Shown: positions 1 through 64,000 of the stretch, in pieces
Layout of the letters: every line of letters begins with the position of its first letter
How positions within the stretch are numbered: the stretch's first letter is position 1
From: a virus
DNA length: 64,000 nucleotides
IMG/VR virus record: IMGVR_UViG_3300025309_000006
Span: 124,001 to 188,000 of that record
Strand: one strand, 5' to 3'
Notes under the pieces: model-generated
Told to the model about the DNA's origin: nothing
The model's input: the letters and a program-made list of their open reading frames with translations, nothing else
Database searches by the model: none
Position numbers and translations under genes: made by a program

Positions 1-511
1 TCTTTGAGGCTTTCCAATTTACATTTGCTTCAGTAGTATCAATTCTTTTTTTTACGGCCTTTACAGCCTCTTCTTGTGGCAATGGAAAGATAGTAATAGC
101 AATCTCAGTGTCAGGAATCATTAGATTGTTTATGAATCCCACAGAAAGCATTTGAGGATATTGGATAACTTTAATTAATTTAGCAAAATATTTTTCATTG
201 TTTTCAGTGACAGAAATATACTTCCTAAATTCTTTAATTTGGATATTGCTTGAAGTTGAACATTCAGATTGAGCATAGTCCATTCCCGAATTACGCAGGT
301 TTTCACAAATATCAGAATTGGTAATTAGATAATAACTTGATTCGTTTATTTGTGTATCTTTGTTTAAATAATTTAAATCAGTTTTACAAATTATCCTTGA
401 TGAATCATTTAGAGAATTTAGCAAATATTTAAACTTGGATCTGAGTAATATTTGATCTTCTTTTGTTGCTAAAAGATAGTTTGCTTTTGGGTAAAGTTGA
501 TATTGAAACAT
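1..511 (-). CDS. VirB4-like conjugation ATPase, N-terminal part (cut by window edge)
   Basis: The frame is open from an ATG at 511 to the left edge (170 codons) and has no stop. It covers only the N-terminal domain, before any Walker motif. The part IAITIFPLPQEEAVKAVKKR looks like the short beta-alpha segment found near the N-terminus of TraC/VirB4-type ATPases. Its place directly after a PrgI/VirB3-like gene is the usual gene order in Gram-positive type IV secretion loci. The proposed ATG overlaps the previous gene by 83 nt and has only a weak AAAGGA site, so the start is uncertain. The assignment rests mainly on gene order. Confidence 0.6.
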   Translation of the reverse strand, partial: MFQYQLYPKANYLLATKEDQILLRSKFKYLLNSLNDSSRIICKTDLNYLNKDTQINESSYYLITNSDICENLRNSGMDYAQSECSTSSNIQIKEFRKYISVTENNEKYFAKLIKVIQYPQMLSVGFINNLMIPDTEIAITIFPLPQEEAVKAVKKRIDTTEANVNWKASK

Positions 512-776
512 TTTGTTTTGTCATTCCTTTCCACTTAAATTTAAAGAAAGATACTACTCCTTGGTCTATATCTGTTTTCGTAAGAATTGCTGTAGGAATA
601 CCAATATTTGGTAATATAAATAATTTTAAATAAATAGGTAAAGTTGTATTAAAAACCGATAATCCAAGTATAACCCCACCTATTAAATAAATAGTTTGTT
701 TCCCTGTAAGTCCATAAAATATTTCATCCTTCATTTCAATAATTTGATTTGTGTCGAACATTTCAGTATTTAACAT
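429..776 (-). CDS. PrgI/VirB3-like conjugation membrane protein
   Basis: A 115-residue protein with two hydrophobic segments at about residues 25-45 and 47-63. They are followed by a basic, cytoplasmic-looking tail. This is the size and topology of PrgI-family proteins, the Gram-positive counterpart of VirB3, which sit next to the VirB4 ATPase in the transfer channel. The ATG at 776 has AAGGAGGT 7 nt upstream. It lies between the TrbL/VirB6-like gene and the VirB4-like gene, as expected for a minimal type IV secretion operon. Confidence 0.72.
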   Translation of the reverse strand: MLNTEMFDTNQIIEMKDEIFYGLTGKQTIYLIGGVILGLSVFNTTLPIYLKLFILPNIGIPTAILTKTDIDQGVVSFFKFKWKGMTKQNVSISTLPKSKLSFSNKRRSNITQIQV

Positions 777-780
777 TAAA

Positions 781-1776
781 TTACCTCCTTCTACTCGCTC
801 CTCTTCTTGAAGACATCATACCTCCCATTCTACCAAATCCACTATATCTAATAAGTTTTCTAGGGCTTAATCCATATTTTATCTCTCTAAACATAGCAAC
901 TGGATTCGGAGCTTGGTGTCCATAACTAATCCATTGTTGAACATATGAAGGTGCTTTTAGCATAAATGATCCTGCCGATATACAAAGCATAATATGATAA
1001 AGTCCTCCGTGATTTGATTTTGATATTGAAGACTCAAATCCTAACCAAATCACCATAATAATCGCATGGATAATTGGAGCAATTAAGTTATCTAATAATT
1101 CATCAATCCATACCTGTCTCATATTTTGATGTTTGGGAAATAAACATAGATAGAAAAATATAGGTGCTGTAGCAACTAGAAACATAATAGAAATCATTCT
1201 CATGAAATAAAACCATATTAAATTGACTAATATCATTGCAAAAATTAAAGTGAATATAATTAGACCTAAACCATACTGTGGAGTTAAAGCTCTGACCATT
1301 TGTGCTTCTGAACCGCCTAGAGATAGAATAACAATGGTAAATTTGTTTGTTGCATCTATTATCATTGGAAGTGCAATTATTGCAATATTTACAATGACCA
1401 TTGATTGAGCTATCTTCACAATATATTCTGTACTCTGATATTTACTACTTTTATTCATAATTTGCATAATTCCAAAATATACAATTCCTGCTATTGAGAA
1501 TGTCATTATGATCTTTAAGAAGAAATAGTATAAAGATAATATTGTAGGATTTTCTGCCAATACATTAGGCGTGTGAAGAAATAATTGTGTAAAATTTTGA
1601 ACTAGAGAATCAGTAATAAAATGTTCTAATCTTCCATTTACTGTAGAAATATCTTGAGGTGTAGGTGCATTAAATAAAGCATCATTAACATTTTGAACTG
1701 TTTCTAGGGATGGAGGTGTGATAAAAAATTTAATTATAGCATCTCCTGCTTCTCCAACAGTGAGCAATGGAATCAT
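781..1776 (-). CDS. TrbL/VirB6-like polytopic channel protein
   Basis: A 331-residue protein with about six hydrophobic segments between residues 85 and 275 and a basic Ser/Arg-rich tail (SSRRGASRRR at the end). This is the pattern of VirB6/TrbL-type inner-membrane conjugation proteins. The AAAGGGG motif directly abuts the ATG at 1776, which is too close for a normal ribosome binding site. The TTG at 1767 sits about 9 nt after it and may be the real start. The stop codon is only 4 nt from the start of the PrgI-like gene, so the two are likely translated together. Confidence 0.7.
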   Translation of the reverse strand: MIPLLTVGEAGDAIIKFFITPPSLETVQNVNDALFNAPTPQDISTVNGRLEHFITDSLVQNFTQLFLHTPNVLAENPTILSLYYFFLKIIMTFSIAGIVYFGIMQIMNKSSKYQSTEYIVKIAQSMVIVNIAIIALPMIIDATNKFTIVILSLGGSEAQMVRALTPQYGLGLIIFTLIFAMILVNLIWFYFMRMISIMFLVATAPIFFYLCLFPKHQNMRQVWIDELLDNLIAPIIHAIIMVIWLGFESSISKSNHGGLYHIMLCISAGSFMLKAPSYVQQWISYGHQAPNPVAMFREIKYGLSPRKLIRYSGFGRMGGMMSSRRGASRRR

Positions 1777-1806
1777 CCCCTTTATGAAGTTATAATAATT
1801 TTAATC

Positions 1807-2058
1807 TTAAAATTTTGGCATTGTTGGAAATACTCCTTTAAGTATTGTCCAGACAATCTTCACTACCCAAGGCCCAACAATTATAGTTATACATCCACGG
1901 ATTACCGATTCCTTAAGCTCTTTGGATTGAGCTTTCCAATTTCCATTTCCAATGACATCCATGACACCAGCCCAGACTATCATGATCATAGCTAAACCAA
2001 TTCCTAGTCCAGATAATAATAAACAAATTTTTGTTGACCACTGGTTAAATTCTTCCAT
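1807..2058 (-). CDS. VirB2/TrbC-like pilin subunit candidate
   Basis: An 83-residue protein with hydrophobic segments at about residues 10-31 and 52-74, separated by a polar loop rich in Lys and Glu. The ATG has AGGAGG 9 nt upstream. Size, two-helix topology and position just before the TrbL-like gene fit a VirB2/TrbC-type pilin or a small channel component. No conserved catalytic motif is expected, so the call depends on topology and neighbours. Confidence 0.6.
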   Translation of the reverse strand: MEEFNQWSTKICLLLSGLGIGLAMIMIVWAGVMDVIGNGNWKAQSKELKESVIRGCITIIVGPWVVKIVWTILKGVFPTMPKF

Positions 2059-2113
2059 GATAAAAACCTCCTAGAAATTTTAATTTTTCCATGCCTCTTT
2101 ACTAAGAAGACCT

Positions 2114-2163
2114 AGATTTTAAAATCTGAATCCCTTTATTCATGCGGTCTGTAGGGTTCAGGG
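2114..2163. repeat. Palindrome plus a weak copy of the CCCTT/CAGGG element
   Basis: AGATTTTAAAATCT (2114-2127) is a perfect palindrome. It is followed by CCTTTATTCATGCGGTCTG and TAGGGTTCAGGG. The spacing of CCTT and AGGGTTCAGGG resembles the elements at 40892-40920 and 44201-44230, but the central TATGTAGCAA is not kept. It lies in the 232-nt gap between the pilin gene and the divergent small peptide gene. Confidence 0.3.
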
Positions 2164-2205
2164 TGTATTAATGGCAATATAGGTGGTTAATATAGGGTTC
2201 TTGTC

Positions 2206-2233
2206 TTGATTTTTACAAACATTCATGTATAAT
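2206..2233 (+). promoter_or_regulatory. Sigma-A-type promoter for the 2291-2392 peptide gene
   Basis: TTGATT (2206-2211), a 16-nt spacer and TATAAT (2228-2233) point at the small plus-strand gene starting at 2291. With the terminator at 2418-2443 it makes an independent one-gene transcript against the direction of its neighbours. Confidence 0.6.
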
Positions 2234-2290
2234 CGACATTATTTTGGTTAATAATATGGTCAACGAAATAAATTAAGGAGTGTGAATTTA

Positions 2291-2392
2291 ATGTTTTTAC
2301 TGCCAATGTTTGTTGTAGGAGTAGGTTTGGTGGGTTATTCAGCATATGAATTAGTTAATACAGTGCAACAATTAAGCAAACTTATTCAATAA
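2291..2392 (+). CDS. 33-residue hydrophobic peptide
   Basis: This short ORF encodes one hydrophobic segment (MFLLPMFVVGVGLVGYSAYE) followed by an amphipathic tail with Gln and Lys. AAGGAG lies 10 nt upstream of the ATG. It has its own promoter and terminator, which is strong support for such a short gene. Small single-pass peptides like this occur as type I toxins or as membrane-complex accessories. Nothing here decides between these, and no antisense RNA promoter was recognised. Confidence 0.65.
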   Translation: MFLLPMFVVGVGLVGYSAYELVNTVQQLSKLIQ

Positions 2393-2417
2393 TAAAATTC
2401 ATATGCTATAATTCAAT

Positions 2418-2443
2418 CCCCTCATTTGAGGGGTTTATTTTTT
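2418..2443 (+). terminator. Rho-independent terminator of the 2291-2392 gene
   Basis: CCCCTC-ATTT-GAGGGG forms a 6-bp G/C-rich stem and is followed by TTTATTTTTT. The T-run lies on the plus-strand side, so it serves the small peptide gene. It overlaps the 3' end of the opposing gene at 2435. Confidence 0.8.
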
Positions 2444-2632
2444 AGCAAAATGCTTGATACTTTTGACAATTGATTCTTTAGACCAATATGCTCCAAAACC
2501 AAACATTAAAACTCCTAATGCGCCCATTGTCCATCCTAAAACCCAGTATGAAGGAGTAAGAAAAATCTCACCAAATTCTAATAGTGAAAAACTTCCAACT
2601 AAAAACATAAGAGCTTTTGTATCTTTTTTCAT
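2435..2632 (-). CDS. Small two-helix membrane protein
   Basis: A 65-residue protein with two hydrophobic stretches (about residues 8-25 and 30-49) and a Lys-rich end. AAGGAGG precedes the ATG with good spacing. It sits between the M23 peptidase and the pilin gene, so a role in the transfer apparatus is possible. The family was not recognised. Confidence 0.6.
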   Translation of the reverse strand: MKKDTKALMFLVGSFSLLEFGEIFLTPSYWVLGWTMGALGVLMFGFGAYWSKESIVKSIKHFAKK

Positions 2633-2648
2633 AATAAGTCCTCCTTTT

Positions 2649-3230
2649 CTATTTGCTTTTAGCAGGTAAATAATTAATTGGATTTAATGAATTAGTTCCA
2701 TTATTAGTACGAATTTCAAAATGTACATGTGGGCCTCTGGATAGTAATCCGGTATTTCCAGACAAAGCAATTACATCATTTTGATTTACTTTATCTCCAA
2801 CGTTGACTAATAATTGATTATTATGTGCATACACAGTCTGTTTTCCATCAGAATGATTGATATACACAACATTTCCAATCATTTCATTAAATTCTGCTTT
2901 AATTACTATGCCAAAATTAGAGCAATAAACTTTACTATTTTCCACTACTGCAATATCAATTCCATAATGAAATCCATTTAATGAAGACTCTCTTGGGCCA
3001 TAAGGACTTGAGATTATTCCATCTACTGGATAAATATAATTAGAGGAAGAAGAAGTAAGCAATATATAAGTTTTATTAATGACAATGTTTAAGATACTTT
3101 TTGCTTCCTCTGTGGTCAACTCTCCTTTAGCTGAGACAGGATGAGGTATTGACAATAAAGTTAATAATAAAAGTGAAAATAATAGTTTTTTGCTTGGCTT
3201 GGGAATTAATTTTCCTTTTGTTTTTCTCAT
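2649..3230 (-). CDS. Secreted M23 (LytM) peptidase, likely conjugation hydrolase
   Basis: A 193-residue protein with a basic N-terminus and a hydrophobic signal segment (about 15-30), with likely cleavage near PVSA (31-34). An M23 metallopeptidase domain follows: zinc ligands H88 and D92 in HYGID, and H168/H170 in HVHFEI. M23 enzymes cut peptide cross-bridges in the cell wall. Gram-positive transfer loci commonly carry such a wall hydrolase to open a path for the channel. It stands first in the minus-strand transfer block. Confidence 0.85.
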   Translation of the reverse strand: MRKTKGKLIPKPSKKLLFSLLLLTLLSIPHPVSAKGELTTEEAKSILNIVINKTYILLTSSSSNYIYPVDGIISSPYGPRESSLNGFHYGIDIAVVENSKVYCSNFGIVIKAEFNEMIGNVVYINHSDGKQTVYAHNNQLLVNVGDKVNQNDVIALSGNTGLLSRGPHVHFEIRTNNGTNSLNPINYLPAKSK

Positions 3231-3233
3231 AAT

Positions 3234-3446
3234 TCACTCTCTTATAAAATAAGGAGTCAAAACCAAATTCCCTTTATAACATTGATTTGCACTCATATAA
3301 ACCTTTCTCCAACCTCTCGTCATTAAATCTTCATAAAATTTTCTTTTATAATTCACAAAATCATCAACACTATCAAATTCCAAATGATTAATAATGTCAT
3401 GGATTCTACGACCTTTATTAACCATTATTGATAATTTAATTCTCAT
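3234..3446 (-). CDS. Hypothetical protein, 70 aa
   Basis: A basic 70-residue protein with no membrane segment. AAGGAGGT lies ahead of the ATG. Its stop is 4 nt from the start of the peptidase gene, so they are probably co-transcribed. Not recognised. Confidence 0.55.
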   Translation of the reverse strand: MRIKLSIMVNKGRRIHDIINHLEFDSVDDFVNYKRKFYEDLMTRGWRKVYMSANQCYKGNLVLTPYFIRE

Positions 3447-3475
3447 TTAATAATACCTCCTTAAATTAAAGTACC

Positions 3476-3778
3476 TTAATCAACTCTTCTCCTCGGATAA
3501 ATCCTATCTTTATCCTTACCATCCCAATCTGGAGATTTTAAAGAAACAAAATTCTCTCCTAAATTAACTCTAATGGCAAATCTCTGATCACATGTCGGAC
3601 AATAATTTAAAACATGAATAAGTTCAGAATCAGTATCTTTTGTGATAATAGATTTTTCGGTAAATGTAGGATATTTAATTGCACATATTTAACAATTAAA
3701 AGTTACAGTTTGAAGTCGTTTTTGTGCTTTCTTATAGAGAGAATTACTTGGTTTTAGGATTGTATATAGTTTTCTCAT
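3476..3778 (-). pseudogene. Zinc-ribbon protein ORF with one in-frame TAA
   Basis: From an ATG at 3778, preceded by GGGAGGAATT, the frame runs 101 codons to a TAA at 3476. It is interrupted by one TAA at 3689-3691 (codon 30). Both sides read like one zinc ribbon: C-TAA-x-C before and CPTC after the break, ending in a basic tail. One base change (for example CAA or GAA) would restore it. It may be a recent nonsense mutant or a sequence error. Confidence 0.6.
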
Positions 3779-3815
3779 TAATAATTCCTCCCTTATAACT
3801 ATTCTTACCCCCTAC

Positions 3816-4100
3816 TCAATCCAAATCTCTTTCCTCGCTATTCTCAAGCAAATCCATCACAGCATCAAAATAATCAATAACATCCTCACTTGGCTCAATG
3901 TCCCATCCACGATCATAATAAACTTCACAATCATTATGATTAAACTGTTCTCCACCAAAAATTGCTAATACACTAACCCTTCCACCATCAATTCCAAGTC
4001 TAGATGGGGTGTTGTATAGTTTAGCATTAAATTTAAATCTACCAACTTCCCCTTTAACCCAATTAGAATTATTGTCAAATTTAGTAAAATATGCTTGCAT
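3816..4100 (-). CDS. Hypothetical acidic protein, 94 aa
   Basis: A 94-residue protein with a central motif YYDRGWDIEP and an acidic C-terminus (ENSEERDLD). Short proteins ending in a YDRGWD-type motif are common in Firmicute mobile elements, but I cannot name a function. The ATG has AAGGAGG at normal distance. Confidence 0.55.
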   Translation of the reverse strand: MQAYFTKFDNNSNWVKGEVGRFKFNAKLYNTPSRLGIDGGRVSVLAIFGGEQFNHNDCEVYYDRGWDIEPSEDVIDYFDAVMDLLENSEERDLD

Positions 4101-4126
4101 TATGATTCCTCCTTAATTACTCACTC

Positions 4127-4369
4127 CTACTCCCCTCTACCTCCTCCGCACTCATAAACAAAAATAAAATTAACATAATTTAAACTTATCTTTAAAACAT
4201 TTTCCACAGATTCTTCTAATCCACAAATTTCACTGATATAATTTTTAGCAGAATAATCTCTTTTTGCTCTAATTAAACATTTCGCAACTTCATCAGTGAT
4301 AGTAAAAACAGAATCGAAATCATCATCATTTTGATTACAAATGATGATACATTCAGGTTTTTGTTTCAA
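4127..4369 (-). CDS. Hypothetical protein, 80 aa (TTG start)
   Basis: The TTG at 4369 has AAAGGAG 9 nt upstream, inside the end of the previous gene, with which it overlaps by 17 nt. Such an overlap suggests coupled translation with the winged-helix gene. There are no recognisable motifs and the C-terminus is Gly-rich (ECGGGRGE). Confidence 0.5.
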   Translation of the reverse strand: MKQKPECIIICNQNDDDFDSVFTITDEVAKCLIRAKRDYSAKNYISEICGLEESVENVLKISLNYVNFIFVYECGGGRGE

Positions 4370-4658
4370 TCATTTCAACTCCTTTGGATGTAATGTAGAA
4401 TGAATTGGCATTCCTCTCTTTCCACCCTAGTTTAACCATTCCAAGCATTAAAAGATGATTTAGATTATGTCTGACTCTCAAATGATTGATGTCAATTGCA
4501 AGAGATATATTCCTTACAGTTCTGCTGTTCATTGGATCAGTAAGATTTTCTGAAAATAAATGATGTAGAATATCTATCTCTAATTTTGATAGCATTTTAA
4601 TTAGTTCACCTCGCTTTGTTTTAATAATGTGTGATAATGTATCTGATTGTTCAACCAT
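4353..4658 (-). CDS. Winged-helix DNA-binding protein
   Basis: A 101-residue protein. Residues 22-101 read as a winged helix: MLSKLEIDILHHLFSE, then helices, then a wing ending FYITSKGVEMIE. This is like MarR/ArsR-type and phage regulators. Two starts are possible: ATG 4658 (GGAG 8 nt upstream) or ATG 4595 (GAGGTG about 12 nt upstream). As the first gene of its block it may control itself and the following gene. Confidence 0.6.
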   Translation of the reverse strand: MVEQSDTLSHIIKTKRGELIKMLSKLEIDILHHLFSENLTDPMNSRTVRNISLAIDINHLRVRHNLNHLLMLGMVKLGWKERNANSFYITSKGVEMIETKT

Positions 4659-4820
4659 GCTTCATACTCCATCTTATTGATTGATAATTGTCCATTATGT
4701 TAGTCAATTTATGGGAAATCTTTGGACTTAAATGAAGTTGATTAATCAGACCTATACAATTACCCAAACATTATTTTATATGCTTTAATTTGATTTATTT
4801 TGTAAATTAATTTAAGATTA

Positions 4821-4850
4821 ATAAAAGAAAAGCCCTGATTTCTCAGGACT
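4821..4850 (-). terminator. Rho-independent terminator of parM-parR
   Basis: On the minus strand AGTCCTGA-GAAA-TCAGGGCT forms an 8-bp stem with one G-U pair and a GAAA tetraloop, then TTTTCTTTTAT. It lies 7 nt beyond the parR stop codon. Confidence 0.88.
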
Positions 4851-4856
4851 TAATAC

Positions 4857-5111
4857 TTAATCGTCAAACATATTAAAATTGATTTCTTTTACTGGTTTTG
4901 TTTTAGATCGCTCTTCCATTCTAATTTCATCTTTTTTAACAAATACATCTATATAGATTTCCTCTTCATCCTCTAACATTACCTTATCTTCACCTTTAAA
5001 AAAATAATCATACAAAGCTCTTCTAATTACTTTGCTTCTCCTATTCTTAGGGATTGCATCAAGAAATGGTTTTAAGATTCTGTCGTCTCTAAAGTTTCTA
5101 ATTTCCCCCAT
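4857..5111 (-). CDS. parR: ParR-like partition adaptor (ribbon-helix-helix type)
   Basis: An 84-residue charged protein. Its N-terminal half (PKNRRSKVIRRALYDYFFKG) resembles the ribbon-helix-helix DNA-binding part of ParR adaptors. The C-terminal half is acidic, then ends in INFNMFDD, which would suit contact with the ParM filament. The gene overlaps the 3' end of parM by 40 nt and is followed by a terminator. In ParMRC systems ParR binds the centromere and represses its own promoter. The call relies on the pairing with parM. Confidence 0.7.
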   Translation of the reverse strand: MGEIRNFRDDRILKPFLDAIPKNRRSKVIRRALYDYFFKGEDKVMLEDEEEIYIDVFVKKDEIRMEERSKTKPVKEINFNMFDD

Positions 5112-5962
5112 GATAGATTCTTCACCAACTTTTCTGCCCCTCTTACATTTGAGAATTGACCTTTATGAAGTATTTTTTGAGGCCAATTAAGAAAATGATA
5201 TATAGCAGACCCTCCTCCTCCAGTAACGATTATCTTGTCAATTTTCTTTAAATCATAAAAGGTTGATACATCTGCCTTGATTAATGTTGCAATGTCTGGG
5301 TAAAAATTCGCCAATGAGTCATAACCATCATATAAATCTACTTCATATATTTTTCTATCAGCACGTTTATAGATTTGCCACATTCCATTATTTGTAGTTT
5401 TGCAAAGTTCTCTAACTATTTCACCTCTGAGTAAATAAATTAGATTTACAGTACCCATTCCTACATCAACGATTAAAGTAACATTAGGAATTTCTTCTTT
5501 AGTTTTGCCCTCATCATCAAGAAAATAATCCATTGACGCACAATATCCCTGTGGGAGACTTTTTATAAGTGTCGGTTTAAAGTTATGAATATGCTCAATA
5601 TCCCCAATTTTATAATTAATATCCATATCATGAGAAAACATATCAATAATTGATTTTTTTTCACTAAAATAAGATTCAAATGGAAAAAGAAATACTACTT
5701 TGTCTTCATTTTTATAGTTACATAAGGTATATTTAGTAAGAATTTTGAATGTTGATTGCTCTGTTTTAATTCCTTCAAGTGAATAATCTTGAGCATACCC
5801 ATGTAAAATTGCATCTTCTCCAATGTAATGATTATCAATAACCCACATTTTCTTTTCAGTAAAAGAATCTTGATATTTCCCTATGACAGAAAGAATCTTT
5901 AATTCCCTGCCTTTTGAATTTAACGCCTTCACATATGAATTACCACAGTCCAAAAACAGCAT
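5072..5962 (-). CDS. parM: ParM-like actin-family partition ATPase
   Basis: An actin-fold ATPase of 296 residues from the ATG at 5962. It shows the phosphate-1 loop DCGNSYVKA near the start, the phosphate-2 loop VDVGMGTVN in the middle and the adenosine motif VTGGGGSA near the end. ParM filaments push plasmid copies apart during division. The frame extends upstream, but AGGAGG 6 nt before 5962 fixes this start. A perfect 22-bp inverted repeat lies just upstream. ParR overlaps its 3' end. Confidence 0.85.
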   Translation of the reverse strand: MLFLDCGNSYVKALNSKGRELKILSVIGKYQDSFTEKKMWVIDNHYIGEDAILHGYAQDYSLEGIKTEQSTFKILTKYTLCNYKNEDKVVFLFPFESYFSEKKSIIDMFSHDMDINYKIGDIEHIHNFKPTLIKSLPQGYCASMDYFLDDEGKTKEEIPNVTLIVDVGMGTVNLIYLLRGEIVRELCKTTNNGMWQIYKRADRKIYEVDLYDGYDSLANFYPDIATLIKADVSTFYDLKKIDKIIVTGGGGSAIYHFLNWPQKILHKGQFSNVRGAEKLVKNLSWGKLETLETTES

Positions 5963-5978
5963 ATTTACTCCTCCTTTG

Positions 5979-6025
5979 ATTTGTAATACAATTGTAAGAC
6001 ATTGTCTTACAATTGTATTACAAAT
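5979..6025. repeat. Perfect 22-bp inverted repeat upstream of parM (operator/centromere candidate)
   Basis: Arms 5979-6000 and 6004-6025 are exact reverse complements around a 3-nt centre (ATT). Each arm itself contains the palindrome TACAATTGTA. There is no T-run on either side, so a terminator is unlikely. The place between promoter and parM start fits a ParR operator or parC-type site. Confidence 0.65.
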
Positions 6026-6040
6026 TTTATGAAAATACAA
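6012..6040 (-). promoter_or_regulatory. Candidate parM promoter
   Basis: Minus-strand TTGTAT (6035-6040), a 17-nt spacer and TACAAT (6012-6017). The -10 box lies inside the right arm of the 22-bp palindrome, so a bound regulator would block it. Confidence 0.5.
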
Positions 6041-6046
6041 GAGGTT

Positions 6047-7552
6047 TTATGATTCTAATAAATTATCATAATATTTCCAACCAAGAGGTACTCCTGTTTC
6101 GGGATGCAATCCGCAATACTTTGCTTTATTTCTGCAACATAGAGATATACCTGAATGAAAAATATTATATTTTAATCCAGCCTCTGTTTGAGAATTAAAT
6201 ATTTCTCCAGTAGTAGTGCATATTATTTTACTAAAAACTCTTTTGCTTTTATATCCACTTTTTCTAGTCTCTTCTTTTGGGTCGTAATCACACCAACCTA
6301 GCTCAGTTCCCTGCTTAAGATATTTTATAACCGTTGATCTACATTTTTTTATTATACTTGATATTTTTAATGTGTTTTTAATATCATTCCACATATTACA
6401 AATAGTTTTTACAATGCTTTTACAAGCATATTCATAACATTTTAACCAGTCTATATCACTTTCTGAAAAATTTAAAAGTTTTGGCAAATCTGATTTCATA
6501 ATACTGTTTTTAATCCAATTCATATTTGAATATCGACAATCTAAGACTATGTAATTATTAATATTATTGTTTCTAGCTAATTGTTCTTTTACTTTGTCAT
6601 TCTCTTGGACTTCATTTAATCTCATTCTCCATGTACTATTAGTTTCTTCATAATGTTGAATTCCTTGACACTCACAAATAATTTCATCAATTTTATTTAT
6701 GTAAAAGTCATATTTATAATTATCGCACCATTTGAAAGTTTTTTCAGATAATTGTGTATTAAAATCATTGCCTAATAATTGTTCAAATACATTAAATAAA
6801 AATTTCTCAGGAAAACTTATACCGTCCCCACAACATTCACATCCAAATCCTTTTTTCCACAATTTATCCAAACTCTTTTGTTTCTCATGTCCACAATCTG
6901 GACATTTCATTGGAATTTTTTTATTTGAACCAACTGAATATTTATAAGCATCTTCTTTATTAACTAAAAATTTAATAAGTTCTTGATGCGTAACTGAAAT
7001 TGTATTACACATAATACAATCAAGACTTATGGTAGATCCTTTTTTTATTGTTGTATAAGTAAAACGAGCAATACTTTTTAATTCGGATTTATGTTCTGGA
7101 TGATCTAAGCATTTAAACCAGTAGCCCTTATTATTAAAACCTACCGAACCATAACTTACATATTTAGGACTTATTATATTGCCATTTTCGTCAATATTTA
7201 AACTATAATCCCAACGTGATAATATCCAATCAGCCAATTCTTTAGAGAGATGGGTATAGCACCACTCATAAAAAGAAATATAATTTTTGTGTCCAGTTTG
7301 AGAACATTTATGACAATAATATCTTCCATCTTCTTTTACATATTTCTTGTAATTAAGCCATTTCATAGGTTTTAAATATTCTTTACATCCATCACATTGA
7401 ACGTCAACTATAGCACTAGATGCATGTGTTAAATCTTCTACTTTTACTTTAAATTCCTCTCCAAGTTTAGTAAAGGCAAATCCTTTATCTATGTACCACT
7501 TTTTACTACTAAAATGCCACTTCATTATTACCTCTTTAGTTATTAATCCCAC
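6047..7552 (-). CDS. Free-standing homing endonuclease, EDxHD/Vsr-like with zinc ribbons and NUMOD1
   Basis: A 501-residue protein with several CxxC pairs (CDGC, CHKC, CIMC, CPDCGH, CECCG) spread over about residues 50-250. Next comes a nuclease core with FPEKFLFNVFEQLLG, YDFYINK and ECQGIQHYEE, which fits the Vsr-like EDxHD family. A C-terminal NUMOD1-type DNA-binding module starts near TGEIFNSQTEAG. Such genes spread by cutting alleles that lack them. The GTG at 7552 has GAGGAGG 8-9 nt upstream and is preferred; ATG 7525 with GAGG is an alternative. It sits between the origin region and par, where it looks inserted. Confidence 0.75.
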   Translation of the reverse strand: MGLITKEVIMKWHFSSKKWYIDKGFAFTKLGEEFKVKVEDLTHASSAIVDVQCDGCKEYLKPMKWLNYKKYVKEDGRYYCHKCSQTGHKNYISFYEWCYTHLSKELADWILSRWDYSLNIDENGNIISPKYVSYGSVGFNNKGYWFKCLDHPEHKSELKSIARFTYTTIKKGSTISLDCIMCNTISVTHQELIKFLVNKEDAYKYSVGSNKKIPMKCPDCGHEKQKSLDKLWKKGFGCECCGDGISFPEKFLFNVFEQLLGNDFNTQLSEKTFKWCDNYKYDFYINKIDEIICECQGIQHYEETNSTWRMRLNEVQENDKVKEQLARNNNINNYIVLDCRYSNMNWIKNSIMKSDLPKLLNFSESDIDWLKCYEYACKSIVKTICNMWNDIKNTLKISSIIKKCRSTVIKYLKQGTELGWCDYDPKEETRKSGYKSKRVFSKIICTTTGEIFNSQTEAGLKYNIFHSGISLCCRNKAKYCGLHPETGVPLGWKYYDNLLES

Positions 7553-7694
7553 AATCTAATCCTCCTCTTTCTATAAATTATTATATTTCTCCCTACTTAA
7601 TATTATAGCATAAATAGTAAATCATGTCAACATATATTTATTTTATAATTTAATAATTTTCTCTATCCCTTTCAGTGTTGTCCGGCCCAAACAC

Positions 7695-7733
7695 TTATCA
7701 ACATGTGTATAAAATTTTAGAAACTTATACACA
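7695..7733. other. Cluster of DnaA-box-like sites, candidate origin
   Basis: TTATCAACA (7695-7703), TGTGTATAA (7704-7712, reverse of TTATACACA) and TTATACACA (7725-7733) resemble the DnaA box TTATCCACA. The second and third form an inverted pair. The stretch is A+T-rich and lies 230 nt before a Rep protein that carries a DnaA-N-like domain. This part of the 366-nt gap holds no gene. Confidence 0.6.
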
Positions 7734-7815
7734 GCCTTGTCGATTTGTAGTATAATGTATTAACATGTCCAACCCATATTAATGTTAATTTTTAGCAAAA
7801 GAATAATAGCAAAAA

Positions 7816-7855
7816 CTCCTTGAAGTGCTAGTTTGGTCGCGAACACTTCAAGGAG
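7816..7855. repeat. 12-bp perfect inverted repeat upstream of rep
   Basis: CTCCTTGAAGTG (7816-7827) and CACTTCAAGGAG (7844-7855) are exact reverse complements with a 16-nt centre containing TCGCGA. It lies just before the rep promoter. Candidate binding site for Rep or another regulator; no T-run follows. Confidence 0.6.
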
Positions 7856-7867
7856 CCACAGCAGAGG

Positions 7868-7956
7868 TTGTTTTCGTTTGTATTTTTATTATAACAAAAA
7901 GAAAACCTTCTGTCTAGTGTGTTTTTGTTGTTGGCAAAACATGGAGAGAAGGTTTT
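7868..7956 (+). promoter_or_regulatory. rep promoter and RBS-hiding leader hairpin
   Basis: TTGTTT (7868-7873), a 16-nt spacer and TATAAC (7890-7895) predict a transcript start near 7901. AAAACCTTCT (7902-7911) would then be the very 5' end of the mRNA. It is perfectly complementary to AGAAGGTTTT (7947-7956), which contains the ribosome binding site of rep. This predicts a stem that limits Rep synthesis. Confidence 0.5.
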
Positions 7957-7960
7957 TATT

Positions 7961-8890
7961 ATGAATATGATTAGAGATCCAAAGAAGTTAAGAAGAGTTC
8001 CAATCAAAGAAGAATTAGTTGAAATTACAGGTGATTACATTAAGGCAGTTATTTTGCAACAATTTATTTACTGGTCAGAAAGAACCAAAGATTATGACCA
8101 ATTTGTTTTAGAAGAAAAGTTTCAGGCCGAAAGGTGTGGATATGAATACAAGGCAGAATTGAAAAACGGATGGATATTTAAGAGTTCTGAACAACTATCA
8201 GAAGAAACTATGCTTAGATTAAAACATACCGCAATGCGTACACATATTAAGGTATTAGTGGATAAGGGTTTTCTATCTGAGAGAACTAATCCTCTTGATA
8301 AACGGGATAGAACCATACAATATCGTGTGAACATTTTAGCAATACAACTTGATCTACTAGAACATAACTATGTCTTAGATGGATATTCTAGTCCAATTAA
8401 TTTTGAAACTCTTATGGAAGTTATCCACAAGAAAAAGCAATCTCGGAATGCGGAAATGCAAACATCATTAAATGGAAATGCTTCATCAGAATGTGAGATT
8501 GCACAGCCGGAAAACAATAATGGCATAGAATATGGGGTTGAAGACATAATTGCATTCTCGGAAAACGGAAATGCATCTCCGCAAATATGCAATGCAACTA
8601 GCGAAAACATGCAAGCATTACCAGAGACTACTTACAGAGATATATATCTTATTGATATTAATCGCGTGTGGGAAGAGGTTGTGGATAACTTGAGAAAGAA
8701 ATTGTCTCCTGCTTCTCTGTCTGCTTGGATATTACCCATCATACCAGAAATACAGGAGACAAAGTTAATACTTAATTGTTCAAGTCAATTTGCTGTGGAT
8801 TGGATAGAGGGAAAATATCTTAGTATGATTGTTAATTGTTTGCCTGAAAATAGTGGAATTAAGGATGTTGTTGTATGTGAAAGTTCTTAA
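7961..8890 (+). CDS. Replication initiator-like protein with C-terminal DnaA-N domain
   Basis: 309 residues from the ATG at 7961, which has AGAGAAGG at good distance; the frame also opens at a GTG at 7919. The N-terminal half looks like a winged-helix replication module (VEITGDYIKAVILQQFIYW and TAMRTHIKVLVDKGFL). A polar linker follows. The last 75 residues (VWEEVVDNLRKKLSP, SAWILP, FAVDWIEGKYL) match the DnaA N-terminal domain, which recruits helicase or other initiator partners. It adjoins the DnaA-box cluster and is one of few plus-strand genes. Likely the plasmid Rep. Confidence 0.72.
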   Translation: MNMIRDPKKLRRVPIKEELVEITGDYIKAVILQQFIYWSERTKDYDQFVLEEKFQAERCGYEYKAELKNGWIFKSSEQLSEETMLRLKHTAMRTHIKVLVDKGFLSERTNPLDKRDRTIQYRVNILAIQLDLLEHNYVLDGYSSPINFETLMEVIHKKKQSRNAEMQTSLNGNASSECEIAQPENNNGIEYGVEDIIAFSENGNASPQICNATSENMQALPETTYRDIYLIDINRVWEEVVDNLRKKLSPASLSAWILPIIPEIQETKLILNCSSQFAVDWIEGKYLSMIVNCLPENSGIKDVVVCESS

Positions 8891-8953
8891 AGGTTTTTCA
8901 GGAGAAAATGATTGGTAAATATTTATGGTTTTATTTGTATTAATTTAGTAGTA

Positions 8954-8964
8954 TTATGTAGCAA
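8954..8964 (+). repeat. TTATGTAGCAA, core of an element repeated elsewhere
   Basis: This 11-mer also occurs inside the structured elements at 40892-40920 and 44201-44230. Here it stands without the flanking CCC/GGG arms, just before the gene at 8983. Confidence 0.4.
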
Positions 8965-8982
8965 AAAGAAAGTTAGTGCAGA

Positions 8983-9765
8983 ATGTTCGACTATGAACAA
9001 GAATCAGAAATTGAGAAAATGCTTAAAGATGAAATCAGAGAGCAAAAGCGAACTGGCAATGGAATTCATGGTCGAGCATTAAGATTAAGAAAACACGAAA
9101 CAGTTAGAACCCCTTCAGAATCTTTAGTAGGAATAGAAAGATTGAAAATTTATGCACCTTCTGTAATTCACTCAACAACGATTGGAGAAATGAAAATGAC
9201 TGAACTTCTAGAAAAGATTAAATTAGGTGAAATTCCATCTAAGTCAGAATTTGAAGCATTAGATTTTGAGAGTAATCAAAAAGCTTTAGCTGAATTGAGA
9301 AGATTACACACTAATCATGAAATTATGAAAAGTTGGAAATGTTCGTCTACATCTCTTAGTAATTTCTTCGCAGAAATGCAAGTTGCAAAAATTAAAGGTG
9401 GAGAAATATTGATTGGAAAGTCTGCTGTTGATTTTTTAAATAAAGGAAGAATTACAAGAGGATTGCCTAAAATTGGTGAAGATAGTAATCAGGAGAAAAT
9501 TAAAAGGCCATATAATAGGGTCGCTCCTATAGATAATTCTAAAGAAATTCTGAGTGAAAATATTATTCCCACTCAGAATGTAGATTCAATTTTTATTAAT
9601 CAAAAAGAAACCATAATTGAGAATAACTATTTAATCAATGTTAATAGAAAATTTAATACTAGGAACTTGGCTTCTTTTTTGGAAAGGTTAACTCTATTTC
9701 TCAGTGAAGAGAATCAGGAATTTTTAGTTGAAATTAGAGTTATTGAGGTTGGGAGTAAAAGGTAG
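8983..9765 (+). CDS. Unknown protein next to rep, 260 aa
   Basis: Mostly helical, charged protein without cysteine clusters or membrane segments. The part MTELLEKIKLGEIPSKSEFEA is followed by a Lys-rich middle and a polar linker. No family was recognised. It follows rep on the same strand and may help in replication control. The ATG has only a weak ribosome binding site, so expression may be low or coupled to rep. Confidence 0.55.
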   Translation: MFDYEQESEIEKMLKDEIREQKRTGNGIHGRALRLRKHETVRTPSESLVGIERLKIYAPSVIHSTTIGEMKMTELLEKIKLGEIPSKSEFEALDFESNQKALAELRRLHTNHEIMKSWKCSSTSLSNFFAEMQVAKIKGGEILIGKSAVDFLNKGRITRGLPKIGEDSNQEKIKRPYNRVAPIDNSKEILSENIIPTQNVDSIFINQKETIIENNYLINVNRKFNTRNLASFLERLTLFLSEENQEFLVEIRVIEVGSKR

Positions 9766-9772
9766 GTTATTA

Positions 9773-10261
9773 TCAACCCTTAATTATATCAATAAAGAAC
9801 TCACCTTTGTCAAATAATCCCTGTTTTCTTCCAACCAATATATTTTCACCATCTGTTGCTACCATACCACATCCACAATGACAAGTTGGAGCAATATCTT
9901 CAAACATTACTAAATCCTCAGCAATAACATTTGAACAGTTCTTCTTGATAATATTCCAAAATATATCTAATACTTCTGATTTTGCTTCATCAATTGTTGT
10001 TACAGCACCTTTAATTACTTTGCATTTAACATTTTGATTCTCTTTTACTTTTTTACCTGCATAATATCGAATTATATATGCAGTAATAGGTTCTCTGCTT
10101 TCACATATAGGACATCTTTTATTATTTTGTGTGAAATCATAAGGCGTAGTCATATAAGCAGGATGTGATTTATTTTCTGAACAATTGAGCCATATCAATA
10201 CATCCTTTGCATCATGAGCTATTTCTTTAGGACTTCCACCAATTTGTTTAATCTTTGCCAT
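9773..10261 (-). CDS. Cys-rich zinc-binding protein, unknown function
   Basis: 162 residues from ATG 10261. The in-frame codons before it (MKEGIIK) are the ribosome binding site GAAAGAAGGAATT read as protein. Metal-binding pairs are seen in C34, CPIC and CHCGCG near the C-terminus. It converges with the gene at 8983-9765, with only 7 nt between the stops and no hairpin. Not recognised. Confidence 0.55.
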   Translation of the reverse strand: MAKIKQIGGSPKEIAHDAKDVLIWLNCSENKSHPAYMTTPYDFTQNNKRCPICESREPITAYIIRYYAGKKVKENQNVKCKVIKGAVTTIDEAKSEVLDIFWNIIKKNCSNVIAEDLVMFEDIAPTCHCGCGMVATDGENILVGRKQGLFDKGEFFIDIIKG

Positions 10262-10349
10262 TTTTATAATTCCTTCTTTCAATTGTTTTATTTAATCTAA
10301 TATTGTAGTCTATTGGGCGTTTAAATTTCATATTAATATTTCCCTTTTA

Positions 10350-10625
10350 TCACCCACATTTAGGACAAATCAAAATTTTCTCAATTACAGGTGTTCCAAA
10401 GTGTTCATTCCTATTTTCATCCCTTTGTTCTAACTCGCTTCTGCAAACCTCGCATAGTCCTTCTAATTCGCAATATTCTTCATTTTTATCTGACATAATT
10501 GATAACAAACTTTTAAAATCTATAATATCACTTGTCATTCTCAATCCATTGCAACATTGAAGAAATTCTGGACTTTCAATTGGAAAATTTAAAATATCTT
10601 CTAGATCAATATTTGTGTTTATCAT
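10350..10625 (-). CDS. Small zinc-ribbon protein
   Basis: A 91-residue protein with CEVC and a terminal CPKCG, giving a four-Cys zinc site across a short loop. GGAG lies 8 nt from the ATG. Function unknown; many genes in this window encode similar ribbons. Confidence 0.55.
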   Translation of the reverse strand: MINTNIDLEDILNFPIESPEFLQCCNGLRMTSDIIDFKSLLSIMSDKNEEYCELEGLCEVCRSELEQRDENRNEHFGTPVIEKILICPKCG

Positions 10626-10661
10626 ATGGTTGTCTCCTTTATCTTATGTTTTGTTTCATAT

Positions 10662-11243
10662 TTACAATAATTTATTTGCTATATCTGTCCAATTCAATGC
10701 TCTTTCGCCTTGCCAGTTCTCATTCCAGCTTTTAATCACACCAAAGCATATTCTACGTTCTACTGTTGTGACAGATTTTAAATTTGATTCAACATCATCT
10801 ATAAATACATTGCCCTTGCCTACTGCATTTAATAGACTCTTATCCATTTTACAATTTTTATTTACAAGAAACATTGCTTCTGTAATAAAAGGAAGATTCG
10901 TATCAACCCACATTGTTTTATATTTTATATTAGAAAACGAACCAATACTTATTAAGATAATTTCATATTTTTTATTTAATTCTCTTAAAACTACATATGT
11001 ATTATGATTAATAAATTTAAGATTATTAAAGAAATCTCTTTTGCCAAATATCTCTTCTACTTCTTTAACTCCTTTGAGTAAAGGCAATTCATCTGCAAAA
11101 TCCCATTTATTCACGTTCTGCCATATTGGAGGAATATAATCAGGGTGATCTTTATAGATTTCTGAATATGTAGTACAAAATGCTTCAGTAGAAGAGGTTA
11201 TGGTATTATCTATGTCACAGAATAATCGAGGTCTACTAATCAT
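10662..11243 (-). CDS. HAD-family 5'(3')-deoxyribonucleotidase-like phosphatase
   Basis: 193 residues from ATG 11243, with GGAG 7 nt upstream. HAD motif I is FCDIDNTIT near the N-terminus, motif II is the ILISIGS region, and motif IV is VFIDDVESN. Size and layout fit the nucleotidase branch (NT5C type), which removes phosphate from dNMPs. It overlaps the end of the guanylate-kinase-like gene, so the two probably tune a nucleotide pool together. Substrate is inferred from family only. Confidence 0.68.
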   Translation of the reverse strand: MISRPRLFCDIDNTITSSTEAFCTTYSEIYKDHPDYIPPIWQNVNKWDFADELPLLKGVKEVEEIFGKRDFFNNLKFINHNTYVVLRELNKKYEIILISIGSFSNIKYKTMWVDTNLPFITEAMFLVNKNCKMDKSLLNAVGKGNVFIDDVESNLKSVTTVERRICFGVIKSWNENWQGERALNWTDIANKLL

Positions 11244-11814
11244 TATTTTCTCCAATCTTTTTTAAAATATATTTCACACATTCATCAAAATCATAATTTT
11301 TAACAATATAATCAACTTCTTGATTAACTATATCAAATGTAAATTGTTCTTCATCATCTAATTTACGCCTATTCCATTCTATTTGATCAAATCCATCCCT
11401 ATTAATTGCTCTTTGTTTTCTAGTTGGTTCATTTACATCAATGAAAAATGATACAATGTTGTCTTTGAAATGTTTCTTGAGTTCTATTAACCCTAAAATA
11501 TCTAGAACAACTATGTAATTATGTTTTGATAAATTAATGCTTTCGCAATGTAAGCCGTAATACCAAACATCTGGCACATTATTCACAAGTGTATTATATT
11601 TTCTACATTCAATAAATTCTTCTTGTGCAATCATATCTTCAAATTGTTTTCTTGAAATGAAATGATATGGATTATTTTCTGATTCTAATGGTCGCATGGG
11701 GCGTGATGTATGAGATATCACCATTTCATAATTGTAATTATCTGATATGTACTTAGATAAACTATCCTTTCCTGAACTGCTGAATCCTGCGAGAACCACT
11801 ACTTTATTTTTCAA
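11236..11814 (-). CDS. Guanylate-kinase-like nucleoside monophosphate kinase
   Basis: 192 residues. The P-loop GFSSSGKDS stands at residues 10-18. A guanylate-kinase-type segment HTSRPMRPLESENNPYHF follows, which in the family contacts GMP. The lid region has RKQRAINRDG. It would phosphorylate a (d)NMP using ATP. The stop of thyX directly abuts its start, so it belongs to the same operon as ThyX and the HAD phosphatase. Confidence 0.75.
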   Translation of the reverse strand: MKNKVVVLAGFSSSGKDSLSKYISDNYNYEMVISHTSRPMRPLESENNPYHFISRKQFEDMIAQEEFIECRKYNTLVNNVPDVWYYGLHCESINLSKHNYIVVLDILGLIELKKHFKDNIVSFFIDVNEPTRKQRAINRDGFDQIEWNRRKLDDEEQFTFDIVNQEVDYIVKNYDFDECVKYILKKIGENND

Positions 11815-12441
11815 TTACTTCACCTCAATATCATCAAATATTACTGGTATTTTCCCTTTTAATTCTTCTAATAGCATAATAGCAACTTCACGCATTTGTG
11901 GGTGTGCAACTTTAGCAGTTCTTAGTCTAAAGAAATGCCTTAATTCTCTAAGATTCATAGTAACAACAATTTCAGTTTTTAATGAATTGGGTAATACAGA
12001 ACGTGCTTCTTGTGGACTTGCGCCTAATGTCAATAGTTCAAAATATGTAATCTCTGCTTGTAAACACCCTATTCTCCAAGATTGAAATTGTTTAGACTCT
12101 TCATTCCAAAACAAAGGTTTAATTACTGTAATTTCCTTACCGAATTTTTCTTGATTATAGTTGCAATATCTGGTTGATTCCTGAGCATAAGAAGCAATTC
12201 TATGTCTTACAATTTCGTGTGTAACCCCTCTATCACAGATGAACTTAACTGATATATTAAAGTGCTCAATCATAGCTTCATGGCCCCTTTTAATGAGGTC
12301 TGCAACGAATTTTTTAGATGAGTCAGGAGTAATTTTACTCTCACTTTTGTAACAAGTTCGGCCTACTACTTCTATATGTTTAAGAATTTCATCTCCATTG
12401 ATTTGATCTAATATCTCTACACTTGCATTAATAATTTTCAT
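11815..12441 (-). CDS. thyX: Flavin-dependent thymidylate synthase ThyX
   Basis: 208 residues from ATG 12441. The family signature RHRx7S is present as RHRIASYAQES, followed by TRYCNY. ThyX makes dTMP from dUMP with FAD, NADPH and methylene-tetrahydrofolate. The upstream in-frame codons encode only the ribosome binding site (GAAGGAATT). With dCMP deaminase, the reductase and two kinases in the same region, the element can make its own dTTP precursors. Confidence 0.93.
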   Translation of the reverse strand: MKIINASVEILDQINGDEILKHIEVVGRTCYKSESKITPDSSKKFVADLIKRGHEAMIEHFNISVKFICDRGVTHEIVRHRIASYAQESTRYCNYNQEKFGKEITVIKPLFWNEESKQFQSWRIGCLQAEITYFELLTLGASPQEARSVLPNSLKTEIVVTMNLRELRHFFRLRTAKVAHPQMREVAIMLLEELKGKIPVIFDDIEVK

Positions 12442-12472
12442 TTTAATTATTCCTTCTTTCTTTCTTTTATTT

Positions 12473-12967
12473 CTACTCAAATTTTATTTTATCATACTGA
12501 TATTTCTTATGATATATACATGTTTGCTCATAGCAACAGTCAGGACAGTTTCTATGATATAGCATTTCCTGATTATTACAGGATAATTTATTACGCATTG
12601 GAATTAGACCCTTTTCAAGAATTGCTTTCTCAATATCAGAAATCTCTTCTTGATTATCTTCATTTCCATTTTCTTGATTCAGCAACCATTGTTCATATTC
12701 CTCAATGGTTTTAAGAAGTCCAACAGTAATATCTTTTAGTTCATAATCATCATAAAATTTTATTTTGTAGTAATCAATATCTTTCCTAATATTTCTTTTT
12801 ACAATGGTACATTCTTGACCTCTATATTTTACAATTAAGCCAACAAAAACTACTTTATCTTCTACATTAAATTTAGGTTCTTTTTTGATGTCGCTTAATT
12901 CTGAATATTTATCTTCCTTTTTTTGTTTAGGTGCTCTAGGGGTTAGATTAATTTTACCTTTTGCCAT
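12473..12967 (-). CDS. Unknown protein with SH3-like middle and Cys-rich end
   Basis: 164 residues from ATG 12967. The basic N-terminus is followed by a beta-rich part (KVVFVGLIVKYRGQECTIV) like SH3/KOW barrels, then an acidic linker, then a C-terminal cluster NCPDCCYEQTC likely to bind metal. It is the first gene after the consensus promoter at 13014-13042, so it heads the thyX operon. Confidence 0.55.
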   Translation of the reverse strand: MAKGKINLTPRAPKQKKEDKYSELSDIKKEPKFNVEDKVVFVGLIVKYRGQECTIVKRNIRKDIDYYKIKFYDDYELKDITVGLLKTIEEYEQWLLNQENGNEDNQEEISDIEKAILEKGLIPMRNKLSCNNQEMLYHRNCPDCCYEQTCIYHKKYQYDKIKFE

Positions 12968-12987
12968 ATTTTTCACATCCTTTCATA

Positions 12988-13042
12988 ACTCTGTACTACA
13001 ATCCATATAAATTATTATACATTAATCACAATACAGAGTCAA
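12988..13042 (-). promoter_or_regulatory. Consensus promoter of the thyX operon with flanking inverted repeat
   Basis: Minus-strand TTGACT (13037-13042), 17 nt, TATAAT (13014-13019). ACTCTGTA (12988-12995) and TACAGAGT (13032-13039) are inverted copies placed downstream of the -10 and across the -35. This fits an operator pair. The 97-nt gap holds no gene. Confidence 0.75.
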
Positions 13043-13073
13043 TATAATTTTATTTATTGCTTTATGTATAAAT

Positions 13074-13286
13074 CTAATACTGCACAAACCCTGTAACCCT
13101 ATTATCTTTCTCATTCAGCAACTCATAAGCAACTTTAATAATTTGCCTCAATATAATATCACATTCATTGAAATCCATTCCCTCAAAATCAGCAGTCAAG
13201 AATCCTTTCATTCGATCATAATGTCTTATTTCTAATTCCTTATTTGAAAGAACTTCCTTATTTGTAATGTTTACATTATTTCTCAT
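13074..13286 (-). CDS. Hypothetical protein, 70 aa
   Basis: Helical 70-residue protein rich in Asn and charged residues. AAAAGGAG precedes the ATG. No motif recognised. It ends upstream of the thyX operon promoter. Confidence 0.5.
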   Translation of the reverse strand: MRNNVNITNKEVLSNKELEIRHYDRMKGFLTADFEGMDFNECDIILRQIIKVAYELLNEKDNRVTGFVQY

Positions 13287-13326
13287 AAATCATTCTCCTT
13301 TTATTTTATTTAATTTTATATCTAAT

Positions 13327-13620
13327 CTACTCCCAAGTATCTTCTTCAGGTAAACTAATTGCAACAACTACTTCACCGCTACGATATAATTCTAAGATAT
13401 GTCTACACATATATTCTTTGCTAGGTTTTTGCCAATCAAAACAAATTACAATATTGGCATTATTAATTTTTAATTTAAATCCATTCCAATGTTCCTGTTT
13501 TTCTATTTCTGCATCAACAACAGATAATTTAGTGATAATTCCTAATTCTCCATCTGAATGAACAGATTCTATTTTAATTATCTTATTTAATGTTTTGTTC
13601 ATAAAATATTCTAAATCCAT
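13327..13620 (-). CDS. Hypothetical protein, 97 aa
   Basis: ATG 13620 is chosen because AGGAGG stands 7 nt upstream; the frame runs open further without a better site. The protein is beta-rich and acidic at the C-terminus (SLPEEDTWE). Not recognised. Confidence 0.5.
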   Translation of the reverse strand: MDLEYFMNKTLNKIIKIESVHSDGELGIITKLSVVDAEIEKQEHWNGFKLKINNANIVICFDWQKPSKEYMCRHILELYRSGEVVVAISLPEEDTWE

Positions 13621-13683
13621 ATGTATTCCTCCTAATATTTTATTTTTGATTATGCCTGACTCGATATATTTAGGCATCACTTC

Positions 13684-14070
13684 CTACCAACTCTTATAAT
13701 CAGTGAAATCAATTACAATGTCACACTTAGGGCATACGCCTTTATATGTAGAACCTATTCCTGAACCATACTCAAACAATAATAAATGCCTTTTATCTTT
13801 ATCACATTCAGCATATATTCCTAGCGCATTTATCTCGTCAGTTTTGCCAATATAAGTATAACCTTTCCTAATTAATCTCTTCTGTGCTTCTTTGTCATAT
13901 TGATCAGCTTGGAGTTGAGTAATTTGATTTTGAATTTCTTTAATGTATGATTTCCGTATGTCTCTTTTAATTTCTAATCCAAGAATTTCTTTTCTGATAT
14001 TGTCTAACTCTTGATTAGAAGACTCTAATTGTTCTTGAAGTTTAGCAATTTGAATGTTTGCATCAAGCAT
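13684..14070 (-). CDS. Coiled-coil protein with C-terminal zinc knuckle
   Basis: 128 residues. The first 55 form a likely coiled coil with Gln and Leu heptads. The last part contains C..CPKC, which can bind zinc with one more ligand. AAAGGAG lies about 12 nt before the ATG. Function unknown. Confidence 0.5.
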   Translation of the reverse strand: MLDANIQIAKLQEQLESSNQELDNIRKEILGLEIKRDIRKSYIKEIQNQITQLQADQYDKEAQKRLIRKGYTYIGKTDEINALGIYAECDKDKRHLLLFEYGSGIGSTYKGVCPKCDIVIDFTDYKSW

Positions 14071-14098
14071 TTTATCCCCACTCCTTTAATGTTTTATT

Positions 14099-14287
14099 TT
14101 ATGATATAACCACTTTTAATTCTAGTGCTACATGTTGCTCTCGATCCATTACTCTATATTTCTCAATATCAACAACTTTATAGTTTTTATTGCTTCCTTT
14201 AATTGTTACTTCCTCACCATTTTGATAATTAGGGTTATTGGAGGTGTATGCTGTTACTATTTCATTTTTGGAATTGTATAATAAAAT
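14099..14287 (-). CDS. Small protein, apparent ATT start
   Basis: The frame is open and ends in TAA at 14099. It reads LLYNSKNEIVTAYTSNN onward with normal composition. Upstream GGAGGAG is clear, but no ATG, GTG or TTG is in frame. ATT at 14285-14287, 11 nt from the SD, is the best candidate. Either AUU is used for initiation or the start codon was lost. Confidence 0.5.
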   Translation of the reverse strand: MLLYNSKNEIVTAYTSNNPNYQNGEEVTIKGSNKNYKVVDIEKYRVMDREQHVALELKVVIS

Positions 14288-14305
14288 ATCTAATTAATCT
14301 CCTCC

Positions 14306-14461
14306 TTAAACAACTTCAAATTCATTATGATAATAAATTTCTGCTAAATCCCTTCTAGCATCAATTTCAGATAGTTTGTATTCATTCATGAATTCTTCTA
14401 CTAATTTGTAGTTAAGTTTATCCATTGCTTGTAGAATGTAGTTTTCTTTGTTTGTGATCAT
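14306..14461 (-). CDS. Hypothetical acidic protein, 51 aa
   Basis: ATG 14461 with AAAGGAGG upstream. The protein is helical and acidic (LVEEFMNEYKLSEIDARRDL). Its stop codon abuts the GGAGGAG of the next ORF, so the pair is probably translated from one mRNA. Confidence 0.5.
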   Translation of the reverse strand: MITNKENYILQAMDKLNYKLVEEFMNEYKLSEIDARRDLAEIYYHNEFEVV

Positions 14462-14503
14462 TTTAATTTGTTCCTCCTTTCACCATTAAATAGAGTTTTG
14501 ATG

Positions 14504-14935
14504 CTAATTTAATCTCATTCCCCAACATTTATATTCATGATACGGAATTTCTTTTTCTTTTGATGTTACTTTTATAGACCTATCATCTACAACTTCAACA
14601 ACTAACTCTTCTTTGTGATTATGATAAACAGTATCACCTACCTTAAAATCAAAATCCGTTAAATAATAGTTCAAATAATTATATCTCTCACAAAATTTAT
14701 CTAGTTCATCATATGCAATTATTTCACAACTTTTATTAAAAGAAGCAAAAGAGAAAGTGATTGTTGTTTGTGAAAGTTCAAATATAAATTTATCTAAATT
14801 AACATCATTTTCTTTCTTAATATCTAAAATTTCTAACTCAAATTTCTTTCTAAAGTTTTCAATGACTGTAAAAATAGAATCTATTGATCTTATAGCATGA
14901 TAATCATTATTCATTTCTATGGTTCCATTAAACAT
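14504..14935 (-). CDS. Unknown protein with SH3-like C-terminus, 143 aa
   Basis: The C-terminal part FKVGDTVYHNHKEELVVEVV reads like a small beta-barrel found in many plasmid and phage proteins. The N-terminal part is helical. AAAGGAAG precedes the ATG. No function assigned. Confidence 0.5.
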   Translation of the reverse strand: MFNGTIEMNNDYHAIRSIDSIFTVIENFRKKFELEILDIKKENDVNLDKFIFELSQTTITFSFASFNKSCEIIAYDELDKFCERYNYLNYYLTDFDFKVGDTVYHNHKEELVVEVVDDRSIKVTSKEKEIPYHEYKCWGMRLN

Positions 14936-14982
14936 TTATATCTTCCTTTCTTAATAGTGATTAAAATCATTATTTTAAATTA

Positions 14983-15324
14983 TCAATACCACTCGTAATA
15001 GTCTTTAAAATTTCTGTCATAATTCCAGTAATCATCAATACCATATTCAGGTATAAATTTACAATATACAACATGATCAAGTGCTTCTTGACCAATATCC
15101 TTATCTATGTAAGCATATTGCCATCTATAACCTCTGGCATTATCACTTGCTCTTATTGCTTTATAATAATCTCCATTATTTAATTCAATGGTAAATATTC
15201 CAGTGTTAGGAGATGTTTTGATAACTTTATTAATATCCTCTTGATTCATACTATCAAGTAATTCTTGTAATTTATTAAATGCCCTTTCCATCGTTGAACC
15301 ATAAATAATTATATTTTTAGCCAT
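14983..15324 (-). CDS. Unknown protein, 113 aa
   Basis: Contains a beta-rich core with IELNNGDYYKAIRASDNARG and a Tyr-rich acidic tail. The AGGAGG of this gene overlaps the natural stop (TAG, 15336-15338) of the upstream gene that was later split by the tnpB element. The family was not recognised. Confidence 0.5.
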   Translation of the reverse strand: MAKNIIIYGSTMERAFNKLQELLDSMNQEDINKVIKTSPNTGIFTIELNNGDYYKAIRASDNARGYRWQYAYIDKDIGQEALDHVVYCKFIPEYGIDDYWNYDRNFKDYYEWY

Positions 15325-15362
15325 ATTTTAACCTCCTATAATAAAATCTCATACGGACTCAC

Positions 15363-15463
15363 TTGAACTTCACACGAATTAATTAGTGTGATTCTTAATT
15401 CATTGACCAGACTAACGCCCAATCTCCTTAAGCTAACCCTGTAGTTCCTACAGTTTTTATTAA
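15363..15463 (-). ncRNA. Candidate omega RNA / right-end RNA of the tnpB element
   Basis: Downstream of tnpB, in the minus direction, lie CTGTAG-GAA-CTACAG (15439-15453) and CACAC/GTGTG (15371-15390), ending at TTCAA. In IS605-type elements this region is transcribed with the 3' end of tnpB and serves as guide scaffold. The guide would start at 15362 with GTGAGTCCGTATGAG. Confidence 0.45.
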
Positions 15464-16576
15464 TTATGCTATTAACTTCAATCCTTCATTTCTAATATTA
15501 ATAGCAGCATTTATGTCTCTATTATGACTACTGCCACATTCTGGGCATTTCCATTCCCTAACACTTAAATCTAAATCAACATATTTCCATCCACAAACAT
15601 GACAAAGTTTACTACTAGCAAAATATCTATCCACAACAGAAATTTCTCTACCATACCAAATTGCTTTATAATTCAACATTGTAGTAAAACTATACCATGA
15701 AGCATCTGATATACTTTTCGCTAATTTATGATTCTTCTTCATTCCTTCAATATTAAGATCCTCTAGGCAAATAACTTGATTTTCATTGATAAGTCTAGTT
15801 GATAATTTTTGAAGAAAGTCCTTCCTAGTATTAGTAATTTTCTCATGAAGTCTAGCCACTTTAATTCTTGCCTTGTTTCTATTTTTACTACCCTTTTTCT
15901 TCTTAGATAGTTTTCTTTGAAGTTTTACTAATTTATCTTCATATTTACGATAATATTTTGGATTATCAATAATTTCACATTCAGATGTAATAGCAAAATC
16001 TTTAATTCCCAAATCAATACCAATATTTATTTCTGATTTAGGTAATTTAATAGGCTCTGGCACTTCGCAAAGAATAGAGATAAAATATTTACCACTAGGA
16101 ACCTGAGATATTGTTACATTTTTAATTATTCCAATTACTTCTCTTGATTTAGCAAATTTAACTAAACCAAGTTTAGGAAGTTTAATTCTATTGCTTTCGA
16201 TTCTAATATTATTATTTGTAAAAGTAGTACGATAAGACTTTCTATTATCTTTTTTAGATTTGAATTTTGGAAAACCTTGATTATTATTACCTTTCTTAAT
16301 TTCTCTAAAGAAATTCTGATAAGCTAAGTCTAAGTTTTTAAGAGTTTGTTGGAGAGATATACTATCAATTTCTTTAAGTCATTCAAATTCTTTTTTAAGT
16401 TGAGGTAGGAGAATAGCACATTGATTATATGTTAAAGTTTGATGATTTTCTTTATACATCTCGATCCTTTTATCTAGAAAGTAATTATAGATGAATCTAT
16501 TTGAACCTAAATGTTTATTGATTAAAATTGTTTGCTCTTTGTTTGGGTATAGTCTGAATTTGAATGTTTTAAGCAA
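15464..16576 (-). pseudogene. tnpB: tnpB, RNA-guided nuclease gene with one in-frame TGA
   Basis: The reading frame runs from a TTG at 16576 (GGAGGTG 8 nt upstream) to 15464 and would encode 370 residues. It is broken by one TGA at 16379-16381, exactly where TnpB proteins carry Trp (LKKEFE-W-LKEIDSISLQQ). A TGG to TGA change explains it. The rest is intact: RuvC residues in GIDLGIKD, CLEDLN and NRDINAA, and the zinc ribbon CHVCG and CPECG. TGA is a real stop here, since other genes end with it. The second half alone lacks the start of the protein. Confidence 0.88.
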
Positions 16577-17084
16577 TTGATACTCACCTCCAATATTTAT
16601 TTATTATATCAAATTTTTAACTGATTTGTTAACAATTTATCTCATGACTGAAGTCACGGATGTTCTTGTTGTCCACCATAAAACATCAACTTTATAATCA
16701 GCATAACTCACAGTTCTCTTCTGAAAATAAACTTTCATATCACTATCATCTTTAGGGGTTAACCAATAATATTTAACATTTTCACTATACTTAGGATTAT
16801 TGAACCTATATTCTTGACCAGATTTAACTTTAAGATTGGATTTTGATTTATCAAATTCAATAAATGCTCCATAATCACCAATTACAATACGATTATAACC
16901 ATTTGATATGAGTGTATTATTTAGACTATGTATTTTGAAATTAGTATCACCATTAATATTTAATTGTGATGGAAGATTGTCTAGATATTTTTGTCTAACT
17001 TCTTCTGATAGAGATGATTTTAGTTTGCGATATTTATATTTTGCAGATAATTCTTCTTGGAATTGTAGTAAGTTTTCTATGTGG

Positions 17085-17246
17085 TTATTCCTCCTTTTCA
17101 ATTTTACTCTCAATCTTATTAATGATTTCTAAAATTTCTATGCAAGCCTTTTTGTACCCTTTAGACCAAATATAAGTGCTTTCATTATAATGATCTTTGG
17201 AAAAATTATTAATGTGATTAATTAACCATTGTTTAAGTTCTTTCAT
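17085..17246 (-). CDS. Hypothetical basic protein, 53 aa
   Basis: ATG 17246 with AAAGGAG upstream. Helical and Lys/Glu-rich; its last codons (KIEKEE) are the ribosome binding site of the following gene. Not recognised. Confidence 0.55.
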   Translation of the reverse strand: MKELKQWLINHINNFSKDHYNESTYIWSKGYKKACIEILEIINKIESKIEKEE

Positions 17247-17335
17247 TTATGGTTTCTCCTTTCTTTAATTTATCACCTCCTTTCTGTGATTTATATTATG
17301 ATTGTTCAATGTTGATTTTATATTTTATCTTCCAT

Positions 17336-17518
17336 TTAAAATTCCTCATCCAATGCTAGTTTCCAACATTCAGAGCACATTGTATCATTACTTGCAATAC
17401 ATTTATTATGTTGATTTTCATTTAATCCTACAGCGTTAGGGCATACGCCAAATAGATTACTAATTTTAGAATTTGATTCTAATTGCAGATATTCTATTAA
17501 TTTATCTTTTCCTGTCAT
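17336..17518 (-). CDS. Small Cys-containing protein, 60 aa
   Basis: Four cysteines in the pattern C..C..CSEC suggest a metal site. AAGGAG precedes the ATG. Function unknown. The 90 nt between it and the gene at 17246 hold only SD-like repeats. Confidence 0.5.
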   Translation of the reverse strand: MTGKDKLIEYLQLESNSKISNLFGVCPNAVGLNENQHNKCIASNDTMCSECWKLALDEEF

Positions 17519-17524
17519 TTAGAT

Positions 17525-17785
17525 TCACTCCTTAATAAATTCTAATATATCCATCATGGCATATGTTCTTTGTGCGTCTTTTTCTACATCCCAAACATCG
17601 AGTAACCATTGGTTTTCTTTGTGGTAATCAGTACTGCCATAGTGGATTTGTTGAGGAATAATTGTTCTGATTGATGTAATACCTTGATAATTTTTATATT
17701 TTACTTTGATTGGAGGATTTGCTGGTTTAGTTTGAATTATGTTTTCTTTTATTGCAACATTCATTACCGAATCATTAACTGCCAT
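17525..17785 (-). CDS. Hypothetical protein, 86 aa
   Basis: ATG 17785 is preferred, with AAAGGA at good distance; the GGATG of this site overlaps the stop of the upstream kinase-like gene. Beta-rich with PPIKVKYKNYQGITSI. Not recognised. Confidence 0.5.
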   Translation of the reverse strand: MAVNDSVMNVAIKENIIQTKPANPPIKVKYKNYQGITSIRTIIPQQIHYGSTDYHKENQWLLDVWDVEKDAQRTYAMMDILEFIKE

Positions 17786-17787
17786 TT

Positions 17788-18327
17788 TTAACATCCTTTC
17801 ACTTTAGCAAGTTCTTTATAAATATCTCCTATAATAAAATCTACTACGAGATTAGTTTTATTTAATACAGTATGAGGAAATTCACCATCTTTTAAAATAT
17901 CTAGAATATGACCACTAATAATTAAAGATTCTTCTTCAGTTTGCATTCTACCAACAGAGTCATATTCTCCAAGATTATTGATAAAATAATTCATATTATG
18001 ATAAGTATTATGTGTTTCAACAATTAAACCTTTAAAATTAGAAGACAAATCTTTTCCATAATATAAAGATAGAAGAAGAGGTGAATCTGTAATAATAACA
18101 TCCACTTTTCCTTTAACTGTAAACATTTTATGATTTTGTTTACCGAAAATATAAATCTGATCTTCTAAGACCTTAAAACTTTCTTCCCAAACTTTACTTT
18201 TTGCATATTCAGTAACAAGTTCACAACGAATACCTTGTCTTTTTAATTCATAGAATATTCCTGCTGAAGTGGTTGATTTGCCAGCAGATGGGCCTCCAAA
18301 TATATTTACGACAATAGTTTTATGCAT
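17788..18327 (-). CDS. NadR/Ttd14-like P-loop kinase
   Basis: 179 residues. Walker A is GGPSAGKST at about residues 11-19, then TEYAK, QIYIFGKQ and a Walker-B-like VIITDSPLLL. This arrangement is typical of the NadR C-terminal kinase and Ttd14 group of small ATPases. It likely phosphorylates a small nucleoside-type substrate. It lies among nucleotide genes, which supports this, but the substrate is unknown. Confidence 0.68.
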   Translation of the reverse strand: MHKTIVVNIFGGPSAGKSTTSAGIFYELKRQGIRCELVTEYAKSKVWEESFKVLEDQIYIFGKQNHKMFTVKGKVDVIITDSPLLLSLYYGKDLSSNFKGLIVETHNTYHNMNYFINNLGEYDSVGRMQTEEESLIISGHILDILKDGEFPHTVLNKTNLVVDFIIGDIYKELAKVKGC

Positions 18328-18336
18328 TGTTTATAT

Positions 18337-18672
18337 TCACTCCTTAACATATTCTTTAATTTCAATTCCTAATTTCTCTTCTAACCACTTTGATACTAAA
18401 AATCTATGACAGAATCCACTCTTCTCCCAACATAATAATACAGCATTTTCACCTAATTCTTCATAGACATGTTGAGGATCTAATTTATCAAGAATTTCTT
18501 TTTGATATTGTTCAGTATAGAATTGTTTATCACCATCTTCTTTGTATTTCTTAAAGAACCAGTACGATGGGGCTAACTTTTTATATTCTCTACCTTTATA
18601 CCAAGTTGGACATTTACCTGCAATTGATACAGCATTATCTCCTTTATATTTTGCGTAGTAGGATGTTTGGAT
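18337..18672 (-). CDS. DUF488-like protein, apparent ATC start
   Basis: About 111 residues. The end (ENAVLLCWEKSGFCHRFLVS, KWLEEKLGI) matches the DUF488 family, where Cys-His-Arg near the C-terminus is conserved; function unclear. Homologues usually begin close to QTSYYAKYK, as here. The AAAAGGAG site is followed after 10 nt by ATC (18670-18672), while the upstream GTG (18681) is only 1 nt from the SD. So AUC may be the start, or it was an ATG. Confidence 0.6.
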   Translation of the reverse strand: MQTSYYAKYKGDNAVSIAGKCPTWYKGREYKKLAPSYWFFKKYKEDGDKQFYTEQYQKEILDKLDPQHVYEELGENAVLLCWEKSGFCHRFLVSKWLEEKLGIEIKEYVKE

Positions 18673-18774
18673 AGTGGGCACACTCCTTTTATATAAACTT
18701 AAAGCTCCATTTATATTAGATTTAGTATACTATATAGTAATTGGATAATTGGTTAAACACCAGATGTAGTATTG

Positions 18775-19533
18775 TTAAATCCTTTCACATTTACATACTC
18801 CATCTTTATAACTTTCACAGGGAATTATTTTTCCATCACACATCACAACTAATTTTTCTATTCCTGCTGTACATTTCCCATGTGATAAAGGAAGACCTAA
18901 CTTGACAACATCTTTATATTTAGTATATAAATGATCCATTTGCTCCTTTAAGATTCTATCATCTAATATTAAATATTGGTTGTTAACGCATCTCCCTTGA
19001 TTAACTAGTTTTAATAGATTTATCTTTTTCACACCTAAATTAATCAAATAATCTATTGTTTCTTCTAGTGTATAAATATTAATTGTCATTGGAACTATAT
19101 GAACTTCGACATTCATATTAGTTTTTAATGAATATCTTAAATTAGATAAGACAGTAGAATATAAATCTTTGTTTGCAATAAAGTTAAATATATTGTTTCT
19201 ATTGCTGTAAAAGGGAAAAACAATTGTATTAATATATTTGTCAAATGATAATTTTTTTATATCATTACCCCACCATCCATCTCCAGAGGTATACATTTTT
19301 ACTTTTACATTTTTAGTTTGTAGATATTCTAACAGATTATAAATATCTGGATATAATAATGGTTCTCCTCCGCTAAGATTTACCCATTCTGGATCGTATT
19401 TGTCAATAGTTTCTTTTATTATGTTAATATCTAATTTATCTAGCTCGTCATTATAGTTAGAACTTGCATTAGTAGAGCAATGCAGACAATTATTAAAACA
19501 TTTATTAGTTAGTTCAAACGTTATCTCTTTTAT
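18775..19533 (-). CDS. Radical SAM protein, apparent ATA start
   Basis: The cluster motif CFNNCLHC (CxxxCxxC) is followed by the SAM-binding motif LSGGEPLL. The C-terminus has cysteines C, C, C and CKC that could hold an auxiliary iron-sulfur cluster as in SPASM-type enzymes. AAAAGGAG lies 9 nt before ATA at 19531-19533, giving MKEITFELTNKC, a normal start for this family. An upstream TTG (19563) has no proper site. Substrate unknown; its neighbours are dCMP deaminase and DUF488. Confidence 0.72.
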   Translation of the reverse strand: MKEITFELTNKCFNNCLHCSTNASSNYNDELDKLDINIIKETIDKYDPEWVNLSGGEPLLYPDIYNLLEYLQTKNVKVKMYTSGDGWWGNDIKKLSFDKYINTIVFPFYSNRNNIFNFIANKDLYSTVLSNLRYSLKTNMNVEVHIVPMTINIYTLEETIDYLINLGVKKINLLKLVNQGRCVNNQYLILDDRILKEQMDHLYTKYKDVVKLGLPLSHGKCTAGIEKLVVMCDGKIIPCESYKDGVCKCERI

Positions 19534-19567
19534 ATTGATCAACTCCTTTTCAAATGTCAACAAATGT

Positions 19568-20044
19568 TTATTTCGAAGTATTACTTAAAGTAATCTCTAT
19601 CTTACAATCACTAATTAATTGTCTATATTTTACTTCTGCCATATTTAGAATAAATCTAGAAGCAATTGTTTGTTCCATATCCTTATATTTATCACTTAGA
19701 TATACTACTTCAGATATTCCAGATTGAACAATTGTTTTAGAACACTCATTACAAGGAAATAATGTGGAGTAAAGAATACATCCATTTAAATTATTTTTAG
19801 CATAAAGTATAGAATTTTGCTCTGCATGAATGACATATAGATATTTTCCTTCTAATCCTTCTTTTGATTCCCAAGGCATTTCTGAATCATTGCATTTGTT
19901 AGGCATTCCATTGTAACCAGTTGATATGATCCGATGATTAGTGTCCACTATACATGCTCCTACTTGTGTTCTTGGATCTTTGCTACGCAATGATGATATG
20001 TACGCAACGCTCATGAAATAATCATCCCAATTTATTATTTGCAT
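19568..20044 (-). CDS. Deoxycytidylate deaminase
   Basis: 158 residues from ATG 20044. The catalytic zinc motif is HAE with PCNEC, and the N-terminal part RSKDPRTQVGACIVD is typical of dCMP deaminases. It converts dCMP to dUMP, the substrate for ThyX encoded 7 kb away. AAAGGA is about 12 nt upstream. Confidence 0.88.
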   Translation of the reverse strand: MQIINWDDYFMSVAYISSLRSKDPRTQVGACIVDTNHRIISTGYNGMPNKCNDSEMPWESKEGLEGKYLYVIHAEQNSILYAKNNLNGCILYSTLFPCNECSKTIVQSGISEVVYLSDKYKDMEQTIASRFILNMAEVKYRQLISDCKIEITLSNTSK

Positions 20045-20124
20045 TTGGTTTTGTAGTCCTTTCTGTGAGGGGGTAGGAGAGATATATTTCAATCTCTGCT
20101 ACTAAAAATATAGACAAATATACT

Positions 20125-20148
20125 CAATTATCTATATCTAGATAATTG
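20125..20148. repeat. 10-bp hairpin near the right end of the IS607 remnant
   Basis: CAATTATCTA (20125-20134) and TAGATAATTG (20139-20148) pair perfectly with a 4-nt loop. No T-run on the minus strand. The 213 nt between tnpB and the deaminase gene hold this hairpin and the likely 3' part of the tnpB guide RNA, and no gene. Confidence 0.45.
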
Positions 20149-20257
20149 CTGATTCATAGTGTCTGTTTTTGTATTATTTCTAACACTACTCACATTTGGT
20201 GTAACACTCCACAGCCGTAAATTCCCGACTAGCCATCGGTATTTGATAATATTTGTT

Positions 20258-21437
20258 TTAAGCAACTTTAAATACTTTAGCATTCTTCAAATTTACACTT
20301 GCATTTTTATCACGATCAAGAATCATTCCACATTCTTTACAAATATATTCTCTATCTGAAAGTTTCAAATCCCTATCTATAGCACCACATTCACTACACA
20401 TTTTACTTGAAGGAAAATATCTATCAACAATTCTTAACTCAATATTATTCCATGAACATTTATATGTTAATTGCCTTCTAAACTCATGAAAACTTTGTTC
20501 GGCGACTGCTTTAGATAAATGCCTATTCTTCATCATCCCCTTGACGTTCAAGTCTTCGATCACTATATACTCTGGTTTGTTTTTCACCAGAATATTTGTG
20601 ATTTGATGAGCATAATTTAAACGAATATTGGATAATTTTTGATAAATAGTTCTGATTTGAGCTTCTAACTTGATAATGTTTTTAGTTTTAATGAACTTCT
20701 TGCCATCTTTGTTCATTTCGTATTTTTTAGAGACTTGACGTTGAAGTCTTCTTAATTTTCTTTTAAGTTTCTTTACAGCAATAGTCTTATTGATATTTTT
20801 GAATGGTTTATCAATATTGCTGATAATTGCCAAATCCTTAACCCCTAAGTCAATTCCAATTCCTTCATTACTAACATTTGAATAATTATTATTGTCTACA
20901 ATATCACACAGTACAGAAACATAATACCTTCCTGCTTTCATTGAAACAGTACCACTTACTACTTTTGCATTGGTTGGAATATATCCTTTTTCTTTCAGTT
21001 CGACAAATCCTAAAGTTGGAATTTGTATTTTATGACGTTTAACAGTCCAGTCACCCTTCCCATTCTTAGGAAAATAGATATTAACATCTTGATTTTTCTT
21101 CTTCTTGAATCTAGGGAATTTAGCTTGCCCCCTTAAAGAATCTTTTATATGCCATTTCTGCATTTACGATTGCTTTCTTTCTTGCCTTTGACCCACAATT
21201 ATCAATCCATTTGAATTCATCTAATACTTTTACTTCATTATTAATATATTTATCAAAATCATTGGCACTCATAAACGCTTGTTTCTTGTCAATCTTACCT
21301 TCTTTGTATAATTTATAAAGTTCTTGATTCTTAGTTAAATAAGAATTATAGAGGAAGCGACATATGCCAATTGATTGATGAATTTTATTAATATGAATTT
21401 CGGTTACTCTGAGTTCAGTTTTAAATCCTTTGAGCAT
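20258..21437 (-). pseudogene. tnpB: tnpB with +1 frameshift
   Basis: Two frames together make one TnpB: 21437 to about 21128 (MLKGFKTELRV to AYKRFFKG) and then QAKFPRFKKKK to 20258. The shift is a run of five G on the minus strand (21128-21132) where four would keep the frame. RuvC residues are kept (GIDLGVKD, VIEDLN, DRDKNAS), as is the zinc ribbon (CSECG, CKECG). The protein differs strongly from the first TnpB, so it arrived separately. Confidence 0.88.
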
Positions 21438-21605
21438 ACTACCTTCCTCCCTTCATTAAATAATTTTAAATGTTCATCTGTATAATAACGTCTGTCAGTA
21501 GGTGTTCTAAATTCTTTTAATTTACCTTTCTATATCACATCTTTGATGCGTTTTGACTGACACACCTAACATTTCTGCAAAATCATGTGGTTTATAATTG
21601 CTCAT
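21438..21605 (-). pseudogene. tnpA: tnpA remnant of IS607 (MerR-like N-terminal domain only)
   Basis: From ATG 21605 (GGGAGG 8 nt upstream) the reading MSNYKPHDFAEMLGVSVKT, then after a one-base shift near 21525-21530 GKLKEFRTPTDRRYYTDEHL, is the helix-turn-helix start of IS607 TnpA. The reading runs into the tnpB start; the recombinase domain is deleted. Confidence 0.82.
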
Positions 21606-21697
21606 GCACTCAACCTCCCTGAGTATATCTTAACACTTATAAACACATTTGTTAATGTTTTTGGCAATCATTCCTAACTCTCCTTTTTGTATTATAA

Positions 21698-22300
21698 TTA
21701 CTTAATAAAATGTTCTACAGCAATTTTACTCCAAGATTCTAACTCTCCTTCAAAATTAAGTAAATCATTTTTAGAAATCCAATCACCAACTAAAGTGTCT
21801 GTTTCTTTTACACTAATATCTAGTCCTGCAACTTCAACAACATACACAAGGCCCAAATGGACTGAATCAACCTCTGTATTATTTGAGCAAATCATACCAA
21901 TTAGATCAATAGATTTAATACTTGAATTGATATTAATTTCTTCATCTAATTCTCTCATCATACCTGACTTGATGTAATCATCATCAGTGCCATCTACACG
22001 CTCTAGATGCCCTCCTACGCCTAGAGAATACTTACCTGTGAGTCTTACATCACCTTCTAATCTACGAGTGATGAAATAGTTATCAGCACATTTTACTAAG
22101 CAATAAGGGATTATTTGTCTATGCTCAAAATTCAATTCTGCATCATAACGAGGAATGAATTTCCCCACTGAGTTAAAAATATCACTATATTTATTGTCTT
22201 TGTCTAATTCAACGAATGTATCAAAATCTTTTGTCAATTCATTGCTTACTACAAATACTTCAACGTCGCCATATTTAGCTTTTAATTGTTCTTTATCCAT
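21698..22300 (-). CDS. Nudix hydrolase
   Basis: 200 residues with a Nudix box: GGHLERVDGTDDDYI followed by GMMRELDEEI, which keeps the Gly, REL and EE core with a slightly long insert. Nudix enzymes cleave nucleoside diphosphate-X compounds, such as damaged dNTPs. AGAGG precedes the ATG. It stands between the reductase and the IS607 remnant. Confidence 0.8.
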   Translation of the reverse strand: MDKEQLKAKYGDVEVFVVSNELTKDFDTFVELDKDNKYSDIFNSVGKFIPRYDAELNFEHRQIIPYCLVKCADNYFITRRLEGDVRLTGKYSLGVGGHLERVDGTDDDYIKSGMMRELDEEININSSIKSIDLIGMICSNNTEVDSVHLGLVYVVEVAGLDISVKETDTLVGDWISKNDLLNFEGELESWSKIAVEHFIK

Positions 22301-22330
22301 TATTAATTTCCTCTTTTCATTTTATTTATT

Positions 22331-25300
22331 TTAGCACTTGCTATATCCACAAACACAACTAATACAGCCACTAATATGTTTCAATTTAATACCACAGTCT
22401 GGACATTTATCTTTTTCATCAGGTTCCAATTTTTCTTCATTTGATAATTTAGCAATAGGTTTAATACTTGCACTTAATTCTCCATTGATAAATTTTAGCA
22501 TTTGTTTTGCTATAGAATCCGCACAACTTTTCCCGATAGTCTTATCTTTTTTTCTAGCTTCTTTACTCACATCGCAACTTACGCTTTGAAGTTGATCAAT
22601 TACTTGCAGAGGATCAACATTTGCTCTTAATAATAATGATACAGACCTACTCAACCCCTCTGTCATTCCGCGACAGCCTCCGGTACTTCCTGATTGAGAA
22701 AATATTTCACATAAATTATTATCATTGTCATATACAAGTGTTAACCACATTGATCCACATCCAGTTTTAATTTTTAATCTTACTGAATTGGCAATATCTA
22801 ATGTTTCATTAATCAAGACATATTTTTTATCTTCATCAGTTGAAGAAATTTTACCTCCTGAAAGGGTTTGATTTTGTCTTGACCCATCTCTATAGACAGC
22901 TAATCCCTTAAGACCTTCTTTCCAAGCATAAATGTAAATATCATATATATCTTCTACACTAGCATTACTTGAAAAATTGACTGTTTTAGACAAGGATAAA
23001 TCTACATGTTTTTGCAAAACTGATACCATGTTCACATGTTCTTTAGGAGATAAATCATGAGCAGTAACAAAAATATTTCTAATTTCTTTAGGAATTTCTT
23101 TTATTCCTTGACATGAACCATGATTATTTTCAATCTTACCCATTAGTTCTTCAGAATAAATCCCCAATTCTTTAAGTTTGTTTTCAAAGGTTGGATTATT
23201 TATAAAATAAATATTATTATCATATGTCCTACGACTGTATGTAAGACCAAATTGTGGTTCGCAACCTCCAGAAACCCCTGCTAGAAATGATATTGTTCCA
23301 TTGGGGGCAATTGAAAGCAATGAACTATTTCTAACTTTCAATCCCTGTTGTTGCCATTCACTACCTTCCCAAGCAGGGTAAACTCCTCGTTCTTCTGCTA
23401 AATCCATTGTAGCTTTTAAGGCATTGTCTTTCATTACTTTAATAATTCTCTCTGCGAAATCATAACCTTTTTGAGAATTATATTTAATTCCTAATACATA
23501 CAGAGCATCTGCCAAACCCATCATTCCCATTCCAATGGGACGAATCGCTTCAGTCATTTGTTGAATTTTGGTTAGTGGCAATTTATTAATAGAAATCATA
23601 TTATCAAACCATCTAATCGCTTTATATGACAAGATTTTTAATTTATCCCAATTAAATTTACCATCTTTGATACAAGCATATATATTAATACTACCTAAGT
23701 TACATGAAGAATTAGGTATATTACTAAACTCATTGCAATTATGGACATAAGCTCCATTTGTAATTCCCATATGTAACTCATTTTCTGTAAAATCCCATAC
23801 TTCTGCTTCATCTAGTTCAGAGATTAATATCACTGTTTCAAATTTTTCATCTAGTTTGTTTTGGTATTCTAGATAGCCATTTTTATAGTCTTGAATAAAT
23901 CCAATTTCATCAAGGAATTTTTTATAGGAATTTCTACTAATAACAATATGGGCAGATTGTTTACAAGTATAAGTCCCATTGCTAAATTCTATATCATTCT
24001 TTTTATTGTGATACCACAATTTGCCTTTAACACCAAACATCAATAACATTTGTTGAACCTGTTTCAACATTTCTGTATTAATAGATACTAATTGAATCCT
24101 ATGATGTTCTTTTAAATTGCATCCATTTGCACTAAAAAGTCCAATCAAAAAATCTTTCATTTCATTTTTAGGAAGAGTCATAATCCAATCTGGTATCATA
24201 CGATCATCAATTTTATCATAAAAAGCATTAGCGTATACAGTACCATAGGGGATATTTAAGACATGATTTATATCTTGCTTGTTAGAATCTTTTGCGTAAA
24301 ACTTTTCTCCTAATTCTTTTTCTATTAAAATCATTGCTTCTTTATCTTTTTCTGGATTTGCAAAAATATATTTCATTCTATTAGATGCTTTATGGAATGT
24401 TGCATCTCCAAATTCAAAACCTAAGACTTTATAATTTACATGAGGGTATAGATTATTTCCGATCCATTCTTTTTCTTTAATTTCAAAAGCAATATCTTTT
24501 CCAATTAAATCAATTGCTTTACACCAACTACCATCTTTAAGCATAAATTTATGATCTTCAGTAGTAGTGTACTCATAACCACTTTTAGTCATAATTTTAT
24601 ATACTTTTTTTATGCCTGTTTGCCATGTTTTCGTAGTTACATATTTTTCTCCATTCCACATCTTAGATTTAATATTGCTAATTTTCTCTAAACCATTCTC
24701 AGTTACCATATAAGTATCTTTGTGTAAACAAGGATTTGTAAAAATTAATGTACTTAAATGTTTATTGGGATTATCCGCATCCATGCGACTTTGATAATTC
24801 GCTCCGGGTTCTCCTGTCTCCCATGAACATCTTGCAATTTCTTCTAAAATTTCTTTTGCTTTTAATGTCTGATACACAATGGTTGGATAACCTTTATCTT
24901 TCCACCACTCTAAATCTCCATTCCATTCTTGATTATAAATTTCCTTATTCCATTGATAATCAGGAAACTCTAGATTCCAATCTTCATCATTTTCTACAGC
25001 CTTCATAAAATCATCAGTAAGAGAGATAGAAATATTCATTCTTTTTAATTCACTTGTATTGTCTTTACTATGTATAAAATCTAATAATTGAGGATGCCAA
25101 CATTGAAGATTTATTTTTAAAGCGCCTTTTCTTGATGGATTAAATTTAGTCATATCATCAGCAGTTCTATCATATTTTCCCATAAATGTAGTAACTCCAC
25201 CAGCATATCCTTTAGATGTATCTACTTTTGCTTTTGCAGGTCTTAATACACTAATATCTGTTCCTGCACCACCATTGCGTTGAAAAATCTTACTAAATTC

Positions 25301-25597
25301 TGCATCTAACAAACATATGTCTTCTATATTATCTTTCGTTTGCAAAACAAAGCAAGATGATAATTGGCCTGGATTATCTTTATCTGCGTTTAACAAAACG
25401 GGTGTACTAAATATGAATTCCAAATTAGACATTGCTTCATAAACTTCTTTTTTAATCTGTTGTTTTTTATCATTAGTTTCTACTTCTGCAATTGCAGTTG
25501 AAACCCTTTCACATAAATCTTCCCAAGTTTTTTCGTTTTCTTTAAAGTATTGTTTTTCTTTAAGTAATTTCAATGCATCTTCTGAAATAGTTGTCAA
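22331..25597 (-). CDS. nrdJ: Adenosylcobalamin-dependent ribonucleotide reductase with intein
   Basis: A 1088-residue precursor; 757 after removal of a 331-residue intein. Class II features: FSTPVLLNAD and SSCFVLQTKDNIEDIC near the N-terminus, QRNGGAGTDIS, the active-site motif NPC (C621 after the intein), PNGTISFLAGVSGGCEPQF, a TSCPD-type end (GCRGMTEGLSRSVSLLLRAN) and a C-terminal zinc ribbon (CPDCG, CxxCxC). It makes deoxyribonucleotides without oxygen and needs vitamin B12. TTG at 25597 has GGAGG 9 nt upstream. Confidence 0.92.
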   Translation of the reverse strand: MTTISEDALKLLKEKQYFKENEKTWEDLCERVSTAIAEVETNDKKQQIKKEVYEAMSNLEFIFSTPVLLNADKDNPGQLSSCFVLQTKDNIEDICLLDAEFSKIFQRNGGAGTDISVLRPAKAKVDTSKGYAGGVTTFMGKYDRTADDMTKFNPSRKGALKINLQCWHPQLLDFIHSKDNTSELKRMNISISLTDDFMKAVENDEDWNLEFPDYQWNKEIYNQEWNGDLEWWKDKGYPTIVYQTLKAKEILEEIARCSWETGEPGANYQSRMDADNPNKHLSTLIFTNPCLHKDTYMVTENGLEKISNIKSKMWNGEKYVTTKTWQTGIKKVYKIMTKSGYEYTTTEDHKFMLKDGSWCKAIDLIGKDIAFEIKEKEWIGNNLYPHVNYKVLGFEFGDATFHKASNRMKYIFANPEKDKEAMILIEKELGEKFYAKDSNKQDINHVLNIPYGTVYANAFYDKIDDRMIPDWIMTLPKNEMKDFLIGLFSANGCNLKEHHRIQLVSINTEMLKQVQQMLLMFGVKGKLWYHNKKNDIEFSNGTYTCKQSAHIVISRNSYKKFLDEIGFIQDYKNGYLEYQNKLDEKFETVILISELDEAEVWDFTENELHMGITNGAYVHNCNEFSNIPNSSCNLGSINIYACIKDGKFNWDKLKILSYKAIRWFDNMISINKLPLTKIQQMTEAIRPIGMGMMGLADALYVLGIKYNSQKGYDFAERIIKVMKDNALKATMDLAEERGVYPAWEGSEWQQQGLKVRNSSLLSIAPNGTISFLAGVSGGCEPQFGLTYSRRTYDNNIYFINNPTFENKLKELGIYSEELMGKIENNHGSCQGIKEIPKEIRNIFVTAHDLSPKEHVNMVSVLQKHVDLSLSKTVNFSSNASVEDIYDIYIYAWKEGLKGLAVYRDGSRQNQTLSGGKISSTDEDKKYVLINETLDIANSVRLKIKTGCGSMWLTLVYDNDNNLCEIFSQSGSTGGCRGMTEGLSRSVSLLLRANVDPLQVIDQLQSVSCDVSKEARKKDKTIGKSCADSIAKQMLKFINGELSASIKPIAKLSNEEKLEPDEKDKCPDCGIKLKHISGCISCVCGYSKC
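23738..24730 (-). other. Intein in NrdJ with two LAGLIDADG-like motifs
   Basis: The intein covers residues 290-620 of the precursor. It begins with Cys (CLHKDTYMV), ends in VHN, and the next residue is Cys, as needed for splicing. A block-B-like TTTEDHKF is present. The endonuclease part has LGFEFGDATF and LIGLFSANG; the second motif has Asn where the metal-binding Asp usually stands, so DNA cutting may be lost. It interrupts the reductase exactly at its catalytic Cys. Confidence 0.88.
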
Positions 25598-25651
25598 TTT
25601 ATGTATCCTCCAATAATTTTATTTTAATATTTATAAGTTAAAAAGATTATT

Positions 25652-25864
25652 CTATTGCCTTTGAATACGTTCATATTCTTTTTCATATTTCTCCATAATT
25701 TTAGTATCATACTGCCAACCTGAAATCTCTGCACTTAAATTATTAGAAAGCACCCTCACTTCTTCCATTTCTACCTTATTTAATTCAGAAAATTTATGTA
25801 ATAGTCTTTTCAATTCTCTAACAATGTCTAAGATATCCATATTTCCATAATCCATTGTCATCAT
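25652..25864 (-). CDS. Hypothetical helical protein, 70 aa
   Basis: ATG 25864 is supported by GGGAGGTG upstream. Charged helices with Leu repeats (IVRELKRLLHKFSELNKVEM). Unknown function; upstream neighbour of nrdJ. Confidence 0.5.
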   Translation of the reverse strand: MMTMDYGNMDILDIVRELKRLLHKFSELNKVEMEEVRVLSNNLSAEISGWQYDTKIMEKYEKEYERIQRQ

Positions 25865-25885
25865 ATTTCTATCACCTCCCTTCAA

Positions 25886-26125
25886 TTACTTCCAGTGATT
25901 ATTCTTCTTTAGAATATCAACAACCTCATCAGCATAATCAACATCAACATTAATAACAAGATATTTATTTCCTGTATTCTTATTGAATTTATATCTACTG
26001 ATTCTAATATTTTTAAGTATTCTAGCTAAATCTGTCCTATCTTGTTCTGAAGCATGTTTAATCACATCTTCTTGTTTAATGACAATGTATTTATTGAAGT
26101 CTGCACCACTTAAATTAACACTCAA
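25886..26125 (-). CDS. Hypothetical protein, 79 aa
   Basis: The frame also opens at GTG 26137, but AAGGTGG fits better with TTG 26125. Basic, alternating beta and alpha. Not recognised. Confidence 0.45.
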   Translation of the reverse strand: MSVNLSGADFNKYIVIKQEDVIKHASEQDRTDLARILKNIRISRYKFNKNTGNKYLVINVDVDYADEVVDILKKNNHWK

Positions 26126-26144
26126 ATGTTTTACCACCTTCTTT

Positions 26145-26309
26145 CTATTTTAAATAACCATTAATTCTTTTATCATAAAGATATTCACCTAATGATGAAC
26201 TTAATAAGTTTGCAAATATTCTCAATTCCTCTAATTGTTTAAAATTTAGAACAGGATAATTATTGAGTAACGGTTTCATTTGTTCGACAATATATATTTC
26301 TCTGATTAT
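26145..26309 (-). CDS. Small protein, apparent ATA start
   Basis: AAGGTG lies 6 nt before ATA (26307-26309), giving IREIYIVEQMKPLLNNYPVL onward, 54 residues. The first ATG in frame (26279) has no ribosome binding site. The start overlaps the stop of the upstream gene, as in translationally coupled genes. Function unknown. Confidence 0.45.
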   Translation of the reverse strand: MIREIYIVEQMKPLLNNYPVLNFKQLEELRIFANLLSSSLGEYLYDKRINGYLK

Positions 26310-26509
26310 GTATCACCTTCTTTATCTTCGATTAATTCTACCTGAACCATCTTGCTCCTATCTCCATAAAACCATTGCCAATTGTTCTCTTTTGAACAAA
26401 TGTTTTTAAATTTAATATAAACAAGATTGGAGGAGTTTTTATATAAGAATCTACTACATACCATTGATTGTATGCAATCGGAGTATTCACATAAGCAGAA
26501 ATCGAACAC
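26306..26509 (-). CDS. Cys-rich small protein, 67 aa (GTG start)
   Basis: Cysteines in C-x-C, C and C near the N-terminus (FCLCEYSDC) suggest metal binding. The GTG at 26509 follows GGA after 10 nt, a weak site. Not recognised. Confidence 0.4.
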   Translation of the reverse strand: MFDFCLCEYSDCIQSMVCSRFLYKNSSNLVYIKFKNICSKENNWQWFYGDRSKMVQVELIEDKEGDT

Positions 26510-26512
26510 TAA

Positions 26513-26710
26513 TTAATCTTCCATCCTTTCATTTTTAATTTCTGACATTTCATTATCAAATACTTCAATTGCCACCTTTTTGTAATAATGACCTTTATTA
26601 GTGTCTTGATCTACAATGAATGCGTAATTAACTTTATCTGTATAGTTTTTCTCATACTCTTCAGAAGTGCACTGAATCCAATCACCATCTCTACCATGTA
26701 AAATTTTAAT
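26513..26710 (-). CDS. Paralogue of the 26847-26993 protein, apparent ATT start
   Basis: The conserved part GRDGDWIQCTSEEYEKNY..YYKKV matches its neighbour DGKWTTCTSQEYNS..YYKKI. The ribosome binding site AGAGGTG is followed after 6 nt by ATT (26708-26710). The open frame continues to 26887, but that part is A+T-rich and looks non-coding. Initiation at AUU, or a lost ATG, is the simplest reading. Confidence 0.55.
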   Translation of the reverse strand: MKILHGRDGDWIQCTSEEYEKNYTDKVNYAFIVDQDTNKGHYYKKVAIEVFDNEMSEIKNERMED

Positions 26711-26846
26711 ATGTATCACCTCTTTTGATTTAGCAAGAATTTGATTAGTGGTATTAATAAGATATGTGATCAAATTCTTGCTAATATTTATTTTATGCTT
26801 ATGTATGTTAATTATGTCAAGATTATTGAATAATAGAATATAGATA

Positions 26847-26993
26847 TTAACCGATTTTCTTATAATAAGTAGTGATATTTGTGTCATTATTTTTGCTGAA
26901 CATGAAGTTTGCTTTGTCTTGGGAATTGTATTCTTGAGAAGTGCATGTAGTCCATTTTCCGTCGATGCGATTGATGAGTTTTGTGGGGTTCAT
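26847..26993 (-). CDS. Small protein, 48 aa, tandem paralogue
   Basis: ATG 26993 with AGGAGGTG 11 nt upstream. Shares the pattern DGKW..CTSQEY..YYKKI with the next gene. Codon use is unusually C-rich at the start (AACCCCACAAAACTCATC). Function unknown. Confidence 0.55.
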   Translation of the reverse strand: MNPTKLINRIDGKWTTCTSQEYNSQDKANFMFSKNNDTNITTYYKKIG

Positions 26994-27058
26994 TTTTGTT
27001 TTTCACCTCCTCTCTATGTGAATATTATAGCATGTGGGGAATGTGGTGTCAAGGAATT

Positions 27059-29320
27059 TTATTTATTGGTTTGAGATAGTAGCAATTCTTTAAGATAAGT
27101 TTTTCTATTAAAGTCTGCTTTTTTCTTTATAGCTCTATTTACCGTTTCTATTTCACCAAAATGGAATACTTTTTGCTTTGCTCTCGTTTGCGAAACATAA
27201 ATAAGATTGCTATTAAGCATAAAGGTGTGAGCTTTAGGAGTTATCATAATAACCTTTTCACATTGACCGCCTTGGCTCTTTAATATCGAAATACTATATG
27301 AAAGCTTAATATTAATTAAATCACTTTTATTATAAATAACCAACTCATCAAATTGAATAATTAATTTACCATTCTTAATTTTTACGATTTTACCTATTTC
27401 TCCATTTGCAACAAATGTTTTATCATCTTCGTCTATATAACTTTCATTATATCTTATCGCACTATAATTATTAACAACTTGAATAACAAGATCATTCTCA
27501 TAAAATTTTGTATCTCCAAGTTGAACATGTATATTTCCTGATAATACATTAGGATTTGCTATAGGTTGCAAGTGCTTATTTATAGCAACCGTTCCATAAT
27601 CACCTACATTATACGATGACAATATCATTATATCTTCTTTTGATGTTCCAGATGATAATAATTTTTGATATAACGCCACAACATTTTTCATTATATTTTC
27701 TTGCAACATAGGTATAAACATATATCCTTTGTCATTACCAAACATTTGTGGATTTTTAGAATCTGCTAGGAATTTTTCACTATTTCTTGTTTTTGTTGCT
27801 ACAGTTAATACTCCTCCTTCTCCATATCTAAATATTTGAGTAAGAGAAACTATTGGAATTAAATTTGAATTAATTAGATCATAAAAAACATTACCTGCTC
27901 CAACAGAAGGAACTTGAGCTGAATCTCCAATCATCAATAACTTAGTTTTAGAAAAATCAATTGCTTCTAATAGATGTTTCATTAAGAAAACATCACACAT
28001 CGAAAATTCATCCACACAAACGATAGAATAAGGTAATTTACTTTCTTCGTTATATCCCCATATTGGAGGTTTGTATAATAATCCTCTATGTATTGTTGAT
28101 GCAGGTTCTTTTGCATATTCCGACAATATTTTTGCAGCCCTTCCTGTGGGAGCAAACAAACAAAATGATTTATTATTATCATTCAACATATCAATCAAAG
28201 ATTTAGTTGTAGCACTCTTCCCACTCCCGCTAAACCCATTGAGAATACACACATTAGAATTACACACCATAGGTAAAACTTTATGTTGTTGCTCTGTGAG
28301 AGTAATATTCCCATTATTCTTATATTTTTCCGTATCAATTTCCCATTTATTTTCCACCTTCAATCCTTCTAAAATCCTATTAGCAATATATAATTCTGTT
28401 TGATATGTTTCTTCTAATGCAACAGTATTTAAACCTTTATCAAAATGAATATCTTTATCATTCTTAATAATATCAACAAAATGTTCAATACATTTCTTTG
28501 CTAGTGCTTCAGATTGTTTTCTTAGGACTTTGATATCAATTTTAGTATTTCCATCATTCTCATTTTCTTCTAGTAGAAACATAATTGCTGATTTTTGTCT
28601 TTGACTAGAAGTTTGTAAATCAAAAGTAAAATCAATTGGAGGAATTTCTCCTTTTGCTTTTGTTGTAATACAATCTTTGTTAAATTCAAGTAGTATCTTA
28701 TCTGCAGTTTTGAATGAAATTCTTGACAATCCGCATAAACACATGTACGGATTGTCTTGTAGTTTTTCTTTAATCTTATCCACTGAACCATATTTATCAT
28801 ATAATGCCTTTAAGATTTTGAATTCAATAAATCCTTTAAATTCTGTAACTAATTCTCCTAATACAAAATTCTCAACAATTTTTCTTTTAATGACCTCAAA
28901 TCTAACTTCTCCAATATTGTATAATTTCTTTAAATCAATGTCATCTAAGCGATTATTTATAACTCTATCAATAATATCTGGATATTCACGCATCACTTCA
29001 TCAACCTGACTATTACTATCTAATATGCTTTGTAAAAACAATCTAGTTGATGTCTCTGTTTTAGGCATATCCCTTCCTATATTAATTACTTTATACGATA
29101 TTCCATTTTTCCCTTCTTTTTCTTCTGATTTTATACTATACTCTATGCCCGTTTCAAGGTCGGGTAAATTTCCTAGAATGCTGACATTTTGATAAGAGTT
29201 TTTAACTATATGAGGATATTTAGTTTCATCAACATCTAGTGCATATATTTTATAATCGTCAGTATTATAAGGGTTTGCTACCACAACACCTTTAAATTCA
29301 TAAATTATTTTATTTTTCAA
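27059..29320 (-). CDS. RecD-like SF1B DNA helicase
   Basis: 753 residues. N-terminal OB-like and helix-hairpin-helix parts are followed by the helicase core: Walker A GFSGSGKSATT at about 362-372, motif Ia APTGRAAK at 390-397, Walker B VDEFSMC at 436-442, motif III MIGDSAQVPSVGAG and C-terminal VYVSQTRAK-like LIYVSQTRAKQ. This is the RecD2/TraA-type 5'-3' helicase layout without a nuclease domain. TTG 29320 has AGGG 8 nt upstream. Last gene of the replisome operon, 17 nt after the polymerase. Confidence 0.85.
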   Translation of the reverse strand: MKNKIIYEFKGVVVANPYNTDDYKIYALDVDETKYPHIVKNSYQNVSILGNLPDLETGIEYSIKSEEKEGKNGISYKVINIGRDMPKTETSTRLFLQSILDSNSQVDEVMREYPDIIDRVINNRLDDIDLKKLYNIGEVRFEVIKRKIVENFVLGELVTEFKGFIEFKILKALYDKYGSVDKIKEKLQDNPYMCLCGLSRISFKTADKILLEFNKDCITTKAKGEIPPIDFTFDLQTSSQRQKSAIMFLLEENENDGNTKIDIKVLRKQSEALAKKCIEHFVDIIKNDKDIHFDKGLNTVALEETYQTELYIANRILEGLKVENKWEIDTEKYKNNGNITLTEQQHKVLPMVCNSNVCILNGFSGSGKSATTKSLIDMLNDNNKSFCLFAPTGRAAKILSEYAKEPASTIHRGLLYKPPIWGYNEESKLPYSIVCVDEFSMCDVFLMKHLLEAIDFSKTKLLMIGDSAQVPSVGAGNVFYDLINSNLIPIVSLTQIFRYGEGGVLTVATKTRNSEKFLADSKNPQMFGNDKGYMFIPMLQENIMKNVVALYQKLLSSGTSKEDIMILSSYNVGDYGTVAINKHLQPIANPNVLSGNIHVQLGDTKFYENDLVIQVVNNYSAIRYNESYIDEDDKTFVANGEIGKIVKIKNGKLIIQFDELVIYNKSDLINIKLSYSISILKSQGGQCEKVIMITPKAHTFMLNSNLIYVSQTRAKQKVFHFGEIETVNRAIKKKADFNRKTYLKELLLSQTNK

Positions 29321-29336
29321 TTATTTACCCTGCTTT

Positions 29337-32300
29337 CTAATATACATCATAGTTGATAAGTATCTCTTCGTCCTCATCTGACTTCATCCACTTGCCGCCA
29401 ACGTTCTTTGTCTTCTTTTGAGTTTTGAATTCATTGACTTTTAAGACATCGTACAACTTGAAGGGGTTTTGGGAGAATATCTTGCCATCCTTGATTTTTG
29501 TCTTCATTTCTTTGCCATTATTTATTTGGCGTAATGTGACATATGGTTTAGTTTTATCCTTATATACTTCATACTTAATAATTATATAAAAACTATCTCC
29601 TGCTCCTTCATTGATATACTTAACATATTCTAAATAATCCATTTCAAATTTAACTTGATCTTTAATTGACATTGATTTGTCTTCTATAGTTTGAATAACT
29701 TCTCTGACATATCCTATCATATCTAATTCTTTATAAAGTGTTTCAGTTGTTTTATTACTATATTTTTTTAATGTATCTTCATTAATATTTAGTTTTGCAA
29801 TATCTTTGAAATTTATTTGTTTACGACTTGCAAAAGTATCATATATTTCAATTATTTGAAGAAGTTTTTTATTCTTGCCAAATTTTTTAAAGAAATCTAG
29901 TCCAGTTAATATTTTTAGCTGTCTTGAATTAGTTGAAGTATTTTTTATATCTTGCAATAGAGTTATAAAATTAGTATATTTAGTTTGTTGTGCTAAATTA
30001 TATAACTCTATTGCCACTTGACCATTGAGAAATTTAATTGAAGTTATAGATTTATAAATTGTATTTGTTTTCCTATCAAATGAATATGTATCTATTGAAT
30101 TTCCAAATTCAATGTCTGATAATTTAATATTAAAATAAGGTAATTCTTCAAGAATCTTATGAGTTTTTTCTGTATCGGAATCATATTCATTTAATATAAC
30201 CGTGTAGTATTCTAAGGGATAATTTGCTTTTAAATAAGCCCCATATAAACTATCCCAAGCTACAGAAAGGCTGTGACTGGCATTAAAAGAATATTTCGAG
30301 GCATCATTGACAACTTGCCATACATCCTCAAACTTTTCATCATTACCTACGTTTTTTATATATCCTGCAATTAATTCACTTTTAAGTTCTGCAATCTCTT
30401 CTTCTTTAAATTTCTTTTTTGCAATCTTTTTGATGATGTCGTAAGTATGATCTTCTTTAAGTCCACACCATACAAGAAATGCCATAATAGATTCTTGATA
30501 AAGCATGAAATGATATGATGGTTCTAGAATATCATCTATTTCTTTAACTCCTGTTGAATATTCATTTCTCTCTAAAAATGTATTAAGTAAACTTGCGAAC
30601 CCTGGCCTAATGGCAGCTACAAAACCAGAAATTTCTGCTACATTAATGGGGCAGTATCTTTTAACAAAAGTCGTACTTAAATCTGTGTCAACTTGATTAA
30701 GAGTTGCTGTCAATCCATTTTTATATAAATCCCAAACCTTATCATTAAGGAGTTTTTTTAGTTCTCGAATATTCGGAATTGGTTTATCAAGTAATTTGAA
30801 AGTATCTGATACAATTTTCCAAACTTTTACAGTAAGAAAATCATTTTTAAGATATTTCCAATTATCGGATGTATACCCATCAATACATGCACAAATTTGA
30901 TCCCCTACTCTTAGCAATCCTAATTCTTTAGATATTGGTTTGTTCAACATAACAAAACTACATGGACTAGGAGATATACTATCTATTACTCCTATAAACT
31001 TTTTGGATTCTTCAATTAAATCTTTCCATTGTGGATCTTTAACGTATTTCTCAACATCTTTACCAACTTCATTGTATTGATCCATTGGCATATCATATGC
31101 TCTACATAGGTTTCTAAAAGCAGAAGACTCTTTCATAGTTCCTATGGCATACATATAGTAAACATTGTCTTCTCCTAAAATATCTTTAGATGCTTTAATT
31201 GGAGCTTCTACGTCTGCCCAATTAAAATCTATATCGGGCAAACTTTTAGATTCAAGAATTCTTGAAACAGTCATAAATCTTGAAGGATATAGAGGAACTT
31301 CAGATTCAAATCTATCTATTTCTGTGAATCCTAGAAGTTTATTTACATAGAAGCTAACCGCACTGCCACGTCCCGTTCTAGTAAGAATTCCATCATATAC
31401 ATTAACTGCCCTATCAATAATTCTTTCATTTAATAAAAAATAATCTGCCATATCTGTATCTTTAATGGTATTATATTCAAATGCGATTCCGTCTTGATAT
31501 TCCTTATGTCTTTTTGGATCAATATTTTTCTTTTCTTCTTCCCATTTTTCTAAAATAATTGATTTAAGTTTTTTATTAGAATCTTCATTGGGATAAATTG
31601 TTGGCATTTTAATATCTTTTGTGAAAATTAAATCTTCACATTGATCGAATATTAATGTATTATTTAGTGACTGGATAATTTGATTACTTGATAAGACATT
31701 TTGATCTTTATATCTTTCAACGATAGTATCATAATCAGGATAATCTAAGATAAATCCTTCTTCCTCTTCATATCTTAAACCCTTTCCTCTTAGAAATAAA
31801 TCTCTATCATGTCTTTGTTCTGGATAGATATAGTGAGAGTCGTTGGCATGAATAATTGGAATATTAAATTCTCTAGCTAATTTAGTTATTTTTAAATTAT
31901 GTATAACTTGAATTTGATGAGCATGCGCTTGTGTTTCTAGATAAAAATTATTACCAAAATGTTTTGCTATAGGTTCTAAAAATATATTTGTAGCATCTTC
32001 ATCTCTTAATATTCCTGCAACACAAGCAGATGTAACTATAAAATTGTTTGGATTTAATGAAAGCAATAAGTTTAAATCGATTCTTGACTTATAATAAAAT
32101 CCTGTCTTATTTGATTCAGACATTATCTCATTTAATTGATAAAAAGCATCTTGATTTTTACCAATAATAATAATATGGCTATTTCTATTGTCTTTTTCAA
32201 ATCTATCTTTTACAATATAAAGTTCTGCCCCAAAAATCATTTTAATATCATTCTTTTGGCATAAATCATACATTTCTAAAAAGTTACCGCCCCACCCATG

Positions 32301-32429
32301 TTGAGTTGTAAATAGGGTGGTATGATTTAATTCTTTTGCTCTGTCTATATAATCTTGTGGTCTTACTATACAATCCAATGTCTTAACATTCGAGTAGTGA
32401 CAATGTTTATGGTAATTATTATATCTCAT
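29337..32429 (-). CDS. dnaE: DNA polymerase III alpha subunit, PHP-DnaE type, phage-like
   Basis: 1030 residues. An N-terminal PHP domain (NYHKHCHYSN, FTTQHGWGG, HANDSHYIYP) is followed by the C-family polymerase core with GRGSAVS at 353-359 and PDIDFN at 398-403. In bacterial DnaE the last motif is PDxDxD; here the second catalytic Asp is Asn403. PHP ligands are partly changed (TQHG for TDHG). There is no exonuclease insertion. A good AGGAGG precedes the ATG. It gives the element its own replicative polymerase. Confidence 0.88.
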   Translation of the reverse strand: MRYNNYHKHCHYSNVKTLDCIVRPQDYIDRAKELNHTTLFTTQHGWGGNFLEMYDLCQKNDIKMIFGAELYIVKDRFEKDNRNSHIIIIGKNQDAFYQLNEIMSESNKTGFYYKSRIDLNLLLSLNPNNFIVTSACVAGILRDEDATNIFLEPIAKHFGNNFYLETQAHAHQIQVIHNLKITKLAREFNIPIIHANDSHYIYPEQRHDRDLFLRGKGLRYEEEEGFILDYPDYDTIVERYKDQNVLSSNQIIQSLNNTLIFDQCEDLIFTKDIKMPTIYPNEDSNKKLKSIILEKWEEEKKNIDPKRHKEYQDGIAFEYNTIKDTDMADYFLLNERIIDRAVNVYDGILTRTGRGSAVSFYVNKLLGFTEIDRFESEVPLYPSRFMTVSRILESKSLPDIDFNWADVEAPIKASKDILGEDNVYYMYAIGTMKESSAFRNLCRAYDMPMDQYNEVGKDVEKYVKDPQWKDLIEESKKFIGVIDSISPSPCSFVMLNKPISKELGLLRVGDQICACIDGYTSDNWKYLKNDFLTVKVWKIVSDTFKLLDKPIPNIRELKKLLNDKVWDLYKNGLTATLNQVDTDLSTTFVKRYCPINVAEISGFVAAIRPGFASLLNTFLERNEYSTGVKEIDDILEPSYHFMLYQESIMAFLVWCGLKEDHTYDIIKKIAKKKFKEEEIAELKSELIAGYIKNVGNDEKFEDVWQVVNDASKYSFNASHSLSVAWDSLYGAYLKANYPLEYYTVILNEYDSDTEKTHKILEELPYFNIKLSDIEFGNSIDTYSFDRKTNTIYKSITSIKFLNGQVAIELYNLAQQTKYTNFITLLQDIKNTSTNSRQLKILTGLDFFKKFGKNKKLLQIIEIYDTFASRKQINFKDIAKLNINEDTLKKYSNKTTETLYKELDMIGYVREVIQTIEDKSMSIKDQVKFEMDYLEYVKYINEGAGDSFYIIIKYEVYKDKTKPYVTLRQINNGKEMKTKIKDGKIFSQNPFKLYDVLKVNEFKTQKKTKNVGGKWMKSDEDEEILINYDVY

Positions 32430-32439
32430 ATTTATCCTC

Positions 32440-33591
32440 CTAATCCATCAAATCCTTCATCCACGACAAATCCTCTTCATCTACTTTACTATCTTTATTA
32501 TTAAACATCTCTAAAGTATCAAGATATGCCTTATATGGTGCGTGAATTTTTGCTGAATAACCATTCAAATTCGCCAAGAAATAACTTTCTGTATCTGTAA
32601 CATCTTGCCACCATATTTTATTATCCAATGTATTTTTATATTCAACTTGCTTAACCTTAATCTCTTCAACTGTCTTTACAATATCATCTAATAATTCTTG
32701 AATTGATTCATCATCTAGCGATATTTCAACATAACAATCTTTAACTACAAATTTACTCTTTACATCACCAGGTAAACATTCTATTGAATTGTCAACTACC
32801 ATTTTATTAAGATAATCATCTATTTCTTCTTCGCTGAATTTACTATCTGATTTCTTTAACCACATCTTAGCATTTGATGATAAACTACTTCCTATAGCAT
32901 TTCTTTCAACGATTCTACTTTTTAATTTGCCATTAGCTTGCATACATTCTACTTCTACATATTTAAGGAACGCCCATCTAGCAATAATTTGATCCATCGG
33001 TATGTTTAGTTTTTTGTGGACACCATAACTATAAAGTAGAAGTTGACCTTGCTCTTTCTCTATTTTTTTACCTTTATACAAGGAGCTTGTTTTCCAATCT
33101 GTGATTACGCAGATATCTTTATCTTCTCTTTTTTCCATATGTATAGCATCTACATAAGCCTGTATTAGTATATTATTTATCTTTATTGGAACAAAGACTT
33201 CAAGTTTCAATTTATGAGGTATTCGTTGATGATTTTTAAAGAAGTGTCTCATACATGATTCATATTTATTTCCTATTTTTTTATTTTTGTCTTCATCACT
33301 TCTATCATATTTTAGATTGCCAATAGTAAATTCAAATAGTTTTTCTTCAAATATTTCTATCATATCGGCGTAGGATATTTCTTTATTATAATATTTTTCT
33401 AATATATCATGAGAAGCGTTACCAAATACCCCGTATATTGAATCTTTTCTGTCCTCTGGTATTTTAAGAATATATCGTAAGAAGAAAGTATAAGTGTCTC
33501 CTTTGTATTGGTTATATTTTGACCATGAATATATTTCATCACAATCTAATTTATTAGCTATTAATCTAATTTCTTCGCCTGTTTTACGCAT
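32440..33591 (-). CDS. PD-(D/E)XK nuclease, RecB/Cas4-like
   Basis: 383 residues. Core residues in order: H61 in GNASHDILEKYY, D148 in AYVDAI, D165 and K167 in ITDWKTSS, and EQGQLLLYSYG at 180-190. This is the RecB-family nuclease arrangement (without the Cys cluster of Cas4 that I could confirm). It likely processes DNA ends during replication or recombination with the neighbouring RecD-like helicase. Confidence 0.8.
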   Translation of the reverse strand: MRKTGEEIRLIANKLDCDEIYSWSKYNQYKGDTYTFFLRYILKIPEDRKDSIYGVFGNASHDILEKYYNKEISYADMIEIFEEKLFEFTIGNLKYDRSDEDKNKKIGNKYESCMRHFFKNHQRIPHKLKLEVFVPIKINNILIQAYVDAIHMEKREDKDICVITDWKTSSLYKGKKIEKEQGQLLLYSYGVHKKLNIPMDQIIARWAFLKYVEVECMQANGKLKSRIVERNAIGSSLSSNAKMWLKKSDSKFSEEEIDDYLNKMVVDNSIECLPGDVKSKFVVKDCYVEISLDDESIQELLDDIVKTVEEIKVKQVEYKNTLDNKIWWQDVTDTESYFLANLNGYSAKIHAPYKAYLDTLEMFNNKDSKVDEEDLSWMKDLMD

Positions 33592-34312
33592 TAGTTATAA
33601 TCTCCTCTTTATCTATATCTTGAAATGTACATTGCCTATGAGTTTTTCTTTTACCTGCTAAACACTTATTAACATTAGCTTGTATTAAATCATATTTTTT
33701 ACATATATCAGTTATTAAACCTATGTCACTTTCTCCAGAAGGTAAATTTATTTTAATGTATCTGTTACTTCTTTTATTTCTTGAATTTTCACTTCTTGTT
33801 ACTATTCTAATATTTTCTTCTTCATAATTACCATTGTTATCAATTCTGTCTACTTCATATATTTTATGATTTTGTAATAAATCTTCATACTTATCAACAT
33901 TTTGTAAATAATCAATGAAATATTCAAAGCACAGCCAATTTTCTGAAACGAATATTCCTCTCCCTCCATAATCAATATAACTTTTAGTTGATGGATTGTA
34001 ACATCTCTCTAACATTTGTTTCCAATGGGGATATAATTTATGGCGAGAAGACATATTACCCAAACACCCAACTCCACAAACTGCACCGTAATAATATGGA
34101 TTTTTCAAAGTTCCGTTTTTTATATTATGATGTCTAGCCGATAATTGCGTACCATCATCAAATTCTACCAAAAAGGTATGATAATTACGGCGTTTTTCTA
34201 TCATACCAACAATTCTACATATACCATAATTATTTGTTTCCCATAAACTACCGTTATAATATGTAACGGAGGTGTTAGCTATTAATTGAATTTCTTCAAA
34301 TTGTTTTCTCAA
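33584..34312 (-). CDS. HNH-type endonuclease, probably homing
   Basis: About 243 residues from TTG 34312, with GAGAGGG 9 nt upstream. The core HWKQMLERCYNPSTKSYIDYGG and RIDNNGNYEEENIRIVT with ENSRNKR matches the phage HNH group that often carries an AP2-like tail. It overlaps both neighbours (primase end, nuclease start), which shows a neat insertion between two replication genes. Confidence 0.72.
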   Translation of the reverse strand: MRKQFEEIQLIANTSVTYYNGSLWETNNYGICRIVGMIEKRRNYHTFLVEFDDGTQLSARHHNIKNGTLKNPYYYGAVCGVGCLGNMSSRHKLYPHWKQMLERCYNPSTKSYIDYGGRGIFVSENWLCFEYFIDYLQNVDKYEDLLQNHKIYEVDRIDNNGNYEEENIRIVTRSENSRNKRSNRYIKINLPSGESDIGLITDICKKYDLIQANVNKCLAGKRKTHRQCTFQDIDKEEIITNA

Positions 34313-35381
34313 GTCTTTTGTCCCTCTCTTTAATATATTTTTTATGTTCTGAGTCATCATATACAACTCTATGTTTTAGTAAATATCTATATACTTTCTC
34401 AGGTTTATCTGCTGGCGATTCTTTTTCTTCTAGTAATCCATATTTATCGAACACATAACTTACGGTACGGATTCCATAGAATTTATCGCACATACTTCTA
34501 ATATGTTGTAAGGAAACATCTTTGTCCATACAAATAATTATTTCTGTATTAAGAGAAATCAATATTTTTACTTGTTCCTCAGATATATCATGTGATCCTA
34601 TAGACACACCAGTTCCATCTTTTCTACTATGTCTTTTTAATGTTGATTTCTCCGATTCAAACGCAACAACTCTATTTTCTTCTTGAATAGTCTTATAGTT
34701 TTCTTGCAATCCGTATAAATGTATTGATTTTGGAAACTTTTTTAAAGGAAAATATTTAGGAATGTCTAACATTTTATATTCAGGAATTGTGGTTCTCCCA
34801 ATCACTCCAACAAAATCATTTTCATCACCGCACCAATACCTCCAGGGAATTATAATTCTTTTCTTTTCTGCACTATAACCAATTTTAAATACTTCACAGG
34901 TAAAAGGAAGAATACCATCTATTCTTATCCAATCAATATGAGGTAATGGAATATACTCCTTGATAATCTCATTGTCATACAACTCAATGTCGTCAATGTT
35001 TACAATGCATCTTTTTCTTTTAACCTTTTTGAATACATTTAATGGATCTTTCTTATCAGGTTTATCTTGTTTATTAGTTTTAAATTTATATTCTAAACCA
35101 AATAATTCATGTAAATATTTATTAGCTTTTGAAAATGAAATATTTTTTATAGTTTGGCAAAGAGTAAATATATCTCCTCTTATTATTTCACCATCAGATT
35201 GAAATATTTTAGTAGAAAGTGTTTCTTTGTTTATTGCAATATTATTATTTGATGCATGTTCGGGTAAACCAGACCTATATTCTTTTGTATATTCTTTAAT
35301 ACCATGACAATTTAGGGATTTAAGTACTTCTTGTGTTTTATCATTGTCTAATATGTATTGTTTAAGCTCAATATAATCCAT
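34296..35381 (-). CDS. dnaG: DnaG-like primase
   Basis: 361 residues. The TOPRIM part has VVAFESEKSTLKR and IIICMDKDVS, matching the Glu and DxD metal sites of DnaG. The N-terminal zinc-binding segment looks degenerate (one CHG near residue 24) and the helicase-binding domain is short. It would lay RNA primers for the plasmid polymerase. It lies downstream of the DnaB-like helicase, with a frameshifted HNH gene between. Confidence 0.8.
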   Translation of the reverse strand: MDYIELKQYILDNDKTQEVLKSLNCHGIKEYTKEYRSGLPEHASNNNIAINKETLSTKIFQSDGEIIRGDIFTLCQTIKNISFSKANKYLHELFGLEYKFKTNKQDKPDKKDPLNVFKKVKRKRCIVNIDDIELYDNEIIKEYIPLPHIDWIRIDGILPFTCEVFKIGYSAEKKRIIIPWRYWCGDENDFVGVIGRTTIPEYKMLDIPKYFPLKKFPKSIHLYGLQENYKTIQEENRVVAFESEKSTLKRHSRKDGTGVSIGSHDISEEQVKILISLNTEIIICMDKDVSLQHIRSMCDKFYGIRTVSYVFDKYGLLEEKESPADKPEKVYRYLLKHRVVYDDSEHKKYIKERDKRLEKTI

Positions 35382-35401
35382 TCAAGTATATTCACCTACC
35401 T

Positions 35402-36149
35402 TTACTTAACTATTTTTGCATCAAATCCATATTTTTCATATAAATGACTATTGTTAAAATTTTTTATTTTTATCTCCTCCTTTAATCTTGCTATAATAGC
35501 ATCATCTAATTCATCAAAATAACCTAAATGTTTTTTCTTTCCATAAAATATCTGTGAATGCCATTTATTCATCTGTTTGTTAAAATAAACTCCTTGGCAA
35601 CCACTACTATTATTTATATTTGGGTTCCTATTAACATTATTTTGTCTGTGATCTGTAGTTCTGAGATTATATTTACGATTATTACTTTTTTGTCTATCGA
35701 TATGATCAACTTCTATTTCTGGATTATTGACTCCCATAATAAGCCTATGTATTCTAATTGTTTGTTTTTCATCTTCATCATTTTCTGATATACTAGAAAC
35801 AATATATCCTCGTTTGTTTTTATGCCAACAATATACTTGTATCTTATCATAGTCTTCTAAATCAAATTCAAAGTAATTATTTCTAAAATCATAACCTATA
35901 CCATATTCACCAGTTAAATCATATGTATTAGTTTTGCTACACCTAGCAATATTAACTTCTTTTTGCAAACATCCACAACTTCGAGTATTTCCATTTCTTA
36001 AACTAGTGCCATTTACTGTAAATATAGTTTTAAGAGGACAACTACATTGAACAATCCAATGACACACCCTATGTTTATTAATGTGAGAAAACTCTAAAAC
36101 TAATAATCTATCAAATGTTTTCCCTTTTAAATCAATTATTTTTCCCCAT
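35402..36149 (-). pseudogene. HNH endonuclease with AP2 domain, frameshifted near its start
   Basis: From ATG 36149 (GGAG upstream) the reading is MGKIIDLKGKTFDRLLVLEF only if one A is removed from a run of five (36139-36143). As it stands the first frame ends after five codons. The rest is intact from a GTG at 36067: Cys pairs CSC and SCGCLQ, HNH core RIHRLIMG, EVDHIDRQKSNNR, NNVNR, and a C-terminal AP2-like part GVYFNKQMNKWHSQI. It sits between dnaB and dnaG. Confidence 0.8.
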
Positions 36150-36160
36150 ATATAATCTCC

Positions 36161-37690
36161 TTACCAATCCATAGGTATATTAACTATACCTAATTCTTTA
36201 TATACATTTCTCGAATAATCATTTTCGCTGATAATCTGAAATTCATCTGTACTTCCAAATCTATTCTTAGTGACAAATATAATAGTATAAGACTTATTTT
36301 TGTCAAGTTTAAAGGGTATGCGAGTAAGTTTATTTTTACCTTCTAATCTAAAACATTTTAATTCATTTTTACCACCTTCAAATTCATCATCAAATGGTTT
36401 TCTTATCATTAAATTTGTTGATGCTACATCTACGATATTCTTAGCCAAACCAATATTATCATTTGTAAAATGCCTTTGTTTTGTACTACTTTTTCCTAAT
36501 TGATATGTAATCCATATATGTACATTTTTCCCTGCTGGTTTAATACAATCATAAATAGCAACACTATCCTTTGTCATTTCTGTCCATACTTGATCTGTTG
36601 AATTAATATCTGCACTAGCCTTCATTGTATCTAGTATGAACATTGAGCACCCTAATGAATGATATTTTTTGATAGTTTTAATTGCTAAAGACGCATTATA
36701 TTTAGGAAATGGAATTATAGTAATATTTTTATTCTGTTTCTTTTCTTCTATCCAGTCTGCACATTGATGTAATAATTCTTTATCTTCTGGAGAAAATTTA
36801 CCATCTCGCAATCTATATTTTTGAAAATCTTTTTTGAATATATTATTAGCCACCCATATAATTAATTCTTTTCTCCATTTTGTCACATCTTCTTCATTTA
36901 TCATTATGCATAATTTTTCATCATAAGTTATAACTTGTGGAAGAATTAATTCAATAGTTGTTGTGGTCTTACCTGCCCCACTTAAAGCTCCTAACATTGT
37001 AATATTACCTTCTAAATTACCTCCAATTTCTTTATTTAGAATAGGGGAATTATACAAAGGCATCCCTACTGCCAATCCTTTATCCATTTCATCTACTAAA
37101 TCATGAATCTCTTCGCATAAATTATAACTCTTGACATCTCCTTCTGCATTGATAAATATATGATTTAAGTGAGTTTCATAATATGCATAAATTTGTTCAA
37201 CATCCATATCCGCAAACTTACTTAATTTATCATACACTGGAAATTTTGCTTTCAATAACCCCAACACAGCATTCCATTTATGTAGTTCACTTATATAACC
37301 AATTAAGTTTTCTTCCTTGACATACTCTTTAGCTTTTTCAATAGTATCATAACCACCATATTCTTCATATTTAATCTTCAATTTATTGTGTTTTTCAAGA
37401 TATAATCCAACAGTTATTTCATCTAATGATTGTTTTTTCTCTTTAATTACTACATCATGTGCAATTACAAAATAAATCTTCCATATATTATTACTAAACT
37501 CTTCTACTTTTAATTTCTCATTTGTATAAATTAATTCAGGATTCTTAAAAAATATAGAAGTTATATTGGCTTCTGCTGATAATTTAAACTCTTTTACTTT
37601 TTTTACAGCATCAATGAGTAATTGTTCATAAGGACTTATTTCTTTTTTTACAACAGTAGTTTTTGACTTTGTTTTTGTAGCAACAGCCAT
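36161..37690 (-). CDS. dnaB: DnaB-like replicative helicase
   Basis: 509 residues. A helical N-terminal domain (to about 170) is followed by a RecA-type core with Walker A GALSGAGKTTTT, an INEED segment, Walker B MFILDTMK and a C-terminal QLGKSSTKQRH. This matches DnaB-family ring helicases, with a shortened C-terminal part. AGGAATT precedes the ATG. It belongs to the replisome operon with primase and polymerase. Confidence 0.82.
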   Translation of the reverse strand: MAVATKTKSKTTVVKKEISPYEQLLIDAVKKVKEFKLSAEANITSIFFKNPELIYTNEKLKVEEFSNNIWKIYFVIAHDVVIKEKKQSLDEITVGLYLEKHNKLKIKYEEYGGYDTIEKAKEYVKEENLIGYISELHKWNAVLGLLKAKFPVYDKLSKFADMDVEQIYAYYETHLNHIFINAEGDVKSYNLCEEIHDLVDEMDKGLAVGMPLYNSPILNKEIGGNLEGNITMLGALSGAGKTTTTIELILPQVITYDEKLCIMINEEDVTKWRKELIIWVANNIFKKDFQKYRLRDGKFSPEDKELLHQCADWIEEKKQNKNITIIPFPKYNASLAIKTIKKYHSLGCSMFILDTMKASADINSTDQVWTEMTKDSVAIYDCIKPAGKNVHIWITYQLGKSSTKQRHFTNDNIGLAKNIVDVASTNLMIRKPFDDEFEGGKNELKCFRLEGKNKLTRIPFKLDKNKSYTIIFVTKNRFGSTDEFQIISENDYSRNVYKELGIVNIPMDW

Positions 37691-38161
37691 TTACCATAAT
37701 TCCTCCAATTCCTTATCAATATTTTTATCTTTTGATTTTGCTGTATATTCAGCTCCTTCATGTATTTGATTTTCTAATTCTATATGTATGGTTTTTTCTT
37801 CTGCTTTTTTAGAATTTTTTAATCTTAATACCACATTATTTATTTCATTTTCAACAAAACTCATAATAGTATTTATTAAATGCCGTTCATCTTTAATCTT
37901 ATCTCTACTTGGGCCTAAATATTGAAGAATACTATATTTACAAAATTTACAAGTCAATAATATAATTTTATAATCATAATTTGCTTGTGGTTTCTGTTTT
38001 TTATTTGCCATAAATGTTCCTTTATGTAAACCTTTAAGTCTCAATGCTAAGTATCTTGGGAATTTTACACCCGTTTCATACTGTAAAATTTCTTTAAAAA
38101 CATAGTTTGCTAATTCTAACCAATCCTCTTGTTCTTGTTTCTTGGTAATTTTCTCTTCCAT
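37691..38161 (-). CDS. Unknown replisome-operon protein, 156 aa
   Basis: ATG 38161 is chosen for GAGGTG 5 nt upstream. Helical and very charged, with a single CKFC pair in the middle and a C-terminal IDKELEELW. The place directly before dnaB would fit a helicase loader or adaptor, but there is no AAA domain and no clear match. Confidence 0.5.
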   Translation of the reverse strand: MEEKITKKQEQEDWLELANYVFKEILQYETGVKFPRYLALRLKGLHKGTFMANKKQKPQANYDYKIILLTCKFCKYSILQYLGPSRDKIKDERHLINTIMSFVENEINNVVLRLKNSKKAEEKTIHIELENQIHEGAEYTAKSKDKNIDKELEELW

Positions 38162-38248
38162 TAAATCACCTCTATTAGTTTTATTAGAACTAGGGATTAT
38201 TGACAAATCAATAATCCCTATTAAATTCATAGATATGTGTATATTTAT

Positions 38249-39229
38249 TTACAGCATTTCAGCGAATTCTAACACCTGATTCAATTTTTCAATATCATTA
38301 TTAACTAAATCTTTGATGTTGATTTCTAAATCTCTGATTTTCTTTCCAATCTTCTTTTGATTTTCCTCAGAACTAGTTTTTAGTAATGCTTTAATTTGGT
38401 TAGCAATATCTTCTGCTTGTTCATCTTCTGCTTCCATAAATTCAGTGTCTTTACTTACCCCTACTGATAAGTCTAATGCTTTTTTAACTCCAAATTTCTT
38501 TGTGCTTTCCCATTTTGCTCTCCAAATTTCAAAAGAAGGATTTTCAATGATCTCTCCTTTTTTGGTTACTCCAGTTCTATCTTTATAAATTTTACCAAAG
38601 TAAGTTACATTGCCATCTTTGTCTTCTTTAGTAAACATTTGAAGTACAATATCAAAATCATGTTCTGCCTTCTTAGCTAAATCTGGTGCTTCTCCAATTT
38701 TCTTTTTATTAAGAGAAGATGGATCATCGAAAATATCTTTTTGATGAGCAATTTCAACTACCCACTTACCCATCGAAGAAAATATGATATAAGCAGTTTT
38801 TAGAGCTTGATTCCATCTTTTAATATGACCCCAATCACGAGTCGCGAGGCCCAAATCTGACATATCCACTTCTTTGCCTTTTCTCATTTGTTTTCTTGAT
38901 CTTTTTTCAACAACTTCGTATGCTGCTGCTTGCATGTTCTCATATAATTTTGTTCCACTATCAATTGCAATAGTATCAAAATCTTTTAATGCTTCCTCAT
39001 CATTTAATTCATCTAGTGTTTCTTGAACTTCAGAGGCAGATGTGGTACGCATGACTCCAATGATATTAGGATTGCTTTCAAGATAATATGTATTACCATC
39101 TTCACTATCTACTAAATTAATATTAGGAAATGTTCCTGCAAACGTTGATTTTCCTGACCCCGTGGCCCCAAATGCTAATACTTTACCACCAACATATGCT
39201 AAAATTTCTTCTTTTTTCTGAAAACCCAT
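38249..39229 (-). CDS. Sak4-like RecA-fold ATPase (single-strand annealing/recombination)
   Basis: 326 residues. Walker A AFGATGSGKST at about 15-25, then LVDSEDG, then Walker B FDTIAIDSGT. This is the pattern of the phage AAA_24/Sak4 group, which works with an SSB in recombination. Fits its place next to the SSB-like gene. The C-terminal third is acidic and helical. AAAGGAG precedes the ATG. Confidence 0.78.
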   Translation of the reverse strand: MGFQKKEEILAYVGGKVLAFGATGSGKSTFAGTFPNINLVDSEDGNTYYLESNPNIIGVMRTTSASEVQETLDELNDEEALKDFDTIAIDSGTKLYENMQAAAYEVVEKRSRKQMRKGKEVDMSDLGLATRDWGHIKRWNQALKTAYIIFSSMGKWVVEIAHQKDIFDDPSSLNKKKIGEAPDLAKKAEHDFDIVLQMFTKEDKDGNVTYFGKIYKDRTGVTKKGEIIENPSFEIWRAKWESTKKFGVKKALDLSVGVSKDTEFMEAEDEQAEDIANQIKALLKTSSEENQKKIGKKIRDLEINIKDLVNNDIEKLNQVLEFAEML

Positions 39230-39281
39230 TTATTTAATCTCCTTTATTATTTATTTTATTATTTAAATGATTATTGTGTTT

Positions 39282-39306
39282 ATCAGGAGGAATTTAACCT
39301 CCTGAT
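39282..39306. repeat. 9-bp inverted repeat between ssb-like and sak4-like genes
   Basis: ATCAGGAGG and CCTCCTGAT pair around a 7-nt loop. No T-run follows on the minus strand, so it may be an RNA processing or stability element; its arms carry AGGAGG and its complement. Confidence 0.45.
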
Positions 39307-39340
39307 AAATTCTGTGAAAATATTAATATATAACTATTAA

Positions 39341-40582
39341 TTATACATCTAACAATTTCATCCATGCTTCATCGTCAACTGCTTCTTCGTCCTCCTCAGT
39401 ATCATCATCTTCTTTTTTATCTAGTGTTTTCTCAAATTTAGCAACACTTTCTTCTAAATCTTCTGTTTCTTCCTCCTTCTCTTCTTCAACTTCAATAAAT
39501 TGAGAAAGAAAAACTAAATCGCTTTCTTTATATTTATCTTTATTGATTGCTAAAATTGGAACTTTTGTTTCTCCTTCGCCTTCAAATGTAATTAAAGGTC
39601 TTTTTATAAGCATTCTTTTTTCTTTATTACCACCAATTGCACATTTACTAAGAGCTTCTTCCTCTGTGATAACATTAAGTTCAATAAGTTCTTTAATATC
39701 TTCAGGAAGATCATCTAGAGTAATACTTACTACACTTGCCCCTTCAAGCATTTCTCCTTCTACAGTGACTTCTACAAGAGTGCCTTTTTTAGCAGGAGCA
39801 AAACATTTAGCAATGAGTTTCTTAGTATTTTCTGGTTTCACCTTATCTACTTCTAACTCAAATGTTTTTGTGAATGCTACTGTTTTCTTTATTTCTTTGC
39901 CGTCATATTTACCAACATAGTCAACTACATATCCCGTAATTGGAAATGATGCTTTTTCTCTATCTAATTTACCAACTGCATTTGCGTCACAAAGTATTGT
40001 TTGTGTAAATACTGCTTTATATTCTTCTGGTTTAGCTTTTGATAAGAATACAGAATTAACTTCTTTTTTAATAGAAACACTATCATTATATGCTTGATAT
40101 TTCAATTTTCCTTTAACATTTACTACCATTCCATTTTCAAGATGTTGTTGTATGTATTGAATTGCATCATATGCAGATAAAAATTTATTTTTGAATGTTT
40201 TATCTTTTGTATCTTTTTCTAAACCAACTTTGATGAAACAAGAGTCTGCTACTGATTCTAGAATTGTTTCGTCAAATCTATCATCCCAATCAATAGTGAA
40301 TTTATTATCAAAATCTTCTTGTTTTTTACCATCTACTTCTTTTATACCATGAACATATACTACATTATCTCTTTCTGATCCATAACCACCCATCATATCT
40401 GAATAGATGACATTACCATTTCCACAATCTACACCAAGATTCATTTGATTCCAAACCCAATCTGATTTTGTAGTATCTTTATCCATTGTGAAAGTATAAT
40501 CATTTACTTTTGCTTCTCCGATGAGTAAGAATTGTGCTTTACCTTTTTTCAATCCTAATTGTTCCTCTTTAATTTTTGCCAT
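39341..40582 (-). CDS. SSB-like single-strand DNA-binding protein
   Basis: 413 residues from ATG 40582. Two beta-rich halves (each with GKLKYQAYNDSVSI-like or VEVTVEGEMLEGA strands) resemble OB folds. The C-terminal 60 residues are very acidic and end in DDEAWMKLLDV, like the partner-binding tip of SSB proteins. First gene of the replisome operon. Its ribosome binding site can be hidden by a leader hairpin. Confidence 0.7.
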   Translation of the reverse strand: MAKIKEEQLGLKKGKAQFLLIGEAKVNDYTFTMDKDTTKSDWVWNQMNLGVDCGNGNVIYSDMMGGYGSERDNVVYVHGIKEVDGKKQEDFDNKFTIDWDDRFDETILESVADSCFIKVGLEKDTKDKTFKNKFLSAYDAIQYIQQHLENGMVVNVKGKLKYQAYNDSVSIKKEVNSVFLSKAKPEEYKAVFTQTILCDANAVGKLDREKASFPITGYVVDYVGKYDGKEIKKTVAFTKTFELEVDKVKPENTKKLIAKCFAPAKKGTLVEVTVEGEMLEGASVVSITLDDLPEDIKELIELNVITEEEALSKCAIGGNKEKRMLIKRPLITFEGEGETKVPILAINKDKYKESDLVFLSQFIEVEEEKEEETEDLEESVAKFEKTLDKKEDDDTEEDEEAVDDEAWMKLLDV

Positions 40583-40592
40583 ATTATCTATT

Positions 40593-40658
40593 CCTTCTTT
40601 CAATAATTTTATTTTATTATTTAATGCACATGATCTATTAAAATATATTGAAAGAAGG
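40593..40658 (-). promoter_or_regulatory. 13-bp leader hairpin that covers the ssb-like ribosome binding site
   Basis: In the mRNA, CCTTCTTTCAATA (from plus 40646-40658) pairs with TATTGAAAGAAGG (plus 40593-40605), a perfect 13-bp stem with a 40-nt loop. The 3' arm contains the AGAAGG of the gene starting at 40582. This predicts translational control of the replisome operon. Confidence 0.6.
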
Positions 40659-40759
40659 TGGAGATTTATTGAATTTGATTGGTCTTCTACATTTTCCTTT
40701 ATTCTTCAACCACTCAGTCCTTTCTTAATAATTAACTATATTGTTTTAACCACTTAATA

Positions 40760-40788
40760 ATTATAACATAATCAAATTTTCATGTCAA
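40760..40788 (-). promoter_or_regulatory. Consensus promoter of the replisome operon
   Basis: TTGACA (40783-40788), a 17-nt spacer and TATAAT (40760-40765), both perfect. Transcription would start near 40753 and run through ssb, sak4, dnaB, dnaG, polymerase and recD-like genes. Confidence 0.85.
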
Positions 40789-40881
40789 CAAATATTATTT
40801 ATTACTTTTAACAAAACATAAATCGCATAAAATTCCACTTCTATTGGATGCAATATATAACATAATTATTTATGCCTATTT

Positions 40882-40962
40882 AAATGACCATAAACCCTTA
40901 TGTAGCAACAGTTACAGGACTATTTTACTGATTTTATTGAAAATTTGAGTTTATGGTCATTT
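40882..40962. repeat. 14-bp inverted repeat enclosing a CCCTTATGTAGCAA element
   Basis: AAATGACCATAAAC (40882-40895) and GTTTATGGTCATTT (40949-40962) are perfect inverted copies. The loop holds CCTTATGTAGCAACAG; together with the arm this gives AAACCCTTATGTAGCAA, which is repeated at 44201-44217. It lies in the 400-nt gap upstream of the replisome operon that otherwise has only the promoter and leader. Confidence 0.6.
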
Positions 40963-41005
40963 TAAGCATAACCCCATAAAATGAAAATTTCTTGAGTAAT
41001 ACAAT

Positions 41006-41278
41006 TTACATTACAAATTGACTTAATTTATCCCTTAACTCCAAATGTGAATTAATCTTTGCTTCTGCGTCCTCTTTAACTTGCTTATGACTCAATAATT
41101 CTTGCTCTAATGCTTCGATCTTTGCTTGACTTTGTTCTTTTGATTGAGCCAACATCTCATTTGCCTGATCTATTTTAGCAACTGCAATTTTAAATGCGGT
41201 TACTGCATTATCTACAATACCTACTGCATTGTCAATCATCATGGAAGGGGTTACTGCACTCTTTTTAAACATTTTCAT
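41006..41278 (-). CDS. Coiled-coil protein, 90 aa
   Basis: Starts at ATG 41278 after GAAGGAATAAGA. Residues 30-85 form a clear coiled coil (KIDQANEMLAQSKEQSQAKI). Function unknown. Its 3' end faces the structured gap before the replisome promoter. Confidence 0.5.
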   Translation of the reverse strand: MKMFKKSAVTPSMMIDNAVGIVDNAVTAFKIAVAKIDQANEMLAQSKEQSQAKIEALEQELLSHKQVKEDAEAKINSHLELRDKLSQFVM

Positions 41279-41304
41279 TCTTATTCCTTCTTTCATTATT
41301 AATT

Positions 41305-41496
41305 TTACATATAAGTTGACACAAGCAAATATGTTCTCATTCTTCTTTGTTTAAAACTATAATCTGCAACATATTGACCATAACGTACAAAGCAAAATTC
41401 TTCAAAAGTATAGATATCCATATCGCAACGAGAAAAATCTAAATATAATTTGTCTAATATTTCGTCTGGATAATTAATTTTAAATTTCTGTAACAT
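41305..41496 (-). CDS. Hypothetical protein, 63 aa
   Basis: AAAGGAG 6 nt upstream of the ATG. Contains a Cys and many aromatic residues; basic C-terminus. Not recognised. Confidence 0.5.
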   Translation of the reverse strand: MLQKFKINYPDEILDKLYLDFSRCDMDIYTFEEFCFVRYGQYVADYSFKQRRMRTYLLVSTYM

Positions 41497-41519
41497 TTGT
41501 TTTCTCCTTTAAATTATTA

Positions 41520-41696
41520 TTAACTCCTCTCTACTACTTGAAATAAAACACCACAATCTGCTTTATGTAACCAATATAACTCATCCCTATTCAAATTAAC
41601 TTGAATACGATAATGCAATGTAGTTTCTTCCATAATCACTCGATACGTATCTTTCTTGAAGAAATTAAAATCTTTAAGGAATTTTACTTTTTGCAT
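41520..41696 (-). CDS. Hypothetical protein, 58 aa
   Basis: ATG 41696 chosen for AAGGAGG at 8 nt. A beta-rich, SH3-like short protein (LKDFNFFKKDTYRVI). Overlaps nothing; follows the gene at 41710 in an apparent operon. Confidence 0.5.
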   Translation of the reverse strand: MQKVKFLKDFNFFKKDTYRVIMEETTLHYRIQVNLNRDELYWLHKADCGVLFQVVERS

Positions 41697-41709
41697 TATA
41701 TCAACCTCC

Positions 41710-41961
41710 TTAATTATTTTCAATAGTTAAAGTTGATTCAATAATTAACCATTCTTTACTTTTGAGTTTTTCTTCAAGAAAATCAAATGTATATAAATCA
41801 CTAGACCATGTATAACCTTGACCTAAATCAGTTAAGAAGAAAAAGTTACCGTCTTTATTTTCCTTTTTTGTAACTAATCTAAAGTCTTTATAACTAACTG
41901 AAATTATAAAAGGCATCTTTGGCAATTCAAAGTTCTTTTTCTCATTAATTACTATATTCAT
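41710..41961 (-). CDS. Hypothetical protein, 83 aa
   Basis: AGGAAGG precedes the ATG; the site lies within the end of the next upstream gene, whose stop overlaps. Beta-rich with an acidic-aromatic middle. Not recognised. Confidence 0.5.
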   Translation of the reverse strand: MNIVINEKKNFELPKMPFIISVSYKDFRLVTKKENKDGNFFFLTDLGQGYTWSSDLYTFDFLEEKLKSKEWLIIESTLTIENN

Positions 41962-41962
41962 A

Positions 41963-42127
41963 TCAACCTTCCTCTCCTTCCATAATTAATTCTTGTAGTG
42001 CAATAAAAGCAACATTATTAACCAATGGCCCACCTTGACATTCATACTCACAAAACTCTAATTGTTTAATTGCTTTTGCTGGATTATTTTTAAATTCATC
42101 AATCATTTTACGTGATGTTGATTCCAT
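41963..42127 (-). CDS. Small Cys-containing protein, 54 aa
   Basis: ATG 42127 with AAAGAGGTG upstream. Contains CEYEC followed by QGGP, a possible two-Cys metal or disulfide site. Ends in TGA inside the ribosome binding site of the next gene. Confidence 0.55.
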   Translation of the reverse strand: MESTSRKMIDEFKNNPAKAIKQLEFCEYECQGGPLVNNVAFIALQELIMEGEEG

Positions 42128-42168
42128 ATGTATTCACCTCTTTAGATATTTAAAATAACTGTTTTAAA

Positions 42169-42522
42169 TTATTTTATCAAAGATTCAATAGTTCTCTCTA
42201 ATCCTAATTCTTGTCTACAATAATGTAAGAAATCTTTACTATTCATTAAACTTTGAAGTTCATTTAATGAGTAATTTTTGGTAGATGAATAACATACTAC
42301 TTCTTTTGTAACATTTCTCCCTTCTGATTGCCAAAGACTTAATTCGCAATTATCAACCGCATATCTACTATTAAATAATTCGATTGCTTCTTCTTTAGAT
42401 TCTGCGAATATTGGAGTAACCCATCTATATGAATGATCTTTTTCTTTGAATCTATATTTAAAGAAATATAATTTATACAGGTCATATGTAAACTTAACTG
42501 CAATAGTATAGACTTTTCCCAT
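42169..42522 (-). CDS. Hypothetical protein, 117 aa
   Basis: TTGGAGGTG stands 4 nt before the ATG. The N-terminal half is beta-rich and aromatic (YKLYFFKYRF), the rest helical (ESKEEAIELFNSRY). Not recognised. Confidence 0.5.
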   Translation of the reverse strand: MGKVYTIAVKFTYDLYKLYFFKYRFKEKDHSYRWVTPIFAESKEEAIELFNSRYAVDNCELSLWQSEGRNVTKEVVCYSSTKNYSLNELQSLMNSKDFLHYCRQELGLERTIESLIK

Positions 42523-42563
42523 AATTCACCTCCAATATAGAATAAAACTAAACTTTGAACTAA

Positions 42564-42782
42564 TTAATATTCATCATCACTTTCTTCTGGTTCTTCTAAT
42601 TCCATTCCAATAATATTTCCGATAGAATATAACGCCCATGCCTCTCCATTGCTACAACCATCATTAAATACATCATTGCTGTTTCCTTCTGATCTAAGTT
42701 CTGTGTAACCACAACAATATGCTTTATAATGTCCATTTATGTATTCTTTAATTTCTTCAAGTATTTCTAAACTATCATTCAT
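42564..42782 (-). CDS. Hypothetical acidic protein, 72 aa
   Basis: AGGAGG 8 nt upstream of ATG. Contains CCGY and a Gly/Cys-rich middle, and an acidic tail (EEPEESDDEY). Unknown function. Confidence 0.5.
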   Translation of the reverse strand: MNDSLEILEEIKEYINGHYKAYCCGYTELRSEGNSNDVFNDGCSNGEAWALYSIGNIIGMELEEPEESDDEY

Positions 42783-42812
42783 GAATTAATGCCTCCTATT
42801 TATTTCATACTT

Positions 42813-43376
42813 CTACTTACTAAACTCAATGAAATTTCTCCAAAACAACAACTCACTACTACTTCGATAAGCAACTCTTTCCAAACTATCAGCACACCAT
42901 TTACGATATTTTTCTTCACTTTTAAATCTTGAATCAATTCTTTTCTTTGCCCTTCGAACCAATGAAACGCCTTTCATATCAGATATCTTTTGTGAATACT
43001 TCTTTAACTCAAAATTATCAAGATCAATTTCAATCAATCCAATATCTTTTGGAATTAAATCAATAGGAATAGTGTTAACTGGACTTATGATATATGTATA
43101 GGCACTTGCACAGCAAAACCCATTTTTAAAATCACTCAGACTTGCTTTTGCTTCAATTCCTTTAACATCGTAATGAAATTTTCTTGGTGCTACTCTAACC
43201 TTTTTGATACCTACACAATCAATGATTTCTTTTCTCTTTTTGCCAATATCTAAGTCCCACATGCCACCTACTTCAGTAGCAAGCATTTTGTAACCCCATC
43301 CAAATAATATGTATTTAGATATTTCCTTTAATAGAAAGTGCGTTTCTGTTTCATTCTTTGGTCTATCGAAACTCAA
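42813..43376 (-). CDS. MmcB-like PD-(D/E)XK nuclease
   Basis: 187 residues. The segment YDVKGIEAKASLSDF with E-x-K, then YTYIISPV and IPKDIGLIEID, matches the fold of MmcB/Vsr-like nucleases (core E-x-K, aromatic strand, P..lip..GLI). Upstream an EVGGMWDLD gives the other acidic residue. It may repair or restrict DNA. TTG 43376 follows GAGGTG after 12 nt. Confidence 0.6.
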   Translation of the reverse strand: MSFDRPKNETETHFLLKEISKYILFGWGYKMLATEVGGMWDLDIGKKRKEIIDCVGIKKVRVAPRKFHYDVKGIEAKASLSDFKNGFCCASAYTYIISPVNTIPIDLIPKDIGLIEIDLDNFELKKYSQKISDMKGVSLVRRAKKRIDSRFKSEEKYRKWCADSLERVAYRSSSELLFWRNFIEFSK

Positions 43377-43490
43377 TTAATTATTATCACCTCGAATCAT
43401 TATTTATTTATTTCACATAATCTAACCACATACTAAGTATAACATTTTCACAACCATATGTCAAACATTTTATTTTAGTATTTAATAAAA

Positions 43491-43646
43491 TTATCCATCT
43501 TTATACCAATCACTAATTCCATCTTCCTGTGTTTCACATTTGCCATTTTCATCGAGTGCAATAAGTTTTCTACTTTCTAAAGCAATTGTACAAGAATCCT
43601 CCCAATTATATTTACAATCTGAGTTTTTACAATTGATTAATGTCAT
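43491..43646 (-). CDS. Small Cys protein, DUF1540-like, 51 aa
   Basis: ATG 43646 with AAAGGAGG 8 nt upstream. The pattern CKNSDCKYNWEDSCT is like the Cys spacing of DUF1540 proteins, small metal-binding proteins of Firmicutes. The 114 nt between it and the nuclease gene have no feature. Confidence 0.55.
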   Translation of the reverse strand: MTLINCKNSDCKYNWEDSCTIALESRKLIALDENGKCETQEDGISDWYKDG

Positions 43647-43676
43647 TTTATAATTTACCTCCTTTCTAATTATTTA

Positions 43677-44144
43677 TTAAGTATCCTTTATTTTTTGATT
43701 CCACAAACGAACATCTTTATTCAATTCATATATTGCACTATATAACAAATCACATTCATCGATATATTCACTATCATTGATTTCAGATATTGCTAATTCA
43801 ATAAATTTAATTGAGTTTAAAATTCTTTGTCTTTGAAGATAGCAACTGTCTAAATTCATGTCTACTTCTTTTACACCATTACATTTATTATCAATAATCT
43901 CAACTGTCATTTCTTTTCTTGTTTCAAATTGTGTATTTTCTTTCATGAATATTTCTGCATCTTTCTGATCAAATGTGCTTGTATCTAATTCAAGACAATC
44001 ATCATCATATTCGCAAGTGTATTGAGATGAATTTATCTTTTTCCAAGTTTCAGTAGTCCATTGATTACCAAATCCATCTGTTTGAGATTTATTGTAAGTG
44101 AATTTTAAGATGTTTCCTTCTTCTAATAATTTAAAATAATTCAT
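43677..44144 (-). CDS. Hypothetical protein, 155 aa
   Basis: GGAGGAATT precedes the ATG. N-terminal beta-rich part (FKLLEEGNILKFTYNKS), C-terminal helices (KFIELAISEINDSEYIDE). Not recognised. Confidence 0.5.
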   Translation of the reverse strand: MNYFKLLEEGNILKFTYNKSQTDGFGNQWTTETWKKINSSQYTCEYDDDCLELDTSTFDQKDAEIFMKENTQFETRKEMTVEIIDNKCNGVKEVDMNLDSCYLQRQRILNSIKFIELAISEINDSEYIDECDLLYSAIYELNKDVRLWNQKIKDT

Positions 44145-44200
44145 AATTCCTCCTTTCTAAGCACATGAAAATATCCTTTTATTGGATTATTTGATTTTAG

Positions 44201-44230
44201 AAACCCTTATGTAGCAAGGGTTTCAGGGTT
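44201..44230. repeat. CCCTTATGTAGCAA element, second copy, with own hairpin
   Basis: AAACCCTT-ATGTAGC-AAGGGTTT forms an 8-bp stem and is followed by CAGGGTTTAGG. The first 17 nt are identical to 40892-40908. It lies in a 157-nt gap between genes at 44144 and 44302. No T-run follows on either strand. Confidence 0.6.
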
Positions 44231-44301
44231 TAGGATTTTAGATATTTACGTCTTTCTTGACAATTTGAGGTATTTTAGAATCAATTGAATGTTTAGATGA
44301 A

Positions 44302-44553
44302 TTATTCAAAAATTAAATCCTTAAAAATAGTTGTTTCTCCACCATCTTTAGAAATATTATTTTTCAGTTCATCTAGTGAATCACTTTTATAAAAATATCC
44401 TTGTCCGTCTAATCTTATTAAAACATAAATATGATGACCTACATTAATAAAATTAGGTAATGCAGAAACTATATACCACTGACCTGTATAATCACTATAA
44501 GCATAATTGCCAATTTGCATATCTTCAGTATTTAATTTATTAATTCCATACAT
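44302..44553 (-). CDS. Hypothetical protein, 83 aa
   Basis: ATG 44553 fits AAAGGAG better than ATG 44562, which is only 2 nt away from it. Beta-rich, with GYFYKSDSLDELKN. Not recognised. Confidence 0.5.
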   Translation of the reverse strand: MYGINKLNTEDMQIGNYAYSDYTGQWYIVSALPNFINVGHHIYVLIRLDGQGYFYKSDSLDELKNNISKDGGETTIFKDLIFE

Positions 44554-44589
44554 ATTTATCATTCTCCTTTATTATTAAATGAATCAATC

Positions 44590-45132
44590 TTATTGTAAGT
44601 TTATTTTATACGTAGTATCTATAGTTCCTTTTGGTACATAGATGTAATACTCTATTGCGCTTGGTTCTAACCAATAATTTGCTCTCTCGTCTTTATATTT
44701 CTCTTGTTTGCATATAATTGATGGCGACTTTTCATTCGTCTCAACTACATATGTTTTATCCGATACCACTTTACCCATCATTTTACCTTTATCAGTTTCA
44801 TACATGTAAAAGTAATACATTTGTTGTTCAATATATCCGCTACTTATAAATATCGATCCAGAAAACGATCCACTAATATTTGAATTATCTTTAAGTGCAA
44901 TTATTTTTGATTCACTTAATATAATATATTCTTTTGGGGTTTTAGATAATTCATCTGCATGTTTTATTAGATATATAGATGGAACGATAAATATAGCAGA
45001 AATTATTAAACCAATAAGTAATGTTTTAACACTCTCAAGAAATCCATCGTCTATCCAAGTAAATATAAAGAATATTAATGTTGTTGCTATTGCTATCATT
45101 CCAAACAATAATAACCCACCTATTATTGCCAT
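44590..45132 (-). CDS. Membrane protein, 180 aa
   Basis: Two hydrophobic helices at about 3-27 and 36-56, then a soluble beta-rich part to the end, likely extracellular or cytoplasmic. AGGAGGT precedes the ATG. It sits next to two lipoprotein genes, which suggests an envelope role. Confidence 0.6.
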   Translation of the reverse strand: MAIIGGLLLFGMIAIATTLIFFIFTWIDDGFLESVKTLLIGLIISAIFIVPSIYLIKHADELSKTPKEYIILSESKIIALKDNSNISGSFSGSIFISSGYIEQQMYYFYMYETDKGKMMGKVVSDKTYVVETNEKSPSIICKQEKYKDERANYWLEPSAIEYYIYVPKGTIDTTYKINLQ

Positions 45133-45185
45133 TTAGTTTACCTCCTATTATTTCTTCTGCTCATATAAAACGGACATTTCGTTTA

Positions 45186-45590
45186 CTAATCAATCTTATC
45201 CACAGTAATTGGAATCCACATCTTAGGATTATAATTCAATGTGTATTTATATTTATCAACATTTTTACTTCTTAATTGTTCAACAACATAGGTTACATTG
45301 TCTGATAAACCAATAAAGTGTTTTTGATAACCACCATTCTCATCTTCTACTGTTACTTCAAGTTGATTATCTTCTCTATCAGCATTAATTGATATTCTTC
45401 CTGTCATCTGAAATAATACATCACCTGTGATACAATCAATTACCGTAAGTTGACGTACAACATTAAAATTATCAGCTTCTAATGATAAATTGTAAGATAC
45501 TTTTTCTGCTTGGGTTTGACCACAACCAGTAAGTGTAACTGATAACAAAACTGTACATAATGCAGTTGCAAATATTTTTTTATTTTTCAT
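45186..45590 (-). CDS. Lipoprotein, 134 aa
   Basis: N-terminal signal with lipobox LTGC, acylated at C23. The mature part is beta-rich without known motifs. AGAAGGAG precedes the ATG. Paired with a second lipoprotein 0.5 kb upstream in transcription. Confidence 0.72.
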   Translation of the reverse strand: MKNKKIFATALCTVLLSVTLTGCGQTQAEKVSYNLSLEADNFNVVRQLTVIDCITGDVLFQMTGRISINADREDNQLEVTVEDENGGYQKHFIGLSDNVTYVVEQLRSKNVDKYKYTLNYNPKMWIPITVDKID

Positions 45591-45616
45591 TTTATATTAC
45601 TCCTTCTTTTAATTTC

Positions 45617-45793
45617 TTATTTTACTTCCGCAACATAATTAATTTGCTCAATTTCTAAATTACCATCGTAATAATCAGTAGCATTATCTAATACCATTTC
45701 TTTTGCCTTTTGAATGGCAGTTACTTCATCAAATGCTTCAACCACTAAACTAGCACAATAACCAACTGCCATTTCGACTACAAACTTTTTCAT
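45617..45793 (-). CDS. Hypothetical protein, 58 aa
   Basis: ATG 45793 with GGAAAGGAG upstream. Alpha/beta pattern KKFVVEMAVGYCASLVVEAF then an amphipathic helix (DEVTAIQKAKEMVL), like small ferredoxin-fold proteins. Unknown function. Confidence 0.5.
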   Translation of the reverse strand: MKKFVVEMAVGYCASLVVEAFDEVTAIQKAKEMVLDNATDYYDGNLEIEQINYVAEVK

Positions 45794-45821
45794 TTAATTT
45801 AACTCCTTTCCTTTTTTTTAT

Positions 45822-46118
45822 TTATGGCACTAATTCAATATGGTCAATCTTCGAATTGAAAAATCCTACAGTATTTACCTTTACTCTGTCTCCATCTTTA
45901 GGATTAAGTTTGACTATCTCTTCAATTCCTTTTTCTGTAAAGTCATAGTCTCTGAGCAACCAACTATAATTAGCATATTGATTAGCTATACCTTCTGTAA
46001 ATACGACCTTAACTCCATCATATTTATTTACTCTAGTTACATTTGTACCCTTACCACCACAACCAGTTAAACCAATTGATAAAATAATTGGCAATATTAT
46101 ATAGGTAAATTTTCTCAT
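45822..46118 (-). CDS. Lipoprotein, 98 aa
   Basis: ATG 46118 is supported by GGGTGG 7 nt upstream. Lipobox LTGC with C20, then Gly/Thr-rich linker and a short soluble domain. Function unknown; envelope-located. Confidence 0.7.
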   Translation of the reverse strand: MRKFTYIILPIILSIGLTGCGGKGTNVTRVNKYDGVKVVFTEGIANQYANYSWLLRDYDFTEKGIEEIVKLNPKDGDRVKVNTVGFFNSKIDHIELVP

Positions 46119-46170
46119 ATTAAAACCACCCACATCTTTCCACACCAATTCTTAATTTTGACGGATATTA

Positions 46171-46371
46171 TCATAAAATAATCTCTCTAAATACAATTTT
46201 AAATTTATCTTCATCTAAAATAATCAATGGTTCATTTAAATAATTAATTTCCTTAATTTTGAAGTTATCGCCCTTAAAATATATCATATGATCAACTTCA
46301 ATGCTTTTCCCTATGTCTAGAATATCAAAGTACAATCCTTCTTCATTCTTGGTTCTAATTAGAGTATTCAT
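46171..46371 (-). CDS. Hypothetical protein, 66 aa
   Basis: AGAAAGGAATT upstream of ATG. Beta-rich with Ile and charged residues. Not recognised. Confidence 0.45.
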   Translation of the reverse strand: MNTLIRTKNEEGLYFDILDIGKSIEVDHMIYFKGDNFKIKEINYLNEPLIILDEDKFKIVFREIIL

Positions 46372-46408
46372 TTTTAATCAATTCCTTTCTAATCTCTAGA
46401 AAAATCAT

Positions 46409-46561
46409 TTATTTGTCTAGAATAGTTATCGTTGGCAAAGGATTTATTATTTTATCTAATAATTCTTTCCTTATTGTTTTAGTAATTTTCTCTAAAATAT
46501 CAGGGATATATTCTGCATCAGATTCAAAAGTTAATTTATACTCAAATTTACTCATACTCAT
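46409..46561 (-). CDS. Hypothetical protein, 50 aa
   Basis: ATG 46561 with GGGAGGTG 7 nt upstream; that site overlaps the TGA stop of the upstream gene, so they are coupled. Reads MSMSKFEYKLTFESDAEY then a helix. Not recognised. Confidence 0.5.
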   Translation of the reverse strand: MSMSKFEYKLTFESDAEYIPDILEKITKTIRKELLDKIINPLPTITILDK

Positions 46562-46568
46562 ATATCAT

Positions 46569-46718
46569 TCACCTCCCTATATATTTTCTTCTTCTCTTTT
46601 TTGCTTTATATACGCTACCAATTATGTATCCTAATATATCCTGTTCTTTTGCTTTAGTTTTTCTCGCTACTTCTTTATCTGCTTCATTCTTAAGATATAC
46701 AATGATCTTTTCAGCTAT
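46569..46718 (-). CDS. Small basic protein, apparent ATA start
   Basis: GAGGTGG leads to ATA (46716-46718), giving (M)AEKIIVYLKNEADKEVAR and a basic tail KAKKRRRKYIGR, 49 residues. No ATG, GTG or TTG is in frame before it. It overlaps the end of the upstream gene by 8 nt, as coupled genes do. Single-base restoration would be ATA to ATG. Confidence 0.55.
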   Translation of the reverse strand: MAEKIIVYLKNEADKEVARKTKAKEQDILGYIIGSVYKAKKRRRKYIGR

Positions 46719-47250
46719 TAGCCACCTCAATATAATAAATACTATTCTTAGTATAAATTATATATTCTGAACCAATAATATCTATATTAGTCACTCTGGA
46801 TGTAGTAATTGGCCCTTTACCAGTTAACATAACTATACTTCTACCAATTAATATATCTTCGCCAAACTTAACTGATAAATTGATAAAATTACTATGTTTA
46901 TCATTTCCTAATGAATCAGTAACTTTAGTGATAACACCTTTGATTGTCAAAACTTTCCCATTGATAATATTGCCTTCATCATCTACATAAATTTTATATA
47001 AAGGATTACCATTAATACCGTACCAGCTACCATTAATATTTTCACGTTCTTTAGGGGTTAATGGTCTGCAATCTGATTTCTTAAATTTAACATCAATAAA
47101 TCCATAACCTTCTTCAAAGTTTCCGATGTAATATGTATCATCTTCAGAATGGATTCTAATCTTATCATCAATATTGCGACCAATATTACCTAATTTATGT
47201 ATCGCAGGACTATTTGTTTTAAGCATCATAATTTTGTTCATATTATTCAA
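46711..47250 (-). CDS. Hypothetical protein, 179 aa (TTG start)
   Basis: GGGAGGA is 9 nt from TTG 47250. Beta-rich throughout, with Gly-Asn turns (GSWYGINGNPLYKIYVDDEG). Not recognised. Confidence 0.5.
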   Translation of the reverse strand: MNNMNKIMMLKTNSPAIHKLGNIGRNIDDKIRIHSEDDTYYIGNFEEGYGFIDVKFKKSDCRPLTPKERENINGSWYGINGNPLYKIYVDDEGNIINGKVLTIKGVITKVTDSLGNDKHSNFINLSVKFGEDILIGRSIVMLTGKGPITTSRVTNIDIIGSEYIIYTKNSIYYIEVANS

Positions 47251-47290
47251 TTGTTTACTTCCTCCCTTTATTATATATTTATTTTAGTAT

Positions 47291-47608
47291 TTAGTCAAAT
47301 TTAAATTCTTTTGCATTGTTGTCAATTCCTAATTGCTCATTTAATTTCTCATATTTCTTCATATCCTTAGTAAACCAAGAGGTATCTGTTCCTATGTAGT
47401 TTTTAATCCATAAAACACAATTTTCTCCTACTAGAAATGTTAGACACCCGTATAAACATAATTCTTGTGAACCAAGTTTTACTTTCTTTGATAAGTGATA
47501 ATTACGAGTTAATTTCTTCTGAACCATCTCATATGTAAGATATTTATTTCCTTTTACTTTGTTGGTGTAAGTGTCATATACGTGATCGTGTAGATTTAAT
47601 ATTTCCAT
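47291..47608 (-). CDS. Hypothetical protein, 105 aa
   Basis: ATG 47608 with GGAGGAG 8 nt upstream. Basic N-terminal half, hydrophobic middle (CLYGCLTFLVG). Not recognised. Confidence 0.5.
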   Translation of the reverse strand: MEILNLHDHVYDTYTNKVKGNKYLTYEMVQKKLTRNYHLSKKVKLGSQELCLYGCLTFLVGENCVLWIKNYIGTDTSWFTKDMKKYEKLNEQLGIDNNAKEFKFD

Positions 47609-47629
47609 TACAAGCACTCCTCCTTTTAA

Positions 47630-47920
47630 TTAACATGGATACCCTTCATGTAAATTATCATTTTTGTCCGTATAAAAGAATCCATTAAATACATTACTCT
47701 CACAAACAATTTCTTCCGAAGATTTATAATCAATATTATTCTTATTCGCATACCCTAACGATTCTTCTAACTCTTCAAATCCTTCACGATTAGGACAGTA
47801 ATAAATATCACCTGTTCTTTCGATCCAACTTCTTGGATGAATCCAATAATGCTCTGAGTATCTAGTTTTCCCATATGTATCACTTTGTATTAATTCTGAT
47901 CCACAGTATGGACATTCCAT
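47630..47920 (-). CDS. Zinc-ribbon protein, 96 aa
   Basis: Starts MECPYCGSEL with a second Cys pair at YYC and YPC further on. GGGAGAG precedes the ATG. Function unknown. Confidence 0.55.
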   Translation of the reverse strand: MECPYCGSELIQSDTYGKTRYSEHYWIHPRSWIERTGDIYYCPNREGFEELEESLGYANKNNIDYKSSEEIVCESNVFNGFFYTDKNDNLHEGYPC

Positions 47921-47936
47921 TTAATTATCACTCTCC

Positions 47937-48272
47937 CTACCCTACTAATCTCTCATTAATTCTCTGAATATCTTCGATAATTCTCACATTTAGATACTTC
48001 TTATGAATGTTAAACTCCGATGAACAAGATGTGTATTCTAAATCTTCTTCTGCTATTAAATAACCACTTTCATCTAACATTAATCCACCAATTAAACATA
48101 ATCCTTTATCGCCAACCGTAGATCCTCTAAGGTATAATGTATCACCTAATTTTTCTTCTCCAACAATGATAATGTCACAATTTAATTCTTTTTGCATATA
48201 ATCTTTCTTTGACCATTGCTGATATGTTTTACTATCTTTCTTTAGTTTGAAAAGATTAAATTCAATATTCAT
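47937..48272 (-). CDS. Hypothetical protein, 111 aa
   Basis: AGGAGAG upstream of ATG; its start overlaps the stop of the next upstream gene by 4 nt. Central beta part (NCDIIIVGEEKLGDTLYLRG). Not recognised. Confidence 0.5.
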   Translation of the reverse strand: MNIEFNLFKLKKDSKTYQQWSKKDYMQKELNCDIIIVGEEKLGDTLYLRGSTVGDKGLCLIGGLMLDESGYLIAEEDLEYTSCSSEFNIHKKYLNVRIIEDIQRINERLVG

Positions 48273-48607
48273 TTAATTATTCTCTCCTTTACAAATTCGG
48301 CATTGTCTGGTAATAACACCTTAAAATCATCTGGAATTTCACCATTATGCCAAAGGTTAGTAGAAACAATTTCTCTCCCATCGAAGAATTTAATAATGCA
48401 TTTATCTCCACCAAAGCCCCTGAATGAACTTTTGCTATTTTCTTCTCCAATATGATAGTGTTTTCCGTCAATTCTTACAGTTTGTTTGTCATCTTTAATT
48501 TTCACCTTATCATTCCAAAAATCAATGTAAAAACATTTATCACCGCAAATTACTTTATGACTATAACAACTTTCTTCAATTTCTTTATCACATATTACAC
48601 AATTCAA
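48269..48607 (-). CDS. Zinc-finger protein of mobile-element type, 112 aa (TTG start)
   Basis: N-terminal MNCVICDKEIEES with later C and C at residues 21 and 25 (ICGDKC) makes a zinc site. The following FYIDFWNDK, GKHYHIG, RGFGG and TNLWHNGEIP form a pattern I know from small proteins of Firmicute phages and plasmids. Function unknown. TTG is 9 nt from GGAGG. Confidence 0.6.
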   Translation of the reverse strand: MNCVICDKEIEESCYSHKVICGDKCFYIDFWNDKVKIKDDKQTVRIDGKHYHIGEENSKSSFRGFGGDKCIIKFFDGREIVSTNLWHNGEIPDDFKVLLPDNAEFVKERIIK

Positions 48608-48663
48608 TATTATTTACCTCCTTAAATTTTACTTACAGGATAAAATGGAATTTTCGAGGGAAG

Positions 48664-48942
48664 TTATTTTTGTCTTTTGAGTTTAAGCATTTCTACTAAA
48701 ACAGTTTTTAATTCTCTTTCTTCTCCCATTATAGATGCTTTAATAAGACGTTTATGTAAATCTAAATTATTTAATAAAAATTCTTCATCTTCTTTAGACA
48801 CACCATCTTTAGATATTTCTGCAATCATTGTTTCCCTTAATAGTTCAAAATCTAATTTATCATCTTCATCTAGTGGAATATCTCCTACAATTTCTATTAT
48901 ACATTCATCGTATATTTTAACTAATTCGTCTTGATATTTCAT
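48664..48942 (-). CDS. Helical protein, 92 aa
   Basis: GGGAGGT 6 nt upstream of ATG. Acidic helices with Leu repeats and a basic end (LKLKRQK). Not recognised. Confidence 0.5.
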   Translation of the reverse strand: MKYQDELVKIYDECIIEIVGDIPLDEDDKLDFELLRETMIAEISKDGVSKEDEEFLLNNLDLHKRLIKASIMGEERELKTVLVEMLKLKRQK

Positions 48943-49403
48943 TTATTTACCTCCCTTTAAACCATACAACCTATCATTCAACTCATCGCTCCACTTAATC
49001 ATAAGTTCATAATCTACTTCTTCAAAAATACTTCTTTCGTACAATGCTCTGCATAAATCTTGAACTCTTTTAAATTCATAAATGTCTTTTGGCATAACTC
49101 CTAATGGTGGTTTAGGTTTTTGAATGTGATTATATGTATCAAATCCAGTAAATTCTATACTTGTTTTTGACTCTACTTGTTGTACCATGCCATAATTATT
49201 CTTACTAACATATTTATATCCAATAGAGTCATAACTATTGTCCCAACAATTTACTTTTACTAAACTTTCTCCAGAACTCCATTCTAATCCTTGGTCATAA
49301 CAATATTTTAAAAATTCATTTGCAAGATTCTCAGTTTCACAACTTACATAAAATTCGCCATCCATAAATTTATCCCAGTGTTTTCAATAGTAAATATTTC
49401 CAT
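48943..49403 (-). pseudogene. Unknown gene, frameshifted near its start
   Basis: The good start is ATG 49403 with GAAAGAAGGAATT upstream: MEIFTIE, then the frame breaks in a run of four A (49381-49384). With five A the reading continues KHWDKFMDGEFYVSCETENL to the stop at 48943. The later ATG at 49365 has only a weak site, so the current gene is probably crippled. Function unknown. Confidence 0.68.
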
Positions 49404-49446
49404 ATTAATTCCTTCTTTCATTTAATTTATCGTTCGTCCCATAAAT

Positions 49447-50172
49447 CTAATTTTTCGTGCTATTCAACCAATCACAATACTTTTTGCATTCTTCTTTAAT
49501 TATAAATCCAATTTTTGTATTATACTCTTTTTCTTCATGTAATAGCTTAATATCTTCGTTAAATTCATTTACTATCTGACAAAGTTTAAATTCATTATAA
49601 CTATAATCATCTCTATAACTAGATTCTTTTGATGGGATATAAGTTTTTGATATATAAAATTTTCTTTCTGATTGATATCGACTATCTCTTTTATTAAATT
49701 TAATTAGAGATAACTCTGATGCCTCTGGGACAAATTTATGTATCAAATTGCTACAATCACAGTTTGTTTCTGTTGTTTTACCATTTGGAAAATTGGCAAC
49801 TAATTTACGTTTACCATTGCATAGAGAACACTTATCTTGACGGAACCCTTTGCTATCAGCGAACCATACTTCTGATTTTTCTATGTAATCTTTTAAAGTA
49901 TCACCTATGTTGCTTTCATAAAATTCTTTTTCGACTTCTCTTTTAAGATTATCTGTTTTATACTTTAAATCTCTTTCTTTATTGTTTATTTCTGATTCTC
50001 TTTTACTATATTCATTATTTTTCTGTTTGAGTTCAAGATTTTCTTTATTGAGTCTTTCAATTTCTTCACGAATATTTGGCAATAAATGCTCTCTACATTT
50101 ATCTCTAAATTCCTCAACTAATTGATCTACCTCACTTGGTTCATAATAATTTTCATATTCATCGTAATCCAT
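49447..50172 (-). CDS. Coiled-coil protein with DnaJ-like zinc motif, 241 aa
   Basis: Residues 30-90 are a coiled coil with Asn/Glu/Lys. A CSLCNGKR..CDCS segment near residue 118 resembles one zinc repeat of DnaJ. AAGGAGAG precedes the ATG. Function unknown. Confidence 0.55.
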   Translation of the reverse strand: MDYDEYENYYEPSEVDQLVEEFRDKCREHLLPNIREEIERLNKENLELKQKNNEYSKRESEINNKERDLKYKTDNLKREVEKEFYESNIGDTLKDYIEKSEVWFADSKGFRQDKCSLCNGKRKLVANFPNGKTTETNCDCSNLIHKFVPEASELSLIKFNKRDSRYQSERKFYISKTYIPSKESSYRDDYSYNEFKLCQIVNEFNEDIKLLHEEKEYNTKIGFIIKEECKKYCDWLNSTKN

Positions 50173-50219
50173 TTATTAAATCTCTCCTTCTTATTTTAAA
50201 TTCCGTTCAAATCGACTTT

Positions 50220-50426
50220 CTATTCTAAAACAAATTCATTATAATTTTTATGCCACAAAGTACATAATTCTTCACAATTATTTTTATTACAATCTTTACA
50301 AGTCATTGAACTTACTTCATCGCACTTTAACATATCGTTCATAGACGCTTGTGCAATTTCTACGGTTAATTTATACTCTTTTGCCAATTCTTTAACAATT
50401 GGATCGTTTATTGAATAACCTTTCAT
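50220..50426 (-). CDS. Cys-rich small protein, 68 aa
   Basis: ATG 50426 with GGAGG 9 nt upstream. C-terminal cluster CKDCNKNNCEELC probably binds a metal. Helical N-terminal part. Not recognised. Confidence 0.55.
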   Translation of the reverse strand: MKGYSINDPIVKELAKEYKLTVEIAQASMNDMLKCDEVSSMTCKDCNKNNCEELCTLWHKNYNEFVLE

Positions 50427-50514
50427 AACGTACATCCTCCTTCCTAAAGTCTATGAAAGAAATCTTTGTTTGGATTATTATTATTTTTACACTAACGAAC
50501 TATGCAAAATTAAT

Positions 50515-50592
50515 CATGAGGCATGGGTCTCTCACCCACACGGATAACTGTTGTAGCCTGAAAAAGTTCCAAAAAATCATCTACAACCGCAT
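50515..50592 (-). ncRNA. Structured region with T-arm-like hairpin
   Basis: The minus strand contains GTGGG-TGAGAGA-CCCAT, a 5-bp stem with a 7-nt loop like a tRNA T-arm. The outer ends (ATGCGGT and GCCTCAT) could pair in six of seven positions. GTTGTAG and CTACAAC give a competing 7-bp stem. No anticodon arm fits well, so it is not called a tRNA. Lies in a gene-free 386-nt gap. Confidence 0.3.
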
Positions 50593-50653
50593 TTACACTG
50601 TTAAAATTCCAGTTATGCTTTTTTAATTATCTTTTCATTACTCACCAATCTTT

Positions 50654-50726
50654 TCACAATTAATGGATTTGAACCATCGATCTTCCCTGACTATGGGGAT
50701 GCATTTTCCGACTATGCTATACTGTG
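50654..50726 (-). tRNA. tRNA-like sequence, probably degenerate
   Basis: Acceptor CACAGTA pairs with AATTGTG (five Watson-Crick pairs, one G-U, one mismatch). U8, A14, G18-G19 and a 4-bp D-stem (GCAT/ATGC) are in place. The T-arm GATGG-TTCAAAT-CCATT is canonical, as is an AGATC variable loop. The anticodon stem TCCC/GGGA encloses only 8 nt, one base short; the apparent anticodon would be AGU with C37, which is odd. No CCA is encoded. Confidence 0.45.
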
Positions 50727-50812
50727 AATTTATTTATTGTAACGACATCTTGCTCTGCCACCCATTACAATCATTATACACTGCTTGATTGTTAATGTCA
50801 ACAATTATTATT

Positions 50813-51700
50813 TTATAATTGTGAAGTATTAAGAGATAATAAATATTTTTGGATATCTTGTTCTAAATCTTTCCTTTTGTTCCCTTGTGCAAGTATATGT
50901 ATTAATTTATATTGTTTGTCCATACTCCATAATTCATGATGATACGTTTTTCCATCTTCATTTTTCTTTCTTAGGATTCTATATAGAGGATTTTCTTCTA
51001 TGTATAATTTATAATCTTCTTTTAACCATTTATTAAACTTATCTAACCGTTCCTGAGAAAATACTGGGTTATCATGAGTATACCATTCTTCTATAGTAGA
51101 AGAATGTTTAGAACTATTACAACTATTACAAGATGGTATACAATTGTCTAACCCATTAGATCCTTTATCATCTGCATGTTCTCTATGTAAATCATGAGGT
51201 CTCACTATCCCACGATATTTTTTAAAATGTTTTTCAATTGAAAGTCCACAGAAAGCACAACAATTGTTGAAATAGTTCTTGCACAACCTCCATTCTTTTT
51301 CACTAATATAATGCATCTTTTCTTTTCGTTTCTCGGTATATATCTTTGATTTTTCTTTTCCCACTTCGCTTTTCAACCATTCTGCATGTTTACCTTTTAA
51401 TCTTCTTATTTTAGAATGTTTTTTAGTACATTCTTTATCTTTTTTGTTTGTGTGATATGTGTTTTTTCTTTTTACTCTTCGTACTTCCTTGTCTGTATTA
51501 AAATATCTTTTCTGTACATCTTTAATATTACATAATTTACATCTGGAACTTAAATTATCACTACTTTGATTCCATTCATAGAAATTATCTAAATTCATGG
51601 GAAACCACTGTTCGCATTTAGTACATTGTTTATATTCAATTTCATCAATCATTTTATGACGCTTATTATAATTAAATTGATTTCTTTCTTCTCTTGTCAA
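50813..51700 (-). CDS. HNH endonuclease, 295 aa (TTG start)
   Basis: N-terminal zinc ribbon (CTKCEQWFP, CKLC), a basic linker and an HNH core: CAFCG, HDLHREHADDKG, NCIPSCNSCNSSK. Such free-standing HNH genes are mostly homing enzymes. TTG is 9 nt from GGAG. The C-terminal part is shared with the partial gene at the right edge (63764-64000). It follows the tRNA-like region, a typical insertion place. Confidence 0.78.
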   Translation of the reverse strand: MTREERNQFNYNKRHKMIDEIEYKQCTKCEQWFPMNLDNFYEWNQSSDNLSSRCKLCNIKDVQKRYFNTDKEVRRVKRKNTYHTNKKDKECTKKHSKIRRLKGKHAEWLKSEVGKEKSKIYTEKRKEKMHYISEKEWRLCKNYFNNCCAFCGLSIEKHFKKYRGIVRPHDLHREHADDKGSNGLDNCIPSCNSCNSSKHSSTIEEWYTHDNPVFSQERLDKFNKWLKEDYKLYIEENPLYRILRKKNEDGKTYHHELWSMDKQYKLIHILAQGNKRKDLEQDIQKYLLSLNTSQL

Positions 51701-51739
51701 TTATAAATACTCCTTTTAATTTCCTATCATATTTGGATT

Positions 51740-52036
51740 CTAAGCTATTTTAATTGCATCATAATATCTATATATTATTCTTTCAAATATTGCTCTATTA
51801 TGATCTATACAATCCCCTCCGAAGCATTCAATGAATTCTGAGCGTAAAAGAGTAATGATCTCATCTCTAGTGTAGTATTTTGAGTTGATGTAATATTCTT
51901 GTGTATCTTTTGCAATTCTGCTCAATTCATGAGTGTATACCTCTTTGTAGGGGATGTCACATTCATCTTTTTCATTGCCAAAAATAGATATGATATGACT
52001 TTCTATTACATCCAATAATACTAGTTTGCTCTTCAT
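51740..52036 (-). CDS. Unknown protein, paralogue of 52759-53016
   Basis: 98 residues from ATG 52036. Shares YYINSKYYTRDEIITLLRSEF and DCIDHNRAIFERII with the gene at 52759, so the two arose by duplication. Function unknown. Confidence 0.55.
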   Translation of the reverse strand: MKSKLVLLDVIESHIISIFGNEKDECDIPYKEVYTHELSRIAKDTQEYYINSKYYTRDEIITLLRSEFIECFGGDCIDHNRAIFERIIYRYYDAIKIA

Positions 52037-52076
52037 ATTTAATATCATTCCTTTCAATATTGTGATTTATGGTATG

Positions 52077-52313
52077 TTAATTACCGAAATCAAACTTATT
52101 GCATATTACACAATATATATCGCTGAATGGTGGTGAAGTATAATCTATAGCACTTTTTCCATCTTCCCATTGATGGGTACATTGACTTTGAATATCTTTA
52201 AGTTGCTGTTTAAAATCAGATTCTAACTTTTCTCGTTGTTGTCTTCGCCATGATTCTAAATCTATGCGTTTTCTTTGTAATGGATGAAAATTTAAACTAG
52301 ATAAAATAGACAC
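52077..52313 (-). CDS. Zinc-binding protein, 78 aa (GTG start)
   Basis: GAGG stands 8 nt before GTG 52313. Helical basic N-terminal part, then C..H and YCVIC near the end. The GTG overlaps the stop of the upstream small gene, so coupled. Confidence 0.5.
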   Translation of the reverse strand: MSILSSLNFHPLQRKRIDLESWRRQQREKLESDFKQQLKDIQSQCTHQWEDGKSAIDYTSPPFSDIYCVICNKFDFGN

Positions 52314-52472
52314 TTACTCTACCTCTTTCGTTTTAATAATATCATCAAATTTGCGTATCAGTTTTTCATGCATTTTAGGATGCCTCATAGTTAATGTCTC
52401 TAAGTACCCTAAACCATTCCTTATAAATATCATTTCATCTTTAGTTAATTCTAGTTTTAATAGTTTTGACAT
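52314..52472 (-). CDS. Hypothetical helical protein, 52 aa
   Basis: ATG 52472 with GGAGGGAG 9 nt upstream. Reads MSKLLKLELTKDEMIFIRNG onward. Not recognised. Confidence 0.5.
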   Translation of the reverse strand: MSKLLKLELTKDEMIFIRNGLGYLETLTMRHPKMHEKLIRKFDDIIKTKEVE

Positions 52473-52500
52473 TTGTAACTGCTCCCTCCAAATAGCATTT

Positions 52501-52671
52501 TTATTGTGGATTCAAATAATATTCCTTACCTAAAATACTCAAAGATTTCCTTCTTTGATATTCATCCCAACATTCTACACAACAGACAGGAACGCCTCTG
52601 TAATTAAAATCGTATTTAAAATTGATTCCACAGATACAACAAAACATTGGTTGTTTGGTGAATAATGCCAT
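52501..52671 (-). CDS. Zinc-ribbon protein, 56 aa
   Basis: ATG 52671 with GGAAGGAG upstream. Two Cys pairs, CCICG and CCVEC, typical of a small zinc ribbon. The 87 nt before the next upstream gene have no feature. Confidence 0.58.
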   Translation of the reverse strand: MALFTKQPMFCCICGINFKYDFNYRGVPVCCVECWDEYQRRKSLSILGKEYYLNPQ

Positions 52672-52758
52672 ACTTTATCTCCTTCCTATCCTATAAAACA
52701 GTGGTTTGCTAGGATCTTATAATTGATTCAGCCAATCCACACTAATCTTATCACTTGC

Positions 52759-53016
52759 TTACAACATCCTATTGTAATATTCATTTATAATTCTCTCAAA
52801 AATTAAACAATCATGATTAATGCAATCTTCATTAAAAGCCAATATAAACTCTGCACGTAATAAAGTAGCAATTTCTTCGTTGGTAAATAGTTTACTATCA
52901 ATATAATATTGAATTATTTCTGTAATTTCTTTTATTTCATGCACTCCATAATCTTCTTCGATATATTCATCATCCCAGATGTATTTTAAATTATTATTAA
53001 TAGTCGATAACAACAA
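52759..53016 (-). CDS. Unknown protein, paralogue of 51740-52036 (TTG start)
   Basis: 85 residues; TTG 53016 lies 10 nt after AGGG. Shares the IIQYYIDSKLFTNEEIATLL and DCINHDCLIFERII patterns with its paralogue. Function unknown. Confidence 0.52.
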   Translation of the reverse strand: MLLSTINNNLKYIWDDEYIEEDYGVHEIKEITEIIQYYIDSKLFTNEEIATLLRAEFILAFNEDCINHDCLIFERIINEYYNRML

Positions 53017-53065
53017 TGACTTTCATCCCTTTCTTAATTGGACATAAAATATGAGTTCTAGTGTA

Positions 53066-53266
53066 TTATGTAAACATCCAAACCTTTGCATCGCAACTAT
53101 TACAAGTTATCCAAATTTGATCATGTTCACCAAGAATATCAAAACTTCCTAAATTATCTTCTGAGACATACCAACCATCACTTTCGCTATATGAACGCTC
53201 TTCTTTGTCTATTGGCCTAATTAGATTTACTTCATTTCCGCATGTGCTACAAATTATTTTAAACAT
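53066..53266 (-). CDS. Zinc-ribbon protein, 66 aa
   Basis: ICSTCGNEV at the start and ITCNSCDAKV near the end give a four-Cys site. GGAGGATT precedes the ATG. Not recognised. Confidence 0.55.
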   Translation of the reverse strand: MFKIICSTCGNEVNLIRPIDKEERSYSESDGWYVSEDNLGSFDILGEHDQIWITCNSCDAKVWMFT

Positions 53267-53285
53267 TATTTAATCCTCCTCTTTG

Positions 53286-53516
53286 CTAGGATATTATCCA
53301 TACTTTATTTGTTGTCTCAACTACAATAATATCTAGATCAAGCCAATGTTCCACATCAATGATATTTTCATGACTGAAAAATGACCCACCTTCATATACG
53401 ATTAGTAATGGATTATCTAATGTTAATTCGGTTTTTGCCATATCTAATTTCTTATGTAGGTATTGAGGACAGACATCATTTCCAGTGGGTTTGTTTTTAA
53501 TTGAAGTTATTTCCAT
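53286..53516 (-). CDS. Hypothetical protein, 76 aa
   Basis: GAAAGGA precedes the ATG. Mixed alpha/beta with one Cys. Not recognised. Confidence 0.48.
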   Translation of the reverse strand: MEITSIKNKPTGNDVCPQYLHKKLDMAKTELTLDNPLLIVYEGGSFFSHENIIDVEHWLDLDIIVVETTNKVWIIS

Positions 53517-53551
53517 ATATTTATCCTTTCAAATGGTTTGAAATTCTTTTT

Positions 53552-54034
53552 TTATTGCCAAAATTTATACCACTTTTTCGTTTCAGTTTTAGTATTTAAG
53601 CTTTTATTACAATTCCTTAATTCTTCTATTTGAATCCTCAACTCTACTCTTTCAAGTTCTCGTTGTAGTTCTTCAATTTGATCGTCTATATCTTTTTTGA
53701 TTTTATTTTTTTCTTCTATATTATCATCTAATTTTAAAACTTTATCGGTATAATAGATAATATTTCCATCATCAGTACCCTCTACTGATTCAACTATATT
53801 ACCATTAAATTTCTCCCCAATATTTAATCTGTAATCTAGATCCTTTAATTCAAAATATGTTTCATATGTGATTTCTTCATTTGAAATAATATCTCCCCAT
53901 CTTAACATTTCAATCTTATGTTTAATTTGACGAACTTCATAAGAATCAAAATTAATACGACTAAAATACCAATAATTAACTACGCAAAATTTATAATTTA
54001 ATTTTATATTTTTACCTTTAACAATTATTTTCAT
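53552..54034 (-). CDS. Coiled-coil protein, 160 aa
   Basis: Beta-rich N-terminal half, then a coiled coil from about residue 105 (NKIKKDIDDQIEELQRELER) and a basic tail. AAAGGATG precedes the ATG. Function unknown. Confidence 0.52.
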   Translation of the reverse strand: MKIIVKGKNIKLNYKFCVVNYWYFSRINFDSYEVRQIKHKIEMLRWGDIISNEEITYETYFELKDLDYRLNIGEKFNGNIVESVEGTDDGNIIYYTDKVLKLDDNIEEKNKIKKDIDDQIEELQRELERVELRIQIEELRNCNKSLNTKTETKKWYKFWQ

Positions 54035-54098
54035 AATAACATCCTTTCAAATCAGTTTTTCGAGGGACTATTTAATTAAACCCCTCTTTCATTTGTTC

Positions 54099-54290
54099 TT
54101 ATTTCATTTCAAGAGTTAGAGACATGCCGTTCTTTTTTACCCATTGAAATTTTCCATCTTTATTCACCATAACATTTTGATCTCCAAATGAGATTGTAAA
54201 CTTTCTTTCTTCCATAAATGAATTTATTTCATCTTCGCTAATTCCTTGAGAAAGCATTTTTTCTTTTATTGCATTATATATTTTATACAT
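54099..54290 (-). CDS. Hypothetical protein, 63 aa
   Basis: GAAGGGA precedes the ATG. Helical first half, beta second half. A 5-bp GAGGG/CCCTC stem lies just after its stop, without a T-run. Not recognised. Confidence 0.48.
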   Translation of the reverse strand: MYKIYNAIKEKMLSQGISEDEINSFMEERKFTISFGDQNVMVNKDGKFQWVKKNGMSLTLEMK

Positions 54291-54391
54291 ACCATCAATC
54301 CCTTCATTTATTATTCAGTATCTTCTAAATCTAATGTCTACCTTGCAAATTTATGAAAACAATCTGATAAATATTGAATCTTTCCATAAAT

Positions 54392-54769
54392 TTAGTTGTT
54401 GCTAGGATTGCTTTTTACATTTGATTTAACCTTAATTGTAAATATACTCAATATTGCGGTTAATACTACATATGTCCAGAATCCATTAATATAAAATCCT
54501 AACAAATAATTATCAAGCAACCACAGTTTCACTGGAGTTAATACAATTGCCACAAAAAATAGAATTATAGTAGTTAAACACCCTATCCCTAAAGGGATTG
54601 TTAAAACAGAGGCAATCATAAGTAAACTAAACAAATATCCTATAGCGACCATAAGCAAAGTTGCAATAATCATAGTTTTTGTATCAGAGATAGATATATA
54701 TTCTTTAAAATACTCGTTACCAACCCAGAACACTAAAAATGTTAATATTGCGTTTAATATATTTCTCAT
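54392..54769 (-). CDS. Membrane protein with about four helices, 125 aa
   Basis: Hydrophobic segments at about 4-20, 30-50, 55-75 and 88-110, with a short polar tail. GAGAGAG lies upstream of ATG. Not recognised; neighbour of another membrane protein gene. Confidence 0.58.
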   Translation of the reverse strand: MRNILNAILTFLVFWVGNEYFKEYISISDTKTMIIATLLMVAIGYLFSLLMIASVLTIPLGIGCLTTIILFFVAIVLTPVKLWLLDNYLLGFYINGFWTYVVLTAILSIFTIKVKSNVKSNPSNN

Positions 54770-54826
54770 AACGCTCTCTCTCCTTTTATTTTTATAATCA
54801 ATTCAATGGTTAATTTTAAGCCCAAT

Positions 54827-55078
54827 TTATTTTTCTTTATATCGATTACAATCTTTAATAATCTGAATATTAATTTGTTTAATATGTTTGCAATAATTTT
54901 TTGGTTGTAATATGAATTGTTCAATATGTGATAATACAAAATAATGTCCTTTTTTATACCATTTTCCTAATCCAATGATCTTCAATGGATAATAAGGTAA
55001 ATAAGTTATAAAATAGAATATCTGAGCAGGAATAACTACTAAAATTATAAACCACCAAGGGAAAGGATTAAAGAACAT
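54827..55078 (-). CDS. Membrane-anchored protein, 83 aa
   Basis: An aromatic-rich hydrophobic N-terminus (FFNPFPWWFIILVVIPAQIF) spans the membrane once or twice; the rest is basic. AAGGAGGGAGG precedes the ATG. Function unknown. Confidence 0.55.
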   Translation of the reverse strand: MFFNPFPWWFIILVVIPAQIFYFITYLPYYPLKIIGLGKWYKKGHYFVLSHIEQFILQPKNYCKHIKQINIQIIKDCNRYKEK

Positions 55079-55127
55079 ATTTTACACCTCCCTCCTTATT
55101 ATCCTATGAAAGATTCGTTTCTTGGGG

Positions 55128-55580
55128 TTATCTCAACATCTTAAATCCACCCTTAACCAACCAATCTCTAACTTCTTTGACTTCTTCAATTGGTGTATTT
55201 TCTGGAACTAAAATACTATTAATGTGTGCATAGGTCGAAGAATCTCCACCTCCCATATATTCATCTGAGATAATTATATAAAGCCAAATCTTATCATTGA
55301 AGATTATAAAATATTCTTTTGTACTATCAGGTAAAGGCATATCAAAATCATAAGCACTTTCCTCTAAGTCTACTTCTTTATTAAGATAGTAAATGAAATC
55401 TTCAACTTCTTCTGGTTCACTTCTATATGGATCTAAATCACTAAATTCCTTTCTAATTACTTTAAAATAATCTGGCTCTTTTCTACCTGTATTAGATATA
55501 GAAATCATTTTTCCTTCTTTGTCTAGTTCTTTATGTTTATACCACACTGCACCTTTACCATTATATTTAGTTACTTTCAT
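55128..55580 (-). CDS. Hypothetical protein, 150 aa
   Basis: GGAAGG upstream of ATG. Acidic middle (DPYRSEPEEVEDFIYYLNKE) and a beta-rich part with YFIIFNDKIWLYII. Not recognised. Confidence 0.5.
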   Translation of the reverse strand: MKVTKYNGKGAVWYKHKELDKEGKMISISNTGRKEPDYFKVIRKEFSDLDPYRSEPEEVEDFIYYLNKEVDLEESAYDFDMPLPDSTKEYFIIFNDKIWLYIIISDEYMGGGDSSTYAHINSILVPENTPIEEVKEVRDWLVKGGFKMLR

Positions 55581-55593
55581 TATTACCTTCCCT

Positions 55594-55778
55594 TCATTTT
55601 CCTAATAATTTATTTCTTTTCTCTTGTAGCTCCAATATTTCATTAGAATATTCTTGTCCTAATACAATAAGTCCATTGCCATTCCAACATTTATCATCCA
55701 TTAATATTTTTGCTTCAAACTCTTCTAATTCTAATAAATATTTTCAAGTTCTTCGATTCTTTTATGTAATGAATTCAT
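55594..55778 (-). pseudogene. Small helical protein gene with one-base deletion
   Basis: ATG 55778 has GAAAGGAG upstream and reads MNSLHKRIEELEN, then meets a stop. With five instead of four A at 55741-55744 it continues YLLELEEFEAKILMDDKCW to the TGA at 55594, 61 residues. So the gene is inactive as given, unless the base is a sequence error. Confidence 0.65.
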
Positions 55779-55794
55779 ATTAATTTTCTCCTTT

Positions 55795-56439
55795 CTATTC
55801 GAATAACCCCTGAACTTTCGAATTAATTTCTTTTTCTTCCCTAATTGTAAATATACTTATACTTGGATTTACTTTTAAAACATTTGCTAAAGTCGATGAA
55901 TAGTATACTCTAAGAATTTCGCCATACATAATCATTTTTGATTTATTGGCAAGTTCGTTTACTAAATCCAAAGATTTTTTATTGTCTGAACCGATATTAT
56001 CACCATCTGTTAAATGTAGAATATAGATATCTAAATCTTTATTATCAATAATATCAATAATTTCTAATGCTTTTTGATAAGCAGGAGAACACCTAGTTCC
56101 ACCAGTTTCTTGTCCATCACTAAAATCTGCTAATTTATTAACTACAAAAGCCTCAGTATTATGTAAAATATAACAAACATCTAAATTTTTATAACTTACT
56201 GATAAAATATCAAATATCTGATTATAAATTTCAGAAGATATTTTTCTTTCCCATGTTCCCATAGACCCTGAACAATCTCTAATTGCGATTAGTAAAGATG
56301 GTTTATCGTTTGTCAGACTAAATTTATTAATAGTTTCTATGGCTTGTTCAATTTCTTTAATTTCCTCATTAATTATTTGAATTTCATTTCTTTTAGTTCT
56401 TAGCACATTAGTTAAATTAATAATTTGTTTATTTATCAT
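55795..56439 (-). CDS. VWA-domain protein, DUF444/YhbH-like
   Basis: 214 residues. Helical N-terminal part (to 45), then a von Willebrand A fold with a complete MIDAS metal site: DCSGSMG, the Thr in TGGTRCS and TDGDN. The spacing and the motif GGTRCSPAYQKALEIID are like DUF444 (YhbH/YeaH) proteins, which are tied to stress kinases in chromosomes. Here it stands alone, without a PrkA-type kinase. GAAGGAAG precedes the ATG. Confidence 0.7.
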   Translation of the reverse strand: MINKQIINLTNVLRTKRNEIQIINEEIKEIEQAIETINKFSLTNDKPSLLIAIRDCSGSMGTWERKISSEIYNQIFDILSVSYKNLDVCYILHNTEAFVVNKLADFSDGQETGGTRCSPAYQKALEIIDIIDNKDLDIYILHLTDGDNIGSDNKKSLDLVNELANKSKMIMYGEILRVYYSSTLANVLKVNPSISIFTIREEKEINSKVQGLFE

Positions 56440-56471
56440 ATTATTTCTTCCTTCCTAAATAAAATATTATT

Positions 56472-56609
56472 TCATCCTTGTCTTTCTTCACATTTATCTT
56501 CAAATGCACAACCATTACATAACCACACTTTACAGTTTTCACAAAAACAAGATTCTGAAGTTAATGTATTGCCACAAATATCACATTGAAAATCATTTGG
56601 ATCGCTCAT
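56472..56609 (-). CDS. Double zinc-finger protein, 45 aa
   Basis: ATG 56609 with AAAGGAG upstream. Eight cysteines in pairs CDIC, CFCENC, CNGC and C suggest two zinc sites. Ends in TGA. A 7-bp hairpin AAGGGGT/ACCCCTT lies upstream at 56646-56665 without a T-run. Confidence 0.58.
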   Translation of the reverse strand: MSDPNDFQCDICGNTLTSESCFCENCKVWLCNGCAFEDKCEERQG

Positions 56610-56671
56610 TTTGATTCTCCTTTCATAAGATAAGTTGTATCATTGAAGGGGTTGTTACACCCCTTATTCTA

Positions 56672-57076
56672 TTACAAATTTTTCATAATCTCATCAATCT
56701 CAAGTTCAACTTTCTTCTCATTAGAAAGTAATTGATGTAATTTAGATTCCATAACTTTCAACTTATTTTCTTCTTCTTTACGACTTACAAAATCTAATTT
56801 TGACTTAATATCAGTAATCCATTCCATAACATGATACCCTGAAATAACAAAATCAATTTCTAATTCTTTTGCAGATTTAGCATATGAATTTAGTTTTACT
56901 AATAGATAAGTTAATTGCTCTTTATTAAGGACTTGAATATTAACTCTTATGCTGTCTAGTTCAATTGAACAATTAGTAATTGGATTAAATTTCTGAGACT
57001 TTCCTAATTTGATTTTCTTACCCTCAATTTGTTTTTTGAGTTCCATAATTTTAAGATCATTTGTTTCAGTTTTCAT
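56672..57076 (-). CDS. Coiled-coil protein, 134 aa
   Basis: GGTGAAATAAA upstream of ATG. Helical with coiled-coil ends (MELKKQIEGKKIKL and MESKLHQLLSNEKKVELEID). Function unknown. Confidence 0.5.
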   Translation of the reverse strand: MKTETNDLKIMELKKQIEGKKIKLGKSQKFNPITNCSIELDSIRVNIQVLNKEQLTYLLVKLNSYAKSAKELEIDFVISGYHVMEWITDIKSKLDFVSRKEEENKLKVMESKLHQLLSNEKKVELEIDEIMKNL

Positions 57077-57077
57077 T

Positions 57078-58199
57078 TTATTTCACCATCCTATAAATTT
57101 TTCCATTTTCTAAATACTCATTTTTATAAACAGGATTATATTTTTTAAATACATCTTCAATAGTACCTATATTATTATGAACATAAGAATTTGTTGATCT
57201 TACATAATCTCCTCTTAAATAATATAAGTTATATTCTTTATCAAATCTAATTTCTGCAATTACTTCTTCAAAATCTTTTTGTGATTTAATATTAAGAGTA
57301 CGCCAGTTCTCGTCTAAATCAAGACTATTAACATATTCGATAAATTCCTCAAAAGTGTATTGAATATATTCATCTTTGCTTTTATCATATGGAGAATATT
57401 CAGTTTTACATTCAAGTTTCTCAAATAACTCTGCGTAATTTTCTACACAATTAGTTGAAATAGTATCTATAAACCTTTCTCCTAGTGATTTGATAGTTAA
57501 GATGCTTAAATATGATTCATCTCGATAATCTTTGGTTTCCCTAGCAAAGAAATGATGTTTACCTTTATTAACATCTTTCTTTACACTTTTATAACTCACA
57601 CCTCCCCAATTAGTTCTTCCTTCGGGAATACTATCATATTCAGTGGTATGATAATCGAATCTGCCCATATAAACCCATTCTTCATTTGATTTAGTTTTAT
57701 ATGTAGCACCTAAGATTAATTCTTTTGCCTTAACATAACTATTTTTAAGAATCATTTCACTATATTCAGTAATCTCTTTATAGTCAGGTGAATCTACTGG
57801 CATTAACAATAAATCCTTGCCATCCCAACCATAGACAAATTCACCTTCCAAACCCTTACCTTTGATAGAACTAGCATTTTCAAGAATATAGAGTAAGTTC
57901 TCTATTGTGACTTCGAACTCAAAATTACGAGGATCGTATACCCTTACATACGCCTGTCTATGACTCCAATGGCTTGAATAGTCGCCTACTTTCTTATTTA
58001 ATACAAATCCACTAGTTGGTTCATTGGTGAATTCTTGTGGTTCAATTTTATTATCCCTCCAACTATTCCAAGATGCTTCTTTTCTTAATTTACCTTTTTG
58101 ATCAATGTAAATAACATAAGCTAGTTGACCTGTATATGTATCAGAACGTGTTTGATAACCTACTTTAATTGTTTTAGGCAAAAATATTGTAGTATTCAA
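57078..58199 (-). CDS. Large conserved-looking unknown protein, 373 aa (TTG start)
   Basis: GGAGTG stands 11 nt before TTG 58199. The protein has WNSWRDNKIEPQEFTNEPTS, then SHWSHRQAYVRVYDPRNFEF, a long mixed fold and a C-terminal EDVFKKYNPVY. Proteins of this kind occur in large Firmicute phages and plasmids; function unknown. No transmembrane or metal motifs. Confidence 0.58.
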   Translation of the reverse strand: MNTTIFLPKTIKVGYQTRSDTYTGQLAYVIYIDQKGKLRKEASWNSWRDNKIEPQEFTNEPTSGFVLNKKVGDYSSHWSHRQAYVRVYDPRNFEFEVTIENLLYILENASSIKGKGLEGEFVYGWDGKDLLLMPVDSPDYKEITEYSEMILKNSYVKAKELILGATYKTKSNEEWVYMGRFDYHTTEYDSIPEGRTNWGGVSYKSVKKDVNKGKHHFFARETKDYRDESYLSILTIKSLGERFIDTISTNCVENYAELFEKLECKTEYSPYDKSKDEYIQYTFEEFIEYVNSLDLDENWRTLNIKSQKDFEEVIAEIRFDKEYNLYYLRGDYVRSTNSYVHNNIGTIEDVFKKYNPVYKNEYLENGKIYRMVK

Positions 58200-58209
58200 T
58201 TTTAGTTTG

Positions 58210-58386
58210 TCACTCCTTTATTTCATTATTATTTTCATCAACCAATTTTAAGAAACCACATTCACAACTAATTGTTACAATTTCATCTTTTACACTTACT
58301 TGTAATTTTGTGTCTTTCCAACTGCTTCCGCAATTCGGACATTTCTTATATTTTCTAGTGATATTGACAAATTTAAATGCATCCAT
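58210..58386 (-). CDS. Zinc-ribbon protein, 58 aa
   Basis: ATG 58386 with GGGAGGTG upstream. CPNCGSSW and SCECGFL form the ribbon. Follows the Cys2-type gene at 58432 in the same direction. Confidence 0.56.
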   Translation of the reverse strand: MDAFKFVNITRKYKKCPNCGSSWKDTKLQVSVKDEIVTISCECGFLKLVDENNNEIKE

Positions 58387-58431
58387 TAAATATATCACCT
58401 CCCTTCATTCAATTAAATATGCAATTTCAAA

Positions 58432-58932
58432 CTAATTAACAACTTCAATTCTTATTTTCTTGCCGTAAAATCTTCTACATATTTCATCCATTTCAAGATT
58501 GTCTACTATATACCTATCTCTACCCCAATCTGAATATTTAGTACGCAATTCACCTTCATAAAAAGTATTTAAATATGGCAATATTAATTTACTTTCGATG
58601 TAATTATAAAAAGTATTTACGGAATAATCTTCTTCCGAATCCACACTAAAATAAGGATCATCATCTTCAATAATATGTCCATTAGGTAAACTACCTTGCA
58701 ATCCAATTTGAATAAATTTACTTATCCAACCATCACAATCTTCTACTCTTATATTAGCGTAACTTTGGGATATATTTAAGTTGTGTGTCTGTTTTAATTT
58801 AGATAGAGCTTCTTTATAATTTAAATTAATAATATCTTGTTCATTAATACATTCTGACTCATGACTTACACAATCATATCTCTCTTCAAATTCAACTCCA
58901 CATTTCTCACACTTAAAAACTTCTTTAGGCAT
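58432..58932 (-). CDS. C2H2-like zinc-finger protein, 166 aa
   Basis: N-terminal FKCEKCGVEFEERYDCVSHE then EC gives a C2HC or C2H2-type finger. The rest is mixed with acidic stretches. GGAAGT precedes the ATG. Function unknown. Confidence 0.58.
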   Translation of the reverse strand: MPKEVFKCEKCGVEFEERYDCVSHESECINEQDIINLNYKEALSKLKQTHNLNISQSYANIRVEDCDGWISKFIQIGLQGSLPNGHIIEDDDPYFSVDSEEDYSVNTFYNYIESKLILPYLNTFYEGELRTKYSDWGRDRYIVDNLEMDEICRRFYGKKIRIEVVN

Positions 58933-58981
58933 TTAATACTTCCTTTCTAATTTAGCATGAATTGTTCTTTTGATTTGGTTT

Positions 58982-59185
58982 TTATTTGAACCCTTTATCA
59001 TAAATATCTTTTCTAACCCATGCCCACCTATGATCTCCTTGCCCACAATAGTATCCATACAATCCCGTCTCTGGAATAAGGCATCTAATATATTCATACC
59101 CATTCCATTTTGCTTTTCTATCATCCCATTCTTGTTGTGTATATTGATACTCTTCTGCCCAAAAACATTCTGAAGAACTAAACAT
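58982..59185 (-). CDS. Hypothetical protein, 67 aa
   Basis: AAAAGGAG precedes ATG 59185. Aromatic-rich (WNGYEYIRCLIPETGLYGYY). Preferred over a second open frame in the same place (58933-59124), which has no ribosome binding site. Confidence 0.52.
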   Translation of the reverse strand: MFSSSECFWAEEYQYTQQEWDDRKAKWNGYEYIRCLIPETGLYGYYCGQGDHRWAWVRKDIYDKGFK

Positions 59186-59209
59186 TAATTTAATTCATCT
59201 CCTTTTATT

Positions 59210-59455
59210 TTATCTTACACAACCATTAGGGACTATACTAAAAGATAAATTATCAAACATCAAATCTTCTAATCGTAAAGTTTTAATAATTGTTGCCCCT
59301 TTTAAGATACTTATTGATTGCCCAATATTTCCTGAAATTTGATAATTGTATTTATGTATCTCATTCATTTCTTCTTCTGGTATAATTGCATCTAATCGTC
59401 CAATAGAATTAAGAAATTCAAATACCTCATGTTTATAAACTCTTACTTCACTCAT
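59210..59455 (-). CDS. Hypothetical protein, 81 aa
   Basis: AAGGGG precedes the ATG. Mixed fold; Ile- and Ser-rich second half. Not recognised. Confidence 0.48.
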   Translation of the reverse strand: MSEVRVYKHEVFEFLNSIGRLDAIIPEEEMNEIHKYNYQISGNIGQSISILKGATIIKTLRLEDLMFDNLSFSIVPNGCVR

Positions 59456-59517
59456 TTGTTTATCCCCTTTATTTTATCATAAATCCATAATTTCATCGTG
59501 TTTTGTTATTTTCTGTT

Positions 59518-59552
59518 ATCCAAGCCTACCGCCTATCTCAGTAGGCTTGGAT
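59518..59552. repeat. 12-bp perfect inverted repeat
   Basis: ATCCAAGCCTAC and GTAGGCTTGGAT pair exactly with an 11-nt loop. It is the most G/C-rich hairpin in its surroundings and lies after the gene at 59573. Neither side has a T-run, so it may be an RNA stabiliser or protein site rather than a classical terminator. Confidence 0.6.
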
Positions 59553-59572
59553 TAATTATTTATGCCTATCTA

Positions 59573-59992
59573 TTAAGCGAAATACAGAACAATGTCATCT
59601 GGATGCACAATTTTATCTGATTCATTTGATATAAATTGATGAGTATTAGAAATGATCAATTGCTTTTTATTTAATGTTGGCACATGACATACAGCCACCG
59701 ACTCACCATTAATATTTAAAGAAAAACTCTTTTCATCTTTATGAACCATACCAGCCATAGGAGTTAATTTACTTAGGGCAAAATTTCCACATCTGATACT
59801 GACTAAATCTTTATCTCCAACATTCATATCACATATGTATTGATATAACACCCACTTAACATCGCCAAGATAATGTTTTGTATCTTTAATTCCCTCAAGT
59901 GATTTTAAAGCATCAAAAACAGATTGACATTCTTCTAAAGTACACCACTTATCAAACATTTTTATATTATGAGTATTTTGAAATTCTAACAT
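59573..59992 (-). CDS. Hypothetical protein, 139 aa
   Basis: AGGAGAG precedes the ATG. Helical N-terminal part, then beta-rich (GNFALSKLTPMAGMVH, SLNINGESVAVCHV). Not recognised. Confidence 0.5.
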   Translation of the reverse strand: MLEFQNTHNIKMFDKWCTLEECQSVFDALKSLEGIKDTKHYLGDVKWVLYQYICDMNVGDKDLVSIRCGNFALSKLTPMAGMVHKDEKSFSLNINGESVAVCHVPTLNKKQLIISNTHQFISNESDKIVHPDDIVLYFA

Positions 59993-60105
59993 ATTAAATC
60001 TCTCCTTCTTTTATAGCTGTCGCTCGACATGCTTTTTGGAATTTATTTATATAAACACTCGATAGGAAAGTGTAGATACCATTATGTTAAATTATTTATG
60101 TATAG

Positions 60106-61311
60106 TTATATCGCTGTTTCGAGTGGAATAGGGTTTGATTTTATGTATTCATCGTAATATTGCCATTTGAGAGGTTCATTGGTGATTGGATGCTTCCCTG
60201 CAGACTTTCTTTTATTTAAACATACTAAACTGATATTTTTAAAAGAGGTATTGGTTTTTTCGCCAGCATCAGATAAGGAGTCGTACACTGTATTTGTGTT
60301 TATGCATATAACTTTTCGTTTATTAATTGGATTTCTTTTATATTCCTTTAACTCTATAGGGTTGTTTAACTTGTTATAATCTTCTAAATACATCCAATAA
60401 TAACCACCTGAGATATTCCTTTCTCCACGACATACCAAACTAATATTGCTACAATTACATAATCTTTCTGCATCTGCAATCGATGGGTATATTACAAGTG
60501 TATTTAAGTTTATAACTTGTTTTTTAATAACATAACTGGATAAAATTTTACCTTTTTCTGTCATTTTAGCTTTATATATTTTTTTATGTCTTATCTTTCT
60601 TTTAAGAATTTTTTCATCAATATTTCCATTGATGTCTATATAATTCCAATCACGTCCACCAGCAGAAATACGATTGCCTCTACATACATCTCCAATATTT
60701 GTCCAATTGACCCCTGTTATTTTGCCAGCATCGTGTAAACTATTATATATTTCTTTTGTATTCATATCTATTACTTTTTTAGCACTTATAGGTATTTTAC
60801 CATACATAGGATTTTTATTTCCTAATTTTTGTTGTCTAAGAGTATTTATTAACTCTTGTGTGTAAACAATATTGTTAGGTTTACCTTTATGTAAGTCACT
60901 TAGTTTCTTTTTATGTTCATCGGAAAATTTTTTACCTTTATTAACACCTTCTTTGCCTAACCAATAATTATTTAATGATATTTTCTTTTTGCTTTCTTCT
61001 GTATGTTTATAGCCACTACACCCATCCCCACCAGAAGTTAAATTATAACCATTTGGAGATACGGCATTAAGTTCTTTAATCCAATACTTTTCTTTTTCGT
61101 TTAACTCTTGTTCTGTATTTGCTACATCTATTACTTCCCATTTAAAATTTTCTTTACCATATTTTCTAATAGCATTGTAGAAATGATAGTTTAATTTCTT
61201 TTTAGTATTTACACTAGAAAGATGTTTCTTTTTTCTTATATCCATTGTATAAATAGTTTTACCTATGTATAATTTATTGTTTATTATATTAGTTGCTTTA
61301 TAAATTACCAT
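60106..61311 (-). CDS. GIY-YIG homing endonuclease with NUMOD modules
   Basis: 401 residues from ATG 61311, with AGGAGGAG 7 nt upstream. The N-terminal nuclease has VIYKATN (Val for the first Gly of GIY), KLYIGKT and a helix with RKKKH. A NUMOD3-type stretch follows (HTEESKKKISLNNY, SDEHKKKLSDLHKGK), then three NUMOD1-like repeats each with S..DAG/AE and GG-W. Layout is like the I-TevI/SegA families. It is probably an independent selfish gene. A folded leader lies upstream. Confidence 0.85.
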   Translation of the reverse strand: MVIYKATNIINNKLYIGKTIYTMDIRKKKHLSSVNTKKKLNYHFYNAIRKYGKENFKWEVIDVANTEQELNEKEKYWIKELNAVSPNGYNLTSGGDGCSGYKHTEESKKKISLNNYWLGKEGVNKGKKFSDEHKKKLSDLHKGKPNNIVYTQELINTLRQQKLGNKNPMYGKIPISAKKVIDMNTKEIYNSLHDAGKITGVNWTNIGDVCRGNRISAGGRDWNYIDINGNIDEKILKRKIRHKKIYKAKMTEKGKILSSYVIKKQVINLNTLVIYPSIADAERLCNCSNISLVCRGERNISGGYYWMYLEDYNKLNNPIELKEYKRNPINKRKVICINTNTVYDSLSDAGEKTNTSFKNISLVCLNKRKSAGKHPITNEPLKWQYYDEYIKSNPIPLETAI

Positions 61312-61330
61312 AATTCTCTCCTCCTGATCA

Positions 61331-61371
61331 GTGGAGGCGTAGCCACGCTCTACAACTTGCAAGTTCTCCAC
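61331..61371 (-). promoter_or_regulatory. Three-stem leader structure of the GIY-YIG gene
   Basis: On the minus strand GTGGAG...CTCCAC close a 6-bp outer stem. Inside are AACTTGCAAGTT and GCGT-GGCT-ACGC. Together they form a three-way junction ending 10 nt before the AGGAGGAG of the endonuclease gene. It is more G/C-rich than its surroundings. Confidence 0.55.
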
Positions 61372-61401
61372 TAATTTATTTATTATTTGTTTTTATATAC
61401 A

Positions 61402-61605
61402 CTACCAATTCCAATCTTCTACAATATCTTGTTCTGCTTTTATTCGATTTTTGATTTGTACTGGTAATTCTTCAACTCTATTATCCCATTCATTTAATTT
61501 ACTAAGTAAGTCAATAATTTGTTGACCACTCTTTTTATATGGATATTTACTATTTAATAATTTGTAGTATTTAAAATAAGTATTAAACCTAATAACTTTA
61601 TCCAT
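61402..61605 (-). CDS. Hypothetical basic protein, 67 aa
   Basis: ATG 61605 with GGTGGAGAG upstream. Aromatic and Lys-rich start (FNTYFKYYKLLNSKYPYKKS), then helical. Not recognised. Confidence 0.5.
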   Translation of the reverse strand: MDKVIRFNTYFKYYKLLNSKYPYKKSGQQIIDLLSKLNEWDNRVEELPVQIKNRIKAEQDIVEDWNW

Positions 61606-61641
61606 ATTTCTCTCCACCCTATAAAAGTTAAATTTGATGGA

Positions 61642-61845
61642 TTATGTATGTAATTTAGATAATCTACATTCTTCTAATTGTTTCTGTAATTCCGCTTTTG
61701 ACACCATATCTCTATAATACTCACACTTAGTTGTAATAGTAAATGGTAAACCAAGCATATTTATATCTTTAATCTTACGCTCGACATCAATAGCATAAGG
61801 ACGTAACCTACATAAATCAGTTATTTCACATTTTGCACAATCCAT
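61642..61845 (-). CDS. Cys-containing protein, 67 aa
   Basis: Starts MDCAKCEITDLCRLR with later C and C at the end; a possible iron-sulfur or zinc site. AAAGGAGG precedes the ATG. Confidence 0.53.
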   Translation of the reverse strand: MDCAKCEITDLCRLRPYAIDVERKIKDINMLGLPFTITTKCEYYRDMVSKAELQKQLEECRLSKLHT

Positions 61846-61880
61846 TTACTACCTCCTTTCTGCCAAATAAAATAATCCTT

Positions 61881-62078
61881 TTAAATGAAGTGTGGAACCC
61901 TAATACTTTCACGAATTCTTTCATATTCTTCTTCAGAAACTTCCATAAGTATTTCGTCAGAACCTCTTGCTTTAATATACTGTTGCAATTTTACTTTTTC
62001 TTTTTCTCCACCAATGCAAATCATTACATAATTATTAATTCTTGCAGAATATGTTACTAAAAATTTATCGCCTTTCAT
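61881..62078 (-). CDS. Hypothetical protein, 65 aa
   Basis: ATG 62078 with AAAGGA 8 nt upstream. Beta-rich start, helical acidic end (MEVSEEEYERIRES). Not recognised. Confidence 0.5.
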   Translation of the reverse strand: MKGDKFLVTYSARINNYVMICIGGEKEKVKLQQYIKARGSDEILMEVSEEEYERIRESIRVPHFI

Positions 62079-62109
62079 AATAATCATCCTTTCAATTAAT
62101 CTCCTTAAA

Positions 62110-62895
62110 TTAATCTTCTTCCTCTTCATTTATGTCCAAATAATAAGTTGTTTTAACTTCTTTCCTTTGAATAAGTTTAATAATATTCCCCAAATATTTA
62201 TTATTAATTGTAAAATATAAATCTCCATAATCATCATCAATAGTTATTTCAAAATCATCTAACTCATAATTATTTGCTTTAATATTTAGAACAACAGATT
62301 CTTTTAATTCCTCAAGAGTTATGCGTCTTTGTTCAATATCATAGTATTTTTCATCAATTAGTTTACCTATAATATTTTTATATACAGTATTTTTGATATA
62401 TTTTATAACAGTAGAAATATTATTTAAACCAAATAGATGTTCATTTATAATAAAATTTCTTCCTATTTCTTCGTAAGTATCAAATAAAGTAAAAAGATTT
62501 GAGAGTTGTTGTAGTAATAATTTTCTTTGAGTTAAAAATATCCTCATGGAAAATGTTCCAGAACCACCTCCTCGTTTATATCCTGCATCGCCTTTAAATG
62601 GTCTCATAGAACATAGCCTATAATTAAAACTCATATCTTCCTCAAAATAATGATCTAAATCAGATTTAAATTCATATAATTGTTGTTTTTCTATTGATCT
62701 AAAATGATTATATATTTCACTAATAAAACCTATGTAATTCATATTATTTAATTCTTCTGATGTATACAATTTACTATCTGGCAAATCTTTTAATTCACTA
62801 TTATAATCTATAGATATTTCAAGTTCATATCCTTTATCTATAGATTCTTTAATAGTTTGTAATATTTCATTTAATTCTACATCTTTTTTATTCAT
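62110..62895 (-). CDS. Unknown protein, 261 aa
   Basis: ATG 62895 with AAAAGGA upstream. Mostly helical, with GYKRGGGSGTFSMRIFLTQR in the middle and a beta part before an acidic tail (DINEEEED). Function not recognised. Confidence 0.53.
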   Translation of the reverse strand: MNKKDVELNEILQTIKESIDKGYELEISIDYNSELKDLPDSKLYTSEELNNMNYIGFISEIYNHFRSIEKQQLYEFKSDLDHYFEEDMSFNYRLCSMRPFKGDAGYKRGGGSGTFSMRIFLTQRKLLLQQLSNLFTLFDTYEEIGRNFIINEHLFGLNNISTVIKYIKNTVYKNIIGKLIDEKYYDIEQRRITLEELKESVVLNIKANNYELDDFEITIDDDYGDLYFTINNKYLGNIIKLIQRKEVKTTYYLDINEEEED

Positions 62896-62926
62896 AATAA
62901 TCATCCTTTTCATATTTTACATTCAA

Positions 62927-63175
62927 TTAATTCTTAACTAACCCCATATACTTTACCATATTACTTCTAAACTCTACAACTAAGCTCATCAAATCGCTTT
63001 TCATCTGCTCTTCTGCTTTTTCTAATACATCTCTAGAACATCCTTCTGTGATACCATATATTTTCTTTAAAGCCTTTTGCAATAATTCAGTATCCTCATC
63101 CGTCGATCCATATCCATCAACATACACATCGCTTTCAAGTAATGCACCATAAAGTAAGATATCAGTTTTTGTCAT
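62927..63175 (-). CDS. Hypothetical helical protein, 82 aa
   Basis: AAAGGATG precedes the ATG. Acidic first half (DVYVDGYGSTDEDTELLQKA), helical end. Not recognised. Confidence 0.5.
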   Translation of the reverse strand: MTKTDILLYGALLESDVYVDGYGSTDEDTELLQKALKKIYGITEGCSRDVLEKAEEQMKSDLMSLVVEFRSNMVKYMGLVKN

Positions 63176-63201
63176 TGTTTTATCATCCTTTCTTTCTATA
63201 A

Positions 63202-63381
63202 TTAAATACTCTTATACCATTCGCTTAAAGCTAGTGAAAATTCTTGCTCTTTATTATTAAGATATGTTCCATCTTGAAAAAGCTTTTCCATTAACTCTGC
63301 TTTGAGTTCAAAAGATGCATTTAGAAATCTTTCAAATAGTTTTTGTTTATCTTCTTGAGAGTAAATAGTTTCTGAATCCAT
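63202..63381 (-). CDS. Hypothetical helical protein, 59 aa
   Basis: ATG 63381 with GAGAGGAGG upstream. Reads MDSETIYSQEDKQKLFERFL onward; all-helical. Not recognised. Confidence 0.53.
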   Translation of the reverse strand: MDSETIYSQEDKQKLFERFLNASFELKAELMEKLFQDGTYLNNKEQEFSLALSEWYKSI

Positions 63382-63404
63382 TTTAGATATTCCTCCTCTC
63401 CTTA

Positions 63405-63557
63405 TTAATCTTTATGAACGCTTAATAAACCATTTTCACAATCATTGTATCTTGGGCAAGAATCTTCTGTACAAACTTCAGAAGCACATTTAACTTGATT
63501 ATCTTCTATCCATACTCTAACCACATAGAATTTAGATTCTGTACGTGTAAAACTCAT
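63405..63557 (-). CDS. Small Cys protein, DUF1540-like spacing, 50 aa
   Basis: ATG 63557 with GAAAGGAG upstream. C-terminal CASEVCTEDSCPRYNDC resembles the Cys pattern at 43491-43646. Probably metal binding. Confidence 0.55.
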   Translation of the reverse strand: MSFTRTESKFYVVRVWIEDNQVKCASEVCTEDSCPRYNDCENGLLSVHKD

Positions 63558-63564
63558 TTTAATT

Positions 63565-63735
63565 TTACTCCTTTCTTTGCTTGAAATTTTTACATTCTAT
63601 TATTGGAAGAGATAACGCATCATTATCGTTTTTACCATCAGGAGCAAATTCACACAAATACCAATCATAAAATATCCAATTATCACACTTTCTACATATA
63701 GAACCGATAAGTCCTTCGTCTATCCAGAAACTCAT
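63565..63735 (-). CDS. Hypothetical protein, 56 aa
   Basis: ATG 63735 with AAGGAATG upstream. Trp- and Tyr-rich with C-x2-C (ICRKCDNWIFYDWYLC), a possible zinc site. Its last codons overlap the ribosome binding site of the next gene. Confidence 0.53.
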   Translation of the reverse strand: MSFWIDEGLIGSICRKCDNWIFYDWYLCEFAPDGKNDNDALSLPIIECKNFKQRKE

Positions 63736-63763
63736 TTAGATTCATTCCTTTCATTTAAAAGTT

Positions 63764-64000
63764 TTATTTAATAATTTTAAATAATGTCTCAATATGTATA
63801 TCTAAATCCTTTTTCTTTTTACCAGTAGCAAGGACTTCGATTGTATTTCTTTTCTCATCCACAGACCATAATTGATAAAAATATGTAGTCAATCCTTCTA
63901 TTCTTTTTCTTTTGACTTTATAAGGAGGTTTATCTTCGATAAATTCTTTATGCCCTTCATCCAACCACCATCTAATAAATGATAACATTTCTTTATCGAA
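63764..64000 (-). CDS. C-terminal part of an HNH endonuclease paralogue (cut by window edge)
   Basis: The frame is open to the right edge. WLDEGHKEFIEDKPPYKVKR and QLWSVDEKRNTIEVLATGKK match the C-terminal region of the HNH gene at 50813-51700 (LYIEENPLYRILRKK, LWSMDKQYKLIHILAQGNKR). The nuclease core should lie beyond the window. Confidence 0.65.
   Translation of the reverse strand, partial: FDKEMLSFIRWWLDEGHKEFIEDKPPYKVKRKRIEGLTTYFYQLWSVDEKRNTIEVLATGKKKKDLDIHIETLFKIIK

Follow-up and report, generated by a model that had tools for sequence, protein, structure and literature searches.

What kind of element carries a replisome-like operon next to plasmid-type genes? This question was raised by a stretch of 64,000 nucleotides (the window; positions 124,001 to 188,000 of IMG/VR virus record IMGVR_UViG_3300025309_000006). 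A sequence-only reading had named it a conjugative plasmid-like element encoding most of a replisome and had considered two options: a hybrid of phage and plasmid, or a class of plasmids equipped with fork machinery of their own. The record containing the window comprises 230,300 bp and harbors replication genes and virus genes together. Gene calls were compared with Pfam, PHROGs, and NCBIfam profiles. Very probably, this is a temperate tailed phage of large size that would persist as a circular plasmid (phage-plasmid); a relative points to a Clostridium-like host.

The replication operon

The operon extends over window positions 27059-40603 on the minus strand (profile matches in brackets):

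39341-40603, minus: first operon gene, in the SSB position, 420 aa (phrog_2367, 3e-39; OB-fold weakly supported)
38249-39229, minus: Sak4-like recombinase ATPase, 326 aa (phrog_124, 2.4e-19; AAA_24, 4.5e-13)
37691-38230, minus: conserved phage protein, function unassigned, 179 aa (phrog_25520, 3e-40; position kept in relatives)
36161-37690, minus: DnaB-like replicative helicase, 509 aa (phrog_19, 6.8e-33)
35402-36067, minus: HNH endonuclease gene inserted between helicase and primase (phrog_99, 2.6e-35)
34296-35381, minus: DnaG-like primase (Toprim), 361 aa (NCBIfam dnaG, 9.2e-13; PRK08624, 5.3e-30)
33584-34366, minus: HNH endonuclease gene between primase and nuclease (phrog_2081, 3.9e-38)
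32440-33591, minus: PD-(D/E)XK (RecB-type) nuclease, 383 aa (PF12705, 6.4e-14; phrog_1218, 1.2e-32)
29337-32429, minus: C-family Pol III alpha of the DnaE type with PHP domain, 1030 aa (PF07733, 2.6e-23; PHP, PF02811, 3.3e-20; PF17657; phrog_405, 5e-230)
27059-29320, minus: RecD2-like helicase, 753 aa, final gene of the conserved operon (AAA_30, 1.2e-29; phrog_4412, 1.5e-196)

Family matches agreed with the set of genes read before from the letters (SSB-like, Sak4-like, DnaB-like, DnaG-like, Pol III alpha, RecB-type nuclease, RecD-like); the RecD-like helicase, which had been counted within 29337-40582, lies just beyond that span. The two interspersed HNH genes were missing from that list; the true start of the one at 33584-34366 is probably internal, because the primase gene ends within the listed open reading frame. 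The label SSB-like holds for the place of the first gene, since its location at the operon head is kept in relatives, but the family match is weak: Pfam SSB gave E = 0.042, which does not pass the cut-off, an AlphaFold2 model was poor (mean pLDDT 50) with an SSB as top Foldseek match (E = 0.061), and a profile built from 12 homologues found no match in the PDB. Pol III alpha retained the PDxD motif and was about 47.5-51% identical to the enzymes of phages E3, Perkons, and phiCDIF1296T.

Neither a sliding clamp (PF00712) nor the clamp-loader family PF13177 was found in the record, which is possibly incomplete; host parts are therefore probably needed, and "most of a replisome" was too strong a description. 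The operon would constitute the normal lytic or replicative block of the element. Helicase, primase, SSB candidate, and DnaE-type polymerase would build the fork, probably on the host sliding clamp and clamp loader, and Sak4, the PD-(D/E)XK nuclease, and the RecD2-like helicase would act in recombination and end processing.

The same replisome order was present in 12 viral loci (with near-duplicates among them), in phage Perkons, and in C25, a circular Clostridium contig. As it recurs in these loci and in an isolated phage, the gene order is not due to chance; these genes are a standard block of large viruses infecting Gram-positive bacteria. C25 is a contig of 149,326 bp from a Clostridium MAG; it closes to a circle, as an identical stretch of 141 bp, located within the polymerase gene, is present at both ends.

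Comparison with known phages

Pol III alpha of Psychrobacillus phage Perkons (MT325768) and Geobacillus virus E3 (KP144388) is 48-51% identical over the full length. Perkons ORF106-113 encode, in the same order, a hypothetical protein, AAA ATPase, hypothetical protein, helicase, primase, PD-(D/E)XK nuclease, HNH protein, and Pol III alpha. However, the remaining operon proteins of both phages are only 22-35% identical to those of this element, their genomes comprise 137-141 kb as compared to at least 230 kb here, and where this element encodes the PD-(D/E)XK nuclease, E3 encodes a single-strand exonuclease.

The phiCD5763/phiCDIF1296T group consists of big plasmidial siphoviruses of Clostridioides difficile with circular extrachromosomal DNA, encoding Pol III alpha, a helicase, RNR, guanylate kinase, a DNA-sulfur-modification protein, and ParM (PMC5786514). 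This clostridial type of large temperate phage resembles the element, which also combines Pol III alpha, RNR, and parM on one genome. Pol III alpha of phiCDIF1296T is 47.5% identical; outside Pol III, the operon proteins show distant or no similarity, below the level that defines the group. Group genomes are also smaller (131-134 kb as compared to 230 kb), the replication genes of phiCDIF1296T are scattered, and the paper describing the group does not mention type IV secretion genes (PMC5786514).

Tyroviruses (Bacillus phages Thrax1-5) carry ParM, an RHH protein, a T4SS protein, Replic_Relax, and an initiator in one region and, elsewhere in the genome, Pol III alpha, primase, helicase, SSB, and a RecD-like helicase (PMC9703825). 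As judged from this description, the gene types of their plasmid-like cluster match those found here (PMC9703825). Still, identity to Pol III alpha of FADO, PJN02, and 136 amounts to only about 27-28%, which argues against a close Tyrovirus relation. Furthermore, Tyrovirus genomes comprise 157-169 kb as compared to 230 kb, and one T4SS protein is named instead of a set. Tyroviruses are characterized by three tyrosine recombinases; a non-exhaustive search of the present record gave one integrase-family match.

Phage genes on the record

The record encodes a terminase, portal (1e-48), tape measure (1e-108), tail protein, and endolysin; no major capsid protein could be named. The large terminase is 35-40% identical to terminases of SPbeta-group and Thomasclavelia phages. 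An RNR gene is also present, alongside Pol III alpha and parM. A match to the phage "integrase" family phrog_5830 (record positions 200056-201066) and a directionality-factor family match were obtained, and the serine recombinase domain PF00239 was not found in the record.

The search of the full element for structural genes, named beforehand as the finding that would speak against a plasmid, was thus positive, whereas the relaxase families PF03432 and PF02486 were not found in the record. Hence, the phage-plasmid reading is supported and the designation as conjugative plasmid is not; a class of plasmids with a replication fork of their own is likewise at odds with these structural genes. The element is a member of an already described kind and not a new plasmid class.

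Tests for terminal repeats were negative, and the record is linear. A sister record (G001) is identical to it (G000) over positions 25817-210649 and divergent beyond, and the end sequences of the record are absent from the sister; both may originate from the same samples. The outer parts may therefore vary between variants or be misassembled. In two diverged contigs, Pol III and tape measure genes are physically linked with T4SS genes (G006) or with ParM/ParR genes (G007).

Partition and initiation genes

Genes of plasmid type are located at the left of the window:

4857-5111, minus: ParR candidate, 84 aa (ribbon-helix-helix-like by eye; overlaps the parM 3' end)
5072-5962, minus: ParM-like actin, 296 aa (PF17989, 1.4e-6; NCBIfam ParM, 1.3e-10)
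5979-6025, no strand: candidate parC/operator, a perfect 23-bp inverted repeat with 1-nt centre (TTGTAATACAA-like units)
7919-8890, plus: candidate replication initiator with C-terminal DnaA_N domain, 323 aa (PF11638, 8.4e-12)

The inverted repeat is situated immediately upstream of the parM ribosome-binding site. The listed parM reading frame reaches 6040, and translation likely starts at an ATG at 5962 after AAGGAGGAG. ParM matched ParM of structure 3js6 weakly, and the ParR candidate had no family match. At two related loci (L076 and L077), a ParR counterpart is also the partner of ParM and comparable TTGTAATACAA-like units are found at the same location; the ParM-ParR pair and a palindromic site are thus kept in three contigs. 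A DUF4379-type gene (501 aa) upstream of parM was rejected as part of the partition locus, because further copies of this repeated, mobile-type gene are present at other places in the record. In a lysogen, plasmid replication would be initiated by the DnaA_N-domain protein, and segregation would depend on ParM/ParR acting on the palindromic site.

The type IV secretion-like operon

A further operon resembles type IV secretion systems (T4SS):

1-424, minus: start of the VirB4-like ATPase gene (NCBIfam conju_CD1110, 8e-32; Walker motifs)
429-776, minus: PrgI-like membrane protein in the VirB3 position, 115 aa (PF12666, 3.3e-5; 24.8 bits as compared to a 27-bit cut-off)
781-1776, minus: VirB6/TrbL-like multi-pass membrane protein, 331 aa (five hydrophobic segments)
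1807-2058, minus: pilin-like protein, 83 aa, two hydrophobic segments (T4SS_pilin, 9.5e-4; TrbC, 6e-3; both below cut-offs)
2649-3230, minus: M23 peptidase with N-terminal hydrophobic segment (PF01551, 2.8e-27)

T4SS, ParM/ParR, and Rep genes had been reported within the window; all are present, but most or all of VirB4, VirD4, and Replic_Relax is situated beyond its left edge (rest of VirB4-like, VirD4-like, and Replic_Relax genes at record positions 120634-124424, locus L008:5634-9424). The conju_CD1110 match of the VirB4-like ATPase is below the equivalog cut-off; a profile matched the VirB4-like structure 4ag5 at 2e-17. The VirD4-like candidate is a 570-aa P-loop protein with weak profile matches to CedD, VirB4, VirD4, and TraD, and tblastn revealed matches to TraM-recognition/T4SS DNA-binding proteins on plasmids. 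The Replic_Relax gene was recognized by PF13814 (6.8e-12), and its AlphaFold2 model (pLDDT 38.5) was too poor for use. To our knowledge, Replic_Relax is not an established nicking enzyme. A search for it in the records of seven relatives gave no match, and controls likewise gave none.

The VirB6/TrbL-like protein aligned with gp153 of Bacillus phage G at 23% identity, and gp153 matched TrbL_4 (1.8e-11). Phage G (497 kb) has pilin-like, TrbL/VirB6, VirB4, and VirD4-like ATPase genes (gp150-gp156) in the type order found here; its VirB4-like proteins are 26-28% identical and, unlike here, no adjoining Replic_Relax gene was seen. SPP1 gp31-gp32 encode small membrane proteins and a TrwB/VirB4/FtsK-like ATPase, proposed to form a macromolecule translocon (PMC6316719). 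SPP1 has one ATPase only, and no VirB6, PrgI, or pilin is named for it. A similar one-ATPase arrangement occupies this locus in L076 and L077. The less ordinary feature of the element is its fuller set of pilin-, VirB6-, PrgI-, VirB4-, and VirD4-like genes without a recognized relaxase. This operon would form a membrane translocon.

Alternative interpretations

One alternative is a conjugative element, either a plasmid or a phage-plasmid, which uses its own T4SS to spread between cells and carries a phage-derived replisome. The VirB4-, VirD4-, VirB6-, PrgI-, pilin-, and M23-type proteins would suit it, the Replic_Relax gene follows their operon, ParM/ParR and a Rep candidate are present, and the T4SS-like genes are under purifying selection (dN/dS 0.07-0.18 as compared to G006). 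We nevertheless regard it as very unlikely, given the complete phage packaging and tail gene set, the lack of PF03432 and PF02486 matches in the record, the different one-ATPase version at this locus in L076/L077, and the occurrence of related sets in phage G and of a single-ATPase version in lytic SPP1, where gp32 is non-essential (PMC6316719). An extended form of the phage-plasmid reading adds a third route of spread and persistence: besides virions and ParM-segregated inheritance, the T4SS-like system would transfer DNA (or protein) to neighboring cells, nicking being carried out by an unconventional protein, for example the Replic_Relax product. We give this little credence.

A large phage with a solely lytic life cycle or with chromosomal integration, for which ParM/ParR, Rep, and the T4SS-like genes would be acquired cargo and which would have no plasmid stage, is unlikely. 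The integrase-family protein and the directionality-factor match agree with it, and SPbeta-type relatives of the structural region are integrating phages. But PF00239 was not found, the partition pair and its site are maintained in three contigs, a relative in a Clostridium MAG is circular, and, among isolated phages, the nearest relatives that have both Pol III alpha and parM are extrachromosomal circles (PMC5786514). An assembly chimera joining a plasmid to a phage might be suspected from the metagenome origin and the divergence at 210649; since the diverged G006 and G007 likewise carry phage and replisome/T4SS/ParM genes on one contig and the complete E3 and Perkons genomes have the same replisome, it is extremely improbable. 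The phage-plasmid reading has on its side the structural genes, the operon order shared with Perkons, 12 loci, and C25, the C25 circle, the linkage in G006/G007, and the published relatives; set against it are the linear record, possible integration, the G001 divergence, the unnamed capsid, and a host assigned through a relative.

Significance

T4SS-like membrane machines occur in several Bacillota phages (this element, phage G, Tyroviruses, and, in simpler form, SPP1), and no demonstrated function was found; in the openly accessible literature, phage-encoded sets were encountered in the SPP1 and Tyrovirus papers only. In this Gram-positive contig, a replisome beside ParM, Rep, and T4SS genes does not denote a plasmid with fork machinery of its own; it is the mark of a large phage that is probably a phage-plasmid. 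With this element, the large temperate phages of Bacillota that encode Pol III alpha gain a probably clostridial lineage of at least 230 kb.

Operon organization and relatives

Genes were predicted over the entire 230,300-bp IMG/VR virus record, of which bases 124001-188000 form the window. The sequence-only reading had placed a set of replisome genes in a single operon, and this was borne out; the operon lies on the minus strand from window position 40603 down to 27059.

Replisome operon, in operon order (all minus strand)
SSB-position protein, 420 aa
Sak4-type ATPase
conserved 179-aa protein
DnaB-like helicase
HNH gene 1
DnaG-like primase
HNH gene 2
PD-(D/E)XK nuclease
Pol III alpha, DnaE-type with PHP domain
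RecD2-like helicase, ending at window 27059

Pol III alpha retains the GRGSA and PDxD motifs. The SSB-like assignment is the least secure of the operon: Pfam SSB gave E = 0.042, the structural model was poor and its best Foldseek match was an SSB at E = 0.061.

Gene sets of this type are a known block of phages. Among phage records, Pol III alpha aligned best, in each case over its full length, with Geobacillus virus E3 (51%), Psychrobacillus phage Perkons (48%) and Clostridioides phages (47-48%). In Perkons the genes are arranged in this order too, with a nuclease and an HNH gene preceding the polymerase, and the Perkons helicase, primase, nuclease and Sak4 show 26-35% identity to those of the record. 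A search with the polymerase as query recovered 34 viral contigs; in 12 loci among them, near-duplicates included, the SSB-position gene is followed in conserved order by the genes for the 179-aa protein, DnaB, DnaG, the nuclease and the polymerase. RecD2 follows the polymerase in most of these 12, and in many the Sak4 slot is occupied by something else. Among plasmid records, a related polymerase (47-48%) occurred only in Clostridioides difficile elements of ~130 kb; one of these, NZ_CP020426 (131,326 bp), is identical in length to phage record phiCDIF1296T.

Neither a sliding clamp (PF00712) nor a clamp-loader subunit (PF13177) was found in the record, and the positive controls matched; therefore, both are probably supplied by the host.

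Phage genes and their linkage to plasmid-type genes

Phage structural genes elsewhere in the element had been named as the finding that would make it a phage or phage-plasmid. Such genes are present: the plus-strand half carries packaging and structural genes, which make the element a phage. Its large terminase shows 35-40% identity to those of SPbeta-group, Thomasclavelia and other Bacillota phages; portal (1e-48) and tape-measure (1e-108) proteins, PhoH, a tail protein and endolysins are encoded as well, and genes downstream of the portal match the SPbeta-type phages SPR and BUCT082. No match in the record named a major capsid protein. One integrase-family protein is present; a PF00239 recombinase was not found in the record.

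The sister record G001 (227,247 bp) is identical across 184.8 kb (record 25817-210649), covering structural genes, T4SS-like operon, ParM and replisome, which by itself is weak evidence of linkage because both records may share source data. Independent support comes from two diverged viral contigs, G006 (112.8 kb; tape measure, Pol III alpha and T4SS-like operon) and G007 (84 kb; tape measure, Pol III alpha and ParM/ParR). The only relative in the genome collection was C25, a contig of a Clostridium sp. MAG (NZ_JAJFUC010000015, 149,326 bp), which carries the same replisome operon, with a 75% identical polymerase, and diverged phage genes. Its ends overlap exactly by 141 bp within the polymerase gene; thus, the contig closes into a circle.

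The identity with G001 breaks off abruptly between two genes, at record 210649 (G001 184833), representing a variant in the population or a junction introduced by assembly.

T4SS-like operon

The T4SS-like operon spans record 127230 down to 120634; several of its small proteins scored below curated cut-offs and were called from position and weak matches.

T4SS-like operon, in operon order
M23 peptidase
pilin-like protein, 83 aa
multi-pass VirB6-like protein, 331 aa
PrgI-like protein
VirB4-like ATPase, 474 aa (CD1110 family, 8e-32)
VirD4-like ATPase, 570 aa
Replic_Relax protein

Between the record and G006 these genes show dN/dS of 0.07-0.18, and their Walker motifs are intact; they are therefore maintained by selection. 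A related set is found in Bacillus phage G gp150-gp156 (TrbL_4 1.8e-11, T4SS_pilin 3.7e-6, TraG P-loop 1.6e-15). At the same locus, between ParM/ParR and a DndB-like gene, the relatives' loci L076 and L077 encode small membrane proteins, one 790-798-aa ATPase and an M23 peptidase, an arrangement resembling SPP1 gp31-gp32, which were proposed as a translocon (PMC6316719). Thus, T4SS-like genes are a recurring phage trait, and by themselves they do not make the element conjugative. No relaxase of PF03432 or PF02486 was found in the record.

ParM and candidate ParR and initiator

ParM was identified by PF17989 (1.4e-6) and NCBIfam ParM (1.3e-10); its start is most likely the ATG at window 5962, preceded by a strong ribosome-binding site. 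An 84-aa gene overlapping the parM end gave no family match; judged by eye it looks like an RHH protein and is the ParR candidate. Between parM and its upstream gene lies a perfect 23-bp inverted repeat with TTGTAATACAA-like units, a candidate parC/operator; four similar units occur at the equivalent place in L076 and two in L077. With ≤1 mismatch, TTGTAATACAA was found 14 times in the window versus 5.8 expected, five of these being the repeat itself.

Features of the partition region
window 5979-6025, inverted repeat
window 7919-8890, plus strand, DnaA_N-domain protein, candidate initiator

Inteins, probable mobile genes and putative lysogeny region

Within the ribonucleotide reductase gene (window 22331-25597) lies a LAGLIDADG intein, in frame and ~326 residues long (approximately residues 291-616); the G006 homologue lacks it. 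In a relative's locus, L040, Pol III alpha (10001-14407) and RecD2 (14392-17673) each read through as one open frame, lengthened by in-frame insertions of ~435 and 323 codons, respectively, and the polymerase of another relative (L042:9782-14392) has a stretch similar to the reductase intein region; these insertions are probably inteins. A RAGATH-18 RNA (window 20146-20215, minus strand; 70.5 bits, gathering 44.9) lies directly 3' of a TnpB-like (OrfB_IS605) gene (window 20258-21163, minus strand), the position expected for a guide RNA. A 500-590-aa gene occurs in three copies (record 117068-118834, 130047-131552 and 206818-208554; DNA ~68% identical), and one or more of them match the DUF4379 zinc finger; relatives carry it at varying places, and the copies are probably mobile endonuclease genes.

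The putative lysogeny region encodes an AgrB-like quorum-sensing protein (record 203461-204093, L009:15962-16594, minus strand; 1.4e-34) adjoining a PemK/MazF-domain protein (record 204121-204945), and both have relatives in C25. Two neighbouring proteins at record 200056-202445 match phrog_5830 (integrase) and phrog_5732, possibly a lysogeny pair like SPbeta yopP/yopQ. The protein encoded at window 55795-56439 (minus strand) matches the phage 'sporulation protein' family phrog_10856 (2.1e-24).

Place among known phages

The phiCD5763-like C. difficile phages are siphoviruses with circular extrachromosomal genomes encoding Pol III alpha, RNR, guanylate kinase, a DNA-sulfur-modification protein and parM (PMC5786514). 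Tyroviruses encode ParM, an RHH protein, a T4SS protein, Replic_Relax and an initiator, and a plasmid prophage stage was already proposed by their authors (PMC9703825). The record has gene types of both groups and, in sequence or size, fits neither; this larger, previously undescribed clostridial phage is of an already described kind, and its T4SS-like set most deserves follow-up.
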